DNA of 64,000 nt, taken from positions 1,734,501 through 1,798,500 of the forward strand of contig NZ_CP047289.1 in NCBI RefSeq assembly GCF_018279165.1, given 5' to 3'. Both the position numbers and the translations under genes were made by a program. The notes under the pieces were generated by a model. That model was not told the DNA's origin. It did not search any database and saw only the letters and a program-made list of their open reading frames with translations. The stretch comes from Falsirhodobacter algicola. Lineage in GTDB: Bacteria; Pseudomonadota; Alphaproteobacteria; Rhodobacterales; Rhodobacteraceae. The first letter of the stretch is position 1; each line of letters opens with the position of its first letter. Shown one piece after another: positions 1 to 64,000 of the stretch.

Positions 1-1
1 G

Positions 2-508
2 GGCTATGCGGCGATTTCGTGCTGCGTCACCACCGAGGCGGTGTTCGACCTCTTCAAGGGGGATGCGGCCGACCCGCTGGATCATTTCCGCGACATCTCC
101 ACCTTCGGCGGCTGCACGGCGGGGCCCGCCGCCGCGCTCGAGAATCTGCGGATCATCGAGGACGAGGGTCTGCTGCAGAACACGCTGACCATGGGCGATC
201 GGCTGCTGGGGCATCTGCAGGCCCTGACGGAGAAACATGCCGCCGCGGGCGAGGCGCGGGGCAAGGGGCTGTTCTGCGGTCTGGAACTGGTAGCCGACCG
301 GGCGACGCGTGCGCCCCTCGATGAAAAGTCCGTCGCCGCAGTCGTCGCCGAATGCGATCGCCGCGGCGTGATCCTCGGGATGACCAATCGCAGCCTGCCG
401 GGCCTGAACAACACGCTCTGCCTCTCGCCCGCGCTTACGGTGACGGCGGATCAGGTGGATATGATTTCCGATACGATCGACCGGGCCTTGGCCACGGTTC
501 TGGGCTGA
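2..508 (+). CDS. Class-III PLP aminotransferase, C-terminal part (partial)
   Basis: The frame is open from base 2 with no start, so this is the last 168 residues of a gene that begins outside the window. The stretch FRDISTFGG followed by an alanine-rich helix and ENLRIIEDEGLL matches the PLP-phosphate-binding threonine loop and the following helix of class-III (omega) aminotransferases. The rest is the C-terminal small domain. The donor amine cannot be told because the lysine region is missing. It lies 15 bp upstream of an amidohydrolase gene on the same strand, which suggests one operon for an amine or nitrogen compound. Confidence 0.8.
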   Translation, partial: GYAAISCCVTTEAVFDLFKGDAADPLDHFRDISTFGGCTAGPAAALENLRIIEDEGLLQNTLTMGDRLLGHLQALTEKHAAAGEARGKGLFCGLELVADRATRAPLDEKSVAAVVAECDRRGVILGMTNRSLPGLNNTLCLSPALTVTADQVDMISDTIDRALATVLG

Positions 509-523
509 AGGGACATCTCGAAG

Positions 524-2161
524 ATGACGACGACAATCTACCGCGCCGCAAAGATCCTGACGATGAACCCCTCCAACCCGGTGGCCAGCCATGTCGCGGT
601 GCGCGACGGCAAGGTGCTGGGCGCAGGCACGCTGGAGGAGCTGGCAGGCTGGGGCGATCACGTCCTCGACGAACGCTTCGCCGATAAGGTGCTGATGCCG
701 GGCTTCGTCGAGGGTCATGCGCATACCTCGGCCGGAAGCCTGTGGGATTATTGCTATCTCGGCTATTTCGACCGCGCCGATCCGGATGGCACCGTCTGGC
801 CGGGGCTCAAGGACCGCGATGCGGTGGTGGCGCGACTGGCCGAAGCCTGCGCCGGGGTGCCCGAAGGCGATCTGGTCCTCGGCTGGGGGCTGGACCCGAT
901 CTATATGGACAACGTGCGGCTGACGCGCGCCGATCTCGACGCGGCCTCGGCGCGCCACCGGATCTTGGTGATGAACGCCTCCGGGCATATCGTCAACGCC
1001 AACACCGCCGCGCTCGATCATGCGGGATTGCTCCGCGGCGGGCTGAACCATCCCGGCATTCCGCTTGGCGATGACGGGCTGCCCATGGGCGAATTGCGCA
1101 GCCCCGAGGTGATGGGCCCGGCGATGGCGCGCAACGGCATCGAGCACGACCTGATGGAGGGGGATGCCAGCGGGCTGAAATCCTACGGCCGGCTTTGCGT
1201 CCGCGCGGGGGTCACCACCTCGACCGACTTGGCCCGCATGCTGGACGATGCGATCATATCCGACATGCTGGCCGTCACGGGCGCGGCGGATTTTCCCGTC
1301 TGCATCGTGCCGTTCCGCATCATGCTGGGCATGACACCGGAAAATCTGGTGAACTTCGTCGTCTCCAGCAAGGCGCGCAGCACGGACCGGCTCGATCTTG
1401 GCCGGATCAAGGTCGTGGCGGACGGCTCCATTCAGGGCTTCACCGCACGCCTGCGCGCGCCGGGCTATTACAACGGAGCGCCGAACGGCCTTTGGTATGT
1501 CGCCCCGGAGCAGCTTCTGGAGATCTACGAGCGGGCGCTGAAGGCCGGGGTTCTGGTGCACACGCACACCAATGGCGACGAGGCCACCGAACTGGCAATC
1601 GAAAAGCTGGAGGCGGCATTGGCACAGGTGCCCGTGCGCGATCACCGCTTCACCTTGCAGCATTGCCAATTGGCTGGCGGCGATCAGTTCCGCCGCATGG
1701 GGCGGCTCGGCATGTGCGTCAATCTCTTCGCCAATCACCACTATTATTGGGGCGACGAACATTACCGCTACACCGTCGGGCCGGAACGCGCGATGCGCAT
1801 GAACGCCACCCGCACCGCACTCGCGAACGGCCTGCCGCTGGCGATCCATTCCGACGCGCCGGTGACCCCCCTCGGCCCCCTCTTCACCGCATGGGCCGCC
1901 GTCACGCGCCTTACGGCGTCGGGGCGCCTTCAGGGCGCACATGAGGCGATCACGGTCCCCGAGGCGCTTTACGCCATCACGATGGGGGCGGCCGTGACGC
2001 TGAAGATGGACCACATGATCGGCTCGATCGAAACGGGAAAGCGCGCGGATTTCGCCATCCTCGAGGCCGATCCCACCGAGGTGGCGCCGGAGGATCTCAA
2101 GGATGTCGGCGTCTGGGGCACGGTTCAGGGCGGGCGTGTCTTTGCCGCGGCCGACGTCTGA
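524..2161 (+). CDS. YtcJ-type metal-dependent amidohydrolase
   Basis: 545 residues, the normal length for the Amidohydro_3/YtcJ family of TIM-barrel hydrolases, which cut C-N bonds with bound metal. The start has the small beta-sandwich followed by EGHAH (metal histidines near 65 and 67). Further on are DGSIQG near 300, VHTHTNGDEA near 345, the HCQLA histidine near 380 and HSDAPVTP near 440, all diagnostic of the family. There is no signal peptide, so it is cytoplasmic. Its stop overlaps the start of the CobW-like gene by one base (TGATG), implying translational coupling; the partner may supply or guard the metal. The substrate is unknown. Confidence 0.85.
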   Translation: MTTTIYRAAKILTMNPSNPVASHVAVRDGKVLGAGTLEELAGWGDHVLDERFADKVLMPGFVEGHAHTSAGSLWDYCYLGYFDRADPDGTVWPGLKDRDAVVARLAEACAGVPEGDLVLGWGLDPIYMDNVRLTRADLDAASARHRILVMNASGHIVNANTAALDHAGLLRGGLNHPGIPLGDDGLPMGELRSPEVMGPAMARNGIEHDLMEGDASGLKSYGRLCVRAGVTTSTDLARMLDDAIISDMLAVTGAADFPVCIVPFRIMLGMTPENLVNFVVSSKARSTDRLDLGRIKVVADGSIQGFTARLRAPGYYNGAPNGLWYVAPEQLLEIYERALKAGVLVHTHTNGDEATELAIEKLEAALAQVPVRDHRFTLQHCQLAGGDQFRRMGRLGMCVNLFANHHYYWGDEHYRYTVGPERAMRMNATRTALANGLPLAIHSDAPVTPLGPLFTAWAAVTRLTASGRLQGAHEAITVPEALYAITMGAAVTLKMDHMIGSIETGKRADFAILEADPTEVAPEDLKDVGVWGTVQGGRVFAAADV

Positions 2162-3045
2162 TGCGGCTTCCGGTGACGATCCTCGGCGGCTATCTCGGCG
2201 CCGGGAAGACCACGCTCGTCAATCATGTGCTGCGCAACGCCGATGGGCTTCGTCTGGCCGTGTTGGTGAATGATTTCGGCGCGCTGCCGATCGATGCGGA
2301 CCTGATCGAGGCCGAGGAGGACGGCGTGATCTCGCTTTCCGGGGGCTGCGTCTGTTGCAGTTTCGGCGGCGATCTCTCCAGCGCGCTGATGCGCCTTGGC
2401 GCCCTCTCCCCCGCGCCGGACCATGTCTTGATCGAATGTTCCGGCGTGGCCCTGCCCGGCAGCGTCGCCTTCATGGTGGAGATGACGGAGGGCATGCGCC
2501 TTGACGGCGTCGTAACGCTGGCCGACGCCGAGAGGGTGCGCGATCTGGCCACCGATGGCTATGTTGCCGACACCGTACGCGCCCAGTTGATGCAGGCGGA
2601 TATCCTCGTTCTCAACAAATGCGATCTGGTGGAGCCGAGCGCGTTGGCACAGACCCGTATTTGGCTTGGCGACGTGACCGATGCGCGGGTCTTGCAGGCC
2701 CGCGAGGCCGCGGTGCCGCCATCGGCCTTGCTGGGTGCCCTGCCGGTCCCGCGCCGGGGGCACCGGCTCGATCACGGCCATGCGGACGCGTTCCGCAGTT
2801 GCACCCTGACCCCTCCGCCCGGCGATCCGGACGCTCTGGCCCGGGAACTGGCCACCGGATCCTTCGGAGTGATTCGCGCCAAAGGCTATGTGCAGGCCTT
2901 GGACGGGGGCACTCACCTCGTTCAGATCGTCGGCCGCCGGTGGCGCACCTCGCCGGCGAAGGAGGCGGCGGCGGGCCTCGTCTGCATCGGCACCGCGCAG
3001 GATTTCGCCGCAGAGACGCTTGGCCGATTGGGGCGCGTTTCCTGA
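2161..3045 (+). CDS. CobW/COG0523-family GTPase (putative metallochaperone)
   Basis: 294 residues. A P-loop GGYLGAGKTT lies at 9-18, the family metal motif CVCC at 63-66, the Walker B region at IECSG and the guanine motif NKCD near 152. A C-terminal domain of about 90 residues follows. COG0523 proteins bind Zn or Co and deliver it to client enzymes in a GTP-dependent way. Overlap with the stop of the amidohydrolase gene makes that metalloenzyme the likely client, which is inference. The gene is shorter than cobW of the cobalamin pathway and no cob genes adjoin it, so a B12 role is not supported. Confidence 0.85.
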   Translation: MRLPVTILGGYLGAGKTTLVNHVLRNADGLRLAVLVNDFGALPIDADLIEAEEDGVISLSGGCVCCSFGGDLSSALMRLGALSPAPDHVLIECSGVALPGSVAFMVEMTEGMRLDGVVTLADAERVRDLATDGYVADTVRAQLMQADILVLNKCDLVEPSALAQTRIWLGDVTDARVLQAREAAVPPSALLGALPVPRRGHRLDHGHADAFRSCTLTPPPGDPDALARELATGSFGVIRAKGYVQALDGGTHLVQIVGRRWRTSPAKEAAAGLVCIGTAQDFAAETLGRLGRVS

Positions 3046-3220
3046 TTCCGCATCGCCGATGCCGCCGCATCGTCCCTTGCGGGCCGATACCGCACCGTCA
3101 CCTTTCCCGTGCAGGATGGGTGGCGCGAACTCCAGTCTTTCGTCGAAAGGTGACTGCCCTTAAGACTCGGGTACATCCACACCCGCGTTCTGCGCTGCAC
3201 AAAGGCTGATACCGATCCAG

Positions 3221-5251
3221 ATGACCTTACCGACCCGCACCGAGCAGCTTCAGATGATCCGGGCTTCGGAGCTGATGGATCCCGACTGGTATCGGGAGAC
3301 CTATCGCGATGTGGCCCTGCTGCGGCTGGACCCGGCGGTGCATTACTTCGATCACGGCGCGGCCATGGGCCGGAATCCGGGCAAGGCCTTCGATACGAAA
3401 TATTACCTGCGCAACGCGCCCGGCGCGGCGGAGAGCGGCCTCAACCCCCTGGTCCATCACATCCTTTCGGGGCAAACATCCGCAACCAAGCCCCCACGCG
3501 CGGCAGGGCTGCGGCATATGGCGACGCTGCGCACGAAGCTGCTTTCTCTGGGCTTTACCGAACCGCCGCTGACGGACCTTCGGAACGCGGTTCAGCATGC
3601 CAAGGTGCCGGACACGCGCGCGCTGGCCTCGCGGGAATTGGCGATGTGGGAGATGCGGCAGAAGTCGCAGGAGGGATACGCCGCCGCCCTCACCCATCTG
3701 GCGGCGGCGCGGGCGGATGCGCGCGATCACGGCTTTCGCAGCAAGCTGTCCGTGCTGGAACTGCTGTGCCACCACCATCTGGGCGATGATGCGGGTGCGC
3801 GGGCCTGCTACGAGCGCGCCGCCTTGGCCGGAGAGGTGGGGCCGGACATGCTGCTGGCCCGTACGAACATCGAGACCGACCCCGAGATGCGGCTCACGCT
3901 CATCAATGCGGTGCTGGGCCATTACGGCATCGCGCCGGTGGCGCTTGGCGGGAACGCGGACCAGCCGCTCTATGATCGTATGACGGGGGATGCGCATCCG
4001 GCCGTCGGGGATGGGCCGAAGGTGACGGTCCTGATCGCGGCCTATGACGCGGCCGATACCCTGCCTTCGGCGCTGCGCTCGCTTCAGGAACAGACATGGC
4101 GCAATCTCGAGATCCTCGTGCTCGACGACTGTTCCCCCACGCCCGGCACGCGGGAGGTGGCCGAACGTTTCGCCGCCGAAGACCCCCGCATCCGCTACAT
4201 CCGGATGGAGGAGAACCGCGGCGCCTATGTCGCGCGCAATCGCGGGCTGGACGAGGCGACGGGCGAGTATATCACCCTGCACGACGCCGATGACTGGTCG
4301 CATCCGGCAAAGATCGAAACCCAGATCCGCCATCTTCTGGCCCATCCCGACGTGGTCGGATGCCTGAGCGAACAGGCGCGGGCGATGTCCGACCTGACCT
4401 TCAGCCGCTGGGCGGGCGAGGGTGTGTTCATCATTCCGAACACCTCTTCGTTCATGTTCCACGCCCCGCGCATGCGCGACGCCTTGGGCTATTGGGACAG
4501 CGTTCGATTTTCGGCGGATAACGAGTTGATCCGGCGCATGCAGCGCGTCTTCGGCAAGGAGAGCGTCACTTTCCTCGAAACCGGCCCGCTGTCCTTCCAA
4601 AGGGATTCCGCGACCTCGATCATCGCCGATGCGGTCCTTGGGGTGAACGGGTTCTTCATGGGGGTCCGGCGCGAATACCTGCATGCGCAGAGCCATTATC
4701 GGCATCAAGAGGGGGCCGATCTGCGCTTCGGCAACGACTGGCGCGTCCGTCCCTTCCCCGTTCCCGTCGTCATGCGGGCCGACCGGGCGGAGCGTCTGTC
4801 CGAAGCGGGGCACCTCGATGTCGTGATCGCGGGCGATCTGCGGACCGGCAGTGCCAGCGTCAGGATCGTGCTGGACCTGATCGCCCGGCATCAGGCGGCC
4901 GGACGGACCGTGGGGATGTTCGAGTTGAATCGCTACCGCGCCACGGGCGTGCAGAGCACGCGGATCGCCACCGACCTGCGGGCCGAGGCTTGGGCGCGCG
5001 GCGTCCGGATCCTGTCCTTCGGCGAGGCGGTGCGCTGCGAGACGCTGTTCGTCATCGACGCGAACGTGCTGAAGGATACGCAGCGCTACATGCCCTCGGT
5101 GACGCCGGGCCATGTCCGGGTGATCGACCTGCCGGATGCGGACGATACCCCGCCCCGCGATGTCGCGGCCGGCTGGGTTGAGCGTTCTTGGAGCTGCACC
5201 CCCGAATGGGAGGATGCCCCCATCACCCCCGAGCAGAACGAGGAGGGCTGA
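3221..5251 (+). CDS. Family-2 glycosyltransferase with N-terminal surface-glycan module
   Basis: 676 residues. Residues 15-85 carry the repeated pattern DPDWYRETYRDV and LDPAVHYFDHG found at the start of many capsule or exopolysaccharide transferases. A GT-A fold domain begins near residue 268 (VTVLIAAYDAADTLPSALRSL) and includes LDDCSP and the HDADDW metal-binding DxD near 355. The C-terminal 150 residues look like a second nucleotide-binding region (VIAGDLRTGSASVR). No membrane segment is seen, so it is cytoplasmic. It heads a plus-strand run with the coiled-coil gene (3 bp spacing) and the large fusion protein. The sugar is not predictable. Confidence 0.8.
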   Translation: MTLPTRTEQLQMIRASELMDPDWYRETYRDVALLRLDPAVHYFDHGAAMGRNPGKAFDTKYYLRNAPGAAESGLNPLVHHILSGQTSATKPPRAAGLRHMATLRTKLLSLGFTEPPLTDLRNAVQHAKVPDTRALASRELAMWEMRQKSQEGYAAALTHLAAARADARDHGFRSKLSVLELLCHHHLGDDAGARACYERAALAGEVGPDMLLARTNIETDPEMRLTLINAVLGHYGIAPVALGGNADQPLYDRMTGDAHPAVGDGPKVTVLIAAYDAADTLPSALRSLQEQTWRNLEILVLDDCSPTPGTREVAERFAAEDPRIRYIRMEENRGAYVARNRGLDEATGEYITLHDADDWSHPAKIETQIRHLLAHPDVVGCLSEQARAMSDLTFSRWAGEGVFIIPNTSSFMFHAPRMRDALGYWDSVRFSADNELIRRMQRVFGKESVTFLETGPLSFQRDSATSIIADAVLGVNGFFMGVRREYLHAQSHYRHQEGADLRFGNDWRVRPFPVPVVMRADRAERLSEAGHLDVVIAGDLRTGSASVRIVLDLIARHQAAGRTVGMFELNRYRATGVQSTRIATDLRAEAWARGVRILSFGEAVRCETLFVIDANVLKDTQRYMPSVTPGHVRVIDLPDADDTPPRDVAAGWVERSWSCTPEWEDAPITPEQNEEG

Positions 5252-5253
5252 CG

Positions 5254-5601
5254 ATGTCCGACACCACCGCGCATGATGACCGGCACAGCCTTCTGCGCGC
5301 GCTGATCGCCCGCGATCTGCGCATCTGCGAAGTGCAGACCGAGGTTCAAAACCTTCTGAGCCTTCAGGCCGCCGCAAAGGAAGACGCCGAGGCGCGCTTC
5401 AAGGAAACCGCGCACCTGACCCGCCGACTGGCGGCGGCGAAGAAGGCGGGCGAGACGGACAAGGCCCTTGCCAAGCTGCGGGCCGAATGCGACGCGCTGA
5501 AGACGAGCCTTGCCGCCGAAAAGGCCGCAAAGGCGCGCTGCGAGGCCGAGGTGGAGGCGCTGAAACAGCGCATCGCTGCCTTGCAGGCAGACCGGCCCTG
5601 A
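5254..5601 (+). CDS. Small coiled-coil protein of the glycan locus
   Basis: 115 residues starting at the ATG two bases after the stop of the preceding transferase gene. An upstream in-frame start lies inside that gene and is unlikely. From about residue 25 the protein is nearly all heptad-like, rich in A, E, K and L (for example DKALAKLRAECDALKTSLAA), so a long coiled coil is predicted. No enzyme motif is visible. Position between two glycosyltransferases suggests a scaffold or chain-length/assembly partner, which is inference. Confidence 0.7.
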   Translation: MSDTTAHDDRHSLLRALIARDLRICEVQTEVQNLLSLQAAAKEDAEARFKETAHLTRRLAAAKKAGETDKALAKLRAECDALKTSLAAEKAAKARCEAEVEALKQRIAALQADRP

Positions 5602-5633
5602 CGGCCCCCACTCCCTCCCCCCCAAGGTATATC

Positions 5634-8633
5634 ATGTCGCTGACCGTCATCGTCCCCGTCTTTCATTCGGCCAGTCTGGTCGCGCAGTTCCGGGACGTGA
5701 TTCTGGCGCAGAGCGACCGGCCCGAGGCGGTGGTCTTCGTGGATGATGGATCGCGCGACGGCACCGCCGCCGAGCTTTGCCGCGCCGCCGAAACGCTCAA
5801 ACGCGCCGGCATAGGGTGCACGATCGTGACCCATGCCGAAAACCGGGGGCGCGGCGCTGCCCGTCGAAGCGGGCTGGACGCCGTGAAGACCGAGCATGCG
5901 GCATGGCTCGATATCGACGATCTGTTCGGCCCGGACCGCATCCGCCGCCTGCGCCACGCGCTGGCCAAGGCCGATACCGCGCGCGGCCCGTGGCTTTTGA
6001 CGACGCCCTATACCTTGTGCCAAGCGCGCCGGATCAGCGCCCGCACCCCCATGCCCGCACGCGCCGTGGCATCGGTGGCGGACCTCTACGACACGGCGCG
6101 GGGGCCGCGCACCTTGCAGCTTCAGACGCTGGCCGGGCCGACGGCCTCCTTCCAGCTGGCCGGGTTCGACCCCGCGCTCAACTGGGCGGAGGATCTGGAT
6201 TTCCTTCTACGCTTTCTGGGTGCGGGCGGCCATGTGCAGACCGCCGATCCTGCGGACCCCGCCGCCCCGCAGGCCGAGGATGTGATCTATTTCCAATCCT
6301 TCACCCGCACCGGCCGCGATCTCGTGGAGGAGGCGAACCGCCGGGTCTATGACAAGAACAGCGCCCTCCTCCTAAGCCATGGCATCGCGCCGGAGGCGGA
6401 ACTCGCCCGCAAGACCGAGGCCTATATCGCGCATTTCGCGCCGCATTCCGCCCCCCAGACCGAGGAGGCGCCGTCCGAAGCGCTCGATTTGCCGGATGCG
6501 GCGGACGGGGCGTATCTCTTCCTCTCCCCCATGGACGATGTCGTGGCGCGCCTTGCTGCGGGCCAGGTTCCGAGCCGGGCCGATATCGTCGGGGCCTTCC
6601 TTGCCGGGGCCGACCGCCTGCGCCGCATCCGCAGCGCCGCAGACCCCTACGAGGTGGAGGATCGCCGCATCCTGCGCAGCCCGACCGGGCGCTTCGATCT
6701 GCAGGATGCGGGCCGCATGCATGCGGCGCAACAGGGCGGCCCCTTGTCGTCATGGGCGGATGGGGCGGCACCGGCGGGCGTGTTCCAACCGATCTTCGCG
6801 CGGCTGACGGACCCATCCTTGCCGCTCTTCATCAGCTTCTTCGCGGGCGCCCCCTTTTACCGCGCCTGCGCCGAACGTCTGTCACGGCAGTTGGAGCGGT
6901 TCGGCGTGGATTACCAGATCTGCGAATTCACGCCCGATGCCGGGATCGACTGGACGCGGATCTGCCGCAAGAAGATCGCCTATCAGATCGCGCAGCACCG
7001 CCGCCACGGGCGTCCGATCTTCTGGATCGACGCCGATTCCCAGCTTGTCGGCGATCCGCGCGCCCTCGGCACCGGGAACGACGACGGCATCGGGGCGTTC
7101 CTGCGCAATTTCCACTACCTCATGGGCTTCGATCCGGCGCAGTTCGCACGGCTGCTGCATCCGGGCTATCTGCGCTTCGGGATGGGCACGGTGATCGACC
7201 GCTTCTTCGCCCATCTCGAATCCGTGGACGCCGCCGCCCCGGACAATGCCACCGATGACTGGGTTCTTCAGGAAGCGCTGAGCAGCTTCGACGGCGCGCT
7301 GACCTTCACGCTGTTCCCGCCCGCCGCCGTGACCACCACCCAAGAGGCGGAGTCAAGCGGTGCCGCCGTCTTCCAGCACACCGACAGCGGCAATGTCGCC
7401 AACGCGGCACGGACGGCGGCGCAGCATCTATCCGAAGCCCTATCGCCCGAACGCCAGCTTCCGGTGCTGCGCGACGGTGCGCAGACCGCGATGAAGCGGG
7501 GCGAATTGCGGGATGCCGCGTCTTTCTACAAACGCATCCGGCAGATCGCGCCCGGCGATACCGAGGCGCTGACGCGCCTTCTGAACGTCTATGATCGGCT
7601 AGGAGAAGCCAAGAAATACGCCTTCCACTTCAACCGCGCCAAGAAGGACCCGGCCCTGCGCGGGGCCGCCCTGCGGGCCGATCTCGACCGGCTTTATGGC
7701 GCTGGTTTGTGGGAGGATGCCGAGAAGACCGGCGCGACGTTGATCGCCACCGGCACCCCGGAGGACGCGGCTTTTGCCCAGAGCCGCGCCTATCGCCACG
7801 GCTTCGATCGGAGGGCCGCCGCCCGCGGCATCCCCGACGAGGACCGCGTTCCCATGATGTGGTGGGAACAGCCCTTTCCCGGCAATCTCGGCGACATCAT
7901 CGGCCCCTATGTCGTCGAGGGGATGACCGGCATCCCCCCGCGCTACAGCAAGGCCTCTCCGCGCGTTTTGTCGATCGGGTCCATCATCCGGTTCGGGCGC
8001 GCGGGCGATACGATCTGGGGTTCGGGCGCGGCGGCGCAGCTTCAGGAACTGGACCCGCGGGCGCAATATCGCGCCGTGCGCGGCCCGCTGACGCGCGACA
8101 TGGTGCTGAAGGCCGGTGCCGCCTGCCCCGAGGTCTACGGCGATCCGGCATGGTTCCTGCCGCATATCCATCCCTGCCGCGACGTGGCCAAGACCCACCG
8201 GCTTGGTCTGATCCGCCATTTCACCCATGAAACGCGGGCGTTGGACATCGCGCCCGATGTCCGCTCCATCGGTATCATCCGCGGCTCGGTGGCCGAGATC
8301 GAGGCTTTCCTCGAAGAGATGAACGCCTGCGAGGCGATCATCTCCACCTCGCTCCACGGGCTGATCATCGCGCAGGCCTACGGCATTCCGGCCGCGTGGG
8401 CCGTCGACAGCGCATCGGGGCGGCAGATCCACGGCGACGGGATGAAATTCGCCGATTACGCGCTGAGCGTCGGGATGCCGGAGCCCGTTCCCTTCGACCT
8501 CGCCTCGGTGCCGCGCATCGACGCGGCGCTGGCCGCCCTGTGCACCCATGCGCCGACGCGGCCCTTCGATCTGAAGCGCCTTGCGGATGCCGCCCCCTTC
8601 ACGGTGACGCCGGATTTCCGCGCAAGGCTCTGA
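5634..8633 (+). CDS. Multidomain glycosyltransferase / polysaccharide pyruvyl transferase fusion
   Basis: 999 residues from the ATG at 5634. Residues 1-220 are a family-2 GT-A domain (SLTVIVPVFHSAS, VFVDDGSRDG, ENRGRGAARRSGLD, WLDIDDLFG). Residues 395-590 form a second transferase-like domain (LPLFISFFAGAPFYRACAERL, FWIDADSQLVGDP with a DxD). Residues 650-725 look like helical repeats. From about 740 a polysaccharide pyruvyl transferase domain follows (WWEQPFPGNLGDIIGPY, SIGSIIRFG, VRGPLTRD, EVYGDPAWFLP, STSLHGLIIAQAYGIP). It probably adds sugars and a ketal pyruvate or related group to a surface polymer. The last two modules are repeated in the paralogue at 9.6-11.5 kb. Confidence 0.8.
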   Translation: MSLTVIVPVFHSASLVAQFRDVILAQSDRPEAVVFVDDGSRDGTAAELCRAAETLKRAGIGCTIVTHAENRGRGAARRSGLDAVKTEHAAWLDIDDLFGPDRIRRLRHALAKADTARGPWLLTTPYTLCQARRISARTPMPARAVASVADLYDTARGPRTLQLQTLAGPTASFQLAGFDPALNWAEDLDFLLRFLGAGGHVQTADPADPAAPQAEDVIYFQSFTRTGRDLVEEANRRVYDKNSALLLSHGIAPEAELARKTEAYIAHFAPHSAPQTEEAPSEALDLPDAADGAYLFLSPMDDVVARLAAGQVPSRADIVGAFLAGADRLRRIRSAADPYEVEDRRILRSPTGRFDLQDAGRMHAAQQGGPLSSWADGAAPAGVFQPIFARLTDPSLPLFISFFAGAPFYRACAERLSRQLERFGVDYQICEFTPDAGIDWTRICRKKIAYQIAQHRRHGRPIFWIDADSQLVGDPRALGTGNDDGIGAFLRNFHYLMGFDPAQFARLLHPGYLRFGMGTVIDRFFAHLESVDAAAPDNATDDWVLQEALSSFDGALTFTLFPPAAVTTTQEAESSGAAVFQHTDSGNVANAARTAAQHLSEALSPERQLPVLRDGAQTAMKRGELRDAASFYKRIRQIAPGDTEALTRLLNVYDRLGEAKKYAFHFNRAKKDPALRGAALRADLDRLYGAGLWEDAEKTGATLIATGTPEDAAFAQSRAYRHGFDRRAAARGIPDEDRVPMMWWEQPFPGNLGDIIGPYVVEGMTGIPPRYSKASPRVLSIGSIIRFGRAGDTIWGSGAAAQLQELDPRAQYRAVRGPLTRDMVLKAGAACPEVYGDPAWFLPHIHPCRDVAKTHRLGLIRHFTHETRALDIAPDVRSIGIIRGSVAEIEAFLEEMNACEAIISTSLHGLIIAQAYGIPAAWAVDSASGRQIHGDGMKFADYALSVGMPEPVPFDLASVPRIDAALAALCTHAPTRPFDLKRLADAAPFTVTPDFRARL

Positions 8634-9509
8634 TCAGGAGGCAAGGGCCGACAGCTTGTCGGCCTCCCGCCCCAGATCGTCGGCCAGCCGTTCGGACCAC
8701 AGGGCGTTGACCGTGCTCGACTGGCTTTGGATGTCGGGGATATGCGGCAGCTTCACATCCGGCGGCAGCGCGCTTTCCCGCAGCCCCACCTTGTCGAGGA
8801 TGGCTGCGACATGCCCGGCGGGATCGGTCGCGAAATGCTCGTAGCACAGGATATGCGGCGTGATCCCATGCTCGCGGAAGAACCGGCTCCACGAATGACG
8901 CTCGCGCAGAAGGCGGATCAAGCGGCGGCGGAGCGCGGTGTAATCATAGGTCGGCTGGCGCCAGACCTTCTGCGTGAAGATCCACGATCCGGTCTGCACC
9001 GCGATCTCCAACGAGACCGCCTGCGCGATGATGTCGAGCCGGTCGATCCGAACCCAATGCGCCTCGCGCAGCCACGCATCGGACACGATGGTGCGCAGAT
9101 GCGCCACGTTGGAATAGTGCATCTTCACCGAAAAGCAGCCGTTCGGCCCCGTGCGCCGGCGCACCAGCGCGTCCAGCGTATGCGCGGTGCTTGCCCGCGG
9201 CGTTTCGGTATCGGCCAGCGTCGCCCATTCGCCGAGATAGCTGGCATCGCTTGCCGATTGGCCCGCCGCCTCGGCTGCGACGCGCACGCGCCAGCGGTTC
9301 CAATGGGCGGGATTGAAGTATTCCAGCGGCAGACCGGCGCGCCCGCTCGTGAAGAACTTCTGGCAGATGAAATGGCTGCCGCTTCGGGGAAGCGTCGCGA
9401 AGACCAGCTTGTGGCTCGGCGACGTTCCGGGCGGCCGCCGAGGGAAATCGAAATCGGACCCCACAGTTGGCAAATAGACACTGCTCTTGCGTTCGCGTGG
9501 ATCCGACAT
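8634..9509 (-). CDS. Stf0-family sulfotransferase
   Basis: 291 residues. The N-terminal segment LVFATLPRSGSHFICQKF carries the PAPS 5'-phosphosulfate-binding loop (PRSGSHF) of Stf0 sulfotransferases. This is followed by PLEYFNP and, further on, KMHYSN and the 3'-phosphate region WVRIDRLDIIAQAVS. The C-terminal TRP-like stretch YEHFATDPAGHVAAIL is also typical. Such enzymes sulfate trehalose or other glycans and lipids. The gene stands tail-to-tail with the 999-aa fusion gene with no gap and downstream of the 642-aa paralogue on the minus strand, pointing to a sulfated, possibly pyruvylated surface glycan. Confidence 0.85.
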   Translation of the reverse strand: MSDPRERKSSVYLPTVGSDFDFPRRPPGTSPSHKLVFATLPRSGSHFICQKFFTSGRAGLPLEYFNPAHWNRWRVRVAAEAAGQSASDASYLGEWATLADTETPRASTAHTLDALVRRRTGPNGCFSVKMHYSNVAHLRTIVSDAWLREAHWVRIDRLDIIAQAVSLEIAVQTGSWIFTQKVWRQPTYDYTALRRRLIRLLRERHSWSRFFREHGITPHILCYEHFATDPAGHVAAILDKVGLRESALPPDVKLPHIPDIQSQSSTVNALWSERLADDLGREADKLSALAS

Positions 9510-9530
9510 TCACTTCCTGTTTCGGTGCGA

Positions 9531-9560
9531 GGGGGAGCCGGATTTACCGGCTCACCCCCC
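9531..9560 (-). terminator. Hairpin after the 642-aa glycan gene
   Basis: GGGGGAGCCGG and CCGGCTCACCCCC pair around a short AT loop, with one bulged A. It lies between the stop of the 642-aa gene and the start of the sulfotransferase gene. There is no clear U-run, so it may only attenuate read-through into the sulfotransferase gene. Confidence 0.4.
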
Positions 9561-9598
9561 GTACTTAGTGACCCATGTGCCTTTGGCAATCATGGGGA

Positions 9599-11527
9599 TC
9601 AGGCGCGGTCGAAGATCACAGCCTTTTCCGTGACCTCGGGCAGCGTCGCGAAGGGCGCGGCCTCGATCAGGGAGGTCAGGTTGATGCGCTTGCCGATCGG
9701 GGTGAACATGGACGGCGTGAAGCTGTCATCCCCGATATGATCCAGCTGGCCCAGATCGAGCGGGACGGGCGGCGTGTCGACGCCCACCGACGCGTAGTAA
9801 TCCTGGAACTTGATGCCATCGCCGTGGATCTGCTGGCGCGCATTCGTCACCGTGGCAAGGCACGCCGGGATGCCGTAGGCCTGCGCGATGATGACGCCGT
9901 GCAACGAGCTGGACACGATGCGCTCGCAGCTCAGCATCTCGGTCAGGAACGCTTCGATCTGATCGTAGCCAAGGCGGCGGATGTCGATGCGGCGGATCGA
10001 CGGATCGATGTCGAGCGGTGCATCCTCATGCGTGAAGTGCAGGATCAGCCCGGTCTTGTGGGTCTTGGGAACCTCGGGGCGGTAGAGGATCGGCAGGAAC
10101 CACGCCGCATCGCCATAGACCTCGGGGCAGGTGCCGCCGTTGCGCAGCACCAGATCGCGCGTCATCGGGCCGCGCACGCTGTGATAGACGGCGTCGGGCG
10201 CCAGCGTGTCATCCGCATGCGGAGAGCCCGAACCCCAGACCGGCGTGCCGGCCTTTGCGAACTTGATGACCGATCCGATGGCGCACATCCCTTCGCCGCG
10301 CGGGGCGAATTTGGGCGGCACGCCCGTCATCTTCTCCACGATGTAGGGATTGACGATATCGCCGAGGTTGCCCGGATGCGGCTCTTCCCACCAGAACAGC
10401 TTCACGCGCCGATCGTCGGGGATGCCCGCAGCTTCGGCGCGGCGATCGAGCGAGTGGCGGAAGCTGCGGCTGTGGGCGAAGGCCGTGACCTTCGCATCGC
10501 CCGTCGCCTCGATCTCGGCCACCAGCGCATCGGCCTCGTCCCATTTGCCGGCGTCGAGCGCGCGCATCAGCGCGAACCGCATGGCATAGGGGGCAAGGGT
10601 CGGCACGCTGCGCCCGCGCTTCATCTCGGCGGCGATGCCGGCCTCGTCCTTGGCGCGCTTCAGGATGTCGAGCAGTTTGACATAGCTCGTGATGTCCGTC
10701 CCATCGATGGACACGAGATAGCGCAGCAGGAAGATCACCTGATCGCGCTTCCCGGCCTTGGAGGCGGCCGCGATCAACTCGTTCACGACCATCTTCTGGC
10801 TGTCCGGCTCCAGCGCGCGCGGCACATGCTGGCGCACCTTGCCCTTGTGATCCTTCACGTTGCCGCTGTCGCCGTGGCGGAACAGGGCATCGGGGCGGTC
10901 GGCTTCGTTCGGTTTCAGGATGTCGCGGGGCGACAGCAGCAGGATGCGCGGCTGCGCCTCGGAGGTGCGGAACGCCTGCTCCAGCACGAAATCGTCGGTG
11001 AAATCGCCCTCTTCGGATTTCTCCAGCGCCACCGCATCGTCGAGGAACTGGATCGTCGCAGGCGTGTAGCGGAACAAGATGTAACCGGGGTGGAACGTCC
11101 GCGCCAACGTCGAGAGGTTGTATTGCGGCATGTATTTGAAGTTGCGCGGGAAGATCGCGATGTCATAGGCGCCATCCCCCAGATCGTCGGGGTTCTTCAT
11201 CAAGACCGCGTCCACATCGACCCACATGATCGGCGCTTGGTGCTTGTGCAGCATCTCGCGCCAGAAGCCGACCTTGCGGCGGCAGATCGAGACCCAGTTC
11301 TCGTTCTCGTCGAGTGTGATCGGCTGGATGTCGCAGGCAAGGCCCAGACGTGCGCACTGCGCCCGCAGTTCCTCGGCGCGTTCTTCGTAATATCCGCCCG
11401 TCGTGTAGAAGCTGATGAGCGTCAGCGGCGGGGGCGGCGTGGCGGCATCCGCCTCGACCATCTGCACGGGTTGCGGTACCTGCGTGGACTCTCCACGCCC
11501 GAACTGTTGCCAATACTTTAGCAGCAT
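9599..11527 (-). CDS. Sugar-transferase-like / polysaccharide pyruvyl transferase fusion
   Basis: 642 residues. Residues 35-220 form a transferase-like domain (LTLISFYTTGGYYEERAEEL, PIMWVDVDAVLMKNP with a DxD, FPRNF). A helical repeat region follows at about 240-360. From about 375 a polysaccharide pyruvyl transferase domain is present (FWWEEPHPGNLGDIVNPY, AIGSVIKFAKAG, VRGPMTRD, EVYGDAAWFLP, SSSLHGVIIAQAYGIP). It is a clear paralogue of the last two thirds of the 999-aa protein but lacks the N-terminal family-2 domain. It is transcribed towards the sulfotransferase gene. The start at 11527 has only a weak ribosome site at a long spacing. Confidence 0.8.
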   Translation of the reverse strand: MLLKYWQQFGRGESTQVPQPVQMVEADAATPPPPLTLISFYTTGGYYEERAEELRAQCARLGLACDIQPITLDENENWVSICRRKVGFWREMLHKHQAPIMWVDVDAVLMKNPDDLGDGAYDIAIFPRNFKYMPQYNLSTLARTFHPGYILFRYTPATIQFLDDAVALEKSEEGDFTDDFVLEQAFRTSEAQPRILLLSPRDILKPNEADRPDALFRHGDSGNVKDHKGKVRQHVPRALEPDSQKMVVNELIAAASKAGKRDQVIFLLRYLVSIDGTDITSYVKLLDILKRAKDEAGIAAEMKRGRSVPTLAPYAMRFALMRALDAGKWDEADALVAEIEATGDAKVTAFAHSRSFRHSLDRRAEAAGIPDDRRVKLFWWEEPHPGNLGDIVNPYIVEKMTGVPPKFAPRGEGMCAIGSVIKFAKAGTPVWGSGSPHADDTLAPDAVYHSVRGPMTRDLVLRNGGTCPEVYGDAAWFLPILYRPEVPKTHKTGLILHFTHEDAPLDIDPSIRRIDIRRLGYDQIEAFLTEMLSCERIVSSSLHGVIIAQAYGIPACLATVTNARQQIHGDGIKFQDYYASVGVDTPPVPLDLGQLDHIGDDSFTPSMFTPIGKRINLTSLIEAAPFATLPEVTEKAVIFDRA

Positions 11528-11596
11528 GTTGATCTACGCCCTCTAAGTCCACCCCAGCTGCAATCATGAGTTGAGTCTGGCTGGCAAGCAACACTT

Positions 11597-11612
11597 ATTA
11601 ACGTCCGTTAAT
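11597..11612. promoter_or_regulatory. Perfect palindrome upstream of the 642-aa gene
   Basis: ATTAACG-TC-CGTTAAT is a perfect 7-bp inverted repeat 70-85 bp upstream of the start of the 642-aa glycan gene, in an AT-rich patch of a GC-rich region. It contains TTAA-N6-TTAA, close to but one base shorter than the CtrA box TTAA-N7-TTAA. An operator is likely; the regulator is unknown. Confidence 0.5.
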
Positions 11613-11733
11613 GAATTTGGTCGCATTGACCGAATCAGGCAAATGCCTGAGCATGCGCGCCCCGTTTCAGGGCCGCCGAGCGCCTTGGCGGACAGGGATG
11701 CCGACACGCCGTGCGACGACGATCCGCAGCCGC

Positions 11734-12699
11734 TCAGCCCTGCTGCGTGCGCGCATCTCCGACACAGTAATCGTAGAGTTCGCGCGCCGGGCCGCCCATG
11801 AGGTCACGCACCCTGTCCTTGTGACGCTCATACGCTTCGGCGGTCAGCCTCTTCAGCGTTCCACCCGACATGCGGTTGAGGTTGTCCACCTCCCGCCGCG
11901 TCGCCTCCACATGAACATCCATCCCATCGTTCACGACATGGTTCCGGTTGCGCTTGCGCCAGTAGTCGCGGCCAAGATCCCGATCCGCCTGATGGGCACT
12001 GCCGCGCGCGTTCTTCAGAAGGAAGCTTTCGACGTCTCGGACGATATAATGATTGATCTGGGCCAGCTTCATGCCACCGGGATCCGTGCATTGGCACTTC
12101 TTGAGAGCGAAACCGGCAGTATCGAGCCCGGATCCGTTCTTGATGCGTCGTCCGTCGGAGCCACCGCTTTGAGCCGGCTTATGGATACCGGGGTGATCGA
12201 AGGCGCTTTGCCGGAACAGGGATTTGAAGGTGCCGAACGCGTTTGGGCCATGCTTTGGCGCCTCGGAACGTCTGAACCTATGTATGACGAGGTCGTTCTC
12301 CAACTCGATCAGGCCGGCATTTCCGAACGTCTTCCACTGGACATAGATACAGTCGCTGTCCGGGCATTCCGCGATCAGGTCCTGAACCTTGCCTGCCCCG
12401 GCCTTCACCAGCAAGAATTCGTCGATATCGAGCGCCATGGCCCAATCGGATTCGAGGTATTCGGGCTGCCGAGCGGCCCGCTTGTACGCCCGGATCTGAT
12501 GCGCCCCGCGCTTGGCGCGGTTGTAGAAATACTTCACCGCCCCAATACGGTTCAATTCCTTCAGAATGCCGTCCGTGCCATCCGTCGAATCGTTCTGATA
12601 CATGATGATGTGGTCGAAACCGATCATCCTGTGATAGGCGACCCATTCCAGAATATACGGACCCTCGTCCTTGACCGTGCAGATGAGGACCGTTCGCAT
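11734..12699 (-). CDS. Glycosyltransferase of the Glyco_tranf_2_4 (GT92-like) family
   Basis: 321 residues. The N-terminus LICTVKDEGPYILEWVAYHRMIGFDHI followed by NDSTDGT is the signature of the PF13704 family of GT-A enzymes. ALDIDEFLLV near residue 90 supplies the metal-binding DxD. FKSLFRQ, HYIVRDVESFL and the C-terminal half also fit. It is cytoplasmic, with no membrane segment. It lies at the head of the minus-strand part of the glycan locus, 206 bp upstream of the 642-aa gene. Linkage and sugar are unknown. Confidence 0.8.
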   Translation of the reverse strand: MRTVLICTVKDEGPYILEWVAYHRMIGFDHIIMYQNDSTDGTDGILKELNRIGAVKYFYNRAKRGAHQIRAYKRAARQPEYLESDWAMALDIDEFLLVKAGAGKVQDLIAECPDSDCIYVQWKTFGNAGLIELENDLVIHRFRRSEAPKHGPNAFGTFKSLFRQSAFDHPGIHKPAQSGGSDGRRIKNGSGLDTAGFALKKCQCTDPGGMKLAQINHYIVRDVESFLLKNARGSAHQADRDLGRDYWRKRNRNHVVNDGMDVHVEATRREVDNLNRMSGGTLKRLTAEAYERHKDRVRDLMGGPARELYDYCVGDARTQQG

Positions 12700-12712
12700 T
12701 CCGAAACTCCAT

Positions 12713-12746
12713 GGCGGTGACGGCCCGTTTTAGCACCGTCACCGCC
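12713..12746 (-). terminator. Perfect 11-bp stem after the aldo/keto reductase gene
   Basis: GGCGGTGACGG and CCGTCACCGCC are exact complements around a 12-base loop, 20 bases past the stop of the minus-strand aldo/keto reductase gene and just before the GT92-like gene. A terminator or processing hairpin is likely, though there is no long U-run. Confidence 0.5.
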
Positions 12747-12765
12747 CATATCAAAGCATCGCGCC

Positions 12766-13746
12766 TCAGCGGGTCCGGCCTTTGCCCCACATGTCGATAT
12801 CGGTGCCAAGTTCGTGCTTCAGGCGGTCGGAGGCCTCGTCAAGGGCGGTCAGGATCTCCGGCGCCAGCGTGATGTCCAGAAGCTTGCCCAGACCGCGGCT
12901 CTGCGCGCCGTTGCGCGTGCCGACGATCACGCCGCCCACCGCGGGGCGCGATTTCAGCCAGCCGATCGCCAGTTCCTCCATCGAGATGCCGGTCTCTTCC
13001 ACCATCCGCCACAGCGCGTTCAGAAGCTCCTGCCCCGCATCCTCGGCGCCGTGTTCGGAATGGGTCGCCTCCGGCCATTTGCGATGATCGAACATGCGCG
13101 TGCGCGCCCGCTCCACCGGGAAATCGTCCAGCTTACGGTATTTGCCGGCCAGAAGCCCCTGCATCAACGACGAATAGCACATGATCGGAACCTCCGCCGC
13201 CTCGCAGATCGGCTGCACCTCATGCTCGATCGCGCGGAAGAAGAGGTGATAAGGCAGCTGATCCACCGCGATGTCGCCAAGCGCCAACGCTTCGGTCAGA
13301 TCCTCGCGGCCGAAATTCGAGACGCCGTACCAGCGGATCTTCCCCTGCTCCTTCAGGCGCTGAAGCGCGCCGATGCTGTCCTCCAGCGGCACATCCCGGT
13401 TGGGCCAGTGCAGCATGTAGAGGTCGATGTAATCGGTGCCGAGGTTCTTCAGGCTGCCCTCGCAGGCCGTCATCACATCGGCCGGTGCCAGATGCTTGCC
13501 CGCCACCTTGGAGGAGATCACGATCTCCTTGCGCTGCCCGCCCAATGCCGCGCGCAACAGCTGCTCCGAATAGCCGTTGCCGTAAACCTCGGCCGTGTCG
13601 AAGAAATTGATGCCGACCTCATGGGCCGCGCGCAGCGCCTCGATGGAATCGCGCTCTTCCTGCGGGCCGAAGGCGCCCGCGCCGCCCATGCAGCCATAGA
13701 CGATCTTCGTCGTCGCAAGGTCGGTCTTGCCGAATGTGTCCATCAT
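12766..13746 (-). CDS. Aldo/keto reductase
   Basis: 326 residues from the ATG at 13746, chosen because GGAAGG sits 7 bases upstream; a start six codons earlier lacks one. TIM-barrel NADP-dependent oxidoreductase: GCMGGAGAFG, FFDTAEVYGNGYSE (catalytic Asp and Tyr), the conserved lysine in VISSKVAG, the histidine in LYMLHWPN, and a C-terminal NADP site near VGTRNGAQSR. It reduces or oxidises a carbonyl or sugar. It follows the alginate lyase gene on the minus strand, but hairpins separate them, so a role in uronate metabolism is only possible. Confidence 0.8.
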   Translation of the reverse strand: MMDTFGKTDLATTKIVYGCMGGAGAFGPQEERDSIEALRAAHEVGINFFDTAEVYGNGYSEQLLRAALGGQRKEIVISSKVAGKHLAPADVMTACEGSLKNLGTDYIDLYMLHWPNRDVPLEDSIGALQRLKEQGKIRWYGVSNFGREDLTEALALGDIAVDQLPYHLFFRAIEHEVQPICEAAEVPIMCYSSLMQGLLAGKYRKLDDFPVERARTRMFDHRKWPEATHSEHGAEDAGQELLNALWRMVEETGISMEELAIGWLKSRPAVGGVIVGTRNGAQSRGLGKLLDITLAPEILTALDEASDRLKHELGTDIDMWGKGRTR

Positions 13747-13780
13747 CTTCCTGCCTTCCGTCATGTGTCATCGGAATGCA

Positions 13781-13847
13781 GACGGGCGCGGCATGTTCCG
13801 CGCCCGCCCGTCATCCTAGGGGGTGGTGCCGGACCCGGCCCGGCACC
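13781..13847 (-). terminator. Two hairpins after the alginate lyase gene
   Basis: Two stems lie between the lyase stop and the aldo/keto reductase start. GACGGGCGCGG (13781-13791) pairs with CCGCGCCC/GCCCGTC (13798-13812, imperfect). GGTGCCGG (13825-13832) pairs exactly with CCGGCACC (13840-13847). They probably end lyase transcription. Confidence 0.45.
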
Positions 13848-13859
13848 GCGCGGCGCGGG

Positions 13860-15311
13860 TCATTTCCCGTGCGTGGCCTCCAGCTTATAGAACGTCACCT
13901 GATCGAAATCGCGATCGGGCGATTCCGTGATGGAGTTGTTCTGCGAATAGGCACCGGCCTTGAAGTACATGAAGTCCGTGCCGTTCGAATAACCGCTGTC
14001 GGTCATGTCATAGGGCTTGGCCTCGACCACGGTGCCGTCGTCGCGCGTAATGGAGACGTGCAGCATCGGGTGGATCACGCCGTCCCGCTCTTCGGAATCG
14101 ACCTTGATCTCGTAGGAGAAGGTCTCGTCCAGCGCGATCCCGTCATCGGGGTTGTCGGCATTGCTGCTGCGATCGCCGATGATCTCCACATACTGATCGT
14201 CCTGACCCACGGGTTCGTGGGCATAGTAGATGGAGCCGTATTTGTTCGTCGGCAGCTTGCGGTAATAGAGGCGGATCGGCTCGTCGTCCTTGGCGTGGAT
14301 CTGGCCGATGATGACGCGGCCCACCTTGCCGGACTCGCCCGTGCGCGTGACGCGGTTCACCGACAGCGTCGCCTTCAGGGTGCCGTCGACGCCGCCCGCC
14401 ATGTCCTGCGCATCCTGCGGCGCGGAGGAGAAGACCCAGTTGTTCTTGTTCGGCGTGCCGTCATCGTTGCGGGTGGAGATGCTGGTATCGCCCGCGCGGA
14501 TCATCTCGCGCAGTTCGGACCGGGCATAGTGCGAACCGGAGGTCGTCGTCCCGCTCGGCACGGTGCGGAAGACCATCCCGCCCGTCGCCGGATCGGTGTA
14601 GAAGAAGCGCTCGTCCGACCAACCCTGAAGCTGGTTCTCCTCGACCTCATCGACCTTGCCATCGTTGTCGAGATCGGCCGGAAGCGTCAGCTTCCACATG
14701 CTCAGATCGAAGTTCTCGCTGGGCGGGGCGTCGGTGCGCAGGCCGTGGATGCCCTTGCCCGCCGCGCTCGCGACATCCGATCCGTCGCCCGTCGCCGCGA
14801 TCTCGGCCGAACCGCAGCCGAAGAGCTGCACTTCCAGAAGGCTGTTCCAGCCGCCCGCTTCGTTGCCCTGCCCCGTGACGCGGACATAGCGCGCCTCGAC
14901 CGGATCGAAATCGGTGCGCTCGATGGCCGATGTGGTGCCGCCGCTCTGCGCATCCGCGATCACGGGCGTCCAGCTGTCGCCATCGGCCGAAACCTCCACC
15001 CCATAGGTGGATTTACGCTCGTCGCCCTTGTACCACGCAAGGCCGATGCCGCTGACCGTCTGGGACGATCCCATATCCAGCACCAACTGCTTGCCGGCCC
15101 CCTCCGAGGACCATCGGGAATCGGGCTGGAACTTGCCGTCGATGGCCAGAGCGGGGGCGTAGATGTCATCATACATGCCGTCATCGGACGCGCTTGCGAT
15201 CGCCAATTGCGAGGCGTTCGTGCATTCCGCAGCAAGGACGGCCGCCGGGGCCGTTCCGCACAGCAGTGCCGCGCCGATGGCGATCAACTTCATTCGGTGA
15301 TCGGTGAACAT
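13860..15311 (-). CDS. Secreted CBM32-PL7 alginate lyase
   Basis: 483 residues; the start has GGGAGGAG seven bases upstream. A signal peptide ends near residue 28 (AAVLAA). A discoidin/CBM32-like domain covers 33-165. A PL7 domain covers about 200-480 with all three family signatures: RSELRE at 264-269, QIH at 337-339 and YFKAGAYSQ at 449-457. Gln337, His339 and Tyr455 are the expected catalytic set. PL7 enzymes cut alginate by beta-elimination; an isoleucine in QIH is usually linked to G-containing substrates. It probably acts in the periplasm or outside the cell. A calcium-site-like DLDNDGKVDEVEE at 213-225 bridges the domains. Confidence 0.92.
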   Translation of the reverse strand: MFTDHRMKLIAIGAALLCGTAPAAVLAAECTNASQLAIASASDDGMYDDIYAPALAIDGKFQPDSRWSSEGAGKQLVLDMGSSQTVSGIGLAWYKGDERKSTYGVEVSADGDSWTPVIADAQSGGTTSAIERTDFDPVEARYVRVTGQGNEAGGWNSLLEVQLFGCGSAEIAATGDGSDVASAAGKGIHGLRTDAPPSENFDLSMWKLTLPADLDNDGKVDEVEENQLQGWSDERFFYTDPATGGMVFRTVPSGTTTSGSHYARSELREMIRAGDTSISTRNDDGTPNKNNWVFSSAPQDAQDMAGGVDGTLKATLSVNRVTRTGESGKVGRVIIGQIHAKDDEPIRLYYRKLPTNKYGSIYYAHEPVGQDDQYVEIIGDRSSNADNPDDGIALDETFSYEIKVDSEERDGVIHPMLHVSITRDDGTVVEAKPYDMTDSGYSNGTDFMYFKAGAYSQNNSITESPDRDFDQVTFYKLEATHGK

Positions 15312-15398
15312 GAGCTTACTCCTCCCACATGTTCGATATGGCCGATGATCATCGGCCCGTCAGGCGCTCCCTCCCAGAAGCGCCCGCAGATCAAGCTA

Positions 15399-15440
15399 TG
15401 GTTTGAACCACTTGTCCAGACCGTATGTCATGTCTGACAA
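15399..15440. promoter_or_regulatory. Candidate uronate-type operator upstream of the alginate lyase
   Basis: TGGTTTGAACCA (15399-15410) is a near-perfect palindrome. TTGTCcAGAC (15412-15421) and GTCTGACAA (15432-15440) are inverted halves. They lie 88-129 bp upstream of the lyase start. TTGTC...GACAA halves resemble sites of FadR-subgroup GntR regulators of uronate use. The match to a specific regulator is inference. Confidence 0.45.
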
Positions 15441-15472
15441 CCTCGTGTCGTCACGTCACTGCCGGCAGGGGA

Positions 15473-15499
15473 CCGGACGCCCCGTGCTGGGGCGTCCGG
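15473..15499 (-). terminator. Terminator-like hairpin after the secreted cupin gene
   Basis: CCGGACGCCCC and GGGGCGTCCGG pair perfectly around GTGCT, 14 bases beyond the cupin stop on the minus strand. It separates the cupin transcript from the alginate lyase, which then needs its own promoter. Confidence 0.55.
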
Positions 15500-15512
15500 C
15501 ATGCGAAAGGGG

Positions 15513-16322
15513 TCACTCCGCCTTGTGGGCCTCGTCGTATTCCTCGACCTTCTGCTCGAAATACTCCTCGTTGGTGCCGTAGCTGCCCAGCCCCATCGCG
15601 GCCTTGCGCATGATGTCCACCTCGTCGAAGGCTTCTTCGGCCGGACGCAGGTATTCGACATCCTTGCGCCAGTAATATTTGAAGCCGTCGAAATGGCCGT
15701 TGTCGGGATACCAGTAGAGAACGCCGAAGCCGGTCGGATCCTCGATCGGGGTGTTGTGCAGCGTGTTGCCGGGGATGTAGAAATAGTCCCCCGTCTCCAT
15801 CCACTGATACTGCCCCTGCGCCAGCGTCCGCGCCCGGCCCGACACCGCGTAATAGCATTCGGGCTGCCCGTGGAAGTGGGGGTTGTGATCCGAAGGCTTG
15901 CCGTTGGTGATGCCGATCGTCACCGGCCAATCGCTCAGTTCCTTCCACAGATAGCCGACGGGCGCATTCTCGAGGCTGCATTGCGCCGCTTCGGTGATAT
16001 TGCCGTCCGCGTCGAAGGTCAGGCAGCCGCGACGCGATTCGGGGATGCTGTCATCCGGGGCGATGCTGTCGAAATCGATCTCGCCGCTTTCCCATTTGGA
16101 GATATAGGCCTCCACCGTCGCATTCGCGCAGGCCTCGGGCATCGTCTTGGACGGCGCGAACGGGCTGGTGACGTAGGGGATCTGCGTCGCCTGCTGATAG
16201 GGTTGCTGGGCGGTGATGAAATGCCCGTGTTCGGCCATCTGCTGCTCGGCGACGCTCGGTGCGTCTTGGGCGCATACGGGGCCGGCCGCCATCACGGCGG
16301 CAAAAGCCAGATAGTGTTTCAT
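15513..16322 (-). CDS. Secreted cupin-domain protein
   Basis: 269 residues from the ATG at 16322, preferred over ATGs 2 and 20 codons upstream because AGGGA lies 7 bases before it. The start KHYLAFAAVMAAGPVCAQ is a signal peptide, so the protein is periplasmic. Cupin motif 1 is seen as HFH-GQPE-CYYAVSG (two His, one Glu) and motif 2 as GDYFYIPGNTLHN, giving a complete 3-His/1-Glu metal site. The family is not identified. It is longer than KdgF-type uronate cupins (about 110 residues) and has a signal peptide they lack. Being next to an alginate lyase hints at sugar-acid chemistry. Confidence 0.75.
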   Translation of the reverse strand: MKHYLAFAAVMAAGPVCAQDAPSVAEQQMAEHGHFITAQQPYQQATQIPYVTSPFAPSKTMPEACANATVEAYISKWESGEIDFDSIAPDDSIPESRRGCLTFDADGNITEAAQCSLENAPVGYLWKELSDWPVTIGITNGKPSDHNPHFHGQPECYYAVSGRARTLAQGQYQWMETGDYFYIPGNTLHNTPIEDPTGFGVLYWYPDNGHFDGFKYYWRKDVEYLRPAEEAFDEVDIMRKAAMGLGSYGTNEEYFEQKVEEYDEAHKAE

Positions 16323-16644
16323 GTTCATGTCCCTGTCGTTGAGAAGGGCGCGTGCCCGGCCCTCCGCCGCGCAGGTTTCCATGGGCCGGGCCGGTTTCCC
16401 CCAAGGAAAAAATCATTAACCTCGCGAAATACGCGCAAGCGCCGAAAATTTGGCCGAAGGGTGCCGCCGCGGCCCCCCGTGCGATGGGCCTTTGTGCAGA
16501 TCGTACGCGGCGGGGGAATGGCGTTCTCCGGCGCGGGGGCTGCGCGACGGCTGGGTTCCAAATGCGCGGCGGCGGGGGCGGCGGGCATTGATTTGCCCCG
16601 CCTGCGCGGCGAGCATCCCCGAAGCCCCCCGAAGGAAGCCGCCC
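16323..16644. other. 322-bp divergent intergenic region
   Basis: Separates the minus-strand cupin from the plus-strand FAD oxidoreductase. It holds an AT-rich patch near 16405-16425 (AAAAAATCATTAACC) that could carry promoters. I see no gene, clear palindrome or RNA fold in it. Confidence 0.5.
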
Positions 16645-18003
16645 ATGCCCGACGATCCCCCCTGTCCCAGCGCACCGCGCCATGTGTTGATCATCGGCGG
16701 CGGTGCCAGCGGGGTTATCATGGCGGCCCATGTCCTGATGCGGCCCGGCACCCGCGTCACGCTGATCGAACGGGGGGCGCGCACCGGCTGCGGCATCGCC
16801 TATGCCACCACCGACCCGAACCACCTTCTGAACACCCGCGCCCAAGGGATGAGCGCCTTTGCCGACCGTCCCGACGATTTTCTGGACTGGTTGCACCGCG
16901 AGGGGCGGGCCGTTTGCCCCGACGCCTTTGCCGACCGCGCGAGCTATGGCCGCTATCTGGGCCAAGTGCTGGCCCCGTGGGACGGCACGGCGCGGCTGAC
17001 GATCCTGCAGGCCGAGGTGACGGCGCTGGAGCCATGCCCCCACGGCATCATCGCGCATCTGCCGGGGCATCCGGCGCTGCGGGCCGATCGGGCGATCCTC
17101 GCCACCGGCCATGCCGTGCCGGAGGCGGGGCCGGATCTGGACGGCGCGTGGTCGTTCGGCGCGGATATGGAGGCGGCGGGCGATGTGGTGATCGTCGGCT
17201 CCGGCCTCAGCATGGTGGATCAGGTGCTGTCGCTGCTGGCGGCGGGGCATCGCGGCACGATCATCGCGGTGTCGCGGCGCGGGCGCCTGCCGCTGCCCCA
17301 TGCGGCGGCCGGGGCGCGCCCGCCCCCCGCCCATCCCCCGATCGGCGCCGAGGTCAGCGCCCTGCTGCAGTGGGCCCGTGCCTTCGCCCGCCGCATCGAG
17401 GCCGAAGGCGGCCGCTGGCAGGATGCGGTGGATGCGATCCGCCCGCAGGCCCAGCGCATCTGGCAGGGCATGTCCGAGGCGCAGCGCCGCCGTTTCCTGC
17501 GCCATGCCGCCACGTGGTGGGGCGTGCACCGCCACCGCATCCCCCCCGCCTCGGCCAGCTTGCTGCAGGGCGCGCTGGATCGCGGCCAGCTCGTGATCCA
17601 GCGCGCCGCGTTCGAGGGGACGGAGCGCGAGGGCGCCGACCGGATCGCCCGCATCCGCCATGCCGGCGGACAGTCGCGCCGCATCCGCGCGGCCCGCATC
17701 ATCGATTGCCGCGGCATCCTGCGCGATCCCGAAACCCATGGCTCCGCCTTGATCCGCGATCTGCTGCGGCGCGGCACCGCCCGGATGGACCCGCTGCGCA
17801 TCGGCCTGTCGGTCGACGCGGCCAGCCGCCTGATCGGCGCGGATGGACAGGCGGCGGAGCGCATCCTCGCCCTCGGCCCCGTCGCCCGCGCCGCCTTCTG
17901 GGAGATCACGGCCGTGCCCGACATCCGCGATCAGGCCGCGCGGCTGGCCGCGGTGCTGGAGGCCCAGGATCAGGGCACCGCCCCCTCCTTCGGACCGGCA
18001 TAA
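16645..18003 (+). CDS. FAD/NAD(P)-binding oxidoreductase (HpyO-like)
   Basis: 452 residues from the ATG at 16645. HVLIIGGGASGVIMAAHVL at 13-31 is the FAD Rossmann fingerprint GxGxxG. A second nucleotide-binding segment VVIVGSGLSMVDQVLSLL is at about 180-197. CGIAYATTDPNHLLNTRAQGMSAF is characteristic of the PF13454 FAD-NAD(P)-binding family. The family is often annotated as hydroxyacylglutathione-like or uncharacterised oxidoreductase; the substrate is not known. It is soluble, and no neighbour shares its transcript with close spacing. Confidence 0.75.
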   Translation: MPDDPPCPSAPRHVLIIGGGASGVIMAAHVLMRPGTRVTLIERGARTGCGIAYATTDPNHLLNTRAQGMSAFADRPDDFLDWLHREGRAVCPDAFADRASYGRYLGQVLAPWDGTARLTILQAEVTALEPCPHGIIAHLPGHPALRADRAILATGHAVPEAGPDLDGAWSFGADMEAAGDVVIVGSGLSMVDQVLSLLAAGHRGTIIAVSRRGRLPLPHAAAGARPPPAHPPIGAEVSALLQWARAFARRIEAEGGRWQDAVDAIRPQAQRIWQGMSEAQRRRFLRHAATWWGVHRHRIPPASASLLQGALDRGQLVIQRAAFEGTEREGADRIARIRHAGGQSRRIRAARIIDCRGILRDPETHGSALIRDLLRRGTARMDPLRIGLSVDAASRLIGADGQAAERILALGPVARAAFWEITAVPDIRDQAARLAAVLEAQDQGTAPSFGPA

Positions 18004-18242
18004 CCGCAGCGCATCGTCGCCCTCACCGATGGCCGGGCCGCACGCATGTGCCCACTCCGCCCTTGCGAGATGGCGGCGGGGCTGGCAGGACATCGCTCGG
18101 GCATGGCGGTGATGTATCCCCCCCCCAAGACCGATGCGCCGCCTCGCGGCGCGCAGGCGCGTCGGCCCGACCCGTTTCGCGGCCGAACCGGCCCCGTCTG
18201 CCCCATCATGACCGGACCCACCGGCGCTTCAGAAAGGATCCC

Positions 18243-19181
18243 ATGACCTGCGACATCATCTTTCGTGTGGAAGGCCCCATCTTTCAGGCCGCCCTCTCGG
18301 CGCATTTCACGACCCATGACGGGTGGAACGGGCTGGAGGGTCTGTCCGACGAGGTTCGCGCGAAGGCCCGCGTCGTCGTCACCAACGGCACGGTCGGCCT
18401 GACCGAGGCGGAGATGGCGATGCTTCCGGCGCTCTCGCTCGTCTGCGCGGTCGGCACGGGGTATGAGGGGGTGGATGTCGCGGCGGCGCGGGCACGCGGC
18501 ATCGCCGTCACCCATGCCGCAGGGATCAATGCGCAGGCCGTGGCCGAACATGCGCTGGGCATGATCCTTGCCTCCGTCCGCCGGATCTGCCGGTTCGATG
18601 CCTCGGTCCGGGCGGGAACGTGGCGCGGGGATGTGGGCACGACGCGCCTCGTATCGGGCCAAAGGCTCGGCGTCTTCGGGATGGGCGGCATCGGCCAGCG
18701 CACCGCCCCCATGGCCGAGGCGCTGGGCATGCGCGTCGCCTATTGCAGCCGCAGCCCCAAGGACCTGCCATGGGATTTCCATCCCGACATCCTGTCCTTG
18801 GCGCAGCACTCGGACGTGCTGCTGCTGGCCGCGCCGGGCGGACCCGCCACGCATCACGCCGTGACGGACGCGGTTCTCGATGCGCTCGGCCCCGAGGGGT
18901 ATGTGGTGAATGTCGGGCGCGGGTCGCTGATCCACACGCCGGTCCTGATCGCGGCGCTGGAGGCCGGGCGGATCGCCGGGGCCGCCCTCGACGTCTTCGA
19001 GGAGGAGCCGAACGTCCCGGACGCTCTGCGCGCCCATCCCGCCGTGGTGCTGAGCCCGCATGTCGCGGGCCTCGCCTCCGACGTTCAGCACCAAAGCGCG
19101 GCGCTGATCCTCCGCAACATCGAGGCGCATCTTGGGGGCGCCCCGCTGCACAGCCCGGTGCCGGAACTGGCGCAGCCCTGA
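18243..19181 (+). CDS. D-2-hydroxyacid dehydrogenase (glyoxylate/hydroxypyruvate reductase-like)
   Basis: 312 residues. The catalytic triad of the family is visible: Arg in NVGRGSLI, Glu in FEEEPNVP and His in LSPHVAG. The nucleotide motif GVFGMGGIGQRTA starts near 144, and the substrate loop VCAVGTGYEGVDV with the helix NAQAVAEHALGMIL precedes it. It reduces small 2-oxoacids with NAD(P)H in the cytoplasm. The start at 18243 follows AGAAAGGATCCC. It is tail-to-tail with the YHYH gene. Confidence 0.85.
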   Translation: MTCDIIFRVEGPIFQAALSAHFTTHDGWNGLEGLSDEVRAKARVVVTNGTVGLTEAEMAMLPALSLVCAVGTGYEGVDVAAARARGIAVTHAAGINAQAVAEHALGMILASVRRICRFDASVRAGTWRGDVGTTRLVSGQRLGVFGMGGIGQRTAPMAEALGMRVAYCSRSPKDLPWDFHPDILSLAQHSDVLLLAAPGGPATHHAVTDAVLDALGPEGYVVNVGRGSLIHTPVLIAALEAGRIAGAALDVFEEEPNVPDALRAHPAVVLSPHVAGLASDVQHQSAALILRNIEAHLGGAPLHSPVPELAQP

Positions 19182-19197
19182 CCGGGCCGGGCGCAGA

Positions 19198-20121
19198 TCA
19201 GTCCGGCCGCGGCCCTTCGGCATTCCGGGGGCGGCGGTTCGGATTGCCGGGCGGGCCCATGGCCTTGCGGATCATCTGCACCGTCTCGGCCTGAAGCTGC
19301 CCGGTGAAGCAGCCGAGCGTGTAGGGATATTCGGGCGTCAGCCGATAGGCATAGCTGTAACGATGGCCTTGGATGACCACGTCCTCCTCGCGGCCATGGC
19401 AGGCGTCGAGGTCGTCGTTGCTCAGCGTGCGGCCATCGGCATCCACCATCCCGAGGATGGGGAAACCGTCCAGCGCCCAGCCGACGACGGTGTTGCTCTG
19501 CGCGCCCGGCAGGCAGGGGGAGCTGCTGTGGTAATGGTACTGCCCCTGACCCTGCGGGTGGCCATCGCAGACATCCTGCACCTCATGGGCGGCGGCATCG
19601 CGCCCCGCATCGTCCAGCGCGTTGTAGAAGGCGACCCCCGTGACCGTGAAGCCGATCATCCCCATCGACAGGCAGCTTGGCGTATCGGCGATGACGGGGG
19701 CGCTGGGAATGGTGAACTGCAGCGGCTGTTCGCGGATCGCGTTGGGATTCGTGTCATAGGCATAGACGGGGTCATCCTTGGCGATGGGAAACTCGCCCGT
19801 GGGCACCCCGACCGGAAGACCGTTGGAGGCGACATCGAGCCCGTCCGCGCCATAGGTCGCCGAGAAGGAGGCGTCGGGCCAACTGACCTCGCCCCGGACA
19901 TGGGGCTTGGCCAGCGGGTCCCATGTGTCGCCGTGGAACCAGTCGCCCACATGGCGCGCCCCGTTGCCGCGGAAGTTCTGATTGCAGGCATAGACGTTTC
20001 CCGCTTCGGGGTGGTCCGTCACCTTACCGTCGCCGACCGGAAGTTCGTGGGCAAAGACGGTCGGGCCGGGAACGGCGACGCTGGCGATCAGGATCAGGCG
20101 CGGAAAAAGGGCTCGGGGCAT
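19198..20121 (-). CDS. Secreted YHYH-domain protein
   Basis: 307 residues from the ATG at 20121; earlier in-frame starts lack a ribosome site, while AGGA precedes this one. A signal peptide PRALFPRLILIASVAVPGPTVFA is followed by a YHYH domain with the literal motif QGQYHYHS. Conserved cysteines lie around CDGHPQG, SSPCLPG, DACHG and LGCFTGQ. YHYH proteins are exported, often near metal or redox genes; no biochemical role is established. Nothing in the neighbourhood points to a partner. Confidence 0.75.
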   Translation of the reverse strand: MPRALFPRLILIASVAVPGPTVFAHELPVGDGKVTDHPEAGNVYACNQNFRGNGARHVGDWFHGDTWDPLAKPHVRGEVSWPDASFSATYGADGLDVASNGLPVGVPTGEFPIAKDDPVYAYDTNPNAIREQPLQFTIPSAPVIADTPSCLSMGMIGFTVTGVAFYNALDDAGRDAAAHEVQDVCDGHPQGQGQYHYHSSSPCLPGAQSNTVVGWALDGFPILGMVDADGRTLSNDDLDACHGREEDVVIQGHRYSYAYRLTPEYPYTLGCFTGQLQAETVQMIRKAMGPPGNPNRRPRNAEGPRPD

Positions 20122-20202
20122 GGGATGCGTCCTTCGTTGCGATGACATGTCTGTCAACGCATACGGGCCAGCCGCCCCGATCCGTCGCACGCGGGCGTGA
20201 TG

Positions 20203-21021
20203 TCAGTCCGCCCGGCCCCGAAGGCAGGCCATCGCCCGTTCCCAACTGGCGCGGTTTGCGGCGGACAAAAGATGATCCTCGGGGCGCACATCGGGCCATT
20301 GGCGTCCATCCTCCGTCGCGGCGAACCCGCCGAGCTCGGCCAGCATCAACTGCCCCGCATGATGATCCCACGGCTTCAGCCCGGTGGAGAGGCAGATATC
20401 GGCCTGCCCCTCGGCCAGCATCCGGTATTCCAGCGCCGAGCATTGTATCGTCACGATCCGCGACACCGCCCCGAACGCCGCGGCCAGCCGCACCCGCCCG
20501 GCCGCATCGTGCTGCGACAGCGGCAGAAGTGCGGTCTCCAGCCGCGCCGTCTGCGACAGCGGCGCAAGGCGGGACATCTGCCCCCCGGCATCCAGACGGT
20601 GCACCCCGCCGCCGCGCAGAACCAGCAGGCTGTCCTGCGTGACGGGATAATGGATGACGCCGCCGATCGCCTCTCCGTGCCGCAGAACGGCGACCATCGT
20701 GCCGAAGATCGGCAGCCCATGGGCGAAGGGCCATGTGCCATCCACCGGGTCGATCACGAAGAGCAGCGGATCGGCGGCATAGTCGAAGCCGTCCACCGCC
20801 GTCTCCTCGCCGGTCACGGCGGCGCCGGAAAAGGCGGCGCGCAGATCGCGGGTCAGCGCGGCCTCGGCCTCGGTGTCGGCGATGGTCACCAGATCGTCCG
20901 GCGCGGTCTTGGCGCGGATCTCCGACTGCGCCAACGCGCCGAAGCGCGGCAGGATGATGCGGGCGGCGACATCGCGGGCCAGCCGCTCCACCGTCAGAAG
21001 GTCGGGCAGCGCAAAGCTCAT
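20203..21021 (-). CDS. Inositol-monophosphatase-family phosphatase
   Basis: 272 residues from the ATG at 21021. Metal and catalytic motifs are present in order: TGEET (GxEE) near 73, IDPVDGTWPF (the family DPxDGT) near 89-98, and KPWDHHAGQLMLAELGG near 215. The family includes inositol, histidinol and 3'(2')-phosphoadenosine phosphatases; WPF after DGT and lack of a PAP signature favour the inositol/histidinol side. The start overlaps the stop of the GDPD-like gene (ATGA), so the two are translated together and may act on related phosphoesters. Confidence 0.8.
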   Translation of the reverse strand: MSFALPDLLTVERLARDVAARIILPRFGALAQSEIRAKTAPDDLVTIADTEAEAALTRDLRAAFSGAAVTGEETAVDGFDYAADPLLFVIDPVDGTWPFAHGLPIFGTMVAVLRHGEAIGGVIHYPVTQDSLLVLRGGGVHRLDAGGQMSRLAPLSQTARLETALLPLSQHDAAGRVRLAAAFGAVSRIVTIQCSALEYRMLAEGQADICLSTGLKPWDHHAGQLMLAELGGFAATEDGRQWPDVRPEDHLLSAANRASWERAMACLRGRAD

Positions 21022-21845
21022 GCCGCCACACCCACGGCCCGCAACCAGCCGCGCAGGCGCGCCGGTTCGTCGGTCTGGATCGCGCCGACCCCGGCGGCCA
21101 GAAGCTGGCCCCAGACCGCATCCCCCGCCCAGCGCGCATCGCGGTCCGTCAGGCCTGCGGGGCGGCTGCCCTCCACGGTGCCGACACGGACGGCGATGCC
21201 CGCGCGGCGCAGGGTGCGGGCGGCGGGGCGCAGATCTTCCAGCCGCTGAAACTCCAGATCCACCATGAAGGGCGGATGATGCAGCAGCGCCTCCGGCAGC
21301 CCGCCCTGCCCTGCGCGCGCCACCGCCACCACCGCGATGCCGCTGTCCTGCTGCAACCGGGCCAGACGGCGCACATCGGCGGTCGATCCGACCTGCATCC
21401 GCAATGCGGCGAACCCTTCGGCCCCGGCGGCCTGCACGCAGGCGACCGCATTCGGCAAAAGGGAGGGATCGCGCAGATCGAGTTCCAGCGCGATGCGCCC
21501 GCGGGCCAGATCCAGCGCCTCGGTCAGCGTGGGCACACGCTCGGCCGTCGTTCGGCGCGTGGCACCATCGGCCCGGAACAGGGGGCGGGCCCGCATCTCG
21601 GCCAGCGTCGACCAAGCGGGGCGCAGCGCCGCGCCCGTCATCCGCAGCGCGGTGTCATCGCGCAGCAGGATCAGATGGCCGTCCCGCGTGCCGCGCACAT
21701 CCACCGATGCCGCCGTGCAGCCCAGCGCGATGGCATCCCGGATGGAGGCGAGGCTGTTCTCGGGGGCGCGGTGCCATGCGCCCCGATGGGCAATCACGGC
21801 CGCGCCCGCAGGATGGGCGGCAAGCAGGGTGCGGTAGCTGTGCAC
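21018..21845 (-). CDS. Degenerate glycerophosphodiester phosphodiesterase-like protein
   Basis: About 275 residues; a GTG at 21845 with GGAAGGA upstream is the likely start because no ATG is well placed. VIAHRGAWHRAPENS matches the GDPD signature HRG...PEN. In the next motif, usually ExDxxxTxDGxxVxxHD, the protein reads SVDVRGTRDGHLILLRDD. The metal-binding Glu is Ser and the second catalytic His is Arg. The TIM-barrel fold appears intact (ALELDLRDPSLL, VGTVEGSRPAG, GAIQTDEPARL). It may be inactive or changed in specificity. It is coupled to the downstream phosphatase gene. Confidence 0.65.
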   Translation of the reverse strand: MHSYRTLLAAHPAGAAVIAHRGAWHRAPENSLASIRDAIALGCTAASVDVRGTRDGHLILLRDDTALRMTGAALRPAWSTLAEMRARPLFRADGATRRTTAERVPTLTEALDLARGRIALELDLRDPSLLPNAVACVQAAGAEGFAALRMQVGSTADVRRLARLQQDSGIAVVAVARAGQGGLPEALLHHPPFMVDLEFQRLEDLRPAARTLRRAGIAVRVGTVEGSRPAGLTDRDARWAGDAVWGQLLAAGVGAIQTDEPARLRGWLRAVGVAA

Positions 21846-22037
21846 GGGATCGTTGTTCCTTCCGTCATGGGCCTCATCTGCCGCCGCCCCGCGGGGGGCG
21901 CAATGCAAAGTTATATGACAATCGAAACAGTTGAGGATCAATGCCCAGCTTGACAGGGTGGAACGATGTGCCGCAGCCTCGGACGGACCGGCCGGTGGCG
22001 GGTCCCGGCCATTTCCGCGCAGGAGGGACCGCGCCCC

Positions 22038-23020
22038 ATGCCCATTCTCCGCCGCCTGATCGTCGGCACCGCCCTTGCCCCCATCCCCCTTGCCGCCGCC
22101 GCGCAGGATGCGATCCCGCTTGGTGAGATCGTCGTCTCCGCCGGGCTGACACCAGCCCCGGCAGAGGGCTATGGCCGCGCCAGCACCGTGCTGACCGCCG
22201 CCGACATCGCCGCCCGGGGCGCCGCCACGGTGGAGGATGCGCTGCGCGGCGTCCCCGGGGTCTCGGTCGCCAGCAGCGGCGCCAATTTCACCCAAATCCG
22301 CATTCGCGGCGGCGAGGCGCGCCAGACCCTAATCCTGATCGACGGGGTGGAGGCGGGGGGCGGGTCGGGCGATTACGTCCTCTCGAACCTTCCCATCGCC
22401 GGGATCGCGCGGATCGAGGTTCTGCGCGGCCCGCAATCGACCTTCTACGGCGCCGATGCCGCATCCGGGGTGATCAACATCATCACCGATCGCGGCGCGC
22501 CGGGCCTGCACCATGGCGCCACGATCGAGGTCGGGAACGGCCTCTCCGCCTCCGGCACGGTCAGCCAGCGCAGCGCCGGGGGCGGGCTGTCGCTGAACCT
22601 TTCGCGCGTGGACGATCGGGGGTTCGATCAGTCCGGCGATGGCGGGGAACGCGACGGCCTGCACCGCCGGACGGCGCATCTGGCGGGCGATTGGCAGGCC
22701 ACCGATGCACTGCGCCTTGGCGCCGCGCTGCGCTGGTCGGACGAAGATTTCGATTATGACCGCGAGGATTACGGCTACGATCCCCTCACCTTCGCGCCCA
22801 CGGTCACGGATGCCGCCGGTTTCGTCGATGACGATCCGAGCCTGCGGGGCCAGCGGCGGGAAACGCAAACCGCCCTCTGGGGCGAGCTTTCGGCGCTGGA
22901 CGGGCAGCTTCTGCACCGGATCGACATCCGGGATTCGGTCTATCGGCAGGCATCCGAGGGGACGGAGACGACGCGCGGGGAAACGCAGGCGGCGCGCTAC
23001 CGCCTCAGCTATGGTCTGGA
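22038..23020 (+). pseudogene. btuB: TonB-dependent receptor, BtuB-like, 3' end lost to transposon
   Basis: About 327 native residues, then the frame runs into the transposon end and stops at 23039. A signal peptide (RRLIVGTALAPIPLAAAAQ) is followed by the plug domain: EIVVSAGLTP, VEDALRGVPGVSVASSG, QIRIRGGEARQTLILIDGVEA, RIEVLRGPQSTFYGADAASGVINIIT. Then come the first beta-strands of the barrel. A full receptor needs about 600 residues, so it cannot form a pore. Resemblance to alphaproteobacterial BtuB (vitamin B12 uptake) is supported by a PduO-type adenosyltransferase remnant on the far side of the element. No cobalamin riboswitch is recognisable upstream. Confidence 0.75.
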
Positions 23021-23047
23021 TGTCGTTTTTCACAAATAAGTTCAGCA
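23021..23047 (+). repeat. Left terminal inverted repeat (outer)
   Basis: Begins TGTCGTTTTTCACAAATAAG, directly after native btuB-like sequence. It matches the right end at 25 of 27 positions, better than the inner copy does, so it is the likelier true left end. Confidence 0.85.
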
Positions 23048-23137
23048 GCCTGTCACAGACGGTTCAGTGAACGGCCGCAGCGTCGAAGCAGCCGTTCGCG
23101 CAGACCGCCGCGAACGGCTTGAAGGAGCCCTAAGCCG

Positions 23138-23671
23138 TCACTCGAGGGGAGCGTGTGTTGGCTTCCACATGGCGATCCGAGTTGTCATGTCTAGGAACGT
23201 TGCATGGCGATCAAGGATGGCCTGTAGGCTCGGCCCAATCCGACTTTCATGCATCTCTGCATAACCGAGCTTCCTATACCAAGGGGCGTTCCACCTCGGG
23301 ATACGGAAGGTAGCTAAACATGTCCCCGAAACGCCAGCGGCATAAGCGTAGTCCTCTGCCCATCCAAGCAACCGCTGCCCGATGCCTTTGCCTGACATCC
23401 CGTCATCGACCATAAGGCTTGCAATGTAGAGCATGTCATCAAGCGGCTGCACGATGATATAGCCTGCTCGGCGTCCGGCGTGCTCGGCCACCATTGTAGT
23501 CCCGGTTCTGAAACGTTCGGGGTTAATCGCTGGAGCCGCCGCAAATTTTTCGTAGCCTTTCAGTGAAAGGTAGCGCCGATGCGCTGCACGCTCCAGTTGG
23601 CACAGGTCATCAATTTCGGCCTCGTCGTAGGATCGAAGAAGAGTGCGAGTATTGTTCATGGTCATGATCAT
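23138..23671 (-). CDS. GNAT-family N-acetyltransferase
   Basis: Up to 177 residues; starts at codons 1, 3 and 5 (MIMTMNN) are equally possible, and none has a clear ribosome site. The acetyl-CoA-binding core is seen as LYIASLMVDDGMSGKGIGQRLLGWAEDYA (motif A with GKGIG) and the strand-helix FRIPRWNAPWYRKLGYAEM (motif B). The substrate is unknown; small GNATs on transposons often modify antibiotics, but no specific class is indicated. Base composition is visibly less GC-rich than the chromosome. It lies between the two left-type transposon ends. Confidence 0.75.
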   Translation of the reverse strand: MIMTMNNTRTLLRSYDEAEIDDLCQLERAAHRRYLSLKGYEKFAAAPAINPERFRTGTTMVAEHAGRRAGYIIVQPLDDMLYIASLMVDDGMSGKGIGQRLLGWAEDYAYAAGVSGTCLATFRIPRWNAPWYRKLGYAEMHESRIGPSLQAILDRHATFLDMTTRIAMWKPTHAPLE

Positions 23672-24404
23672 TGCATGGCCAACGCCTTAGGCGTGGTCTT
23701 TCCCGGACCTAATCCACACACATGCAAAAGCACGCTGCGAGGCTAGATGGTGGAACAGGGCGGGTACTCATGATGGTGGTCGTCGCAGTCCAGACCTCGC
23801 GACGCCGGGCGGCGACTGATTTACCCGGCGCCGTTCATACCGAGGCCGTCATCATGGCCAAAAAGAGATGTTTTATCGCGACCCATCATGACCATCGCTT
23901 ACCCGGGGAGCCGTATTTGGACAAGTGAAGCTTCTGTAACGAGCGGCAGCTTTCAGCGCGGGACAAAAACGGTCGTTTCTGCACACCTAGAAGACATATG
24001 TTCAGAAACTAGTGTCGTTTTCCACAAATAAATTCAGCATTCTGTCGTAAGGTGCTCAGTGAACACCCGCAGCACAAAAAGCTATCGTTCAGGCAGATTT
24101 CGACAAAAGCTGGATCGAGCCCAATTTACCAGATGCTGTGCTACGCGCGAATGACGGCTCCGGTGGAGCGCTACAATCGCTGCGTGGTGTCCGTTTGGGT
24201 CCAGACCTGACCATGGCGGCGCTGTTATAGGCCGCAGACGACCCGTGTGCGCTGCTGGATGCGCCTCACTCAGCTGTCCCATCATGGTGATTGTCATGGC
24301 AATGCCGTGTTTTGCCGGTCTATGGGCTTTCAGATTCAGAACCCCGTGCTGAAAGACGCTGAGTAACCGGCCGGGGCGGCTCGCAGCCGCCCCGTGTCTC
24401 AAGC
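23672..24404. other. 733-bp non-coding stretch inside the transposon
   Basis: Contains the inner left-type repeat at 24013-24039 and no convincing gene. Two short frames (23722-23928 plus, 24082-24408 minus) lack recognisable motifs, ribosome sites or coding bias. It is probably remnant DNA between an older element end and the cargo. Confidence 0.55.
24013..24039 (+). repeat. Second, inner left-type terminal repeat
   Basis: TGTCGTTTTCCACAAATAAA and the next seven bases match the outer left repeat at 24 of 27 positions, and similarity continues for tens of bases (for example CTCAGTGAAC and CCGCAGC in both). It matches the right end at 23 of 27. It implies two related insertions or a nested, partly deleted element. 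Confidence 0.8.
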
Positions 24405-25592
24405 TCACTCAGCCGGAACGGCATCGGGCTCTCGAAGGGCCGCCGTCGCGATAAGGGCGATGACCACCAGCGCGGCGGCGATGAGAAACATTCCCGAAAG
24501 GCCCGTCAGCGACAGCAGCGTCGACCCGATAGCGGCGCCGAAGCCGATTGAGCCATTGAACAGCGCTACATAGATCGCCGAGGCCTGAAGGGCGTCTTCG
24601 CCAGCCTCCTTGAGCACCCAGGTCTGGAGGCCGACCAGGATCGCAGCGAACGCGCCGCCCCATAAAACGAGCGCCATTGCAGTGCCGACCAAGCCCAAGA
24701 CGTCTCCGACCAACGCAAGCGCGCCGAGAGAGATGCAGGCGGAAAGCAGGGCCATGGTGACCACCGTTTTGAGCCGCGTGTCGATCAAGGCGCCAGTCAG
24801 GAAATTGGCCGCCACCCCCGCCAGTCCGAAAAGGAATAGCAGTGGCGCGACCCATCCAGCCGCCAAGCCGATTTCGCTCGACAGGAACGGCTCGATGTAC
24901 GTGAACGCTATGAAGTGTGCCGTGATCGCGAAGAGGGTCGCCACGAAGATGCGCTGAAACGCAGGGATCGCCAGAATGCGCCAGAGCGAGCGGACCCCGA
25001 CACGTCCCGATCCGGAAACATCCGGGACGGTCATCCTCAGAGCCGCAGCGACAAGAACGGACAGCACGCCGATGGCCAGAAATGCCGTTCTCCAGCCGTG
25101 TTCCAGCCCGATGAAACTCGCCAGCGGCACACCCAGAACACTGGCGACCGAAACCCCGCCGAATATGATCGAAGTGGCCACGCCGACCTGTCGTGCAGGG
25201 ACAAGCTGCGCGCCGAGGGTTCCGATCATGGCCCAAAAGGCGCCGTGCGCCAAAGCGCCTAGGATACGCGCGCCCATGAGCCACGAAAAGGACTCCGCGA
25301 AGCCTGCACAGACCCCGGATCCCCCCAGGATCATCATGAGACCCACCAGCATCGGGCGTCGCGGGGCCGCTCCCAGCCAGACCGCTGATGCGAGCGCAGC
25401 CGCGACTGCGATCCAGGCGTAGAGCGTCACGGCCAAGCCGGCCGTCGCGGTCGTCACGCCGAGATCGCCGGCGATCAGAGAGAGCAGGCCGATCGGAGCG
25501 AGTTCGGCGGTCACGATGGAAAAGCTGCCGACACCGAGGGCCGCGACGGCGAACCAGTCACGCGGCGATGCGCGGTCAATGTGATTTATCAT
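24405..25592 (-). CDS. MFS exporter, DHA1-like
   Basis: 395 residues with about twelve hydrophobic segments, the normal size for the major facilitator superfamily. The N-terminal half has FSIVTAELAPIGLLSLIAGDLGV and the AraJ/YdhP-like motif around GARILGALAHGAFWAMIG, as in DHA1 drug or metabolite exporters. It is an inner-membrane proton antiporter by family. It is the last gene of the minus-strand cargo set after the aldo/keto reductase and CMD genes (22-bp gap), opposite the LysR gene. The exported compound is probably related to what those enzymes process. Confidence 0.85.
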   Translation of the reverse strand: MINHIDRASPRDWFAVAALGVGSFSIVTAELAPIGLLSLIAGDLGVTTATAGLAVTLYAWIAVAAALASAVWLGAAPRRPMLVGLMMILGGSGVCAGFAESFSWLMGARILGALAHGAFWAMIGTLGAQLVPARQVGVATSIIFGGVSVASVLGVPLASFIGLEHGWRTAFLAIGVLSVLVAAALRMTVPDVSGSGRVGVRSLWRILAIPAFQRIFVATLFAITAHFIAFTYIEPFLSSEIGLAAGWVAPLLFLFGLAGVAANFLTGALIDTRLKTVVTMALLSACISLGALALVGDVLGLVGTAMALVLWGGAFAAILVGLQTWVLKEAGEDALQASAIYVALFNGSIGFGAAIGSTLLSLTGLSGMFLIAAALVVIALIATAALREPDAVPAE

Positions 25593-25614
25593 TTGGAAAC
25601 TCCTGAGCGCAGGG

Positions 25615-26001
25615 TCATTCAGGCGCCTCCGCGAAGGCCTTCTTCGCGGAAGTCATGGCGTTCATGGCGGCCGGAACCCCGGCATACACGGCCACTTGGT
25701 AGACGATCTCAACGATCTCCTGGCGCGAGACCCCAGTGTTCATCGCCGCGCGCATGTGGAAGTCGAGCTGGCCGGGGGCTGTCCCCATCGAGGCCAGCAT
25801 CGCGACGGTCAGCATCTCCCGCGTCTTCAGGTCGATGCCCGGCCTCGACACCACGTCCGCGAAGGCGAAGCCCAGAATGATCTCGGTCGCATCGCTGTCG
25901 AAGTCAGTGAGATTTGCGTCCACGCGGTCGGGCGCACCCGCTTCCAGCCGCTCCAGAAGGGCCAGCGCGGCAGCCCGGCGGCCGGCAGGCATACCTGTCA
26001 T
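25615..26001 (-). CDS. Carboxymuconolactone decarboxylase-family protein
   Basis: 128 residues from the ATG at 26001. All-helical CMD fold with the family stretch SRPGIDLKTREMLTVAMLASMG and MRAAMNTGVSRQEIVEIVYQVAVYAGVPAAMNAM. There is no CxxC, so it is not an AhpD-type peroxidase partner. Proteins of this kind either decarboxylate lactone acids or act in redox detoxification. The start overlaps the stop of the aldo/keto reductase gene (ATGA), so they are translated together. Confidence 0.85.
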   Translation of the reverse strand: MTGMPAGRRAAALALLERLEAGAPDRVDANLTDFDSDATEIILGFAFADVVSRPGIDLKTREMLTVAMLASMGTAPGQLDFHMRAAMNTGVSRQEIVEIVYQVAVYAGVPAAMNAMTSAKKAFAEAPE

Positions 26002-26981
26002 GCGTTCACTCCCTTCATGCCTTCCGGCGTGTAGCGTTCCCCGACGATGGGGAGCTGCGAGATCGCCTCTTCGAGGCGCCGGCAGTCCGCATCTTCCATC
26101 GCGACCTCTACGGCGCCGACGTTGTCTTCGAGATAAGCGCGCCGCTTGGTTCCCGGGATAGGCACGATGTCGTCGCCTTTGGCCAAGAGCCAGGCCAGCG
26201 AGAGCTGAGCAGGAGTGCAGGATTTCTCGGCCGCCATCTCCCCGATGACGTCGGCGATGCGACGGTTCTGGCCCATCGCCTCGTCCGCAAAGCGCGGCAA
26301 CCCAGAGCGGAAGTCGCCTTTTCCGAACTCTGCGGACGACTGGAACCGCCCCGTCAGGAAGCCGCGGCCGAGCGGGGAGTAGGGCACGAAGCCGATCCCC
26401 AACTCGCGGCATGTCGGGAGGATCTCCGCCTCGACGCCGCGAGACCACAGGGAGTACTCCGTTTGCACAGCCGTCACCGGATGCACAGCATGGGCGCGGC
26501 GCAGCGTTTCGGCACTGACCTCGCATAGACCGATGCGCGCGATCTTTCCGTCCTCGACCAGCCGTGCGAGCCCCTCCATCGTCTCCTCGATCGGCTGATC
26601 GGTATTGACGCGGTGGACGTAGTAGAGATCGATCTGCTCGATCCCGAGACGCCGCAATGAGGCTTCGCAGGCCGTCCGGGCGTAGTCCGGCGCGTTGTCA
26701 AGGCTGCGCTTGTATTCGCCGGGACGCCGGACGATTCCGAACTTGGTGGCAACCCGCACATCGGCACCGGTCTCGCGCAGGAAGGCCCCGATCAGCTCTT
26801 CGTTGTGGTGGGGTCCGTACATGTCGGCCGTGTCGAGAAAGTCGATTCCCAGATCGACCGCGCGGGACAGGACCTCCATTGACTCGGTGTCGTCGCGAGG
26901 GCCGTAGAACTCGCTCATCCCCATGCAACCCAGACCGATTGCCGAGACCTTGAAGTCCCGCCCAAGGGCACGCTTTCTCAT
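25998..26981 (-). CDS. Aldo/keto reductase (YajO/GSP69-like)
   Basis: 327 residues from the ATG at 26981; a longer frame reaches into the divergent LysR gene and is rejected. RALGRDFKVSAIGLGCMGMSEFYG opens the barrel. LDTADMYGPHHNEELIG gives catalytic Asp/Tyr, ATKFGIVR the lysine and DLYYVHRVN the histidine. The NADP loop is IPGTKRRAYLEDNVGAV. First gene of a three-gene minus-strand operon with CMD and MFS genes, divergent from a LysR regulator 73 bp away, which probably controls it in response to a toxic carbonyl or aromatic compound. Confidence 0.88.
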   Translation of the reverse strand: MRKRALGRDFKVSAIGLGCMGMSEFYGPRDDTESMEVLSRAVDLGIDFLDTADMYGPHHNEELIGAFLRETGADVRVATKFGIVRRPGEYKRSLDNAPDYARTACEASLRRLGIEQIDLYYVHRVNTDQPIEETMEGLARLVEDGKIARIGLCEVSAETLRRAHAVHPVTAVQTEYSLWSRGVEAEILPTCRELGIGFVPYSPLGRGFLTGRFQSSAEFGKGDFRSGLPRFADEAMGQNRRIADVIGEMAAEKSCTPAQLSLAWLLAKGDDIVPIPGTKRRAYLEDNVGAVEVAMEDADCRRLEEAISQLPIVGERYTPEGMKGVNA

Positions 26982-27054
26982 GATATTCTCCTTGTTCGTG
27001 CAACCTGATACATGGCACACGGGAAGAATGGAAAATGTAGCCAATTGAGAGAAC

Positions 27055-27972
27055 ATGATTTCCATTTCCGGAAATCGACCCCGACGGCCGATCATCTGGG
27101 ACGACGTTCGTGCGTTCCTTGCAGTGGCCCGGCACGGGACGCTGACCGCTGCGGCCGACGCGCTCGGCATCGGCATCGCAACGCTGTCGCGCCGGGTAGA
27201 TCGCCTGGAAGACGCACTTGGCATTCCGCTGTTCGTGCGTCAGCAATCGGGTTATCAGCTTACCGAGGAAGGCAGCGAGTTGCTCGATCGCGGAGAGGCA
27301 GTCGAACAAGCCGCGCTCGCCTTCGAGAGTACTGGAGGCCGGGAGCCCCAACTGACCGGACGGGTTCGCCTCGCCACGGCCGAAAACCTTGCTAACGGGT
27401 TGATCCTACCCGCACTGCCGAAGTTCCGACGCCTCCATCCCAGGCTCATGGTGGAAGTGGTCACCGACATCGTAACCGTGAACGTCCACCGCCGTGACGC
27501 GGATCTTGCCGTTCGCATGGTCAAGCCCGAACGCGGCAACGTGACGATCAAGCGCCTCGGGACCTTGGGCTACGGCCTCTATGCCGCGCCGTCCTATGTC
27601 GAGACACGCAGCGTTGACACCCACGGGGGTGCCTATGAGGGCGACGAGATTATCACCTGGGGCGACGCCCACTCACACCTGCCGGCGGCCCAGTGGGTCG
27701 AACGGGTTCTTCGGGGTCGGCAGCCGGCTCTGACGACCACGTCGCTCTCTACCCAAGTGGCGGCGACACGGGCCGGGCTGGGCATGGCGGTGCTTCCCCA
27801 TTTTCTCGCACGGGATGCGGGCCTTGAGTGTCTGGAGAGCGATATCGGGATCGATCAGCCGATCTACTTAGTGATGCAATCGAACTTGGCGCAATCTCCA
27901 CGCATCCGAACGCTGGCGGACTTTCTGGTCGAGATTGTGTCCGCCAACCGGACACGTCTGCGCGGATACTGA
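27055..27972 (+). CDS. LysR-family transcriptional regulator of the transposon cargo
   Basis: 305 residues. The N-terminal helix-turn-helix is IIWDDVRAFLAVARHGTLTAAADALGIGIATLSRRVDRLEDALG, followed by a periplasmic-binding-protein-like effector domain (TGRVRLATAENLANGLILPALPKFRRLHP). It belongs to the LysR subgroup that begins with a WDD motif. It is divergent from the aldo/keto reductase operon and likely activates it. A perfect GATTTCC-N6-GGAAATC palindrome (27057-27076) overlaps its own start and may be an autoregulatory site. Confidence 0.88.
   Translation: MISISGNRPRRPIIWDDVRAFLAVARHGTLTAAADALGIGIATLSRRVDRLEDALGIPLFVRQQSGYQLTEEGSELLDRGEAVEQAALAFESTGGREPQLTGRVRLATAENLANGLILPALPKFRRLHPRLMVEVVTDIVTVNVHRRDADLAVRMVKPERGNVTIKRLGTLGYGLYAAPSYVETRSVDTHGGAYEGDEIITWGDAHSHLPAAQWVERVLRGRQPALTTTSLSTQVAATRAGLGMAVLPHFLARDAGLECLESDIGIDQPIYLVMQSNLAQSPRIRTLADFLVEIVSANRTRLRGY
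27057..27076. promoter_or_regulatory. Palindrome at the start of the LysR gene
   Basis: GATTTCC (27057-27063) and GGAAATC (27070-27076) are exact inverted repeats around six bases. They overlap codons 2-8. This could be an autoregulatory binding site or an mRNA hairpin limiting translation. Confidence 0.35.
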
Positions 27973-28196
27973 CCAGGCCGTTCCCGGCGCATCACGGTCT
28001 CACCGCCGCGGCCGCGGGTACCGCGCTCTGCTGCATTCCGAATTTGAAAAACACATTTGCAAAATTTTCCAAAGATTCCGCAGGCGGAAATCTGGAGTCT
28101 CCAAGATGCGTTGGCCGGGCAATGGGCCTCCGGGGACAGCAGCGTAGGCGTAGGCGTAGCGAATTCACACTATCGTCCTGATAGCTGCCAGCGGAC

Positions 28197-28769
28197 CTAA
28201 TCCGGGTCTGCGTCCGCTTTGGTATTTCCTGTATCCAGCGCCCTGTATATGGTCATGCGCGAAACCCCCAGGTCTCGGGCAATCTGGGCTTTGGATGTGC
28301 CCGCTGCAGCCTGTCTCTGAATTTCAGCGTCATCGACCTTCTTCTGACGCCCCTTGTAGATCCCCTTGCCCTTCGCGGCCTCGATCCCTGTGCGTTGGCG
28401 GTCGCGAATGAACTTCAGCTCCATGTCGGCGACCATGCCGAGGACAGTGATCACCATGCGCCCCATGTCGCCCGCCGTCGTCACCTCGGGTTCAAGGATA
28501 CGTAACGACGCGCCCTTCGCATCCAACTCATGCACCAGATTCAGAACGTCTCGGGTGGACCGCCCAAGGCGGTCGAGGCGATGAACGACCAACTCGTCAC
28601 CTGCACGCAAAAACTCCAGGACGGTTGCCAGTTCGGTGCGACCGTCACGGGACGCTCCGGAGCCGGTTTCGGCGCGGAGAATTTCACACCCTGCCGCCTT
28701 AAGTTTGGCTTTCTGGATCTCAAGGTCCTGACTTGTTGAGCTGACGCGGGCGTAACCGATCTTGGGCAT
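28197..28769 (-). CDS. tniR: Serine resolvase (TniR-like)
   Basis: 190 residues. KIGYARVSSTSQDLEIQKAKL contains the nucleophilic serine of resolvase/invertases (YARVSS). VVHRLDRLGRSTRDVLNLV and the long helix around MVITVLGMVADMELKFIRDRQRTGIEAAK follow, and a C-terminal helix-turn-helix is visible (KAQIARDLGVSRMTIYRAL). It resolves transposition cointegrates at the adjacent res site. It is the last tni gene, as in Tn402/Tn5053 elements. Confidence 0.92.
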   Translation of the reverse strand: MPKIGYARVSSTSQDLEIQKAKLKAAGCEILRAETGSGASRDGRTELATVLEFLRAGDELVVHRLDRLGRSTRDVLNLVHELDAKGASLRILEPEVTTAGDMGRMVITVLGMVADMELKFIRDRQRTGIEAAKGKGIYKGRQKKVDDAEIQRQAAAGTSKAQIARDLGVSRMTIYRALDTGNTKADADPD

Positions 28770-28856
28770 GGAGAAATGTCACTTTAGGGTGGCTATATTC
28801 CTGATACTGTCACAATGACTGTTGCGCCACTCATTTGTGACATTTCAAGCTGTCAC
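28770..28856. repeat. Putative res site of the transposon
   Basis: Four copies of TGTCAC or its complement GTGACA occur within 80 bp between tniR and tniQ: 28777, 28808, 28837 (inverted) and 28851. Resolvase subsites in this family lie in the same place. Exact subsite limits cannot be set by eye. Confidence 0.6.
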
Positions 28857-29236
28857 ATCGGTATGTCTCCTATGAGTGTGCCCAAATGTTGCGATCTCGG
28901 TTGAAAAGCCCACGCATATCTCTGCCGGCCTTCCGGCGTGGCTATCCACTCTTCGAACTCCGCCCATAACCGCGCAAGATTCCGTCGGCGGCGTTCTTCG
29001 AACATGCGCAAATCGTCTATCGACATTCCGAGGCCGACGGACAGGCGCTCCAGCACGTCCTCTGTCGGCCGAATGAAAGAGCGTGCCTCTTCGTCGTAAT
29101 GCGCAATGTTCAGGGCGTAAAAGCAGAAACTCTCGAAGGGAACGCCATAACAGCGGGCAAGACTTTGGACGTATTGACGCAGAGTATCGACCTCCCCCGG
29201 TGGCGGGTGCAGCGGCCAGGTCGGTTCTGGCTTCAT
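28853..29236 (-). CDS. tniQ: Short TniQ-like transposition protein
   Basis: 127 residues from the ATG at 29236, which overlaps the tniB stop (ATGA). WPLHPPPGEVDTLRQYVQSLARCYGVPFESFC matches the N-terminal TniQ core (PLHP...SWL.RLA...G). TniQ proteins usually run to about 400 residues and help choose the target site. Here the C-terminal zinc-finger and repeat portion is absent. The stop lies within the res-like repeats. It could be a minimal version or a truncated one. Confidence 0.65.
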   Translation of the reverse strand: MKPEPTWPLHPPPGEVDTLRQYVQSLARCYGVPFESFCFYALNIAHYDEEARSFIRPTEDVLERLSVGLGMSIDDLRMFEERRRRNLARLWAEFEEWIATPEGRQRYAWAFQPRSQHLGTLIGDIPM

Positions 29237-29604
29237 GCTCGAAGCTCCCGTTCCATCATCTGCCGCCGGTGGGAGGGTGCTTGGAAAAAACAGTTCATCA
29301 AGTCGCATTCCTCAATGCGTTCCCGCCCCTCCATCAGCGCATGTGCTGTTGCGCTCGAAAGAAGCTGGTGCATTTCCCCGATCAGGCCCTCCGATCGCTC
29401 CACGATCAGCCTGCGCAACGCGGGCAGGCCGAGACCGGACGGCTCACGCAGAGGGATCACCGTTTCAAAGCTGGCCAGCAGGCGTCCGGTCTCGGAATCG
29501 TCACCCCATCTCGATAGCAAAAATGGCTGGAAGCGGTTTTCGAGCTGGTCGTCCAACCGGAGGGCCAACCACGCATCCTTGGTCCCAAGCGCGACGATGG
29601 GGAT
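29233..29604 (-). pseudogene. tniB: tniB, 3' fragment (interrupted by the IS3-family element)
   Basis: Carries the C-terminal part of TniB: IPIVALGTKDAWLALRLDDQLENRFQPFLL, then LLASFETVIPLREPSGLGLP and GEMHQLLSSATAHALMEGRERI. Removing the 1253-bp insertion and one GGAT copy joins this in frame to the N-terminal part as ELRI-PIVALGT, the expected family sequence. The break is therefore a clean insertion and tniB is otherwise intact. Confidence 0.88.
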
Positions 29605-29671
29605 TGACCTGCCCCCCGCGAAATCCCTCACCTTAATGTAGAGTCTGCGCCAACTCTGAAGGAGCAGACTT

Positions 29672-29935
29672 ATGAGAAAGAGCCGTTTCACCGAGGCGCA
29701 GATCATCGGAATGATCAAGGAGCAGGAGGCCGGGATGCCGACTGCGGAAGTGTGCCGTAGGCATGGGCTGAGCACTGCGACGTTCTACAAGCTGAAGGCC
29801 AAGTATGGCGGCATGGAGGTGTCCGAGGCTGCCAGGCTAAAGGCCCTTGAGGACGAGAATGCCAAGCTGAAGCGCCTGCTTGCGGACACCATGCTGGACA
29901 ATGTCGTGTTGAAAGACCTGCTGGGAAAGAACTGA
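29672..29935 (+). CDS. IS3-family OrfA (helix-turn-helix)
   Basis: 87 residues: [44 protein letters not shown] is the classic IS3-family HTH. A leucine zipper follows ([29 protein letters not shown]). It binds the IS ends and, by a -1 shift at GGGAAAG near its end, continues into the transposase. AAGGAGCAG precedes the start. Confidence 0.93.
29923..29929 (+). promoter_or_regulatory. Programmed -1 frameshift heptamer of the IS element
   Basis: GGGAAAG reads as G GGA AAG in the orfA frame, the X XXY YYZ slippery pattern. Slipping back one base continues as [16 protein letters not shown] into orfB, avoiding the orfA stop two codons downstream. Confidence 0.65.
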
Positions 29936-29940
29936 CGACA

Positions 29941-30831
29941 TTGACGAAGCGGCGAGATGCGGCGCTCCGGGTGATGCGGGATCATGACATCTCGCAGCGC
30001 CGGGCCTGTAGGCTGGTTGGTGTCGATCCCAAGACCGTTCGGCGTGAACGCCCGCCGGACAGTGCCGATATCCGCCAAGAGATGCAGGAGATCGCCGGCA
30101 AGCGGCGTCGGTTCGGGTATCGCCGGATCGGGGTCCTGCTGGAACGCAAGGGCATGATCATGAACCACAAGAAGCTGTATCGCATCTATCGCGAGGAAGG
30201 GCTTTCGGTGAAACGACGGCGAGGCCTGAAACGGGCGCGCGGCACGAGGACGCCGATGCCGGTTGCCGCGTGGCCCAACGCGCGCTGGTCGTTGGACTTC
30301 GTGTCCGACAGCTTTGGCGCGTCGCGGAAGTTCCGGATCCTGGCGGTGATTGATGACTGCACCCGGGAATGCCTGTGCCTCGTCGCGGACACCAGCCTGT
30401 CAGGGGCGCGTGTCGCCCGGGAACTCAGCTCCCTGATCCGGATTTACGGCAAGCCGGGTTGCATCGTCAGTGACAATGGCACCGAGTTCACCAGTCGGGC
30501 CATCCTCAAATGGGCCGACGAGAACGAGGTGCCGTGGCACTACATCGACCCAGGCAAGCCCCAGCAGAATGCCTTCGTCGAAAGCTTCAATGGCAGCCTG
30601 CGGGACGAGCTACTCAACGAAGAAATCTTCGACAGCTTGGACGACGCACGGCGAAAGCTGGCGCTCTGGCGCTACGACTACAACACGATCAGGCCACACT
30701 CGTCCCTGGCCAACCAGACGCCGCAGCAAGCGCGCCGGACGCTTGAGCAATTTGAGGGCTTCGCGCCCGGCGCGCTTGCGAAAGATGACCAAGCCGAATA
30801 CCGAAATCCAAACTGCAGACTCTCGTTATGA
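29941..30831 (+). CDS. IS3-family OrfB transposase
   Basis: About 296 residues from a TTG, more probably made as an OrfAB fusion by frameshifting. HTH_21-like [21 protein letters not shown] comes first. The rve catalytic domain carries the DDE triad: Asp in WSLDFVSD, Asp in IVSDNGTEF and Glu in [17 protein letters not shown], with 35-residue spacing for the last pair. [12 protein letters not shown] is the usual C-terminal signature. It appears complete and so may be active. Confidence 0.95.
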
Positions 30832-30857
30832 ATGAGGGACCAGTGGGATGCAGGTCA

Positions 30858-31386
30858 GGATGCGAAGCTCATTTCCCAGATATCGGATAAGCCCCAGAAT
30901 CTCGCGCTGCCGCGATGACGGGCCGCAGAGCAGGTTGTGCAACTCATCTATGAGAAGAAGCCGCACACCGCAGGCCTGCATAAGGTTCAGCGTCACAGCG
31001 TTTCGCCGATCCGTCTGCCGCAACTTCCCGAAAGGTGATCCCAATGCATCGAGCAATTGTGCGTAGAACCGTGGTGTCGTAACGTCCGGCATCATCTGGA
31101 CCGCGAGGACCGGAAAAATGTGTCGGTCCCTTTCTTCCGAACTTAGCCGGGGGTGCTGGCGCTGGAATTTCTCGGCAATGGTCGATTTGCCGTTGTTGCT
31201 CGGCCCGACGATCAGCATGTTCTGCGGTCGGACACGGCCGGGTTGCGTCGCAATCAGCATCCCCATGCGTTTTAGGGCATCTTGTGCCCGGGAATAGCCG
31301 ATCCAGCGGTCGGTCGCGAGAAAACCGAGCCGCTCGACTGCGGGCATTTCCGCGATGCGCCGGGCTTCTGGCCGAAGATGCTCCAT
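30858..31386 (-). pseudogene. tniB: tniB, 5' fragment (AAA ATPase of the transposon)
   Basis: Starts at the ATG at 31386, five bases after the tniA stop. Walker A is GPSNNGKST and Walker B LLLIDELHN, with the family stretch YLGNELRI just before the IS insertion. TniB is the AAA regulator that activates the TniA transposase. Because the IS splits it, this copy of the transposon is probably unable to move by itself. Confidence 0.9.
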
Positions 31387-31391
31387 CGTCG

Positions 31392-33053
31392 CTACCACTC
31401 CTCTATATCTGTGAATGGTCGCGGCGGACCGTCGGGTTCGTTGCGCAAGAGCTCCGCCGGGTCTGCCGCCTGCGATCTGGATACCGATGGAGACTGCCAA
31501 TCCAGCACCGGCCGCGACCGACGGCGGCGGGCGCTCTTGGAAAGCCGGGCCGCGTTGCGCTCAATCTCCTGCATTTCCTCGAATGCGGCGAAAATGGCGT
31601 CCTCGTCCACGGTCGCCGCATTGCGTTCCTGGGCACGTCGCCGCGCTGCCCGATGTTCCCAGAGCGTGATCGACGGTCGGGAGAGTGTGCGATACGGCAC
31701 TTCAAGCCAGGAACCGTCGAACGGGTCGAGAACATATACACGCGAGAGGTCTCGTGGGTCGCGGCGCAGGATCAGATGTCCCTCCGTCCGAACGTCGCGC
31801 GAGACGATCCACGGTTTCAGGGCGTTCGAGAAATAGCGGATATGATCTACGGTGAATCCATCGCGTTGCAACGTCCTACGCAGAACCGGGAGGAAATCGA
31901 TCAGATAGCTGCGCATGTCACGCGGGATGGCGATGCTGCCGCCAGATCGGCTCAAGGCCACGAAACCTTCCTCCAGCCGGGCAAGAGGTGTGGCCCCGTC
32001 CAACCCACGATGCCCGGACAGGTGATAGTCTTTGCAAATCGCAACCGTCAGCCAGCGTTCCAGTTCTTCAAGGGTCAGGCAGGCCTGTCTTTCGCTGTCG
32101 TATGTGCCGCGCTGTGCGGTGTTGGAAAATGTCGTGCCCGGCAACTGGTGAATGCGCCGCATGAGGGTGCCGATCACACGCTCTACAATGCCACCGAACT
32201 GAGGTTGCCCTGGCGGTCGCCAGTCGATCTCAATGCCATGTTGCGCGCACCCGCGCTCGAAAGCCTGCGAGTGGAACTCGCCGGCATTGTCCACGCCAAT
32301 CTTCTTTGGCTTTCCCGCAATCGGCCACTCCACATCCGTGACGCCGCGCGCGGTCATCCAGGTTTTCTTACCGTCGGCGACGTGGGCGAGGCACAGGCCG
32401 ACGCTCGCGGCGGAAGGGGGATCAAGGCTAAGATGGAAGCCCGCGATCATCCGGCTCATCACGTCGATCGCAACCGTCAGATATGGTCGCCCGATTGGCA
32501 GACGCTCGAACGGATCGACCAAAATGACATCGACCGGCGTGTGATCAATCTGCACGACGTCGAGCGGGTATTTCGGGATCGGGGGCGCGCCGAGGATCGG
32601 CTTTGTTCCCGGATCACTTTCGCGGAGCCGTGACGCGACACCCTTGTCGATCCGGTTAACCCGTCGCCTGATCGTGGCTTCGCTCGGAGGCGAAATGCCC
32701 GCCTTGCGGCACTCGACCTGAACCACCCTCACGATTTCCGAGGGGCGCGCTTTCTGCCGTTTGAGATAGCGGCCTTCGATGACATGACCGATGATCGCTT
32801 CCCGATCCCCCGCGATCCGCGTCTTGCGCGGAGCACCGCGGCCATCGCGCGGCAAGAGCGCCGTGACCGCGCCGTTTTCTTCACGAAGCCGGCGGATCAG
32901 CCTGTAAGCCCAACGTTCGGAAATTTTCAGATCAATCGCTGCAGAGCGGACAAGATGCGCTGGTGCTTCATGGAGCGCGGCAAGTGGCCGAAGCAGAACC
33001 GCCCGTTCCTCGGCTTTCCGCCATACGTCTTTCGGAACGGATTCCAGATCCAT
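31392..33053 (-). CDS. tniA: TniA transposase (Mu/Tn7 TnsB-like DDE)
   Basis: 553 residues from the ATG at 33053, preceded by AGGA seven bases away; a start 19 codons earlier is less likely. N-terminal HTH segments (KISERWAYRLIRRLREENG, PPSEATIRRRVNRID) are followed by the rve catalytic core: Asp in VVQIDHTPVD, Asp in IGVDNAGEFHS and Glu in GGIVERVIGTLMRR. A Mu-transposase C-terminal domain follows. It cuts and joins the 27-bp ends. The gene begins about 150 bp inside the right end and appears intact. Confidence 0.93.
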   Translation of the reverse strand: MDLESVPKDVWRKAEERAVLLRPLAALHEAPAHLVRSAAIDLKISERWAYRLIRRLREENGAVTALLPRDGRGAPRKTRIAGDREAIIGHVIEGRYLKRQKARPSEIVRVVQVECRKAGISPPSEATIRRRVNRIDKGVASRLRESDPGTKPILGAPPIPKYPLDVVQIDHTPVDVILVDPFERLPIGRPYLTVAIDVMSRMIAGFHLSLDPPSAASVGLCLAHVADGKKTWMTARGVTDVEWPIAGKPKKIGVDNAGEFHSQAFERGCAQHGIEIDWRPPGQPQFGGIVERVIGTLMRRIHQLPGTTFSNTAQRGTYDSERQACLTLEELERWLTVAICKDYHLSGHRGLDGATPLARLEEGFVALSRSGGSIAIPRDMRSYLIDFLPVLRRTLQRDGFTVDHIRYFSNALKPWIVSRDVRTEGHLILRRDPRDLSRVYVLDPFDGSWLEVPYRTLSRPSITLWEHRAARRRAQERNAATVDEDAIFAAFEEMQEIERNAARLSKSARRRRSRPVLDWQSPSVSRSQAADPAELLRNEPDGPPRPFTDIEEW

Positions 33054-33177
33054 GACCGATCCTGCCTCCTGCAACGCGCTGAACCGGTGTCTGACGGTCT
33101 TGCAACGCACCGAACTGTCTGGTGATCAGTATTGAAGTCTTTTGTGACAAGCGCGTGTCAATGAAAACAATGGCCAG

Positions 33178-33204
33178 TGCTGAACCTATTTATGAAAAAC
33201 GACA
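33178..33204 (-). repeat. Right terminal inverted repeat of the transposon
   Basis: Read on the minus strand it starts TGTCGTTTTTCATAAATAGG. Just inside are TGTGACA and TGTCA repeats (33142-33160), as expected for multiple transposase-binding sites. The next base, 33205, is within a cobalamin adenosyltransferase reading frame. Confidence 0.85.
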
Positions 33205-33543
33205 CTGTTCGATCTGGGCGGTGCCCTGTCCATCCCCGGCACGCCGCAACTGAGCGACGATCACGTTGCCCGGCTGGAGCGTATGGTGGACGAATGGAAC
33301 GCCGCCCTGCCCCCGCTGAAGGAGTTCATCCTGCCCGGCGGCTCCCCCGGCATCGCCGCCTTGCACGTCGCCCGCACCGTCTGCCGCAGGGCCGAACGGC
33401 GCCTTCTGACCGCCGGGGGGATCGGGCCGGGAATGGTCTATCTGAACCGCCTGTCCGACCTCCTCTTCGTCGCCGCGCGCACCGCCGCCCGCCTGCAAGG
33501 CATACCGGAGCGCATATGGGACCGGACGCGCAGCCTGCCCTAG
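33205..33543 (+). pseudogene. pduO: PduO-type cob(I)alamin adenosyltransferase, C-terminal remnant
   Basis: The frame is open from the transposon edge: LFDLGGALSIPG, then LPPLKEFILPGG, HVARTVCRRAERRLL and YLNRLSDLLFVAART. These are the signature helices of ATP:corrinoid adenosyltransferases, which attach adenosyl to cob(I)alamin. About 112 of roughly 190 residues remain and the N-terminal ATP-binding part (TGDxGxT) is missing, with no start. It is almost certainly non-functional. It pairs with the truncated btuB-like gene on the other side of the element. Confidence 0.85.
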
Positions 33544-33603
33544 GCCCAGCGCGAAAAATGCATCTTGTTCTTCATCCGAGAAATGCGGTAGACGGACCGA
33601 GTC

Positions 33604-33693
33604 GGAGAGGTGGCCGAGTGGTCGAAGGCGCACGCCTGGAAAGTGTGTAGGCGGGGAACCGTCTCGAGGGTTCGAATCCCTCTCTCTCCGCCA
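33604..33693 (+). tRNA. tRNA-Ser (GGA)
   Basis: A 90-base cloverleaf including encoded CCA. The acceptor GGAGAGG pairs with TCTCTCC and the D-arm is GCCGAGTGGTCGAAGGC. The anticodon loop CTGGAAA (anticodon GGA) sits on stem CACGC/GTGTG, followed by the long variable arm typical of class-II serine tRNAs. The T-arm is GAGGG-TTCGAAT-CCCTC. It reads UCC/UCU codons. A GGGATCG/CGATCCC hairpin at 33765-33784 may end the transcript. Confidence 0.97.
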
Positions 33694-33826
33694 CAATCAG
33701 CCCAAGACGATCGCACCCGGCATCCCCGCGCAAACCTCCGGCAGGAATATGCCCGATCGGTGACGGGATCGCTGCAACGATCCCCAAGATGGTCTAGATC
33801 ATAGGCAACCGATCCGGAGATTGCCC

Positions 33827-34267
33827 ATGACCGACCTGACCCCTGCCTTCACGCCGGTCGCATCCTTTGGGGGCGGCCTTCTGATCGGGCTGGGGGCCGT
33901 GCTTCTGATGCTTGGGCTTGGCCGGATCTTCGGGGCGACGGGCATCCTGTCGGCCATGGTCTTCGCCGAGAACCGAGCGGAGCTTGGCTGGCGCCTCGCC
34001 CTCATCGCCGGGATGATCCTTGCCCCCGGCCTGATCTATGCCGTCACTGGGCGGATGCCGACGCTGACGGTGCCGATCGGTCCGGGGATGATCGTCGTCG
34101 GGGGCGTGATCGTGGGCTTCGGGGCCAGCCTCGGATCGGGCTGCACCTCGGGGCATGGGGTATGCGGGCTGTCGCGGCTGTCGGTCCGCTCGATGGTAGC
34201 GGTGCCGACCTTCATGGCGACGGCCGCGATCACCGTCTTCCTCGTCCGCCATGTCTTCGGGGGCTGA
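33827..34267 (+). CDS. YeeE/YedE-family transporter half (thiosulfate/sulfur import type)
   Basis: 146 residues from the ATG at 33827, with about four membrane segments. [26 protein letters not shown] is the conserved cysteine-bearing motif of the YeeE/YedE (DUF395) family, in which cysteines relay thiosulfate or reduced sulfur through the membrane. It is the first of two half-size proteins (PmpA-like). The next gene follows after 3 bp. With the MBL protein and rhodanese it forms a sulfide/persulfide module like the BigR-Blh operon of other alphaproteobacteria. Confidence 0.85.
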
Positions 34268-34270
34268 TCC

Positions 34271-34687
34271 ATGAAACACCTCTTCGCATTGCTTACGGGG
34301 ATCGTCTTCGGGGCGGGCATCGCGCTGTCGGGCATGATGGACCCGGCGAAAGTCCTCGCCTTCTTCGACATCGCCGGCCACTGGGACCCAAGCCTTGCCT
34401 TCGTCATGGGCGGCGCGGTGATCGTGACCTTCATCGGCTACCGCCTCGTTTGGCGGCGCGGCACGCCGCTCTTCGGCGGGCGCTTCCTGCTGCCGCAGGG
34501 AACGGCGATCGACGCGCGTCTGGTCGGCGGCTCGGCGCTGTTCGGGATCGGCTGGGGCATCGCGGGCTTTTGCCCGGGGGCGGCGATCCCGGCGCTCGGC
34601 ACCGGGCGGTGGGAGGTCGCGTTGTTTCTTGCGGCGGTCATCGGCGGCTTTCAACTGCGCCGCCTCATCGCCCCGGCACGGGGATAA
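34271..34687 (+). CDS. DUF6691/YeeE-like transporter half
   Basis: 138 residues with four membrane segments. [30 protein letters not shown] and [19 protein letters not shown] are the signature stretches of the second half (PmpB-like) of split YeeE transporters; the cysteine in GFCPG is the expected sulfur carrier. It follows the first half after 3 bp and precedes the MBL gene by 15 bp. The two halves probably assemble in the inner membrane. Confidence 0.85.
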
Positions 34688-34702
34688 TCGAAGGAGACAT
34701 CC

Positions 34703-35599
34703 ATGACGATACCCAGCGCGATCAGCCCGTCCCGCGGGCCGCAAAGCCCGACGGTTGTCGGGTTTCACGACAAGGCCACGGGAAGCTGCCAGTATATCTG
34801 CATCGACCCAGCGACGAAGGCCTGCGCGCTCATCGACATCGTGCTCGACTTCGATCCGAAGGCGGCGCGCATCTCCACCACCAATGCCGATTGGGCGCTG
34901 GACTGGATCGCGCGCGAGGGGCTGAACCTCGCATGGATCCTCGACACGCATCCCCATGCCGATCACCTGTCGGCCGCTGCCTATCTGGCCGAGCGGAGCG
35001 GCGCGCCCACCGCCATCGGCGCAAAGGTGGAGGAGATCGCGGGACTGTGGCGCACGCTCTACAACCTGCCCGATGCGTTCGATCCCAAGGCCGATTTCGA
35101 CCGGCTCCTCGCCGATGGGGACACCTTGCGCATCGGGGGGATGGAGGTACGCGTCATGCTCTCCCCCGGACATACGCTGGGATCGGTCAGCTATGTGGTG
35201 GGGGATGCCGTCTTTGCCCACGACACCTTCATGCAGCCCGACAGCGGCACCGCGCGGGCCGATTTCCCCGGCGGATCGGCGGCGATGCTGTACGATTCGC
35301 TGATGGGCATCCTTGCGCTGCCGGATGATCACCGCATTTTCGTCGGCCACGATTACGGCGCGCCCGGCCGGGATGGGCCCGCATGGGAAAGCACCGTGGC
35401 CGAGCAGAAGGCCCGCAACACGCATCTGGCGGGCGGCACCGGCAGGGCCGATTACATCGCCCTGCGCGAGGCGCGGGATGCCACGCTGAAGCTGCCGGAC
35501 CGGATGCTGCACGCGCTGCAGTTCAACCTGCGCGGTGGCCGCCTGCCGGTGGAGGCGGACGGAAACAGCTACTTCAAGATCCCGGCGAACCGTTTCTGA
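34703..35599 (+). CDS. blh: MBL-fold persulfide dioxygenase-like protein (Blh type)
   Basis: 298 residues. The metallo-beta-lactamase metal motif THPHADHLSAA near 83-93 is followed by a conserved SPGHTLGS histidine loop, an aspartate in FAHDTFM and a histidine in IFVGHDYGA. Blh/ETHE1-type enzymes oxidise glutathione persulfide or related sulfane sulfur to sulfite using iron. CIDPATKACALIDIVLDFDP at the start is typical of Blh proteins. Third gene of the plus-strand sulfur operon, with a ribosome site AAGGAGACATCC. Confidence 0.85.
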   Translation: MTIPSAISPSRGPQSPTVVGFHDKATGSCQYICIDPATKACALIDIVLDFDPKAARISTTNADWALDWIAREGLNLAWILDTHPHADHLSAAAYLAERSGAPTAIGAKVEEIAGLWRTLYNLPDAFDPKADFDRLLADGDTLRIGGMEVRVMLSPGHTLGSVSYVVGDAVFAHDTFMQPDSGTARADFPGGSAAMLYDSLMGILALPDDHRIFVGHDYGAPGRDGPAWESTVAEQKARNTHLAGGTGRADYIALREARDATLKLPDRMLHALQFNLRGGRLPVEADGNSYFKIPANRF

Positions 35600-35606
35600 T
35601 CGCGGC

Positions 35607-36005
35607 CTAGCAGCCGCACACCGCCGCCGTGCCGGCACGGGCGGCGGCGCCTTCGGTGGCGTATCCGTCCCGGATCCACCAGTCGAGCCCGCCGATCAAT
35701 TCGCGCACCGCAAATCCCAACGTCAGCAGCTTCATCGCGGTCTTCGTCGAGGCATTGCACCCGATCCCGTCGCAGTAGCAGACATAGGTCAGCCCCGGAT
35801 CGAGATGCTGGGTCGTATTGGTGCAGATGTCCTTGTGCCAGAGATTGATCGCCCCCGGCACATGTTCGTGCGCAAAGGCGGCCGGGGCGCGGCCATCCAC
35901 CACGACGATCCTTCCCTGCCCTGCGTCAAGGGCCTGAAACAGGTCCGCGCTGTCCATCTCATAGGCCAGCTTTGCTTGGTAATATCGCAACTGATCGAAC
36001 GTCAT
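35607..36005 (-). CDS. Rhodanese-domain sulfurtransferase
   Basis: 132 residues from the ATG at 36005; the longer frame to 36113 lacks a ribosome site. Rhodanese fold: VVVDGRAPAAFAHEHVPGAINL, then the active-site loop CYCDGIGCNASTKTA, whose first loop cysteine would carry the persulfide, and GFAVRELIGGLDWW. A second cysteine replaces the usual arginine in the loop (CDGIGC). It is convergent with the MBL dioxygenase-like gene (7-bp gap), completing a sulfide-handling set. Confidence 0.85.
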   Translation of the reverse strand: MTFDQLRYYQAKLAYEMDSADLFQALDAGQGRIVVVDGRAPAAFAHEHVPGAINLWHKDICTNTTQHLDPGLTYVCYCDGIGCNASTKTAMKLLTLGFAVRELIGGLDWWIRDGYATEGAAARAGTAAVCGC

Positions 36006-36175
36006 CGCCGTCGTTTCCCCAAGGTTCCGACGAAGCTTACCCCCCGGCCCCCATGCGTCAAGCATACACGCCTTCGCCACTTTGCGGCGCTGCGCCTTAT
36101 ATGTCATATTCATGACATTTGCGCTCGCTCAATCCGGCGCGTGCTGTTACCGCGAACATGACTGGGGGCCATTGC

Positions 36176-36649
36176 ATGCTGCGACAGATCTGGACCGACT
36201 TCATCGCACCGATCCTGCGCCGCCCCTCGCGGTTTCAGGTGGCGGCCCTGTGCTGGCGCGAAGCGGAGACCGGGATCGAGGTGCTGCTCATCTCCTCGCG
36301 GGAAACGAAGCGCTGGATCCTGCCCAAGGGCTGGCCCAAGGCGGGCCGCGACAGCGCCGGCACCGCCCTCGAGGAAGCATGGGAAGAGGCGGGCATCGTC
36401 GAGATCGAGCCGCGCCCCGAGCGCATCGGCCAATACAGCTATCACAAGCGGCTGGAAGGTGGGGTGCCCGTGCATACGCTCGTGGATGTCTACGCCATCC
36501 ACGTCTCGCAACTGGCGGATGCCTTCCCCGAGGCGGGACAACGCGAACGCGCGTGGTTCCCCCCCGAACAGGCCGCGACGCTGGTGCAGGAGCCGGACCT
36601 TGCCGCACTTCTGCGCACATGCCCGGGGCTGATCACCGCCCCCTCCTGA
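36176..36649 (+). CDS. NUDIX hydrolase
   Basis: 157 residues from the ATG at 36176. The NUDIX box reads GWPKAGRDSAGTALEEAWEEAGI; compared with GX5EX7REUXEEXGU the first Glu is Arg and the Arg is Glu, while the metal-binding EE..EE core is kept. ILPKGWP before it is typical of diphosphoinositol/dinucleoside-polyphosphate type members in this group of bacteria. It probably hydrolyses a nucleoside or inositol pyrophosphate. It lies 24 bp upstream of the phosphate carrier gene, so a phosphate link is plausible. Confidence 0.82.
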   Translation: MLRQIWTDFIAPILRRPSRFQVAALCWREAETGIEVLLISSRETKRWILPKGWPKAGRDSAGTALEEAWEEAGIVEIEPRPERIGQYSYHKRLEGGVPVHTLVDVYAIHVSQLADAFPEAGQRERAWFPPEQAATLVQEPDLAALLRTCPGLITAPS

Positions 36650-36673
36650 CCAACCCTTTTCTGGACTGATACC

Positions 36674-38176
36674 ATGACTGATCGAAACGACCCGCGGCTG
36701 CGCCATCAGCCCGAGCCGGGCTGGCAGGTTCTTGACCGCGACCTGAACCGCATCTCGCGGGTGGAATATGCGACGAGCTATGTCTCGCAGCCCTTGGTGG
36801 CGGTGGGCATGGCGATGGTGTTCGTGGCGCTGGCGGCGACATGGGCCGCGCTGGTGGCGGGCGGCGGGGCGGGCAGCCTGATCGTGGTCGTCGCCTCGGC
36901 CTTTGCGGCGTATCTGGCGCTGAACATCGGGGCGAACGATGTGGCCAACAATATGGGCCCGGCGGTGGGGGCGAACGCGCTGACCATGACCGGGGCGCTG
37001 GTCGTGGCCGCCATCTGCGAAACGGCGGGCGCGCTGATTGCGGGCGGCAATGTCGTCGGCACCATCGCGAGCGGCATCGTCGCCCCGTCGAATTTCGCCG
37101 ACAGCGCGGTCTTCGTAATCGCGATGATGGCGGCGCTCCTGTCCTCGGCGCTGTGGCTGAACCTTGCGACATGGCTCGGCGCGCCGGTCTCCACCACCCA
37201 TGCCATCGTGGGGGGCGTCGCGGGCGCGGGGATCGCGGCGGCGGGCTTCGGCGCGGTCGATTGGGGCGGGATGGGGCGCATCGCCCTCAGCTGGGTGATC
37301 TCTCCGGTGATGGGCGGGGCGCTGGCCGCCGGGGCGCTGTGGGTCGTGCACCGTCTGGTGATCGACCGCGACGACAAGATCGCCGCCGCCCGCACATGGG
37401 TGCCGATCCTGATCGCGGTGATGAGCTGGGCCTTCGGCACATACCTTGCGCTGAAGGGGTTGAAGCATCTCTTCACCATCTCCTTCGGGCAGGCGATGCT
37501 GCTGGGGGTGGCCTGCGCCATCCTGTCATGGGCCGCGTCCAAACCCTATATCCGCCGCCAATCCAAGGGGCTGGAGAACCGGAACAAGTCGCTGAAGGTG
37601 CTGTTCCAGTTGCCGCTCGTGCTGTCGGCGGGGCTGATGAGCTTTGCGCATGGCGCCAACGACGTGTCGAATGCGATCGGCCCGCTGGCGGCGATCGTGT
37701 CGATCACCTCGCATACGGATGGCAACGGCGCGGTGACGGTGCCGCTTTGGGTCATGGTGATCGGCGCGCTCGGCATCTCGCTCGGTCTGATGCTGTTCGG
37801 GCCGCGGCTGATCCGCATGGTCGGCGCGCAGATCACCAAGCTGAACGCGATGCGCGCCTATTGCGTGGCCCTGTCGGCCGCGACGACGGTGATCGCGGCC
37901 AGCGGCCTCGGCCTGCCCGTCAGTTCCACCCATATCGCGATCGGCGGCGTGTTCGGCGTCGGCTTCTTCCGCGAGGCGGTGGAGGCGCGGCGGATGCGCC
38001 AGATGGCCGATACGGTCGAATTGCCCAGCGTCGCCCCCGAGGAACGCCAGCGCCGCAAGCTGGTCCGCCGGTCGCATTTCATGACCATCATTGCCGCATG
38101 GATCGTGACCGTGCCCGCGACGGCCTTGGTGTCGGGCGCCGTGTTCCTCGTGCTGCGGCACCTGCAGGCGGGCTGA
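36674..38176 (+). CDS. pit: PiT-family inorganic phosphate transporter
   Basis: 500 residues with ten or more membrane segments. The two inverted PiT signatures are present: GANDVANNMGPAVGANAL near 92 and HGANDVSNAIGPLAAI near 333, with PVSTTHAIVGG and PVSSTHIAIGG re-entrant loops. It carries metal-phosphate into the cell with protons. An extended cytoplasmic N-terminus of about 35 residues precedes the first segment. It is probably cotranscribed with the NUDIX gene. Confidence 0.93.
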   Translation: MTDRNDPRLRHQPEPGWQVLDRDLNRISRVEYATSYVSQPLVAVGMAMVFVALAATWAALVAGGGAGSLIVVVASAFAAYLALNIGANDVANNMGPAVGANALTMTGALVVAAICETAGALIAGGNVVGTIASGIVAPSNFADSAVFVIAMMAALLSSALWLNLATWLGAPVSTTHAIVGGVAGAGIAAAGFGAVDWGGMGRIALSWVISPVMGGALAAGALWVVHRLVIDRDDKIAAARTWVPILIAVMSWAFGTYLALKGLKHLFTISFGQAMLLGVACAILSWAASKPYIRRQSKGLENRNKSLKVLFQLPLVLSAGLMSFAHGANDVSNAIGPLAAIVSITSHTDGNGAVTVPLWVMVIGALGISLGLMLFGPRLIRMVGAQITKLNAMRAYCVALSAATTVIAASGLGLPVSSTHIAIGGVFGVGFFREAVEARRMRQMADTVELPSVAPEERQRRKLVRRSHFMTIIAAWIVTVPATALVSGAVFLVLRHLQAG

Positions 38177-38177
38177 T

Positions 38178-38750
38178 CTAGGGCGCGGCCCCCGCCCCGC
38201 GCAGCACCACGACGGCGTAGCGGCAGGGCCGCTCCGTCTCGTTGCGGAAGATGCAATCGCTCGGCGGGCCGAGGGCGAGGCAATCGCCCGCCGCCATCTC
38301 GTGCCGCACCTGCCCCTCGATGAAGACGAGCGCGCCGTCCAGCACCCAGACGAGGTGCTGCCCGTCCATATAGACGGCGGCGGGGAAATGCGCCTCCCGC
38401 CCCGGCGGAAACTCCACCGAGACCAGATCGAGGGGCGCGGCCGATTTCGGCGACACATGGCGGCGCGTGTAGCCGGTCAGCGGATCCTCCCAGACGGGCT
38501 GATCAGCGTGGCGCAGGATCTGCCCCTCCTGCATTTCGGCGCGGACCATCAGGGTGGACATGCTGATGTCGAAGGCCCCCGCCAGCCGTGCCAGCAGCGT
38601 CGCCGTCGGGCTGGCACCGCCGCGTTCCACCTTGTGGATCATGGCCCGCGACACGCCCGAACGTTCGGCAAGATCGGTCAGCGACCAGCCCCGCATTTCC
38701 CGTTCGATCCTTACCCGCGCGCCGAGGCGCTGATCCACGGTGTCGATCAT
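38178..38750 (-). CDS. XRE-cupin transcriptional regulator
   Basis: 190 residues from the ATG at 38750. The N-terminal helix-turn-helix is RIEREMRGWSLTDLAERSGVSRAMIHKVERGGASPTATLLARLAGAF. The C-terminal cupin sensor has PPGREAHFPAAVYMDGQHLVWVLDGALVF and AAGDCLALGPPSDCIFRNE. Such fusions repress or activate neighbouring catabolic or resistance genes on binding a small ligand. It is divergent from the GNAT gene 87 bp away; AGAC-gaaaa-GTCT and the overlapping ACTATAGT near 38806-38830 are candidate operator/promoter sequences. Confidence 0.88.
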   Translation of the reverse strand: MIDTVDQRLGARVRIEREMRGWSLTDLAERSGVSRAMIHKVERGGASPTATLLARLAGAFDISMSTLMVRAEMQEGQILRHADQPVWEDPLTGYTRRHVSPKSAAPLDLVSVEFPPGREAHFPAAVYMDGQHLVWVLDGALVFIEGQVRHEMAAGDCLALGPPSDCIFRNETERPCRYAVVVLRGAGAAP

Positions 38751-38837
38751 GATCCACTCCTGCTGCCCGATGGGGCCGTTGACGCCGGACATATCTGCGT
38801 CATACAAGACGAAAAGTCTACTATAGTGGATAAGATC

Positions 38838-39347
38838 ATGGCCGATACCCTGCGGATACGCGACGCCGAAGCCGATGACCTGCCGGTCATCCTGTCGATC
38901 TACAACGATGCCGTGCAGCATACGACCGCGATCTGGAACGAACGGCTGGTCGATCTGGCCGATCGCCGTGCGTGGTGGGAGGACAAGATCGCCAAAGGGC
39001 ATCCCGTGCTCGTGGCCGAACGCGGCGGCGAGATTCTGGGCTATGCCACCTATGGGCAATGGCGCGTGATCGACGGCTTCCGCGCCACGATGGAACATTC
39101 GGTCTATGTCCGTGCGGACCGCCCCCGGTCGGGAACCGGCACCGCGCTGATGGGGGCCTTGATCGACACGGCCAAGGCGCGCGGCGTGCATGTCCTGATC
39201 GCCTGCATCGAGGCGGAGAATGCCGCCTCCATCGGCCTGCACGGCAAGCTCGGCTTTCGCACCGTCGGCACCTTCCGCGAGGCGGGGCGCAAGTTCGACC
39301 GCTGGCTCGATCTGACCTGCATGGAGCTGCCTTTGACCGGGGCTTGA
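38838..39347 (+). CDS. GNAT acetyltransferase, phosphinothricin/methionine-sulfone type
   Basis: 169 residues. RIRDAEADDLPVILSIYNDAVQHTTAIWNE, HSVYVRADRPRSGTGTALMGALI and ACIEAENAASIGLHGKLGFRTVGTFREAGRKFDRWLDLTCMEL match the Pat/MddA group of GNATs, which acetylate phosphinothricin, methionine sulfone or sulfoximine. The native substrate is unproven. It is controlled, by position, by the divergent XRE-cupin gene. The downstream monooxygenase is on the same strand beyond a large palindrome. Confidence 0.88.
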   Translation: MADTLRIRDAEADDLPVILSIYNDAVQHTTAIWNERLVDLADRRAWWEDKIAKGHPVLVAERGGEILGYATYGQWRVIDGFRATMEHSVYVRADRPRSGTGTALMGALIDTAKARGVHVLIACIEAENAASIGLHGKLGFRTVGTFREAGRKFDRWLDLTCMELPLTGA

Positions 39348-39360
39348 CCGGGCGCCTCCG

Positions 39361-39394
39361 TTCACTATGGTAGATATATATCCATCATAGTGAA
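39361..39394. promoter_or_regulatory. 34-bp near-perfect palindrome before the monooxygenase gene
   Basis: The halves TTCACTATGGTAGATAT (39361-39377) and ATATCCATCATAGTGAA (39378-39394) are inverted repeats matching at 15 of 17 positions with no spacer. It lies 17 bp upstream of the ATG and is AT-rich within GC-rich DNA. An operator for a dimeric repressor is likely. The divergent promoter region at 38820-38835 shares ATAGTGGA-like sequence. Confidence 0.6.
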
Positions 39395-39410
39395 CAAGCC
39401 CGAGGATGCC

Positions 39411-40772
39411 ATGCCCCGCCAGATCCGCCTCAACGCGTTCGACATGGCCTGCCCCGGCCATATCCAGCAGGGCCTGTGGACCCATCCGGACGATCAATCC
39501 ACCCGGATGAACGACATCCGCTACTGGACCGAGCATGCCCAGCGCCTCGAACGGGGGCTGTTCGACGGCATCTTCTTTGCCGATATCCTCGGGGTCTATG
39601 ACGTGTTCGGCGGCGGGCCGGGGGATGCGCTGCGCGGCGGGGTGCAGGTTCCGGCCAACGACCCCTCGCTCATCATTCCGGCGATGGCGGCCGTCACCCG
39701 GCATCTGGGCTTCGGGGTGACGTGCAACCTGACCTATGAGCAGCCCTTCCTGTTCGCGCGCCGGATGTCCACGCTCGATCATCTGACGGGCGGGCGGATC
39801 GGCTGGAACATCGTGACCGGCTATCTCGATAGTGCGGCGCGGGCCATGGGGATGAAGGGCCAGATCGCCCATGACGACCGCTATGACCTTGCCGACGAAT
39901 ACATGCAGCTCGTCTACAAGCTGTGGGAAGGGTCATGGGACGATGACGCGGTGGTCATGGACCGGGCGCGCGGGCTGTTCGCCGATCCCGCCAAGGTGCG
40001 CGCGATCCGCCATCACGGGCCGCAATATTCGGTGGAGGCGATGCATCTCTGCGCCCCCTCGCCGCAGCGCACGCCGGTTCTCTATCAGGCCGGATCGTCC
40101 GACCGGGGGCGCAGATTCGCGGCGGAACATGCCGAATGCATCTTCCTCAACGGTCAGAAGAAGGACGACGTGCGCGCGATCATCGCCGACATCCGCGCCC
40201 GCGCCGCCGCGAACGGGCGCAGCGCCGAGAGCGTGCAGCCCTTCCTCGGCGCGACGCTGGTGATCGGCCGGACCGAGGCCGAGGCCCAAGAGAAATTCGC
40301 CGAGTACCGCCGTTATGTCAGTTCGGACGGGGCGCTGGTGCATGCGGCGGCATCGCTCGGCATCGATCTGGCGCGCTTCGACCTGGACGAGCCGATCGAG
40401 ACCGGCCGGGGCGAGGCCATCCAATCCAACATCGACATCGTGGCCAAGGCCGCCGGCCCGCGTTGGACCCGCCGCAAGCTTTTGGAGCAGATGGTGCTGG
40501 GCAGCCGTCAGGCCCCCTGGGTCGGATCGGCCGAACGGATCGCCGACACCCTGATCGGCTGGAGCGAGGAGACCGGCGTTGCCGGCTTCAACCTGTCGCG
40601 CACCGTCAGCCCCGCCGGGATCGAGGATGTGATCGACCTGCTGATCCCCGTCCTTCAGGAAAAGGGCGCCTACAAGACCTCCTATGCCGAAGGGACCTAC
40701 CGCGAGAAGCTGTTCGGCCATGCCCGCCTTCCGGCCGAGCATCCGGCGGCGCGGCATCGCGGCACCGCTTGA
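39411..40772 (+). CDS. FMN-dependent monooxygenase (NtaA/SnaA/DszA family)
   Basis: 453 residues from the ATG at 39411 (GAGGA five bases before); a GTG at 39390 lies inside the palindrome. Bacterial luciferase-like barrel: NAFDMACPGHIQQGLW, GLFDGIFFADILGVYDV, LTGGRIGWNIVTGYLDSAARAMG and PVLYQAGSSDRGRRFAAEHAECIF are diagnostic of the NtaA/SnaA/DszA group, which needs a flavin reductase and O2. Known members attack nitrilotriacetate, dibenzothiophene, DMS or alkyl-sulfur compounds. The substrate is not determinable. An MFS gene follows after 80 bp and may import the substrate. Confidence 0.88.
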   Translation: MPRQIRLNAFDMACPGHIQQGLWTHPDDQSTRMNDIRYWTEHAQRLERGLFDGIFFADILGVYDVFGGGPGDALRGGVQVPANDPSLIIPAMAAVTRHLGFGVTCNLTYEQPFLFARRMSTLDHLTGGRIGWNIVTGYLDSAARAMGMKGQIAHDDRYDLADEYMQLVYKLWEGSWDDDAVVMDRARGLFADPAKVRAIRHHGPQYSVEAMHLCAPSPQRTPVLYQAGSSDRGRRFAAEHAECIFLNGQKKDDVRAIIADIRARAAANGRSAESVQPFLGATLVIGRTEAEAQEKFAEYRRYVSSDGALVHAAASLGIDLARFDLDEPIETGRGEAIQSNIDIVAKAAGPRWTRRKLLEQMVLGSRQAPWVGSAERIADTLIGWSEETGVAGFNLSRTVSPAGIEDVIDLLIPVLQEKGAYKTSYAEGTYREKLFGHARLPAEHPAARHRGTA

Positions 40773-40852
40773 CGGGCGATCCCCATAGGGGGCTGGTATG
40801 GACCGGCCGCAGGGGCCATACCGGCCCCCGGCAGCGAAGGGACACGGACGCG

Positions 40853-42070
40853 ATGACCATACCGGATTTTCAGGGCAAGCGCGGCGCGCTGGTGCTTCTG
40901 CTCATCGCGCAGGTGCTGGCGATGAGCGTCTGGTTCTCCTCGGCGGCGGCGATCGCCGACATCAAGCGCCACTATACCTTCGGCGTGGGCGGCGAGGCGC
41001 TGCTGACGAGCGCGGTGCAGATCGGATTCGTACTGGGAACGATCCTGTCGGCGCTCCTGGCGCTGGCCGACCGGTTCGATCCGCGGCGGCTCTTCGCGCT
41101 GTCGGCCGGGGTCGCGGCGGCCGCGACGGCGGCGCTGACGGTGATGGACCCGGTCGGCCCCGCCGTCATCGCGCTGCGCATCCTGACCGGGGTCTGCATG
41201 GCGGGCGTTTATCCCGTGGGCATGCGGCTGGCCGCCACATGGGCGCGGGGGGATGTCGGCCTGCTGATCGGGCTTCTGGTCGGGGCGCTGACCCTCGGAT
41301 CGGCAAGCCCGCATCTCTTGGCGGCCTTCGGCGGGCTTGGCTGGCGGTCGATCTATGCGGCAGCGACCATCGCTGCGATCTGCGCGGCGGTGCTGATCGG
41401 CTTCGTGCGGATCGGGCCGAACATGAAGCGCGCGACCCGGATCGACCTTGGCCGCCTGTCCGAAAGCTGGCGGCGCCCGGCGGTGCGGAAGGTCAATCTC
41501 GGCTATCTCGGCCATATGTGGGAGCTGTATGCCATGTGGACATGGCTGGGGCTGTTCCTGAACCAGTCCTTCACCGCCCGCGGGATGGAGGGGGCGACCG
41601 TCAAAGCCGCCGCCCTGACCTTCGCCACCGTGGCGGCGGGCGCGGTGGGATCGTGGCTGGGCGGGGCGCTGGCGGATCGCCATGGGCGCAGCACGGTCAC
41701 GCTGGGGGCGATGGCGATCAGCGGCACCTGCGCGGCGCTGGCGGGCTGGCTGTTCTTGGCGCCACTGCCGCTTCTGATGGCGGTGATGATCGTCTGGGGC
41801 ATCACGGTGATCGCGGATTCGGCGCAATTCTCTGCCTCGGTGACGGAACTGGCCGAACCTGAATCGATCGGCACCCTGCTGACGGTACAGACCTGCGCCG
41901 GTTTCCTTCTGACATTGGCCAGCATTCAGGCGGTGCCCTTGGTGCAGGCCCATCTGGGCTGGACCGGGGCCTTCAGCATGCTGGCGATCGGGCCGTTCCT
42001 CGGCTGCATCGCCATCTGGCGTCTGCGCCGCGACCCGGAGGCCGGCCGCCTTGCGGGCGGCCGGGCCTGA
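40853..42070 (+). CDS. MFS transporter
   Basis: 405 residues from the ATG at 40853, with about twelve membrane segments. LLLIAQVLAMSVWFSSAAAIADIKRHY begins helix 1. SAVQIGFVLGTILSALLALADRFDPRRLF is the loop 2-3 region and LGGALADRHGRSTVT the loop 8-9 motif. The NNP/CynX-like flavour and its place after the monooxygenase suggest uptake of that enzyme's substrate. It is tail-to-tail with the BCCT gene, with no gap. Confidence 0.85.
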   Translation: MTIPDFQGKRGALVLLLIAQVLAMSVWFSSAAAIADIKRHYTFGVGGEALLTSAVQIGFVLGTILSALLALADRFDPRRLFALSAGVAAAATAALTVMDPVGPAVIALRILTGVCMAGVYPVGMRLAATWARGDVGLLIGLLVGALTLGSASPHLLAAFGGLGWRSIYAAATIAAICAAVLIGFVRIGPNMKRATRIDLGRLSESWRRPAVRKVNLGYLGHMWELYAMWTWLGLFLNQSFTARGMEGATVKAAALTFATVAAGAVGSWLGGALADRHGRSTVTLGAMAISGTCAALAGWLFLAPLPLLMAVMIVWGITVIADSAQFSASVTELAEPESIGTLLTVQTCAGFLLTLASIQAVPLVQAHLGWTGAFSMLAIGPFLGCIAIWRLRRDPEAGRLAGGRA

Positions 42071-43666
42071 TCACGGAAGATCCGCGCGCAGCCATTTGAA
42101 CAGCGAGATGACCGACATCGCAAGGATCGGCACCAAGGGCACGGCCACCACCACCGAGGCCGATTGCAGCGCCGACAGCGTGTCCTTCCCGCCGACATAG
42201 AGCAGCGAGAGCGCGACCGCCGCCAGCACCAGCGCCCAGACGCAGCGGTGCCAGCGGGCCGGTTCGTGGCGCATTCCGTCATCCTCGCTCGCCACGGCGG
42301 CAAGGGTATAGGCGGAGCTGTCCATCGTCGTGGCCCCGAAGATGAAGGCCAGCACCACGAAGGCCAGCACCAAGAGCCCGCCCACGGGCAGGATCCGGTC
42401 GCCCAATGCCCGGACGACGGCGATGATCGCCTCGGGGGCGCGGCCGTCGGCGATCATCGCCGACACATCCAGCGTCCCGTCCATCTGGAAGAACATCGCG
42501 CTGTTCCCAAGCACGATGAAGAACAGCCAGCACCCGATGGAGCCGGCCACCAGCTCGGCGAGGATCAGTTGCTTGAACGTCCGCCCGCGCGAGATGCGGG
42601 CCGCGAACAGGCCCATGAAGGGCGCATAGGCGATCCACCACGCCCAGTAGAACATCGTCCACCCTTCCGAGAAGGTGCCCGCCGCATCGACATAGCTGTC
42701 GCCCGCAGCAGTGGCGGCGATGACATTGCCGGCCTTCACCACAGGATCAGTGTTGAAGCTCATGGTGAAGAAATGCTCGAACATCATCCCGAGGGAGTTG
42801 GTGAACATGTCCATCTGGAACATCTTCGGCCCGAACAGGAACGCGCAGGACAAAAGCCCCGCCACCAGCCAGACGTTGATATCCGACAACAGGCGGATGC
42901 CCCGGTTCAGCCCGGTATAGACCGACACGCCGAACAGGACGCCCCAGATGCAGATCACCGCGGCATCCAGCGCAAAGCTGCGCGCGATCCCCAGAAGATC
43001 GGCGATCCCCGCCGAGAGCATGGGCGTGCCGAGGCCGATCGTCGTGCTGATCCCGCCGATGAGGCCGAACATGAACAGCACGTCGATGACCTTGCCCAGC
43101 GGACCATCCACCGCCCGCCCGATCACCCCCGAGCAAGAGGCCGAAAGCCGCGTGCTCGGCTGCGCGCGGTTCCACAGCGCATATCCCAGCGGCAGCGCGG
43201 GTAGGCAGTAGATCGCCCAAGCCGCAACGCCCCAGTGAAAGAGCCCATACGCCCCGGCCCATTCGAGGGCGGTCTGGCTGCGCGGCTCGGCGCCGAAGGG
43301 GGGGCCGGCATAGTAATAGGCCCATTCGATCGTGCCCCAATACATCACGCTCGAGCCGATACCGGCGCAGAACAGCATTCCGATCCAGCTGAGGGTCGAA
43401 AACTCCGGCCGCGCCGCAGGCCCGCCGAAGCGCACCTGCCCGTACCGACCGAAGGCGAGATAGAGCAGGATGGCGATCGCGCAGATCGCCGACCACAGGA
43501 ACATCCAGCCGATGGTCTTGGTGATCCATGACAGGGCGACGCCCAGCACGGCCTTTCCTTCCGCAGGCCACAGGACCAGCGGCGTTGCGAACATCAGGAT
43601 GGCGATGAACGCCATTCCGAAGATGACCTTGTCCACTCTCGGATCAGGAGCGTTCGCTCTGTCCAT
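42071..43666 (-). CDS. BCCT-family betaine/DMSP-type transporter
   Basis: 531 residues from the ATG at 43666 (GGGAG eight bases upstream; the ATG five codons earlier lacks a site). Twelve membrane segments. GIGSSVMYWGTIEWAYYYAGPPFG and WTMFYWAWWIAYAPFMGLFAARISRGRTF are the BCCT signatures, the latter with the tryptophan-rich segment that lines the trimethylammonium site. BCCTs take up betaine, choline, carnitine or DMSP. The upstream neighbour on this strand is a dddW-like lyase gene, which makes DMSP the best guess (a DddT role). Confidence 0.87.
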   Translation of the reverse strand: MDRANAPDPRVDKVIFGMAFIAILMFATPLVLWPAEGKAVLGVALSWITKTIGWMFLWSAICAIAILLYLAFGRYGQVRFGGPAARPEFSTLSWIGMLFCAGIGSSVMYWGTIEWAYYYAGPPFGAEPRSQTALEWAGAYGLFHWGVAAWAIYCLPALPLGYALWNRAQPSTRLSASCSGVIGRAVDGPLGKVIDVLFMFGLIGGISTTIGLGTPMLSAGIADLLGIARSFALDAAVICIWGVLFGVSVYTGLNRGIRLLSDINVWLVAGLLSCAFLFGPKMFQMDMFTNSLGMMFEHFFTMSFNTDPVVKAGNVIAATAAGDSYVDAAGTFSEGWTMFYWAWWIAYAPFMGLFAARISRGRTFKQLILAELVAGSIGCWLFFIVLGNSAMFFQMDGTLDVSAMIADGRAPEAIIAVVRALGDRILPVGGLLVLAFVVLAFIFGATTMDSSAYTLAAVASEDDGMRHEPARWHRCVWALVLAAVALSLLYVGGKDTLSALQSASVVVAVPLVPILAMSVISLFKWLRADLP

Positions 43667-43710
43667 GTCGTGTACTCCCATGTTGGTTCTTATCTTGTGA
43701 TGGGTGCCGA

Positions 43711-43765
43711 TGGCACACGACGTTGGCGTGCCATGTCTGCGAGGGACGGCCCCGAGGGCCGCCCC
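43711..43765. promoter_or_regulatory. Inverted repeats between the dddW-like and BCCT genes
   Basis: Two structures share this gap. CGGCCC/GGGCCG within 43743-43765 is a hairpin just after the lyase stop. TGGCAC (43711-43716) and GTGCCA (43728-43733) form an inverted repeat about 45 bp upstream of the BCCT start. The first may attenuate read-through, and the second may be an operator. Confidence 0.35.
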
Positions 43766-43783
43766 TGCCGGCCGCGCCGGGCA

Positions 43784-44254
43784 TCAGCCCTGCGCGTTCG
43801 AGAAGCGGTAGATGATGTTGTCGAAGCTGCTTTCGGCGAAACCATAGGCAAAGCGCAGCCCGTCCGGCCCCGCCAGCACGGCATGTTCGGCATTGCCCGG
43901 CACATAGAGGGCAACCCCTTCGGCGATGGGATGCAGCACGCCGTCGATCGTGACGGTGCCCGCGCCGCTCAGCCCGAAATAGAACTCGGCGGCGTCGTGG
44001 CGGTGGGGGGGCAGCGTACCCTCCGGGCCGTATTCCGCGATGCCGAGCACGAATTCCGGCGTCTCCCGGTCCGCGCGCCCCATCAGGGTGCGCCATGTGA
44101 CGGTGCCGAAAGCGGGATCTTCGCCGCCCTCCAGCTCCACATCCTCGGCCCGGACGGAAAAGGCGGTCCGCGGCGCGGGGGGGACGGGGAGGAATCCCAT
44201 GCCGTCCAAAACAATGTCAGTCTGGGCCAATTCTGACGTAACAATAGGCTGCAT
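43784..44254 (-). CDS. dddW: DddW-like cupin DMSP lyase
   Basis: 156 residues. A single cupin domain with the full metal set: PPHRHDAAEFYFGLSG gives His84, His86, Glu90 and the catalytic-type Tyr92, and VPGNAEHAV gives His124. TAFSVRAEDVELEGGED and GTVTWRTLM also fit the small DddW proteins of roseobacters (about 152 residues). These cleave dimethylsulfoniopropionate to DMS and acrylate with an iron or similar metal. As in Ruegeria pomeroyi, a LysR gene lies divergently next to it, and here a BCCT carrier lies downstream. Assignment rests on motif and context, not on a database match. Confidence 0.72.
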   Translation of the reverse strand: MQPIVTSELAQTDIVLDGMGFLPVPPAPRTAFSVRAEDVELEGGEDPAFGTVTWRTLMGRADRETPEFVLGIAEYGPEGTLPPHRHDAAEFYFGLSGAGTVTIDGVLHPIAEGVALYVPGNAEHAVLAGPDGLRFAYGFAESSFDNIIYRFSNAQG

Positions 44255-44356
44255 TCGCGTTGCCTTTCCCTGTTCTCTATGCCACAGGGATTTTCCTATT
44301 GCTGGCCCCGAGATCCGACAATCTTCATAAACCGTTCGCGATTATGCGCAGGGGTT

Positions 44357-45313
44357 ATGATGATCTCCTCAGGGCTTCCCTTCTCCGGATTGACGGCCTT
44401 TCGCGCGGCGGCGTTCCACAGAACGCTCGTCAAGGCGGGGGCATCGCTGAACGTGTCGCAGCCCGCGATCAGCCGTAGGCTGAAGGAGCTGGAGCAGTAT
44501 CTGGGCTGCCAGCTCTTCGACCGTTCCACCAAGCCGATCTCGCTCACCCCCGATGGGCGCGAGCTGCTAGAGGCGCTGGAGCGGGGCTTCGGCGCGATCG
44601 AGAGCACGTTGGAGCGGGTGCGCTTTCGCACCAACGCCCCGACCATCACCGTCACCGGGCCGACGGGCTTTCTGAACTACTGGTTCATGCACCGGCTCGA
44701 TTCCTTTCACGAGGCGTTTCCGCGCATCAACGTGAAGATGATCGACAGCAACGCCAACGACACGGCCAAGCCCGGCGATATCGACATCCGCTTTCTCGAC
44801 CCGCTGGCCGCGCGCGAACAGGGCGAAGGCGGGGTGCCGGTATTCGACGAATCCGTCTTTGCCGCGGCAAGCCCGCTCTATCTGGAACGCACGGGGGTCA
44901 GCACGCTGAACGTCGATGCGGCCGATCATGTGTTCCTATCGGTCGATGCCGGGGACCGCTGGTACAGTTGGCACACCTTCTTCGGGCAGATGGGGGCCAA
45001 GGCCTATGCCCCGGCCCGCCAGTTCGAGTTCAATTCCTACTCGCTTCTGGTGAATGCCATGCTGGCCGGGCATGGGATCGGCCTTGCATGGGATGGGCTG
45101 CTGGATTCCTATTTCCAAAGCGGCGCGCTGGTCCGGCTCAGCGATACGCAGGTGTCCACCCGGCGCGGCTATTACCTCTTCTTGCGCGAAGACGCGGACC
45201 CCGAAGCTGCCGAGGTGGCGGACTGGATCCTTGCCGCATCCGAGGCGCAGCGCCGTCCCCGGACGCTGGCCCCGGCGGGCGGGGCCCAGCTTGCGCCCGC
45301 CGGCCCCGTCTGA
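44357..45313 (+). CDS. LysR-family regulator beside the dddW-like gene
   Basis: 318 residues from the ATG at 44357 (AGGGG just upstream). Helix-turn-helix: GLTAFRAAAFHRTLVKAGASLNVSQPAISRRLKELEQYLGCQLFDRS, then a GcvA-like effector domain (TGPTGFLNYWFMHRLDSFHEAFPRINVKMID). Divergent by 102 bp from the DMSP lyase-like gene, it probably activates that gene and perhaps the BCCT gene in response to DMSP or acrylate. Expression coupling is inferred from arrangement. Confidence 0.88.
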   Translation: MMISSGLPFSGLTAFRAAAFHRTLVKAGASLNVSQPAISRRLKELEQYLGCQLFDRSTKPISLTPDGRELLEALERGFGAIESTLERVRFRTNAPTITVTGPTGFLNYWFMHRLDSFHEAFPRINVKMIDSNANDTAKPGDIDIRFLDPLAAREQGEGGVPVFDESVFAAASPLYLERTGVSTLNVDAADHVFLSVDAGDRWYSWHTFFGQMGAKAYAPARQFEFNSYSLLVNAMLAGHGIGLAWDGLLDSYFQSGALVRLSDTQVSTRRGYYLFLREDADPEAAEVADWILAASEAQRRPRTLAPAGGAQLAPAGPV

Positions 45314-45317
45314 GGGG

Positions 45318-46388
45318 TCAGTCCTCGATCCGCAGGCCGATCTTGCCGATATGGCCCTTTTGCAGAAACGCCTCCTGCGCCGCGCGCAGATCGCGCAGGG
45401 AAAAGACATCCGCCACGACGGGCCGGATCTCCCCCCGCTCGATATAGCCGACGAGATCGGCGAACATCTCCGGCGTCTGGCGGGTGCTGCCGATCAGCGT
45501 CAGATCCTTCAGATAGAGCGTGCGCAGATCCAGCTCCACGATCGGGCCCGCGATCGCGCCCGAGGTGACATAGCGCCCATGCGGAACCAGCGCATCCAGA
45601 AGCGCCGGCCAGCGCGGCCCGCCCACGAGATCCAGCACCACATCGAACGCATCCTGCGGCAGCGCATCCTCGCGCGTTAGGATCGCATCGGCCCCGAGCG
45701 CCGTGACATCGTCGGCCTTCGCCGCGCTCGTCTGCGCCGTCACATGCGCGCCCCGCCGCTTGGCCAGCTGGATCACGGCCGATCCGACCCCGCCCGACGC
45801 GCCGGTGATCAGCACCCGTTCGGCACCGATGCCCGCGCGCTGGATCATCCCCTCGGCGGTGGAGAAGGAGCAAGGGAAGGTCGCAAGCTCCACATCCGAC
45901 AGGGGGCAGTCGATGCGGAACGCGTTTTCGGCCCCGATGGTGGCGTATTCGGCGAACGCGCCGTCCCGTTCGGCCCCGAAAGTGTGAAGCGCATCGGGCG
46001 CGCCGCCCGCGGGGCGGTACATCGGGCGCAGCAACACCCGTTCGCCGATGCGGGCGGGATCGACGCCCGTACCGGTCGCAACGATCCGCCCGCAGCCATC
46101 GGCGCCTTGAATCCGCGGGAAGGACATCGCCCCCGACCAGCCGCCATCGGCATCCGACGTGCCGCCATAGCCGTCCGCCGCCGCAGCGGCCGTATCGCCG
46201 CGCACCGCCTTCGAATACCAGCCGGTGCGGGTGTTCACATCGGTGTTGTTGACCGCAGCCCCGCCGATGCGGACCAGCACCTCCCCCTTGGCCGGGGATG
46301 GCACTGCTACATCCTCGCGCCAGACGAGCCGGTCGAACCCGCCATGCCCGGTTAGGACCATCGCCTTCATGCGTTTCGGAAGCGTCAT
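45318..46388 (-). CDS. MDR-family zinc-independent oxidoreductase (quinone oxidoreductase-like)
   Basis: 356 residues from the ATG at 46388 (GGAG eight bases upstream). GroES-like N-terminus (KAMVLTGHGGFDRLVWREDVAVPSP, VNNTDVNTRTGWY), then Rossmann motif VLITGASGGVGSAVIQLAKRRGAHV. There is no structural-zinc cysteine cluster, so it is closer to quinone/alkenal reductases. It does not match AcuI acryloyl-CoA reductase, despite lying near dddW. It is controlled by the divergent TetR gene through two operators in the 72-bp gap. Confidence 0.87.
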   Translation of the reverse strand: MTLPKRMKAMVLTGHGGFDRLVWREDVAVPSPAKGEVLVRIGGAAVNNTDVNTRTGWYSKAVRGDTAAAAADGYGGTSDADGGWSGAMSFPRIQGADGCGRIVATGTGVDPARIGERVLLRPMYRPAGGAPDALHTFGAERDGAFAEYATIGAENAFRIDCPLSDVELATFPCSFSTAEGMIQRAGIGAERVLITGASGGVGSAVIQLAKRRGAHVTAQTSAAKADDVTALGADAILTREDALPQDAFDVVLDLVGGPRWPALLDALVPHGRYVTSGAIAGPIVELDLRTLYLKDLTLIGSTRQTPEMFADLVGYIERGEIRPVVADVFSLRDLRAAQEAFLQKGHIGKIGLRIED

Positions 46389-46406
46389 GCCGCTGTCTCC
46401 ATCCAT

Positions 46407-46450
46407 GTAGAACATTCACTCTACTTGCGAAGGTAGAGCGATCGGTCTAC
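46407..46450. promoter_or_regulatory. Two tandem TetR-type operators
   Basis: GTAGA-N8-TCTAC occurs at 46407-46424 and again at 46433-46450, with identical half-sites and spacing, offset by 26 bp. They sit between the divergent oxidoreductase and TetR starts, so the repressor probably controls both genes. Confidence 0.8.
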
Positions 46451-46460
46451 ATAATCAACC

Positions 46461-47000
46461 ATGACCGACATGATGACCAAAATCGCCGCCGGGCTGGAAC
46501 GGGCCTTCGCCGCGAATGGCTTTGCCGAGCCGAGCGTCGATACCCTGCGCGATGCGGCGGGGGTCAGTCTGCGCACGCTCTATCGCTATTTCCCCTCGCG
46601 GGCGGATATGGTCCTTGCGGCGCTGGAGCATCGGCACCGGCGCTACCTTGCCTTCGTCTTCGACGATCTGCCGGATGGCCGGGACGCGGCCCGCGATGCG
46701 CTGTTCACCCGTGTCGGCGACTGGATGGAGGGGGAGGCCTCCCATGGATGTCTGTTCCACGGCGCCGTGGCCGCCGATCCCGGCAGCGCGGCGCTGCGCG
46801 ATCTGCTGTCGCGCCACAAGGACGAGGTCGCCGCCCGCGCCGCCGCCGCGACCGGCCTTGCGGGGCGGGAGGTGGAGCTGCTGCTGCTGCTGGAGGGGCT
46901 GACCCAGACATGGACATTGCATGAGCGCGGGGCCGTCATCGCCGCGCAGCATCTTGGCCGGTTGCTGGCGCAAGGATCCCCCCAAGTCACCGAGGTTTGA
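46461..47000 (+). CDS. TetR-family repressor
   Basis: 179 residues. KIAAGLERAFAANGFAEPSVDTLRDAAGVSLRTLYRYFPSRADMVLAAL is the N-terminal HTH of TetR proteins. The C-terminal part is a helical ligand domain, with CLFHGAVAADPGSAALRDLL. It is short for the family but complete. It faces the MDR oxidoreductase across two GTAGA-N8-TCTAC sites, an arrangement typical of repressors of electrophile- or quinone-detoxifying enzymes. Confidence 0.9.
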   Translation: MTDMMTKIAAGLERAFAANGFAEPSVDTLRDAAGVSLRTLYRYFPSRADMVLAALEHRHRRYLAFVFDDLPDGRDAARDALFTRVGDWMEGEASHGCLFHGAVAADPGSAALRDLLSRHKDEVAARAAAATGLAGREVELLLLLEGLTQTWTLHERGAVIAAQHLGRLLAQGSPQVTEV

Positions 47001-47083
47001 TGCCCCGGCGGCCTGACCGGGTGTAGCAAGGGTTGGTATGGCTCGGGCCTTCGCGGCGCGATGATATGCGCCGCAGGAAACCC

Positions 47084-48250
47084 ATGAAGAAGACGGTCAT
47101 GATCAAGACACACGCCCTACGCCCCCTGCTGTCCGTCTGGGTCGCGATGATGCTATGGTTCGTCGGGGCCGAGCTGGCGGTCAGCCACCCGCTGCAACCA
47201 GCCGTCGTCACCGTGACCGTCGGCACCGATCGGGTCGACGTGACCGTGCATGACACGCTGGAGCCGATGATTGCCATCGGCCGTATCGATCCCAAGTCGC
47301 AGCGGGACGCTCAGAAGGTCAACGACCTCTATGCCGACCTGCGCGCGAGCGCCCCCGATATCGTCGAGGCGGCCTTTCGCGAGCAATGGCCCGACGTGGC
47401 CCGCCGCATCGGCGTCTATGCGGGCACGACCCGGCTGGATCTGACGCTCGGCAGCGTGACCGAGGTGGAGATCGGCGATATGAGCCAGCTGCGTTTCGGC
47501 ACCTTCACCTTCAGTGCGCCGCTGCCCGATGACGGCAGCCCGGTGACGATGGGCTGGACCGACGATTTCGGAGAGCTTGCCATCCATCAGGCGGGCGCTG
47601 CGGATGACGAAGGCTACACCCAGATCCTTCCGGGCGGGCAGATGAGCCAGCCGATGCCCCGCGCGGCCCCGGTGAAGGAAGGGGTCGTCCCGGTCTTGGC
47701 GCGGTTCATCGTTGCGGGCTTTGAGCATATCGTTCCCAAGGGCACGGACCATATCCTGTTCGTGCTGGGGCTGTTCTTTTTCTCGCTGCGCGTCCGGGCG
47801 CTGCTGGCGCAGGTCACGGCCTTCACGCTTGCGCATAGCGTGACGCTGGCGCTGGCGAGCCTTGGGATCGTGACGCTCCCCGCCTCCGTGGTGGAGCCGC
47901 TGATCGCCGTGTCGATCGTCTATGTCGCGGTGGAAAATGTCATCTTCGCCAAGCGCAGGACGGTCACCTATGCGCGCGTGGGCGTCGTCTTCGGTTTCGG
48001 GCTGTTGCACGGGCTGGGCTTCGCCTCGGTCCTCAGCGATGTGGGGCTGCATGCGGGTCAGTTCGTCACGGGGCTGATCGGCTTCAACCTCGGCGTGGAG
48101 CTAGGACAGCTTTGCGTGATCGCTCTGGCGTTTCTGGTACTAGGCCTGCCCTTCGGACGCAAACCTTGGTACCGCGCGCGCATTGCCGTCCCCGCGTCCT
48201 GCGCGATCGCGGCCATGGGGCTGTACTGGACGATCGAGCGGGTGATTTGA
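47084..48250 (+). CDS. HupE/UreJ-like membrane protein with exported N-terminal domain
   Basis: 388 residues from the ATG at 47084 (AGGA six bases upstream). A signal-like first segment (LSVWVAMMLWFVGAELAVS) is followed by an exported domain of about 170 residues. The C-terminal half has the HupE/UreJ_2 signature FEHIVPKGTDHILFVLGLFFFSLR and about five more membrane segments with LAHSVTLALASLG and GFGLLHGLGFASVL. The histidine-rich loops suggest metal (Ni/Co) handling, but no urease or hydrogenase genes are near. Function is not established. Confidence 0.8.
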   Translation: MKKTVMIKTHALRPLLSVWVAMMLWFVGAELAVSHPLQPAVVTVTVGTDRVDVTVHDTLEPMIAIGRIDPKSQRDAQKVNDLYADLRASAPDIVEAAFREQWPDVARRIGVYAGTTRLDLTLGSVTEVEIGDMSQLRFGTFTFSAPLPDDGSPVTMGWTDDFGELAIHQAGAADDEGYTQILPGGQMSQPMPRAAPVKEGVVPVLARFIVAGFEHIVPKGTDHILFVLGLFFFSLRVRALLAQVTAFTLAHSVTLALASLGIVTLPASVVEPLIAVSIVYVAVENVIFAKRRTVTYARVGVVFGFGLLHGLGFASVLSDVGLHAGQFVTGLIGFNLGVELGQLCVIALAFLVLGLPFGRKPWYRARIAVPASCAIAAMGLYWTIERVI

Positions 48251-48443
48251 GGACGAGCCCGCAGTGCTATCAATGTAACCGCTTTTATAACCGCTTTGCG
48301 GCCTCTGTTTAGTCTTCCACTGCGCAGCTTTATCCGAGTTTAGCCGACACCTATGGCGATGGAATCTACGAACTGATGGCCCCATGCGCGAGAGCAAGGG
48401 GCGCGGGGCAATCCATTTCAGTTGTAATGCCCGGAATGCAAAA

Positions 48444-48463
48444 AACCTCCCGGTGGGGAGGTT
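48444..48463. terminator. Bidirectional terminator at the island edge
   Basis: AACCTCCC and GGGAGGTT pair perfectly around GGTG. It is preceded by AAAAA and followed by TTAGGATTATTTG, so it could work on both strands. It separates the HupE-like gene from the minus-strand restriction gene cluster. Confidence 0.7.
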
Positions 48464-48533
48464 TAGGATTATTTGTTTGCGGGAGCATGCAGCCGCCGTA
48501 ACCTACCCCAGCTTACAGCGATGGTTTGAAGCA

Positions 48534-49604
48534 CTACGTGGCCAGTGCCGGGTTGAATTGGATGTCAGCCTCAGGGAATGCATCTTTCAGCCGGTTCATC
48601 GCGTGCAACCATGCATCACCACCCCACTGACTCGAGAACGCGTAGGTGCGTTCCCCAAAATGCACCAGTTCACCCTCATCACAAAAATAGCGTTTTGGGT
48701 CGAACGTCTTCCCTTCTTCCAAACGCGCCTGCCGCGCCAATTCATAAAACCCCTCGCCATCCACACTCCCTTCAACCGAGATCAGGGCACGCGAGACACG
48801 CGCACTACATTGAGCAGCAATTGTCTCGGGATTGATCCCCCGCGCTACGAGCGCCCGGAAGACCTGATAGATGACGTGACGCTTCCGTAAGCCTGTGAAG
48901 GTAGCAGTGCCAACCGACAGATCGTAGCTCGTCCAGTCGCGCGTATCGGTGCGGGCCTCGCGCTCCTTGCGCTTCTTTTCCGCGACACGGACCTGATACT
49001 CTGCCACCTCGGGCAAGGGGATGATCTGCTGCACATCGACAAGGACCCTTCCGCCAAGATCGTAGGGCTGAAGACGCACGCAACGAATATCGATGCCGCG
49101 GTCGATAAGCCACAAGACCGACGTCGTCACTTCACGGTTGAACTCGGCCGAGGCCAAGACGATCCTGACGTCCTGGCCGAACGCATCCTCGTCAGGCTCC
49201 TCCCACCCGAGGAATTCGAGCATGCCGGTCCGGCCATCGACGTCCAGCTGCCCGATCTGTTCGAGATAGGTTTCATAGACACCCACCGCCTGATCAAAGG
49301 TCATCGTCGAGATCATGGCAGCATATCGGATTGCCTGAAGCTCGATATGGCCACCATCCTCGGTGCGCTTCAGTTCGATGACGACCAGCTTGGCATCCTT
49401 GTCGATGCCCAGAAGATCGATCCTCCGACGGGAGTCGTCCCAGTGCCCGAACTCCTCGGCAATAACCAAAGTGTCGACCGCGATCACCCCGATATTAGCG
49501 CGAAGAAGCCGCTGGAGATCGCGCCGTTCCTGCATCTGCGCGTTGCTGAAGGTCGTGCGGTCAAGGCGACGGATTTCGTCGCTCGCGAATTCATAAACAG
49601 GCAT
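48534..49604 (-). CDS. PD-(D/E)XK nuclease-like protein of the restriction cluster
   Basis: 356 residues. RRIDLLGIDKDAKLVVIELKR near 59-79 fits the Asp...Glu-x-Lys active site of PD-(D/E)XK nucleases of the DUF91/NucS-like type. The preceding RRDLQRLLRANIGVI is also usual in DUF91-like proteins. The C-terminal part (HFGERTYAFSSQWGGDAWLHAMNRLKDAFP) is a separate domain. The start overlaps the hsdR stop by one base (TGATG), so it is translationally coupled to the type I enzyme and may be an accessory nuclease. Confidence 0.75.
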   Translation of the reverse strand: MPVYEFASDEIRRLDRTTFSNAQMQERRDLQRLLRANIGVIAVDTLVIAEEFGHWDDSRRRIDLLGIDKDAKLVVIELKRTEDGGHIELQAIRYAAMISTMTFDQAVGVYETYLEQIGQLDVDGRTGMLEFLGWEEPDEDAFGQDVRIVLASAEFNREVTTSVLWLIDRGIDIRCVRLQPYDLGGRVLVDVQQIIPLPEVAEYQVRVAEKKRKEREARTDTRDWTSYDLSVGTATFTGLRKRHVIYQVFRALVARGINPETIAAQCSARVSRALISVEGSVDGEGFYELARQARLEEGKTFDPKRYFCDEGELVHFGERTYAFSSQWGGDAWLHAMNRLKDAFPEADIQFNPALAT

Positions 49605-52600
49605 CAGGCCACCGCGCTTGCTGAACTGTTCGACCGCCTTACAATCGTGATGATTTCTTTCACCTGCGCCTCCTTGAAGATACCGGCGATGCCCATGTCA
49701 TCCAGATCGATGAATGGGCTTTCATAAAATCGCTCGGGATCGACGATGCCGGATTCGCTCAGGCTGTCGATGATCAGGTTCAGGAACTCGGTCTGGTCCG
49801 CATTCGGCGAATGGGTCGCGGTGAATTCGCTGAACATTTCCTTGGCTGCGGCGCGATCCAGACCGGTCATCGCCCGCAGGAAGACACCCAAACCATCGGC
49901 ACCAACGGCCTCGGACAGTGCGGCGGGGTCGACGCCTTCAGACAGGAACATCCGCTCCAACTCGGTCAGATCCTGCGCGGTCAGCTGTTGCCCCCGGCGC
50001 AGTTTCAAAAGGGCGATGTTGTCCTTGTGGCGCTCTACGAAGCTGCGCACCTTCATGCGGAACTGCGCCTTGTCCACCCCTGCCCCGACCTGCGGCAAGG
50101 ACACGGCTTCGCCCGTGCCGATCTCATCTTCGAAATCGGTGATGACCAACTTGCGGGTCTTCGGCTCAATCAGTTCCACCAGTAGACGCAGCTTCCGGCG
50201 CATTTCCTCCAGCAGATCAACAGTTATGTCGGTCCAGAACTCGTCAGTCTGGATATCCAAGATCAGCGAAAGCTGCTTGGCGACGAGCGGGATGTTCGCC
50301 AGCGCCTCTAGCGAGGATGCGAGATCACGGATACGGGTTTGGGCACGAGCGAACGCCGCCTCCCCTCGCAGCAAGGCCAACTGCGAGCCCAGAACCAAAA
50401 GGTCGAACTGCTTGGCCGGCAGGTTGTCGTCCCTGAATGCGGTGGGCAGACCCGCCACATGCGCGGACAGTGCTTCCTGCGCTGTTGCATCGAGGTTGTC
50501 CCACGCCGCTCGAGTCTGGAACGCCTCCACATCGCGCCGATGCGGGCGAACGATGAAGTTGTCGACGTTCATTCCGGCAACTTCCTGATGCAGTCGATCG
50601 CGGAGACCAAGGTCGCCCTCGTGCTTGGCAGCTTCCAACGCCGTAATTAGGTCCAGCCGCACCCGGAACAGACGTTCGCCGATGGGGGCTGTGCCTCCGG
50701 GTTCGACCCGGTCAGGGTTCTCGCCGAAGAATTCGAGGTTCTGGCAGTAGTCGAAGATCAGGAACTCGTGCTTGTCCTCGCTCGGCCCGAACAGGTTGCG
50801 CCGGAGCCGCGTTCCGCGTCCGACCATCTGCCAGAACTTCGTGCGCGACCGGACGATCTTGAAGAACACAAGGTTCACCACGTCCGGCACATCGATGCCG
50901 GTGTCCAGCATGTCGACCGAGACGGCGATATGCGGGCCCTTCTCCGGCTCCGAAAAATCGTCGATCAGGCTTTGAGCATAGCTTACGCTGTAGTCGATCA
51001 GGGACGCGAAACTGCCCTTCAGGTGGGGATAGTTGATGTCGAACCGCTCCACGATGAAGCGGGCATGGGCGCTGTTCTTGGCGAAGATGATCGTCTTGCC
51101 CAAGCGATCACCGCCAGCAACCTTGATGCCGTTGGTCATCAGATGTTTCAGCACCTTGTCGACGGTATCGATATTGAACAGCCACTTGTTCAGATCGTTG
51201 GCATCGACATGATCGGGGGGATCGCCCTCATCCGACCATTCCAGTGCATCCCAGGCGTCCTTCTCCTCATCGGACAGCCGGTCGTAGGTGATGCCCTCGC
51301 GCTGGAATTTCAGCGGGACCGAGATCCCCTTGGGCGGCACAAGATAACCGTCGTCGACCGCATCCTCCAGATCGTAGGAGTCGGTCGGCACGCCGCGTTC
51401 AAGCTGGAACAGCGAATAGGTGTCGCGATCGATCTCGTCACGGGGCGTTGCGGTCAACCCAACCAGTAGTCCATCGAAATACTCGAAGATCGCGCGATAT
51501 TTGCGATAAACAGAGCGGTGGGCCTCATCAATGACGATCAGATCGAAGTGACCGGGGCCGAAGCGCTTCTCTCCCCCCTTCATCTCGTCGATCAGGCCCA
51601 TCATCGTTGGATAGGTGGACAGGCAGACCCGCGCCGTCGTGTGGTTGTTTTGGGTCGGATCGTGGCTCTGCAGCAGGTTCGCGCTTGGCGCCGAGGGAAG
51701 ATGCGCCTTGAACGCCCCATGCGCCTGCTTCACCAGCGCCACACGGTCGGCCAGAAACAGAACCCGCTTCACCCAGTTCGCCCGCAACAACTGGTCGATC
51801 AGCGCGATCACCGTCCGCGTTTTGCCCGACCCTGTTGCCATGACCAGCAGAGCGTGACGCTGCTTGCTTTCGAACGCATCCCCCACGCGGCGGATCGCCC
51901 GGTGCTGGTAGAAGCGTTCGACGATGCTCTCATCAACCTCGACCGTGTCCAGCACCTTCCGCGTGCTGCGCCGTTGGTGCAGCAGCACCAGCTCGTCCTT
52001 CTTCAGGAAGCCCGCGATCCCACGCGGCGGATACATCGCGTCATCCCAGATCCAATGCTCGTAGCCATTGGAACAGAAGATGACCGGCCGCCGCCCGAAC
52101 ATCGTCTCCAGACAATCGGCATAAAGCTTCGCCTGCTGCTGTCCGGCCAACGCGTTAGTCTTCGTCCGCTTCGCCTCAACCAGCGCCAGCGGCTTGCCGT
52201 CATCGCCCCAGAGCACATAGTCGATAAAGCCCTCGCCCGCCGCGTTCGGCATGCCCGTTACGCGAAACTCGCGGTCGCGCGGCTGATCCAGCGGCCAACC
52301 CGCCTCCGTCAGCAGCAGGTCGATGAAGGCGTCACGAGTCGCGGCCTCGTCGTAATCATGCGTATCGGCCTGCGCTTGGTTCGCGGCCTTCACAGCGGCG
52401 ATCTCTGCGCGCAGGGCGGCGATCTCGGCCTCCAACTTGGCACGCCCTGCCTCCGAGGCCAGCTGTGCTTCCTCTGCCTCCTTTTGCGCCTTTAGCGCGG
52501 CGGACTGCTTGTCGGCCAAGGCCTTGATCTGCGATACGGTGCTGGCGGTGATCGTCAGCGTCGTCTCCAGCTTCGCCACGTCGAACGACGGCGCGGGATC

Positions 52601-52987
52601 GGGCTTGCCTTTCTTCGCATAGGTCCGCGCAAACCAATAGCAGATGTGAAACAGCTCGCTCACCACCACCTTGGCGTCCGACGCCGAAGGGGCCTTTGCA
52701 TCATGCGCCGCCTGATTGCCGCGGTCCTTGATGATCTTTGCCTTCGCGACGATGGCCGGTCCCGTCAGCGCGGCAAGCGAGGGTTCATGCACCAGCGCCG
52801 CCAGCGTGTCCTGATAGGGCGACTTCAGCGCCTTGTCGCTGCGGAACATCCACAGCAGCGCGATCTCCAGCGTCAGGCGGGCGTGGAAGCATGCGTTGCG
52901 GGGGTCGGACAGCGCGGCGAGTTCCGCCTTCTTTGCCGGATCGAACAGCGCAGGAAATTCATCGGCGAGGAAGGCGAATTGCGACAT
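49604..52987 (-). CDS. hsdR: Type I restriction endonuclease subunit R
   Basis: 1127 residues. An N-terminal DUF4145-like helical domain (1-125) and a coiled coil (150-207) come first. The nuclease site follows: Asp256 in FIDYVLW, Glu271 and Lys273 in VEAKRTK. A superfamily-2 motor comes next: ATGSGKT 384-390, IDEAHRS near 487, GLTATPRD, MLDTGIDVPDVVN and QMVGRGTRLRR. The C-terminal half binds the methylase. It cuts unmodified DNA after translocation. Last of the core hsd genes, with a GIY-YIG-like gene between it and hsdS. Confidence 0.95.
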   Translation of the reverse strand: MSQFAFLADEFPALFDPAKKAELAALSDPRNACFHARLTLEIALLWMFRSDKALKSPYQDTLAALVHEPSLAALTGPAIVAKAKIIKDRGNQAAHDAKAPSASDAKVVVSELFHICYWFARTYAKKGKPDPAPSFDVAKLETTLTITASTVSQIKALADKQSAALKAQKEAEEAQLASEAGRAKLEAEIAALRAEIAAVKAANQAQADTHDYDEAATRDAFIDLLLTEAGWPLDQPRDREFRVTGMPNAAGEGFIDYVLWGDDGKPLALVEAKRTKTNALAGQQQAKLYADCLETMFGRRPVIFCSNGYEHWIWDDAMYPPRGIAGFLKKDELVLLHQRRSTRKVLDTVEVDESIVERFYQHRAIRRVGDAFESKQRHALLVMATGSGKTRTVIALIDQLLRANWVKRVLFLADRVALVKQAHGAFKAHLPSAPSANLLQSHDPTQNNHTTARVCLSTYPTMMGLIDEMKGGEKRFGPGHFDLIVIDEAHRSVYRKYRAIFEYFDGLLVGLTATPRDEIDRDTYSLFQLERGVPTDSYDLEDAVDDGYLVPPKGISVPLKFQREGITYDRLSDEEKDAWDALEWSDEGDPPDHVDANDLNKWLFNIDTVDKVLKHLMTNGIKVAGGDRLGKTIIFAKNSAHARFIVERFDINYPHLKGSFASLIDYSVSYAQSLIDDFSEPEKGPHIAVSVDMLDTGIDVPDVVNLVFFKIVRSRTKFWQMVGRGTRLRRNLFGPSEDKHEFLIFDYCQNLEFFGENPDRVEPGGTAPIGERLFRVRLDLITALEAAKHEGDLGLRDRLHQEVAGMNVDNFIVRPHRRDVEAFQTRAAWDNLDATAQEALSAHVAGLPTAFRDDNLPAKQFDLLVLGSQLALLRGEAAFARAQTRIRDLASSLEALANIPLVAKQLSLILDIQTDEFWTDITVDLLEEMRRKLRLLVELIEPKTRKLVITDFEDEIGTGEAVSLPQVGAGVDKAQFRMKVRSFVERHKDNIALLKLRRGQQLTAQDLTELERMFLSEGVDPAALSEAVGADGLGVFLRAMTGLDRAAAKEMFSEFTATHSPNADQTEFLNLIIDSLSESGIVDPERFYESPFIDLDDMGIAGIFKEAQVKEIITIVRRSNSSASAVA

Positions 52988-53054
52988 GGCACCAGCAACT
53001 TAAAGACGTGCCTACGCTAGCCGCCGCGCGATGCACCGGGCAAGCAGAAACGTC

Positions 53055-53558
53055 CTACGGATTGAAGGCCGGAAACTCGCGTCTGAAGCTCTGAGCCGCC
53101 TCGGCCCATCGTTCGGGGCCGTCGGCATCCAGCGTCCACTTGCAGTTGACCGTGTTCATCACCTCATACCCGGCAGCGGCGAGGCCCTCGGCGAGCATCT
53201 TCTCCATCGCGCCGACGCGGTTCCGGAAGGGCTTATGCAACTCCATGAGTTCCGGATGTGCCTCATCCTGCTTCGCGATCTCGGGATAAATCGGGCCGTG
53301 GGCGATCAGGTCGAAGGCGTCACACTGTTCGGGCCGGATACCCTTCACTTCCAGGTGACGGCGCAGCGCGTTCTGGTTCTTTTGCTTTCCCAGATGCTGC
53401 CCCATGCGCGTGTAGGGCGCCGTCTCGAATGGACTGGAGTTGTCGCCTGTCCGCCCGACGTAGAGCAACTGCCTGTTGCCGACCCGAACCCGCCAAACGT
53501 AGAGCCAAAAGCCCCGTTCGAGCATTGCGGCTGGGAGCGTGAAGGAGTGGAGGGGCAT
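53055..53558 (-). CDS. GIY-YIG-like protein between hsdS and hsdR
   Basis: 167 residues. GFWLYVWRVRVGNRQLLYVGRTGDN resembles the two strands of a GIY-YIG nuclease (YVW...YVGRTG) with the arginine after the second strand. NRVGAMEKMLAEGL would place the metal glutamate. It starts two bases after the hsdS stop, so it is cotranscribed with the restriction genes. It could be a helper nuclease or an unrelated passenger; the fold call needs a profile search. Confidence 0.6.
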   Translation of the reverse strand: MPLHSFTLPAAMLERGFWLYVWRVRVGNRQLLYVGRTGDNSSPFETAPYTRMGQHLGKQKNQNALRRHLEVKGIRPEQCDAFDLIAHGPIYPEIAKQDEAHPELMELHKPFRNRVGAMEKMLAEGLAAAGYEVMNTVNCKWTLDADGPERWAEAAQSFRREFPAFNP

Positions 53559-53560
53559 GG

Positions 53561-54697
53561 TCAGAGTTCGCCTCGGAAGGCGCGGTGCTGGAGAGAGGTG
53601 AAAAGGTCATCTGCCGTCGCCACGGCATGTTTGGTGCCTGAAAGACTGGACGTCAGGCTGGCGAGCGCATCGCTCAAATGGCCGAGCTCTTGAGGCGATG
53701 GAACTGGAACACGATAACTTTTTATAAAGTCTGAGGGGATCCGCTTTTGACCTGCACTTCCCGTCATCGCCCTCTCACCTTCAGTCCTGAAGCGACAGGA
53801 TTGTAGAACTAGATGGATAAAATCAGTGAACTCAGGTTGGCTCGGACGAAGCACATGAAATTCGGTTGATCCAAAGCCGACTTGATTAGAAATAATCCGA
53901 GTATCGCCACCCTTGCCATTCTCAAAGCAAGGCGTGATCTTCGCAACCAGCAAGTCCCCTCGCTCAAAATACGTAAATCCCTTTCGAACATCTTCCAAAC
54001 TGCGAGATTGTTCATCGTGGATGAAACCGTCTTCACCAACGGATGCCATCGGCAAAAAGGTGACAGTAAAATCGTCCGAAGGAGAGAAACGTCGCTTTGG
54101 ATTGATCTCCGCAATGTCAGCCAGCGCGATGGCTGGGGCGCGATCCCCAAACATCTCATGAAAGATCGCCTGCCTAAGGGTGTTCAGGCGGTTGAGGGCG
54201 CGGCGGCGGAGGCGGCGCAGCGCGTCCGCCTGATCCAGTATCGCCGCAATCCGCTTCTGCTTCTCCGGCGGCGGGAGGGGGATTTCGAGGTTACGAAGGA
54301 CGTCTAGCTTAATACCTTTAACGGTCGCGCCAGTTGCCTGCTCTTCGAGTTTACTGCCGTTAGCGAGAAGCGCGTGATAAAGGAACCGTATATCGACCCC
54401 ACTCTTGGGCATCAAAGCCTTCAGATCTTGATTTATCGCGAGATCTATCGTGTTGATTGCAACCTTGCCTACCGCCATACGTGTCGGCACAATAATGCTA
54501 CCCGCGCGAATGATCTGAGTGGCAGATGACGCAACGCCTCGCTGCGATATTTTATCGATCGTTTTATCGAGAATTCCGCTTTTGAAATCCTTGACCGACG
54601 CCCAAGGAATATCACCATCCCAGTATTCTGCGACACTCTTATCTGGAGTGCCGCCGCCTTTTATTTCAACTAATTCACCTAATGCGACAAGGTTCAC
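53561..54697 (-). CDS. hsdS: Type I restriction specificity subunit S
   Basis: 378 residues with two target-recognition domains. The first begins VALGELVEIKGGGTPDKSVAEYWDGDIPWASVKDF and ends with the conserved LEIPLPPPEKQKRIAAILDQADALRRLRR helix. The second starts ALADIAEINPKRRF and ends VPVPSPQELGHLSDAL. Each reads one half of a split DNA site. The start overlaps the hsdM stop (ATGA). Base composition falls in the recognition domains, as usual for recombining hsdS genes. Confidence 0.93.
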   Translation of the reverse strand: MNLVALGELVEIKGGGTPDKSVAEYWDGDIPWASVKDFKSGILDKTIDKISQRGVASSATQIIRAGSIIVPTRMAVGKVAINTIDLAINQDLKALMPKSGVDIRFLYHALLANGSKLEEQATGATVKGIKLDVLRNLEIPLPPPEKQKRIAAILDQADALRRLRRRALNRLNTLRQAIFHEMFGDRAPAIALADIAEINPKRRFSPSDDFTVTFLPMASVGEDGFIHDEQSRSLEDVRKGFTYFERGDLLVAKITPCFENGKGGDTRIISNQVGFGSTEFHVLRPSQPEFTDFIHLVLQSCRFRTEGERAMTGSAGQKRIPSDFIKSYRVPVPSPQELGHLSDALASLTSSLSGTKHAVATADDLFTSLQHRAFRGEL

Positions 54698-56232
54698 GCC
54701 AACATCTCCTCGAGCCGATCCAGCCCCTCGGCGATCTCCGCTTCGATGGCGCGCAAATCGGCGATGATGGCGGCGGGGCTTTCGTGCTCCACCTCCGCGT
54801 GCTCCACCTCCTTGTAGCGGTTCAGCGAGAGGTCCCAGCTGCCGGTGGCCGCAATCTCCTCGGCCTTCACCGTGAAGCTTTGCGCCGTGCGGGGGCGGGC
54901 GGCCTCGGCGGTCAGCGCGTCCCAGCGGGCGAGGATGTCGGGCAGGTTGTTCTTGGCGTGCTCGTCCGCAGCCAGCGCCTCGTCGGGCACCGGCCCCAGC
55001 TTGGCCGCCTCCAGGAGCGGGGTGCGCTTGTCGTCGAGGCTGAAGCCGTCGGCGGTCATGTCATAGAACCACACATCCTCGGTCCCGCCGACGCCGGTCT
55101 TGGTGAAGATCACGATCGCGCAGGACACGCCCGCATAGGGACGGAACACGCCCGAGGGCAGCTTGACGATGGCCTCCAGCTTGTGATCCTCGATCAGCGC
55201 GCGGCGCAGCGCCTTGTGCGCGGTGGAGGAGCCGAACAGCACCCCGTCCGGCACGACCACCGCCGCCCTACCCCCGGTCCGCAGCAGCCGCAGGAACAGG
55301 GCAAGGAACAGCAATTCCGTCTTCTTCGTCTTGACGATCTTCAGCAAATCCTTCGCCGTCGTGTCGTAGTCGAGGGAGCCGGCGAAGGGCGGGTTGGCGA
55401 GGATCAGCGAATAGGCACCCGCGTCGGCGTTGTGCTCCTCGGCCAGGCTATCGCGATAGCTGACGTCTGCGTTCTCCACCCCGTGCAGCGTCATGTTCAT
55501 CGCGCCGATCCGCAGCATGGTGCTGTCGAAGTCGAAGCCGTGGAACATGCCGTTGTGGAAGTGCTGGCGGTTCTCGGCATTGCGCAGTGCCTGGGGATGA
55601 TGGTCGCGGATATATTCTCCGGCGCCGACGAGGAAGCCGCATGTGCCCGCAGCCGGATCGCAAATCACATCCTGCGGGGTCGGCTTCATCAGGTTGACCA
55701 TCAGGTCGATGATGTGGCGCGGGGTGCGGAACTGGCCGTTGGTGCCGGCGCTCGCGATCTGGCCCAGCATGTATTCATAGACGTCGCCCTTGGTGTCGCG
55801 GTCGTCCATCGGCACCTGATCGAGCATCTCCACCACCTTGGCCAACAGGTTGGGGTTGGAGAAGCCAAGCCGCGCATCCTTCATATGCGTGCCATAGGTC
55901 GAGCCGGTCTCGCCCAAATCGCGCAGGAAGGGGAAGACGTGCTCATCAACGACGCGCATCATCTCGCGTGCCTCGAAGTTCTTGAAGCGCGACCAGCGGA
56001 GGTTGTCATAGGCCTCGCCCTTGGCATCACGGCCCTCGGGGAAGATCCGGCGGGCGATGGGCTTGCACAACTGCTCGGCCTTTGCCTCCTCCACCAACTG
56101 CAGGTCATCGAGCCGTTTGATAAACAGCAGATAGGTGATCTGTTCGATGACCGAGAGAGGATTGGACACCCCGCCCGACCAGAAGGCGTTCCAGATCTGG
56201 TCGATCTGAGAGCGGATGGGACCTGTCAGCAT
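54694..56232 (-). CDS. hsdM: Type I restriction-modification methylase subunit M
   Basis: 512 residues. The N-terminal helical domain (IRSQIDQIWNAFWSGGVSNPLSVIEQITYLLFIKRLDDL) is followed by the adenine-methylase motifs DPAAGTCGFL (SAM binding) and NPPFAG (catalytic). GQFRTPRHIIDLMV is the usual HsdM stretch. With HsdS it methylates host DNA. The start has GAGG six bases upstream. First gene of the minus-strand operon hsdM-hsdS-GIY-YIG-like-hsdR-nuclease. Confidence 0.95.
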   Translation of the reverse strand: MLTGPIRSQIDQIWNAFWSGGVSNPLSVIEQITYLLFIKRLDDLQLVEEAKAEQLCKPIARRIFPEGRDAKGEAYDNLRWSRFKNFEAREMMRVVDEHVFPFLRDLGETGSTYGTHMKDARLGFSNPNLLAKVVEMLDQVPMDDRDTKGDVYEYMLGQIASAGTNGQFRTPRHIIDLMVNLMKPTPQDVICDPAAGTCGFLVGAGEYIRDHHPQALRNAENRQHFHNGMFHGFDFDSTMLRIGAMNMTLHGVENADVSYRDSLAEEHNADAGAYSLILANPPFAGSLDYDTTAKDLLKIVKTKKTELLFLALFLRLLRTGGRAAVVVPDGVLFGSSTAHKALRRALIEDHKLEAIVKLPSGVFRPYAGVSCAIVIFTKTGVGGTEDVWFYDMTADGFSLDDKRTPLLEAAKLGPVPDEALAADEHAKNNLPDILARWDALTAEAARPRTAQSFTVKAEEIAATGSWDLSLNRYKEVEHAEVEHESPAAIIADLRAIEAEIAEGLDRLEEMLA

Positions 56233-56452
56233 GGGAAACCTCGTCGCGTGATGGGAGGTGCATAACGCAGGAAACGGAATACGCCAATGTTGGAGGTGGC
56301 ATGGCAGGACGGGCTGCGTGCTGGTTACGCTGCGCTGGCGAGAGCGTCATACGATTGGGCCAATGCAAGTTCCCGATCAGCGTGAAACCTTGTCACCCCA
56401 TCGCTGAGACGGCACAGTAGGGCGTGATTTACAATCCGCCGAGCTGCTTTCC

Positions 56453-57931
56453 ATGCCCCGCAAACCCGCACTCTCGCCTGATAAGCTTAAGGATCTCGGC
56501 ACCGACAAACTCGCGCAACTGGTGCTGGAAGAAGCTGAGCGCAACGCAGGCTTTCGCCGTCAGGTCAAAGCGGCGATGGCCGGCGCCGGGGGTCCGAGTG
56601 CCATCGTCAAGGTCATAGACAGGCGGCTTTCGGGGTTGGAACGGGCGAAGAGCTTCATCGAATGGGACAAGGCCCGCGCGCTCCGCGACGACCTGCGTAG
56701 CCTGACCACCACAATCACATCCGAGCTTGCCCCTGCCGAGCCTGCGCTGGCGATGGACCGGTTGCTGCGCTTCATCGCCACACATGAATGCGTCTTCGCG
56801 CGTATCGACGATTCCTCAGGCAGCATTCAGGATGTCTATTACGAGGCAATCTCCTCGTTCGGCGATCTGGTCCCCTCGCTGCCACCGGCCGACGCCGATC
56901 TGTTGCCCGAGAAGATCATGGCGCTGCTCGGGGAAAGCGAGCACGGCTATCTGTGCGACCTGACCGCCACCGTGGCACCCCACCTGCCCCAGACGGTGCT
57001 TACGGGATGGGACCGTGATCTTGAGGCGGCGATCACCGAACGAACAGCTCTCGAGGCCGCGCGCTCTTCGGATGGCTGGCATTACTCCATGACCTCGCAA
57101 TGGGCCGAGATGCGCCAGAGCATCGCGTAGGCGCGCGGACATTTGGACCTGCTGATCGCGCTGGAAGCCGAAAAGCGCCCGCATATGCAGGACACTCTTG
57201 GAATCTCAACGAAGCTATTGGAAGCCGGACGCCTGCCCGATGCCCTAGACTGGTCGCGCAGGCCGGATTCGCGCGAAAACGCCGAACCGGAAGAAGGACT
57301 GTCGCCCGAACGCGTCAGCCTCCAAGCCACCACTTTGGATGCGATGGGCAACAGGTCCGAGGCGCAGGCCCTGCGCTGGCGCTGCTTCGAGGCGCGCCTG
57401 TCTGCGGACATCCTCCGCGAACATCTAAAGTCCCTGCCCGACTTCGAGGACATAGAGGCGGAGGAACGTGCCCACGCCATCGCGCTCGCACATGCAAACC
57501 CGAACGTCGCGCTGGAGCCCTTCCTCGATTGGCCACGCCATGACTTGGCCGCGCAGGTGATCGAGACCCATCGCGAAACTTGGAATGGCAGTGACTGGCA
57601 TATCCTGCCGAAGATCGCGGCGATCATGGAGCACGAGCATTCAGTTGCGGCCACCATCCTGTATCGTGCTCTGCTGGACGACATCCTGGCCCGGGCTCGG
57701 TCCAAAGCCTACGCGCATGGCGCGAAGTATCTGGCGAAGCTAACCCTTCTGTCTACTGACGCAGATGCAGGCCACCCTTCCACAATGGATGACCATGCGA
57801 CCTACCTCACCGGGCTGAAACAGGCCCATGCACGTAAAACGGCATTCTGGACACTGGTGGGCAGCGGCACCGAACGTAGGCCTGCGTCCTTCAACGCCAG
57901 ACGTCCTAAATGGGTGAGCTATGATCACTGA
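56453..57931 (+). pseudogene. DUF6880-like gene split by one in-frame amber codon
   Basis: One continuous frame of 493 codons interrupted by TAG at 57128-57130 (SIA-stop-ARGHLDLLIALEAEKRPH). The first part (225 residues) and the rest (beginning effectively at ARGHLDLL) together have the length of DUF6880-type proteins, found in islands and of unknown role. Features include SPDKLKDLGTDKLAQLVLEEAERNAGFRRQVKAAM at the start and RDPSLL-free, TPR-like helices in the second half (MGNRSEAQALRWRCFE). A single C-to-T change (CAG to TAG) explains it. A TTG at 57143 could restart translation. Confidence 0.7.
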
Positions 57932-58029
57932 TGGGACGAAGCTGCCATTCATTGATTCAGCGAGTGGCTTGGCATCAAGTATCTCGACAGGCAATGTATG
58001 AGTGAAAATGACTTTGACGAGAATATTGG

Positions 58030-58746
58030 ATGCAAGATCGATACGCCGGAGACGTAGGAGACTTCGTTAAACTGGGTTTGCTCCGCGCCCTGTCCCCCGG
58101 ACGCAGAACGGGCATCGCGTGGTATCGGTTTCCAGACGAATCTCATAATGGCGATGGTAGGCATATCTCCTATCTTAATCATCCGGATCGCTTCGCTGCT
58201 CTAGATCCAGTCCTGTTTGAACATCTCCGGAACGTTGTGAGAGACGTTCGGTCAATCTCTTCACTGATGCCTATGCTAGAGAATGCCGCATCCTCTGACG
58301 AAGCACTTGATGTCGCTTCAGTGCCAAATCAGCATCGGCGACTGTGGAGGAGTGAATGGTTCTCACGCGTGATGAGGGACCTAAAAGGATGTGATCTTGT
58401 CTTCGCTGACCCGGATAATGGCATCGTCGACGACACAGAGAGCAGGAAGGGGAGTGCCAAATTTGGCAAGCAAATTCCGCTGGCAGAAGTGCGAGCATTG
58501 GCCGAGAACCGCTGCGCCGTGATCTATCACCATAACACTCGACGCTCAGGCGGGCATAACGCCGAAGTCGACTACCTGTTCTCCGAGCTTGGAGCCTCCG
58601 GCCTTGCCGTTCGGGCCACAGCACACAGCCCTCGCACATTCTTTATTTTGAACGCAGATAAAGAGATCGAAAGCCGGGTCCGCGCATTTTGTGATCGGTG
58701 GCAAGGAGCGAAGGTCAGACTGCACGAGTCCTCGCTGTCGCAGTAA
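58030..58746 (+). CDS. Unrecognised island protein
   Basis: 238 residues from the ATG at 58030. I do not recognise a characterised family. Visible blocks are DRYAGDVGDFVKLGLLRAL, TGIAWYRFPDESHNGDGRHISYL, GCDLVFADPDNGIVDD, CAVIYHHNTRRSGGHNAEVDYL and a C-terminal TFFILNADKEIESRVRAFCDRW. The N-terminal block and the DPDNG motif recall the layout of RlmJ-like methyltransferases, but the SAM loop is not convincing. The gene lies among defence and mobile genes and has lower GC than the chromosome, suggesting acquisition. Confidence 0.7.
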   Translation: MQDRYAGDVGDFVKLGLLRALSPGRRTGIAWYRFPDESHNGDGRHISYLNHPDRFAALDPVLFEHLRNVVRDVRSISSLMPMLENAASSDEALDVASVPNQHRRLWRSEWFSRVMRDLKGCDLVFADPDNGIVDDTESRKGSAKFGKQIPLAEVRALAENRCAVIYHHNTRRSGGHNAEVDYLFSELGASGLAVRATAHSPRTFFILNADKEIESRVRAFCDRWQGAKVRLHESSLSQ

Positions 58747-59135
58747 GTCACGTGATGGGACATTCCTAACATTCGCAGCCGCGCGGCGCAGGATGCCGGT
58801 TTGGGCTGAGTGGGCGGAAAGCTTGCCCTTGGCATGAGCAGCGACACTGGAATGTTTAGAAAGAGATGCGGACGTTCACGGATTGCCGCTCTCGCTTTGA
58901 GATTTTTGCTTATCGACGAACGAGACTGGCAAGAACCGTAAGCGGTATGCCCATCACACGGTAACTGCGTAGTTCCATGGGAGCAGGTCTTCCATGTTGC
59001 GCTGTCTGTGACATTTGACCATGGTGGTGAGCGTGGTTATCAGCCACCCGAGTGCTACACGTCAGGGAAAGCGCTCCCACAAGACACGGATTTACGTCAA
59101 TTGGTTCTAATACTATTTATCATCACGGATTTTTC
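58747..59135. other. 389-bp gap holding an IS66 scar
   Basis: No intact gene. The right part (58954-59058) contains the tail of an IS66-type transposase on the minus strand, described separately. The remainder shows no structure that I can name. Confidence 0.6.
58954..59058 (-). pseudogene. IS66-family transposase, C-terminal remnant
   Basis: Read on the minus strand the frame gives GWLITTLTTMVKCHRQRNMEDLLPWNY followed shortly by a stop. This resembles the end of IS66 TnpC proteins (W L...L..I..GH.......LLPWNY). Only about 34 residues remain and there is no start. It shows that an IS66 element once sat here and was deleted. Confidence 0.6.
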
Positions 59136-60512
59136 ATGGAATTCTACGTCCCAGTCGATCGAGTAAATCTATACGAGGAAGGATTCGCCGACGATCTGTT
59201 AGGGCGGATCAAGACCGGTGAGGCACTTTCGGAACTTTTGGAACGCATCGACAGTCCTTTGGTCATCGCTCTCGATGGACGATGGGGAACTGGAAAAAGC
59301 TATTTTCTCAAGCGTTGGGTTGGCGCCCACCGGCTAGATCACAAAGGGCGAGCGCTTACCATATACTTCGATGCATTCGCTAACGATTACCAGAGCGACC
59401 CACTCGCAGCGCTAGTCGCAGCACTTGCTGATCGAACACCCGCGAACAAAGACGACGCGATGAAAAGAGTTCAACGCGCCGCCTTCAGATTCATTAAGCC
59501 ATTAGCGAGGGTAGGGCTGTCGCTCGCGACATTCGGCGCCACCAAGGCGCTCGACGAGATTGGCGATGCCGTTGTTGAGGCGGTTGGAAAGGAAACCGAA
59601 GCGTCTCTCGAGGCATTCTGGCAGCACGAAGAAGGTCGACGCGCGGCGATGGAGGAGTTTCGCGCAGCGCTGTCCGACTTGCAAGATCCGGGGAAAGAGG
59701 GCGAAGACCAGATACCGCTTGTTATTATCATCGACGAATTGGACAGATGTCGCCCAGACTATGCGCTCGAAGTGCTGGAGGTAATCAAGCACTTCTTTGC
59801 TGTGCCTAAGGTTCACTTCATATTGGGCGTGAATCTTGTTGCGCTGCAAAATAGCGTTATGGTTAGGTATGGTAACGGGATTGACGCTGCCGCCTATCTT
59901 CGCAAGTTTATCAACATCACCCTGACTTTGCCGGAGACCGTGCCAGCTCGAAGAGATATGAAGGCTATCATTGCGTTTGCGGAAAGCGCTTCAGACGAGA
60001 TGGGCTTACCGAAAGTTTTTCGTCAACGCCTGACATCTCAGATTAAAGTGATTAGCCGGAACGCTCATATTTCCATTCGGGAGGTTGGAAGAATCCTATC
60101 TGCTGCTTCCCTTTTGTCCGATGAGCTCTTAGGGGAGGAGCGGATACTTGAGGGATACAGGACGATTGCGATAACACTTCTCATTGTCCAAATCATCCGG
60201 CCTGACTTATTCTCCAAGTTTCTTTCTGCACAGCTCAGCGAAGACGAAGTGATAGACTTCTTCGGTGCATCGCAGAGATTTACGGAATATGAGGTCGGCG
60301 GAAATCACAATCCTCAACGGGATCAAGACACCGTTTATCTTGCCTCCGCATGGCTCCATATTGTTTCGGCAGGAAGCAACATAACCGAGCGCCACGGTTT
60401 CTATATTGCAGAGATTGGTCGAGCGTTTGACCAGTTTGGACGACATCACGATCCATCAAGTGTTCCAAAAACTACGTTCACACGTTGGATGGATACGTTC
60501 AAGATCACATAG
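59136..60512 (+). CDS. KAP-family P-loop NTPase
   Basis: 458 residues from the ATG at 59136. Walker A is LDGRWGTGKSYFLKRW near 45-60 and Walker B VIIIDELDRCRPDYALEVLEVIKHFF near 197-222, the hallmark of KAP ATPases. Between them lies a hydrophobic insert (FIKPLARVGLSLATFGA) that may touch membranes. The C-terminal half is helical. KAP proteins such as PifA of plasmid F block phage growth; others are membrane scaffolds. Codon use is clearly more AT-rich than the chromosome, so it was acquired. A stand-alone defence role is plausible. Confidence 0.85.
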   Translation: MEFYVPVDRVNLYEEGFADDLLGRIKTGEALSELLERIDSPLVIALDGRWGTGKSYFLKRWVGAHRLDHKGRALTIYFDAFANDYQSDPLAALVAALADRTPANKDDAMKRVQRAAFRFIKPLARVGLSLATFGATKALDEIGDAVVEAVGKETEASLEAFWQHEEGRRAAMEEFRAALSDLQDPGKEGEDQIPLVIIIDELDRCRPDYALEVLEVIKHFFAVPKVHFILGVNLVALQNSVMVRYGNGIDAAAYLRKFINITLTLPETVPARRDMKAIIAFAESASDEMGLPKVFRQRLTSQIKVISRNAHISIREVGRILSAASLLSDELLGEERILEGYRTIAITLLIVQIIRPDLFSKFLSAQLSEDEVIDFFGASQRFTEYEVGGNHNPQRDQDTVYLASAWLHIVSAGSNITERHGFYIAEIGRAFDQFGRHHDPSSVPKTTFTRWMDTFKIT

Positions 60513-60725
60513 ACAATCTGCCCTATCCGCCCGCAGCGTGCGCTTCAGATTTATCGGAGCTTCGTTCAAAAGGTAGAGCCTACGTAGCAATTTGCAGAAA
60601 GTGACGGTTTACAAACTTGTAGTCAAGCTTCTACTTGCCTCACTCGCGTTCAAATTGCCGATCCTTTTGGTGCCTCCGGCCTTATCAGATTACGCCCGTT
60701 GAACGTCCGGTTAGGGGCTTTCGCG

Positions 60726-61544
60726 TCACCACGGTTCACTGGGATCCTGGGGCACCTCCTCATGATCAGGATCGGTCGGAGACGAGACGACCTGACCGAT
60801 AATCTCGTCCCGCAGTCTGGCCTGTTCGCTCCGGATGATGGCGTCCATCCGGTCGGTTCGTCCGGTGATGGGGAACCCGGCCTCTTCGGCGATACGGGCG
60901 GCCGTGCGAAGAAGCATCTCATCCCCACGGATGCTGAGGCCCGTCCAGCCCTTGGCCTGAGCCTGGGCGATGACGACGCGAACAGCGTCTTCGGTGGCCC
61001 CGGTCATGTGGATGCGCGGCCCGACATCATGCAGTCCTGCGCCATCCGTCAGGACAATACGCCGATCCGGAACATCGACCTCCATCAGGGTCTCACGCAG
61101 ATCCTTGGGCAACGTATCCTTTCCGTAAAGCCTTTCCCAAGCCCGGGACTGCGGCGAACGGAAGGCGTGTTTATGGTAGGACGAATACCGCGCTTCTCTG
61201 GAACGCCCCATCGGCCCTTCCGGACCGACGTCTCCGTTGCCGGGGGCTGGCGCGACGGCGACGCGTGGTGATGCGCTGATGCCCGCTTTATGGCCCGCGG
61301 GTTCTCTTTGCCCCGGATGTGGTGCGTCGAACGCGGAAGCTTCCTCATGCCCACCATCGGTGGGTCCATCGGGATGCTGAGGCGCGAGCGGCGTGTCGGG
61401 GATGTTCACTTGCGCCGCGCCATGGTCGACATGATCGGGGTCTGCGCCCGGCGCAAGGCGTTGACAAACCCGCGCCGGACCGCGCCAAACCGCCGCCATG
61501 ATGGCGCCGATACGTTGAACTTTTGGCGCGACACTATCGGCCAT
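60726..61544 (-). CDS. LPD7-domain mobile-element protein
   Basis: 272 residues. Residues about 140-240 (AWERLYGKDTLPKDLRETLMEVDVPDRRIVLTDG, IHMTGATEDAVRVVIAQAQAKGWTGLSIRGDEMLLRTAARIAEEAGFPI) match the large polyvalent-protein-associated domain 7 found in conjugative relaxases and phage polyproteins. The first 110 residues are low-complexity and proline-rich. It is probably a fragment or small member of a plasmid/ICE protein. It is convergent with the KAP gene. Confidence 0.6.
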   Translation of the reverse strand: MADSVAPKVQRIGAIMAAVWRGPARVCQRLAPGADPDHVDHGAAQVNIPDTPLAPQHPDGPTDGGHEEASAFDAPHPGQREPAGHKAGISASPRVAVAPAPGNGDVGPEGPMGRSREARYSSYHKHAFRSPQSRAWERLYGKDTLPKDLRETLMEVDVPDRRIVLTDGAGLHDVGPRIHMTGATEDAVRVVIAQAQAKGWTGLSIRGDEMLLRTAARIAEEAGFPITGRTDRMDAIIRSEQARLRDEIIGQVVSSPTDPDHEEVPQDPSEPW

Positions 61545-61857
61545 TCCGGTGCAGTTTATCCCTACGATGGCCGGAGGTGATCGAGGACCCCAGCGGGTGA
61601 AAATCGCCGCGACGTTGACGTAAATCGGAGCAATATTCTTGCTTTCGACCGGGAAGAGGGCCGGGTTTGGCCCCTCCCCCGGCTTTGGTTCCTCCGCGGG
61701 ATCGATCCTATGCGGGGGGCAGAGGCGCGCTAAGCCTCTAGCTTCAGAGGAAAATTCTGGGTTCGCGCCCGGGTTCGCACCTTTGGGTTCGCAGGTTCAC
61801 GGACCCCACATCACTGCCGCCGGGCGTCCCACCGCCCGGCGTTTCTATTGGAAGGAG
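61545..61857. other. Prophage leader region with GGGTTCGC repeats and a terminator
   Basis: GGGTTCGC occurs three times at 61759, 61771 and 61785. A perfect hairpin GCCGGGCG-TCCCAC-CGCCCGGC (61819-61840) followed by GTTTCTATT looks like a Rho-independent terminator just before the ParB-like gene. I see no gene here. Confidence 0.5.
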
Positions 61858-62170
61858 ATGGGTTTGCAGATCGAGATGATGCCCGCCATGCGGCTCGTGC
61901 CCTACGCCCGCAATGCCCGCACCCATTCCGACGACCAGATCGCGCAGATCGCCGCCTCCATCGCCGAGTTCGGCTTCACCAACCCGATCCTGATCGGCGA
62001 TGACGATGTCATCATCGCCGGGCACGGCCGACTGATGGCGGCGCAGAAGCTGGGGCTGGCCGAGGTGCCGGTGATCGTTCTCGACCATCTGACCGAGGCG
62101 CAGCGCCGGGCGCTGGTCATTGCCGACAACAGGTTCGCCGAGAATGCCGGCTGGGACGAGGACTTGCTGC
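61858..62170 (+). pseudogene. Phage ParB-like (methylase-associated) N-terminal domain, truncated
   Basis: LVPYARNARTHSDDQIAQIAASIAEFGFTNPILIGDDDVIIAGHGRLMAAQKLGLAEVPVIVLDHLTEAQRRALVIADNRFAENAGWDEDLL is the ParB/Srx nuclease-like domain found at the start of phage DNA-modification methylases. After about residue 104 the sequence switches to terminase DNA in another frame, so the methylase domain is lost. The start may be the ATG at 61858 or, better spaced from AAGGAG, a TTG at 61864. Confidence 0.75.
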
Positions 62171-62171
62171 G

Positions 62172-63668
62172 CGCTCGATGCCGGCGCGCTGGGTGTTTCT
62201 GGACGAGGTCGATGCCTATCCGGGCGATCTTGACGGCGAGGGCGATCCGATCGCGCTGGCCGAGGCGCGCACGATCAGCTTCGGGCATCGCAGCAAGGGG
62301 TTTCTGGCCTCGACGCCGACAGTGAGGGGGCTGTCGCGCATCGAGCGGGAATACGAGCTCTCGGATCAGCAGCGCTATCACGTCCCCTGTCCGCATTGCG
62401 GCGCGCTGCAATGGCTGAAGTTCGAGCGCCTGCGCTGGCAGGCCGGATTGCCGGAGACGGCGGCCTATCTGTGCGAGCACTGCGACGAACCCATCGCCGA
62501 GCGGCACAAGACCGAGATGATGGACGAAGCGAACGGCGCGCGCTGGATACCGACGGCGGAACCGGAACTGCGGCGGCGCGCCGAGGCCGCCGGCATCGTC
62601 GGTTTCCACATCAGCGGGCTCTATTCACCGCTGGGCTGGCTCTCATGGGCTGAGATCGCCCGGAACTGGGAGGCGGCGCAGGGCAATGATGCGGCGCTGA
62701 AGACGCTGAAGAACACGGTGCTTGGTGAGACATGGCAGGAACGCGGCGAGGCGCCGGACTGGCAACGCCTCTACGAGCGCCGGGAAGATTGGCATCTCGG
62801 GCAGGTGCCGGACGGCGCGCTGATGCTGACCGCCGGTGCCGACGTGCAGCGCGACCGCATCGAGATCGATGTCTGGGGCTGGGGCTGGGGCCGCAATCTG
62901 GAAAGCTGGCTCGTCGATCACGTGGTGCTGGAGGGGGATACGGCACGCGAAGAGGTCTGGGGCGATCTGACGGATCTCCTGGGCGAGACATGGGATCACG
63001 CCGGCGGCGCGCGCATGGCGCTGGCGCGGCTTGCGATCGACACCGGCGACGGGGCGACGACGGATGCGGTCTACAACTGGTGTCGCAAGATGGGCCACGG
63101 GCAGGTCATCGCCGTGAAGGGTGTGGGCGGGTTCGACCGTGCCACGCCGGTGGATGGTCCGACCTATGTCGATGTGACCGAAGCCGGGCGCCGCATCCGC
63201 CGCGGCGTGCGGTTGTGGAAGGTTGCCGGGGCGGTGTTCAAGTCCGAGACCTACCGGTTTCTGCGTCTCGCGGCGCCGACGGATGAGGAGATTGCGGACG
63301 GCACGGGATACCTCGCTGGTTTCGTGCACATCCCGCGCGGGACGACGGCGGAATGGACGAAGCAGCTGACGGCCGAGCAGCTGATGACGGTGAAGACCCG
63401 GCAGGGCTTCCAGCGCCTCGAATGGCAGCAGACCCGGGACCGCAATGAGGCCATGGTCTGTCGGGTCTATGCCCGGGCCGCGGCCTGGCTGATGGGCATG
63501 GACTGCTGGAATGAAGACCGCTGGGAGGCACTGGCGGCGCAGCTGCTGCCCGGCCGCACGGAAACGACCACGCTGCCGGCCGGACAGCCGCAGCGGCAGA
63601 CAATCACCCCGCCCTCCCCCCGATCCTTGGGCTGGTTGGGCGATCGCAGGAAAGGAAACTGGTTCTGA
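62172..63668 (+). pseudogene. Phage terminase large subunit GpA, N-terminus deleted
   Basis: About 497 residues beginning RSMPARWVFLDEVDAYPGDLDGEGDP, which is the Walker B region of GpA-type terminases. The preceding 150 or more residues with Walker A are missing. The nuclease half is present (ADVQRDRIEIDVWGWG, LAIDTGDGATTDAVYNWCRK), as is a zinc-ribbon CPHCG...CEHC. GpA packages phage DNA with ATP; without Walker A it cannot. The ATG at 62178 is internal and only accidental. The stop overlaps the next start (TGATG). Confidence 0.85.
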
Positions 63669-63820
63669 TGGCCTGGACAGAGATGGAACTCGACGCCCTG
63701 CGCCGGGCCTATGCCGCGGGGACCACGCGCGTGTCCTATGACGGCAAATCAGTGGACTATGGCTCCGCCGCCGATCTCTTGGGCCGCATCCAACTGCTCT
63801 ACGTTACCCTTTTCCCATGA
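63668..63820 (+). pseudogene. Phage gpW/head-joining-like protein, truncated
   Basis: 50 residues: AWTEMELDALRRAYAAGTTRVSYDGKSVDYGSAADLLGRI is the N-terminal two thirds of a gpW-like head-tail joining protein. From about 63790 the reading frame runs into foreign DNA (QLLYVTLFP) and stops. It directly follows terminase, as in phage packaging operons. Confidence 0.7.
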
Positions 63821-63901
63821 ATATGGGCGTTGGTACGCGGGGATTTCATAACGAATCTGTTCGGTCAAAATCTGGCTGATCGTGCGCTCGGCCGCTTCCA
63901 T
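63790..63901 (-). pseudogene. DUF262 (GmrS-like) N-terminal fragment
   Basis: From the ATG at 63901 the minus strand reads EAAERTISQILTEQIRYEIP, then AYQRPYSWEKGNVEQL. IPxYQRPYSW is the ParB/Srx-like catalytic signature of DUF262 proteins such as GmrS and other type IV restriction enzymes. After about 37 residues it runs into antisense gpW DNA, so the gene was cut by a deletion or insertion junction near 63790-63797. GAGCGACA precedes the start. Confidence 0.75.
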
Positions 63902-64000
63902 TGTCGCTCTCTACTATCGGACGGCAGCGACCTTGACGAGCGCCCCGATATCAAGCTGACATTGCCGCTTTTCACTGCGGCAGACTAAGCCGTGAACTTC
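63902..64000. other. Window edge upstream of the DUF262 fragment
   Basis: 99 bases that would hold the promoter of the DUF262 fragment. A plus-strand frame ending in LTLPLFTAAD at 63989 is open but overlaps the fragment and is not supported. Confidence 0.3.

Follow-up and report, generated by a model that had tools for sequence, protein, structure and literature searches.

A region of the host genome is very probably what is left of an operon for cobalamin import, btuB-btuF-btuC-btuD-pduO, in which insertion of a transposable element was followed by an element-mediated deletion, a loss that the host tolerated. The element is placed exactly between the operon's two outermost genes, both of which are truncated. 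Coordinates are positions in the window, the whole stretch of 64,000 nt that was analyzed; G000 denotes the genome holding the window and G001–G006 its congeners. The region contains the following features.

22038–23020, + strand: truncated gene for a btuB-like TonB-dependent receptor, 5′ half (open frame of 327 codons; Plug domain, PF07715)
23021–33204, no strand assigned: Tn5053-like transposable element, treated as a single unit of transposition (27-nt inverted ends, both matching the ends of plasmid elements)
23021–23047, + strand: left terminal inverted repeat (inverted-end comparison; match to plasmid elements)
23138–23671, − strand: GNAT acetyltransferase, passenger (PF13508/PF00583)
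24013–24039, + strand: second, diverged left-end copy inside the element (79% over 61 nt)
24405–25592, − strand: MFS transporter, passenger (PF07690)
25615–26526, − strand: passenger ORF with a carboxymuconolactone-decarboxylase-family protein as its C-terminal part (PF02627, residues 214–295)
25998–27224, − strand: passenger ORF that includes an aldo/keto reductase; its start is uncertain (PF00248, residues 96–387)
27055–27972, + strand: LysR regulator, passenger (PF00126, PF03466)
28197–28769, − strand: serine resolvase (PF00239)
28853–29308, − strand: small ORF between the resolvase and tniB (no Pfam match; hypothetical proteins are annotated here in two relatives)
29605–30854, + strand: IS3-type insertion splitting tniB (alignment gap relative to two relatives)
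30826–31500, − strand: ORF carrying the N-terminal and larger of the two tniB pieces (PF05621; the remainder, also PF05621, lies in 29233–29640)
31392–33110, − strand: tniA transposase (PF09299, Mu-transpos_C; rve, PF00665, under cut-off)
33178–33204, − strand: right terminal inverted repeat (inverted-end comparison; match to plasmid elements)
33205–33543, + strand: 3′ part of pduO, truncated (112 codons plus stop; PF01923 positions 65–171 of 171)
33604–33693, + strand: tRNA-Ser(GGA), directly right of pduO

Two interrupted genes flank the element

The btuB frame is open from its ATG at 22038 up to the element edge; the TonB plug is present and the beta-barrel is cut off, in agreement with an earlier note that had recognized the first half of a BtuB-like receptor here. 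The encoded fragment is 59% identical to BtuB of G005. Its best NCBIfam match, TIGR01779 (TonB-B12), falls below the full-length cut-off, as does that of the full-length G005 protein. By analogy, a B12 role for the window receptor would rest on the riboswitch and neighboring genes of the G005 locus.

On the other side, pduO is in frame from the first base right of the element to its stop. The remnant scores 105.7 bits against PF01923, with the first 64 profile positions missing and the domain thus incomplete, and 105 bits against TIGR00636, slightly below the cut-off of 108.45, as expected from a truncated gene. The earlier description of an in-frame PduO-type flank is borne out, but not its extent: rather than the last third, ~60% of the gene is preserved, aligning to residues 69–179 of the 187 in G005 PduO.

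The element resembles Tn5053/Tn402-like transposons

The two arms of the element are 27 nt each and 93% complementary. The left terminal 27 nt recur identically on plasmids of Paracoccus sediminicola, Rhodobacteraceae bacterium SC52, and Sagittula, and over its first 106–114 bp the element is 95.6–97.3% identical to the left ends on three plasmids; the right 27-nt repeat is identical in two of the three. The nearest Tn5053/Tn402-like transposons seen were those on the P. sediminicola and SC52 plasmids, to which the right-hand backbone is 87–92% identical in nucleotide sequence. Features held in common are a tniA with a Mu C-terminal domain (PF09299 at 40.1 bits, above cut-off; rve at 28.8 bits, below its cut-off of 32.6), the tniB ATPase, a serine resolvase, and inverted ends starting TGTCG. 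In the window copy, tniB consists of two PF05621 pieces separated by the IS3-type insertion of ~1.25 kb, and similar plasmid DNA is annotated as an IS3 family transposase.

Members of the Tn5053/Tn402 family carry tniQ, have inverted ends of ~25 bp, and generate 5-bp target duplications. Among the 10 element proteins scanned, none matched TniQ, and the small ORF at the corresponding place has no Pfam match. As TniQ was not found, we call the element Tn5053-like and do not file it as a family member. It further differs from Tn5053/Tn402-like transposons in the interruption of tniB, in its passengers, in having no target duplication, and in its site: the family inserts into res sites, as the abstract of PMC7765201 also states, whereas the window element sits between the btuB and pduO remnants in a metabolic-gene setting.

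A congener keeps btuB and pduO together

In G005, the order is riboswitch-btuB-btuF-btuC-btuD-pduO, convergent with metH. The earlier note had suggested checking whether btuB and pduO lie a few kilobases apart in one locus of related genomes; in G005 the break points equivalent to the window junctions are separated by 3,639 bp (~3.64 kb). Relative to this locus, the window is missing the rest of btuB, all of btuF, btuC, and btuD, and the start of pduO. Proteins of the locus share only 59–66% identity between G005 and the window, the genes outside btuB are unlike those in G005, and metH does not adjoin pduO in the window. A cobalamin riboswitch precedes G005 btuB (121.8 bits), but none was detected upstream of the window btuB with E-values as high as 1 allowed; one or more additional changes must therefore have occurred.

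The order of receptor, substrate-binding protein, permease, and ATPase recurs in all three named Rhodobacterales plasmid loci examined, from Paracoccus or Phaeobacter, among 15 records listed. These share with G005 the gene order and receptor family expected here, although they are annotated merely as TonB-dependent receptors and iron-type ABC transporter parts. Compared with such uptake loci, the window has no more than the 5′ half of btuB and the final 60% of pduO. In the three plasmid loci the fifth gene is something other than pduO, which occupies that position in G005 only.

This rarity bears on whether btuB and pduO were ever neighbors in the G000 lineage. We compared 30 PduO loci (the window's, that of G005, and 28 others; four further matches came without a locus). 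At an E-value of 1e-8, btuD was absent from the ~1.5-kb flanks of pduO in all 28 other loci, leaving G005 alone with pduO directly after btuD, and 20 of 29 relatives carry an etfB-like gene in the pduO locus instead. An element that joined unrelated flanks would fit these counts. We nevertheless regard this as improbable, given that window pduO lies on the same strand as and downstream of btuB, as in G005, and that the two PduO proteins pair with support of 100/99, apart from the 28 others, in a tree whose bootstrap had not settled and in which G005 was flagged as a long row.

Insertion followed by deletion probably accounts for the junctions

The 5-mers outside the element differ (CTGGA on the left, CTGTT on the right), confirming that it has no target duplication. 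The absence is meaningful because two intact relatives of the element do have 5-bp duplications (GCCGC and TTCAA). A matching duplication further out had been named in the earlier note as evidence against a deletion; no exact direct repeat of at least 9 bp is common to the two 300-bp outer flanks. Plain insertion is therefore rejected for want of a duplication. The same observation makes it very improbable that a deletion came first and the element landed later at the junction by chance: relaxed selection would allow both events, but the landing should have left a 5-bp duplication, as in the two relatives.

Under the favored history, the element would have inserted into either btuB or pduO, and a later element-mediated event would have removed the DNA between one tip of the element and some position within the other gene. 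The deletion could have proceeded by intramolecular replicative transposition (adjacent deletion) or by recombination of two directly repeated copies, either homologous or catalyzed by the resolvase. The second route, in which separate same-orientation insertions in btuB and pduO recombined (homologously or res x res) and deleted the DNA between them, is one of two mechanisms within the favored explanation and seems a possible but rather unlikely one. It would likewise give junctions that coincide with the element tips and have no duplication in common, and the element does encode a serine resolvase. Moreover, the presence of a diverged left end at 24013 points to an accumulation of related elements here, and a nested copy of the element family occurs in P. 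sediminicola. Against it, two insertions are required, and a genome search that scored 40 of 74 first-look candidates found the tniA stretch once in G000.

If two element copies had mediated an inversion or translocation, mismatched 5-mers would also be expected, but the other gene halves would then lie elsewhere. A genome search with a query lacking BtuD found the missing parts of the locus nowhere else in G000, including BtuF and the N-terminal part of PduO. The sole PF01923 match is the window remnant. Matches to the missing receptor part are paralogues at 28–29%, three other receptor genes match the N-terminal half of BtuB weakly (30–43%), and BtuC matches six places at 27–39%. With the other halves not found and tniA found once, we set this explanation aside as highly improbable. 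The receptor and BtuC paralogues make some B12 import by paralogues possible.

Least probable of all is an assembly artifact: the element does contain an IS3-type repeat, but tniB on both sides of it matches the uninterrupted tniB of two relatives, and the region lies within a 2.28-Mb contig with one tniA copy found. No strain with an empty element site was found. Among named genomes, the BtuB fragment matched six distant loci, from Polynucleobacter, Jezberella, Sheuella, and uncultured beta proteobacteria and thus none titled as the class of G000, and DNA comparisons against plasmids revealed no close kin. Insertion and subsequent element-mediated deletion of a cobalamin locus, as first proposed in the earlier note, is thus supported, with the pduO link drawn from one congener and the mechanism of deletion inferred.

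The host appears to need little or no B12

The G000 assembly is 99.9% complete. Searches of it found no intact PduO or CobO, no QueG (PF08331), and no protein with the B12-binding domain (PF02310), hence no MetH. It encodes two tetrapyrrole methylases, compared with eight or nine in four congeners. Each of the seven genus genomes has exactly one PF02867 protein, so a class II (B12-dependent) ribonucleotide reductase posed a serious threat to a B12-free reading. In G000 it is ruled out, as the single protein is the class Ib enzyme NrdE (1231.8 bits; cut-off 750), with NrdF adjoining.

For methionine, G000 has a mesX-mesD operon, in which a PF08908 MesX adjoins a MetE catalytic domain without the folate domain; MesD scores 687 bits against NF006589 (methionine synthase; cut-off 392). 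Full-length MetE was rejected, since the only PF01717 match is this short MesD. PMC7857596 reports the MesX-MesD pair to be a methionine synthase needing no cobalamin and the sole methionine synthase in 22% of the organisms that have it. The G000 operon resembles the pair described in that paper in having MesX ahead of a short protein that resembles MetE but has no folate domain. It differs in being known from its genes, which include the only PF01717 methionine synthase found, with no MetH found. Because MesD/MesX and the class Ib reductase need no B12, loss of the locus would have been tolerable, methionine and deoxynucleotides being supplied by these respective routes.

From this gene content, as covered by PF02310, PF08331, and PF02867, the host probably needs little or no B12. 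In the seven genus genomes, B12 synthesis seems likely in four and scavenging in one, and two, G000 and its apparent sister G006, seem B12-free. In G006, no PF02310 protein, PduO, or BtuF was found. Given these absences and that of PF02310 from G000, the locus could have lost its use before it was broken. No B12-needing enzyme turned up among those looked for. The earlier note predicted altered B12 dependence; the scar need not be the cause of such a change, and metH could have been lost before or after the deletion.

Implications

That an organism no longer uses B12 is mostly deduced from the plain absence of genes. Here, a scar that leaves the two outer genes in frame reveals both the lost locus and the agent of its loss; it appears to be a relic of the abandonment of vitamin B12. 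Our literature search returned no title or abstract opening that reports it, a weak negative as subscription journals were mostly uncovered. It is quite possible, though we advance it tentatively, that the clade records a stepwise abandonment of B12, from makers (G001–G004) through an importer that kept both MetH and MesX-MesD (G005) to the B12-free G000 and G006. The transposon-made deletion in G000 would then be the last step, and MesX-MesD, which depends on oxygen but not on folate, would have enabled it. A genus that combines apparent makers, a scavenger, and B12-free members could serve for testing whether it is MesX-MesD that makes B12 dispensable.

Remnants of btuB and pduO beside a Tn5053-like element

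In the window, a transposable element with terminal inverted repeats (27 nt, 93% complementary) directly adjoins two gene remnants. The features, from left to right, are as follows.

22038–23020: 5' half of a btuB-like gene, reading frame open
23021–33204: whole element, bounded by inverted repeats
23021–24012: stretch between the two left ends, with a GNAT acetyltransferase as leftmost cargo
24013–24039: second, diverged left end (79% over 61 nt)
right of the second left end, in this order: MFS transporter, carboxymuconolactone-decarboxylase-family protein, aldo/keto reductase, LysR regulator, serine resolvase
28853–29308: small ORF between resolvase and tniB
right of the small ORF: tniB, broken by an IS3-type insertion
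29605–30854: the IS3-type insertion
rightmost element gene: tniA
33205–33543: 3' part of pduO, reading frame open from the first base outside the element through the stop codon
33604–33693: tRNA-Ser, right of the pduO remnant

The earlier note had the pduO remnant in frame from the very edge, which holds, and called it the last third; it is actually about 60% of the gene, covering positions 65–171 of 171 of the PduO-type domain PF01923. That both remnants are still open frames (439 codons) weakly suggests that the cut is not old. A riboswitch search 5' of the window btuB gave no match, even with E values as high as 1 allowed, perhaps a further sign of decay.

Over its left-most 106–114 bp, the element is 95.6–97.3% identical to left ends found on Paracoccus sediminicola, Rhodobacteraceae bacterium SC52, and Sagittula plasmids. 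Its right terminal repeat has the same sequence in the P. sediminicola and SC52 plasmid elements. Because tniB is interrupted, the element is probably no longer self-mobile. Its second left end sits 992 bp inward, with the GNAT gene in between, and the doubling may reflect nested or serially acquired related elements. On P. sediminicola plasmid p1 (loci L105 1–361 and L064 15766–16015), a relative appears to lie within the tniA region of another copy with a GCCGC duplication on both sides; elements of this kind thus appear able to insert into one another. The small ORF had no match in a Pfam scan, and two relatives have hypothetical proteins annotated in its place. Elsewhere in the window (~50700–56200), DNA resembles the methyltransferase, S-subunit, and helicase genes of type I restriction-modification systems carried on plasmids from hosts that include Thioclava and Ruegeria.

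An intact locus in a congener

In G005, a genome of the same genus, btuB-btuF-btuC-btuD-pduO are consecutive on one strand, with a cobalamin riboswitch (121.8 bits) 5' of btuB; the window remnants share 59% (BtuB) and 66% (PduO) identity with their counterparts there. The earlier note had asked whether btuB and pduO lie in one locus in a relative. They do in G005, where 3,639 bp separate the positions that correspond to the window junctions (locus L052 6591–10229, from alignments). The G005 pduO is convergent with metH, the 3' end of which overlaps it by 28 nt. This metH consists of two ORFs (346 and 900 aa; L052 2519–6258), the second being the one that overlaps pduO.

Most of the relatives' pduO genes that were compared are of another kind, and an etfB-like gene is present in 20 of 29 relatives' pduO loci. 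A PduO tree groups the window with G005 (100/99), separate from the other 28, with the bootstrap not settled and the G005 row flagged as long. The pduO–btu link rests on one congener, G005, because btuD had no match in the ~1.5-kb flanks of any of the 28 other PduO loci and the three named plasmid loci inspected have a gene other than pduO in fifth position.

Probable deletion of the intervening DNA

Both plasmid relatives of the element (P. sediminicola and SC52) have the same 5 bp outside the left and right ends (GCCGC and TTCAA), so the family makes 5-bp duplications. The window element is flanked by CTGGA and CTGTT, as the earlier note had read, and no exact direct repeat of at least 9 bp is common to the 300 bp outside either end. 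These sequences rule out a plain insertion, barring later mutation of the duplication.

The lost parts were sought in the window's own genome (G000; 2.78 Mb, 6 contigs, 99.91% complete) with a joined G005 query of the receptor C-half, BtuF, BtuC, and the PduO N-part, BtuD being left out. Eight places matched, six to the BtuC part (27–39% identity) and two to the receptor part (28–29%); neither BtuF nor the PduO N-part was matched in its own right. Four alignments ran somewhat across a query joint, and in three of these the aligned region contained a stop. The sole PF01923 match in the genome is the pduO remnant, and a search for the tniA stretch, in which 40 of 74 first-look candidates were scored, gave a single match. 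Since the parts searched for were not found elsewhere and PF01923 and tniA each match once, deletion is favored over rearrangement, and misassembly via repeated elements is disfavored. The search for other copies suggested earlier returned no second PduO and only receptor paralogues. A separate query, the BtuB N-half, matched three other receptor genes at 30–43%; on this evidence they are not btuB, although they could in principle carry B12.

Element-mediated deletions are familiar. The element may have inserted into btuB or pduO and then transposed within the same molecule into the other gene, which would delete the DNA between and leave tip-exact junctions with no duplication. Alternatively, two direct copies may have recombined. 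The data fit either route and do not separate them.

B12 enzymes and the order of losses

No protein with the B12-binding domain PF02310 was found in G000 or in its apparent sister G006; the other five of the seven genus genomes have one. CobO-type adenosyltransferase is absent from G000 and present in four of the seven (G001–G004), which have 8–9 tetrapyrrole methylases, against two in G000 and three each in G005 and G006. The QueG domain (PF08331) is found in none of the seven, apparent B12 makers included. Each has exactly one PF02867 reductase, in G000 a class Ib NrdE with NrdF adjoining; NrdE of the other six is 93–96% identical to it.

The sole PF01717 (MetE-type methionine synthase domain) protein of G000 is short, MetE-like, and directly 3' of the PF08908 protein MesX. 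This mesX-mesD operon (L087 5467–7685, contig C1 at ~1.595 Mb) apparently encodes the only methionine synthase among the families searched. As shown by Price and co-workers, MesD with MesX needs oxygen and neither cobalamin nor methyl-folate; they report that 22% of the organisms having the pair possess no other methionine synthase (PMC7857596). In the congeners where the neighbor of the PF01717 protein was compared (G005, G006, and G001), MesX and MesD are likewise side by side. A second PF01717 protein with a weaker match is present in both G005 and G006; G004 has a PF01717 protein, and G002 and G003 have none.

An NrdE + NrdF tree places G000 with G006 (99/95 protein, 91/93 DNA) and, in the protein version only, G005 next to them (90/93). 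Taken at face value, this single gene pair, thin evidence as it is, would put the loss of B12 synthesis before the split from G005, and would have MetH disappear in one event that preceded the divergence of G000 and G006 or in two separate ones. In the one-event case, the btu-pduO locus would already have been useless when cut. At least one cobamide-dependent enzyme is reported for 86% of ~11,000 species (PMC6461909); by that count 14% have none, and complete absence is therefore not rare. The unusual feature here is the chance to see scar, intact congener locus, and substitute enzyme together.
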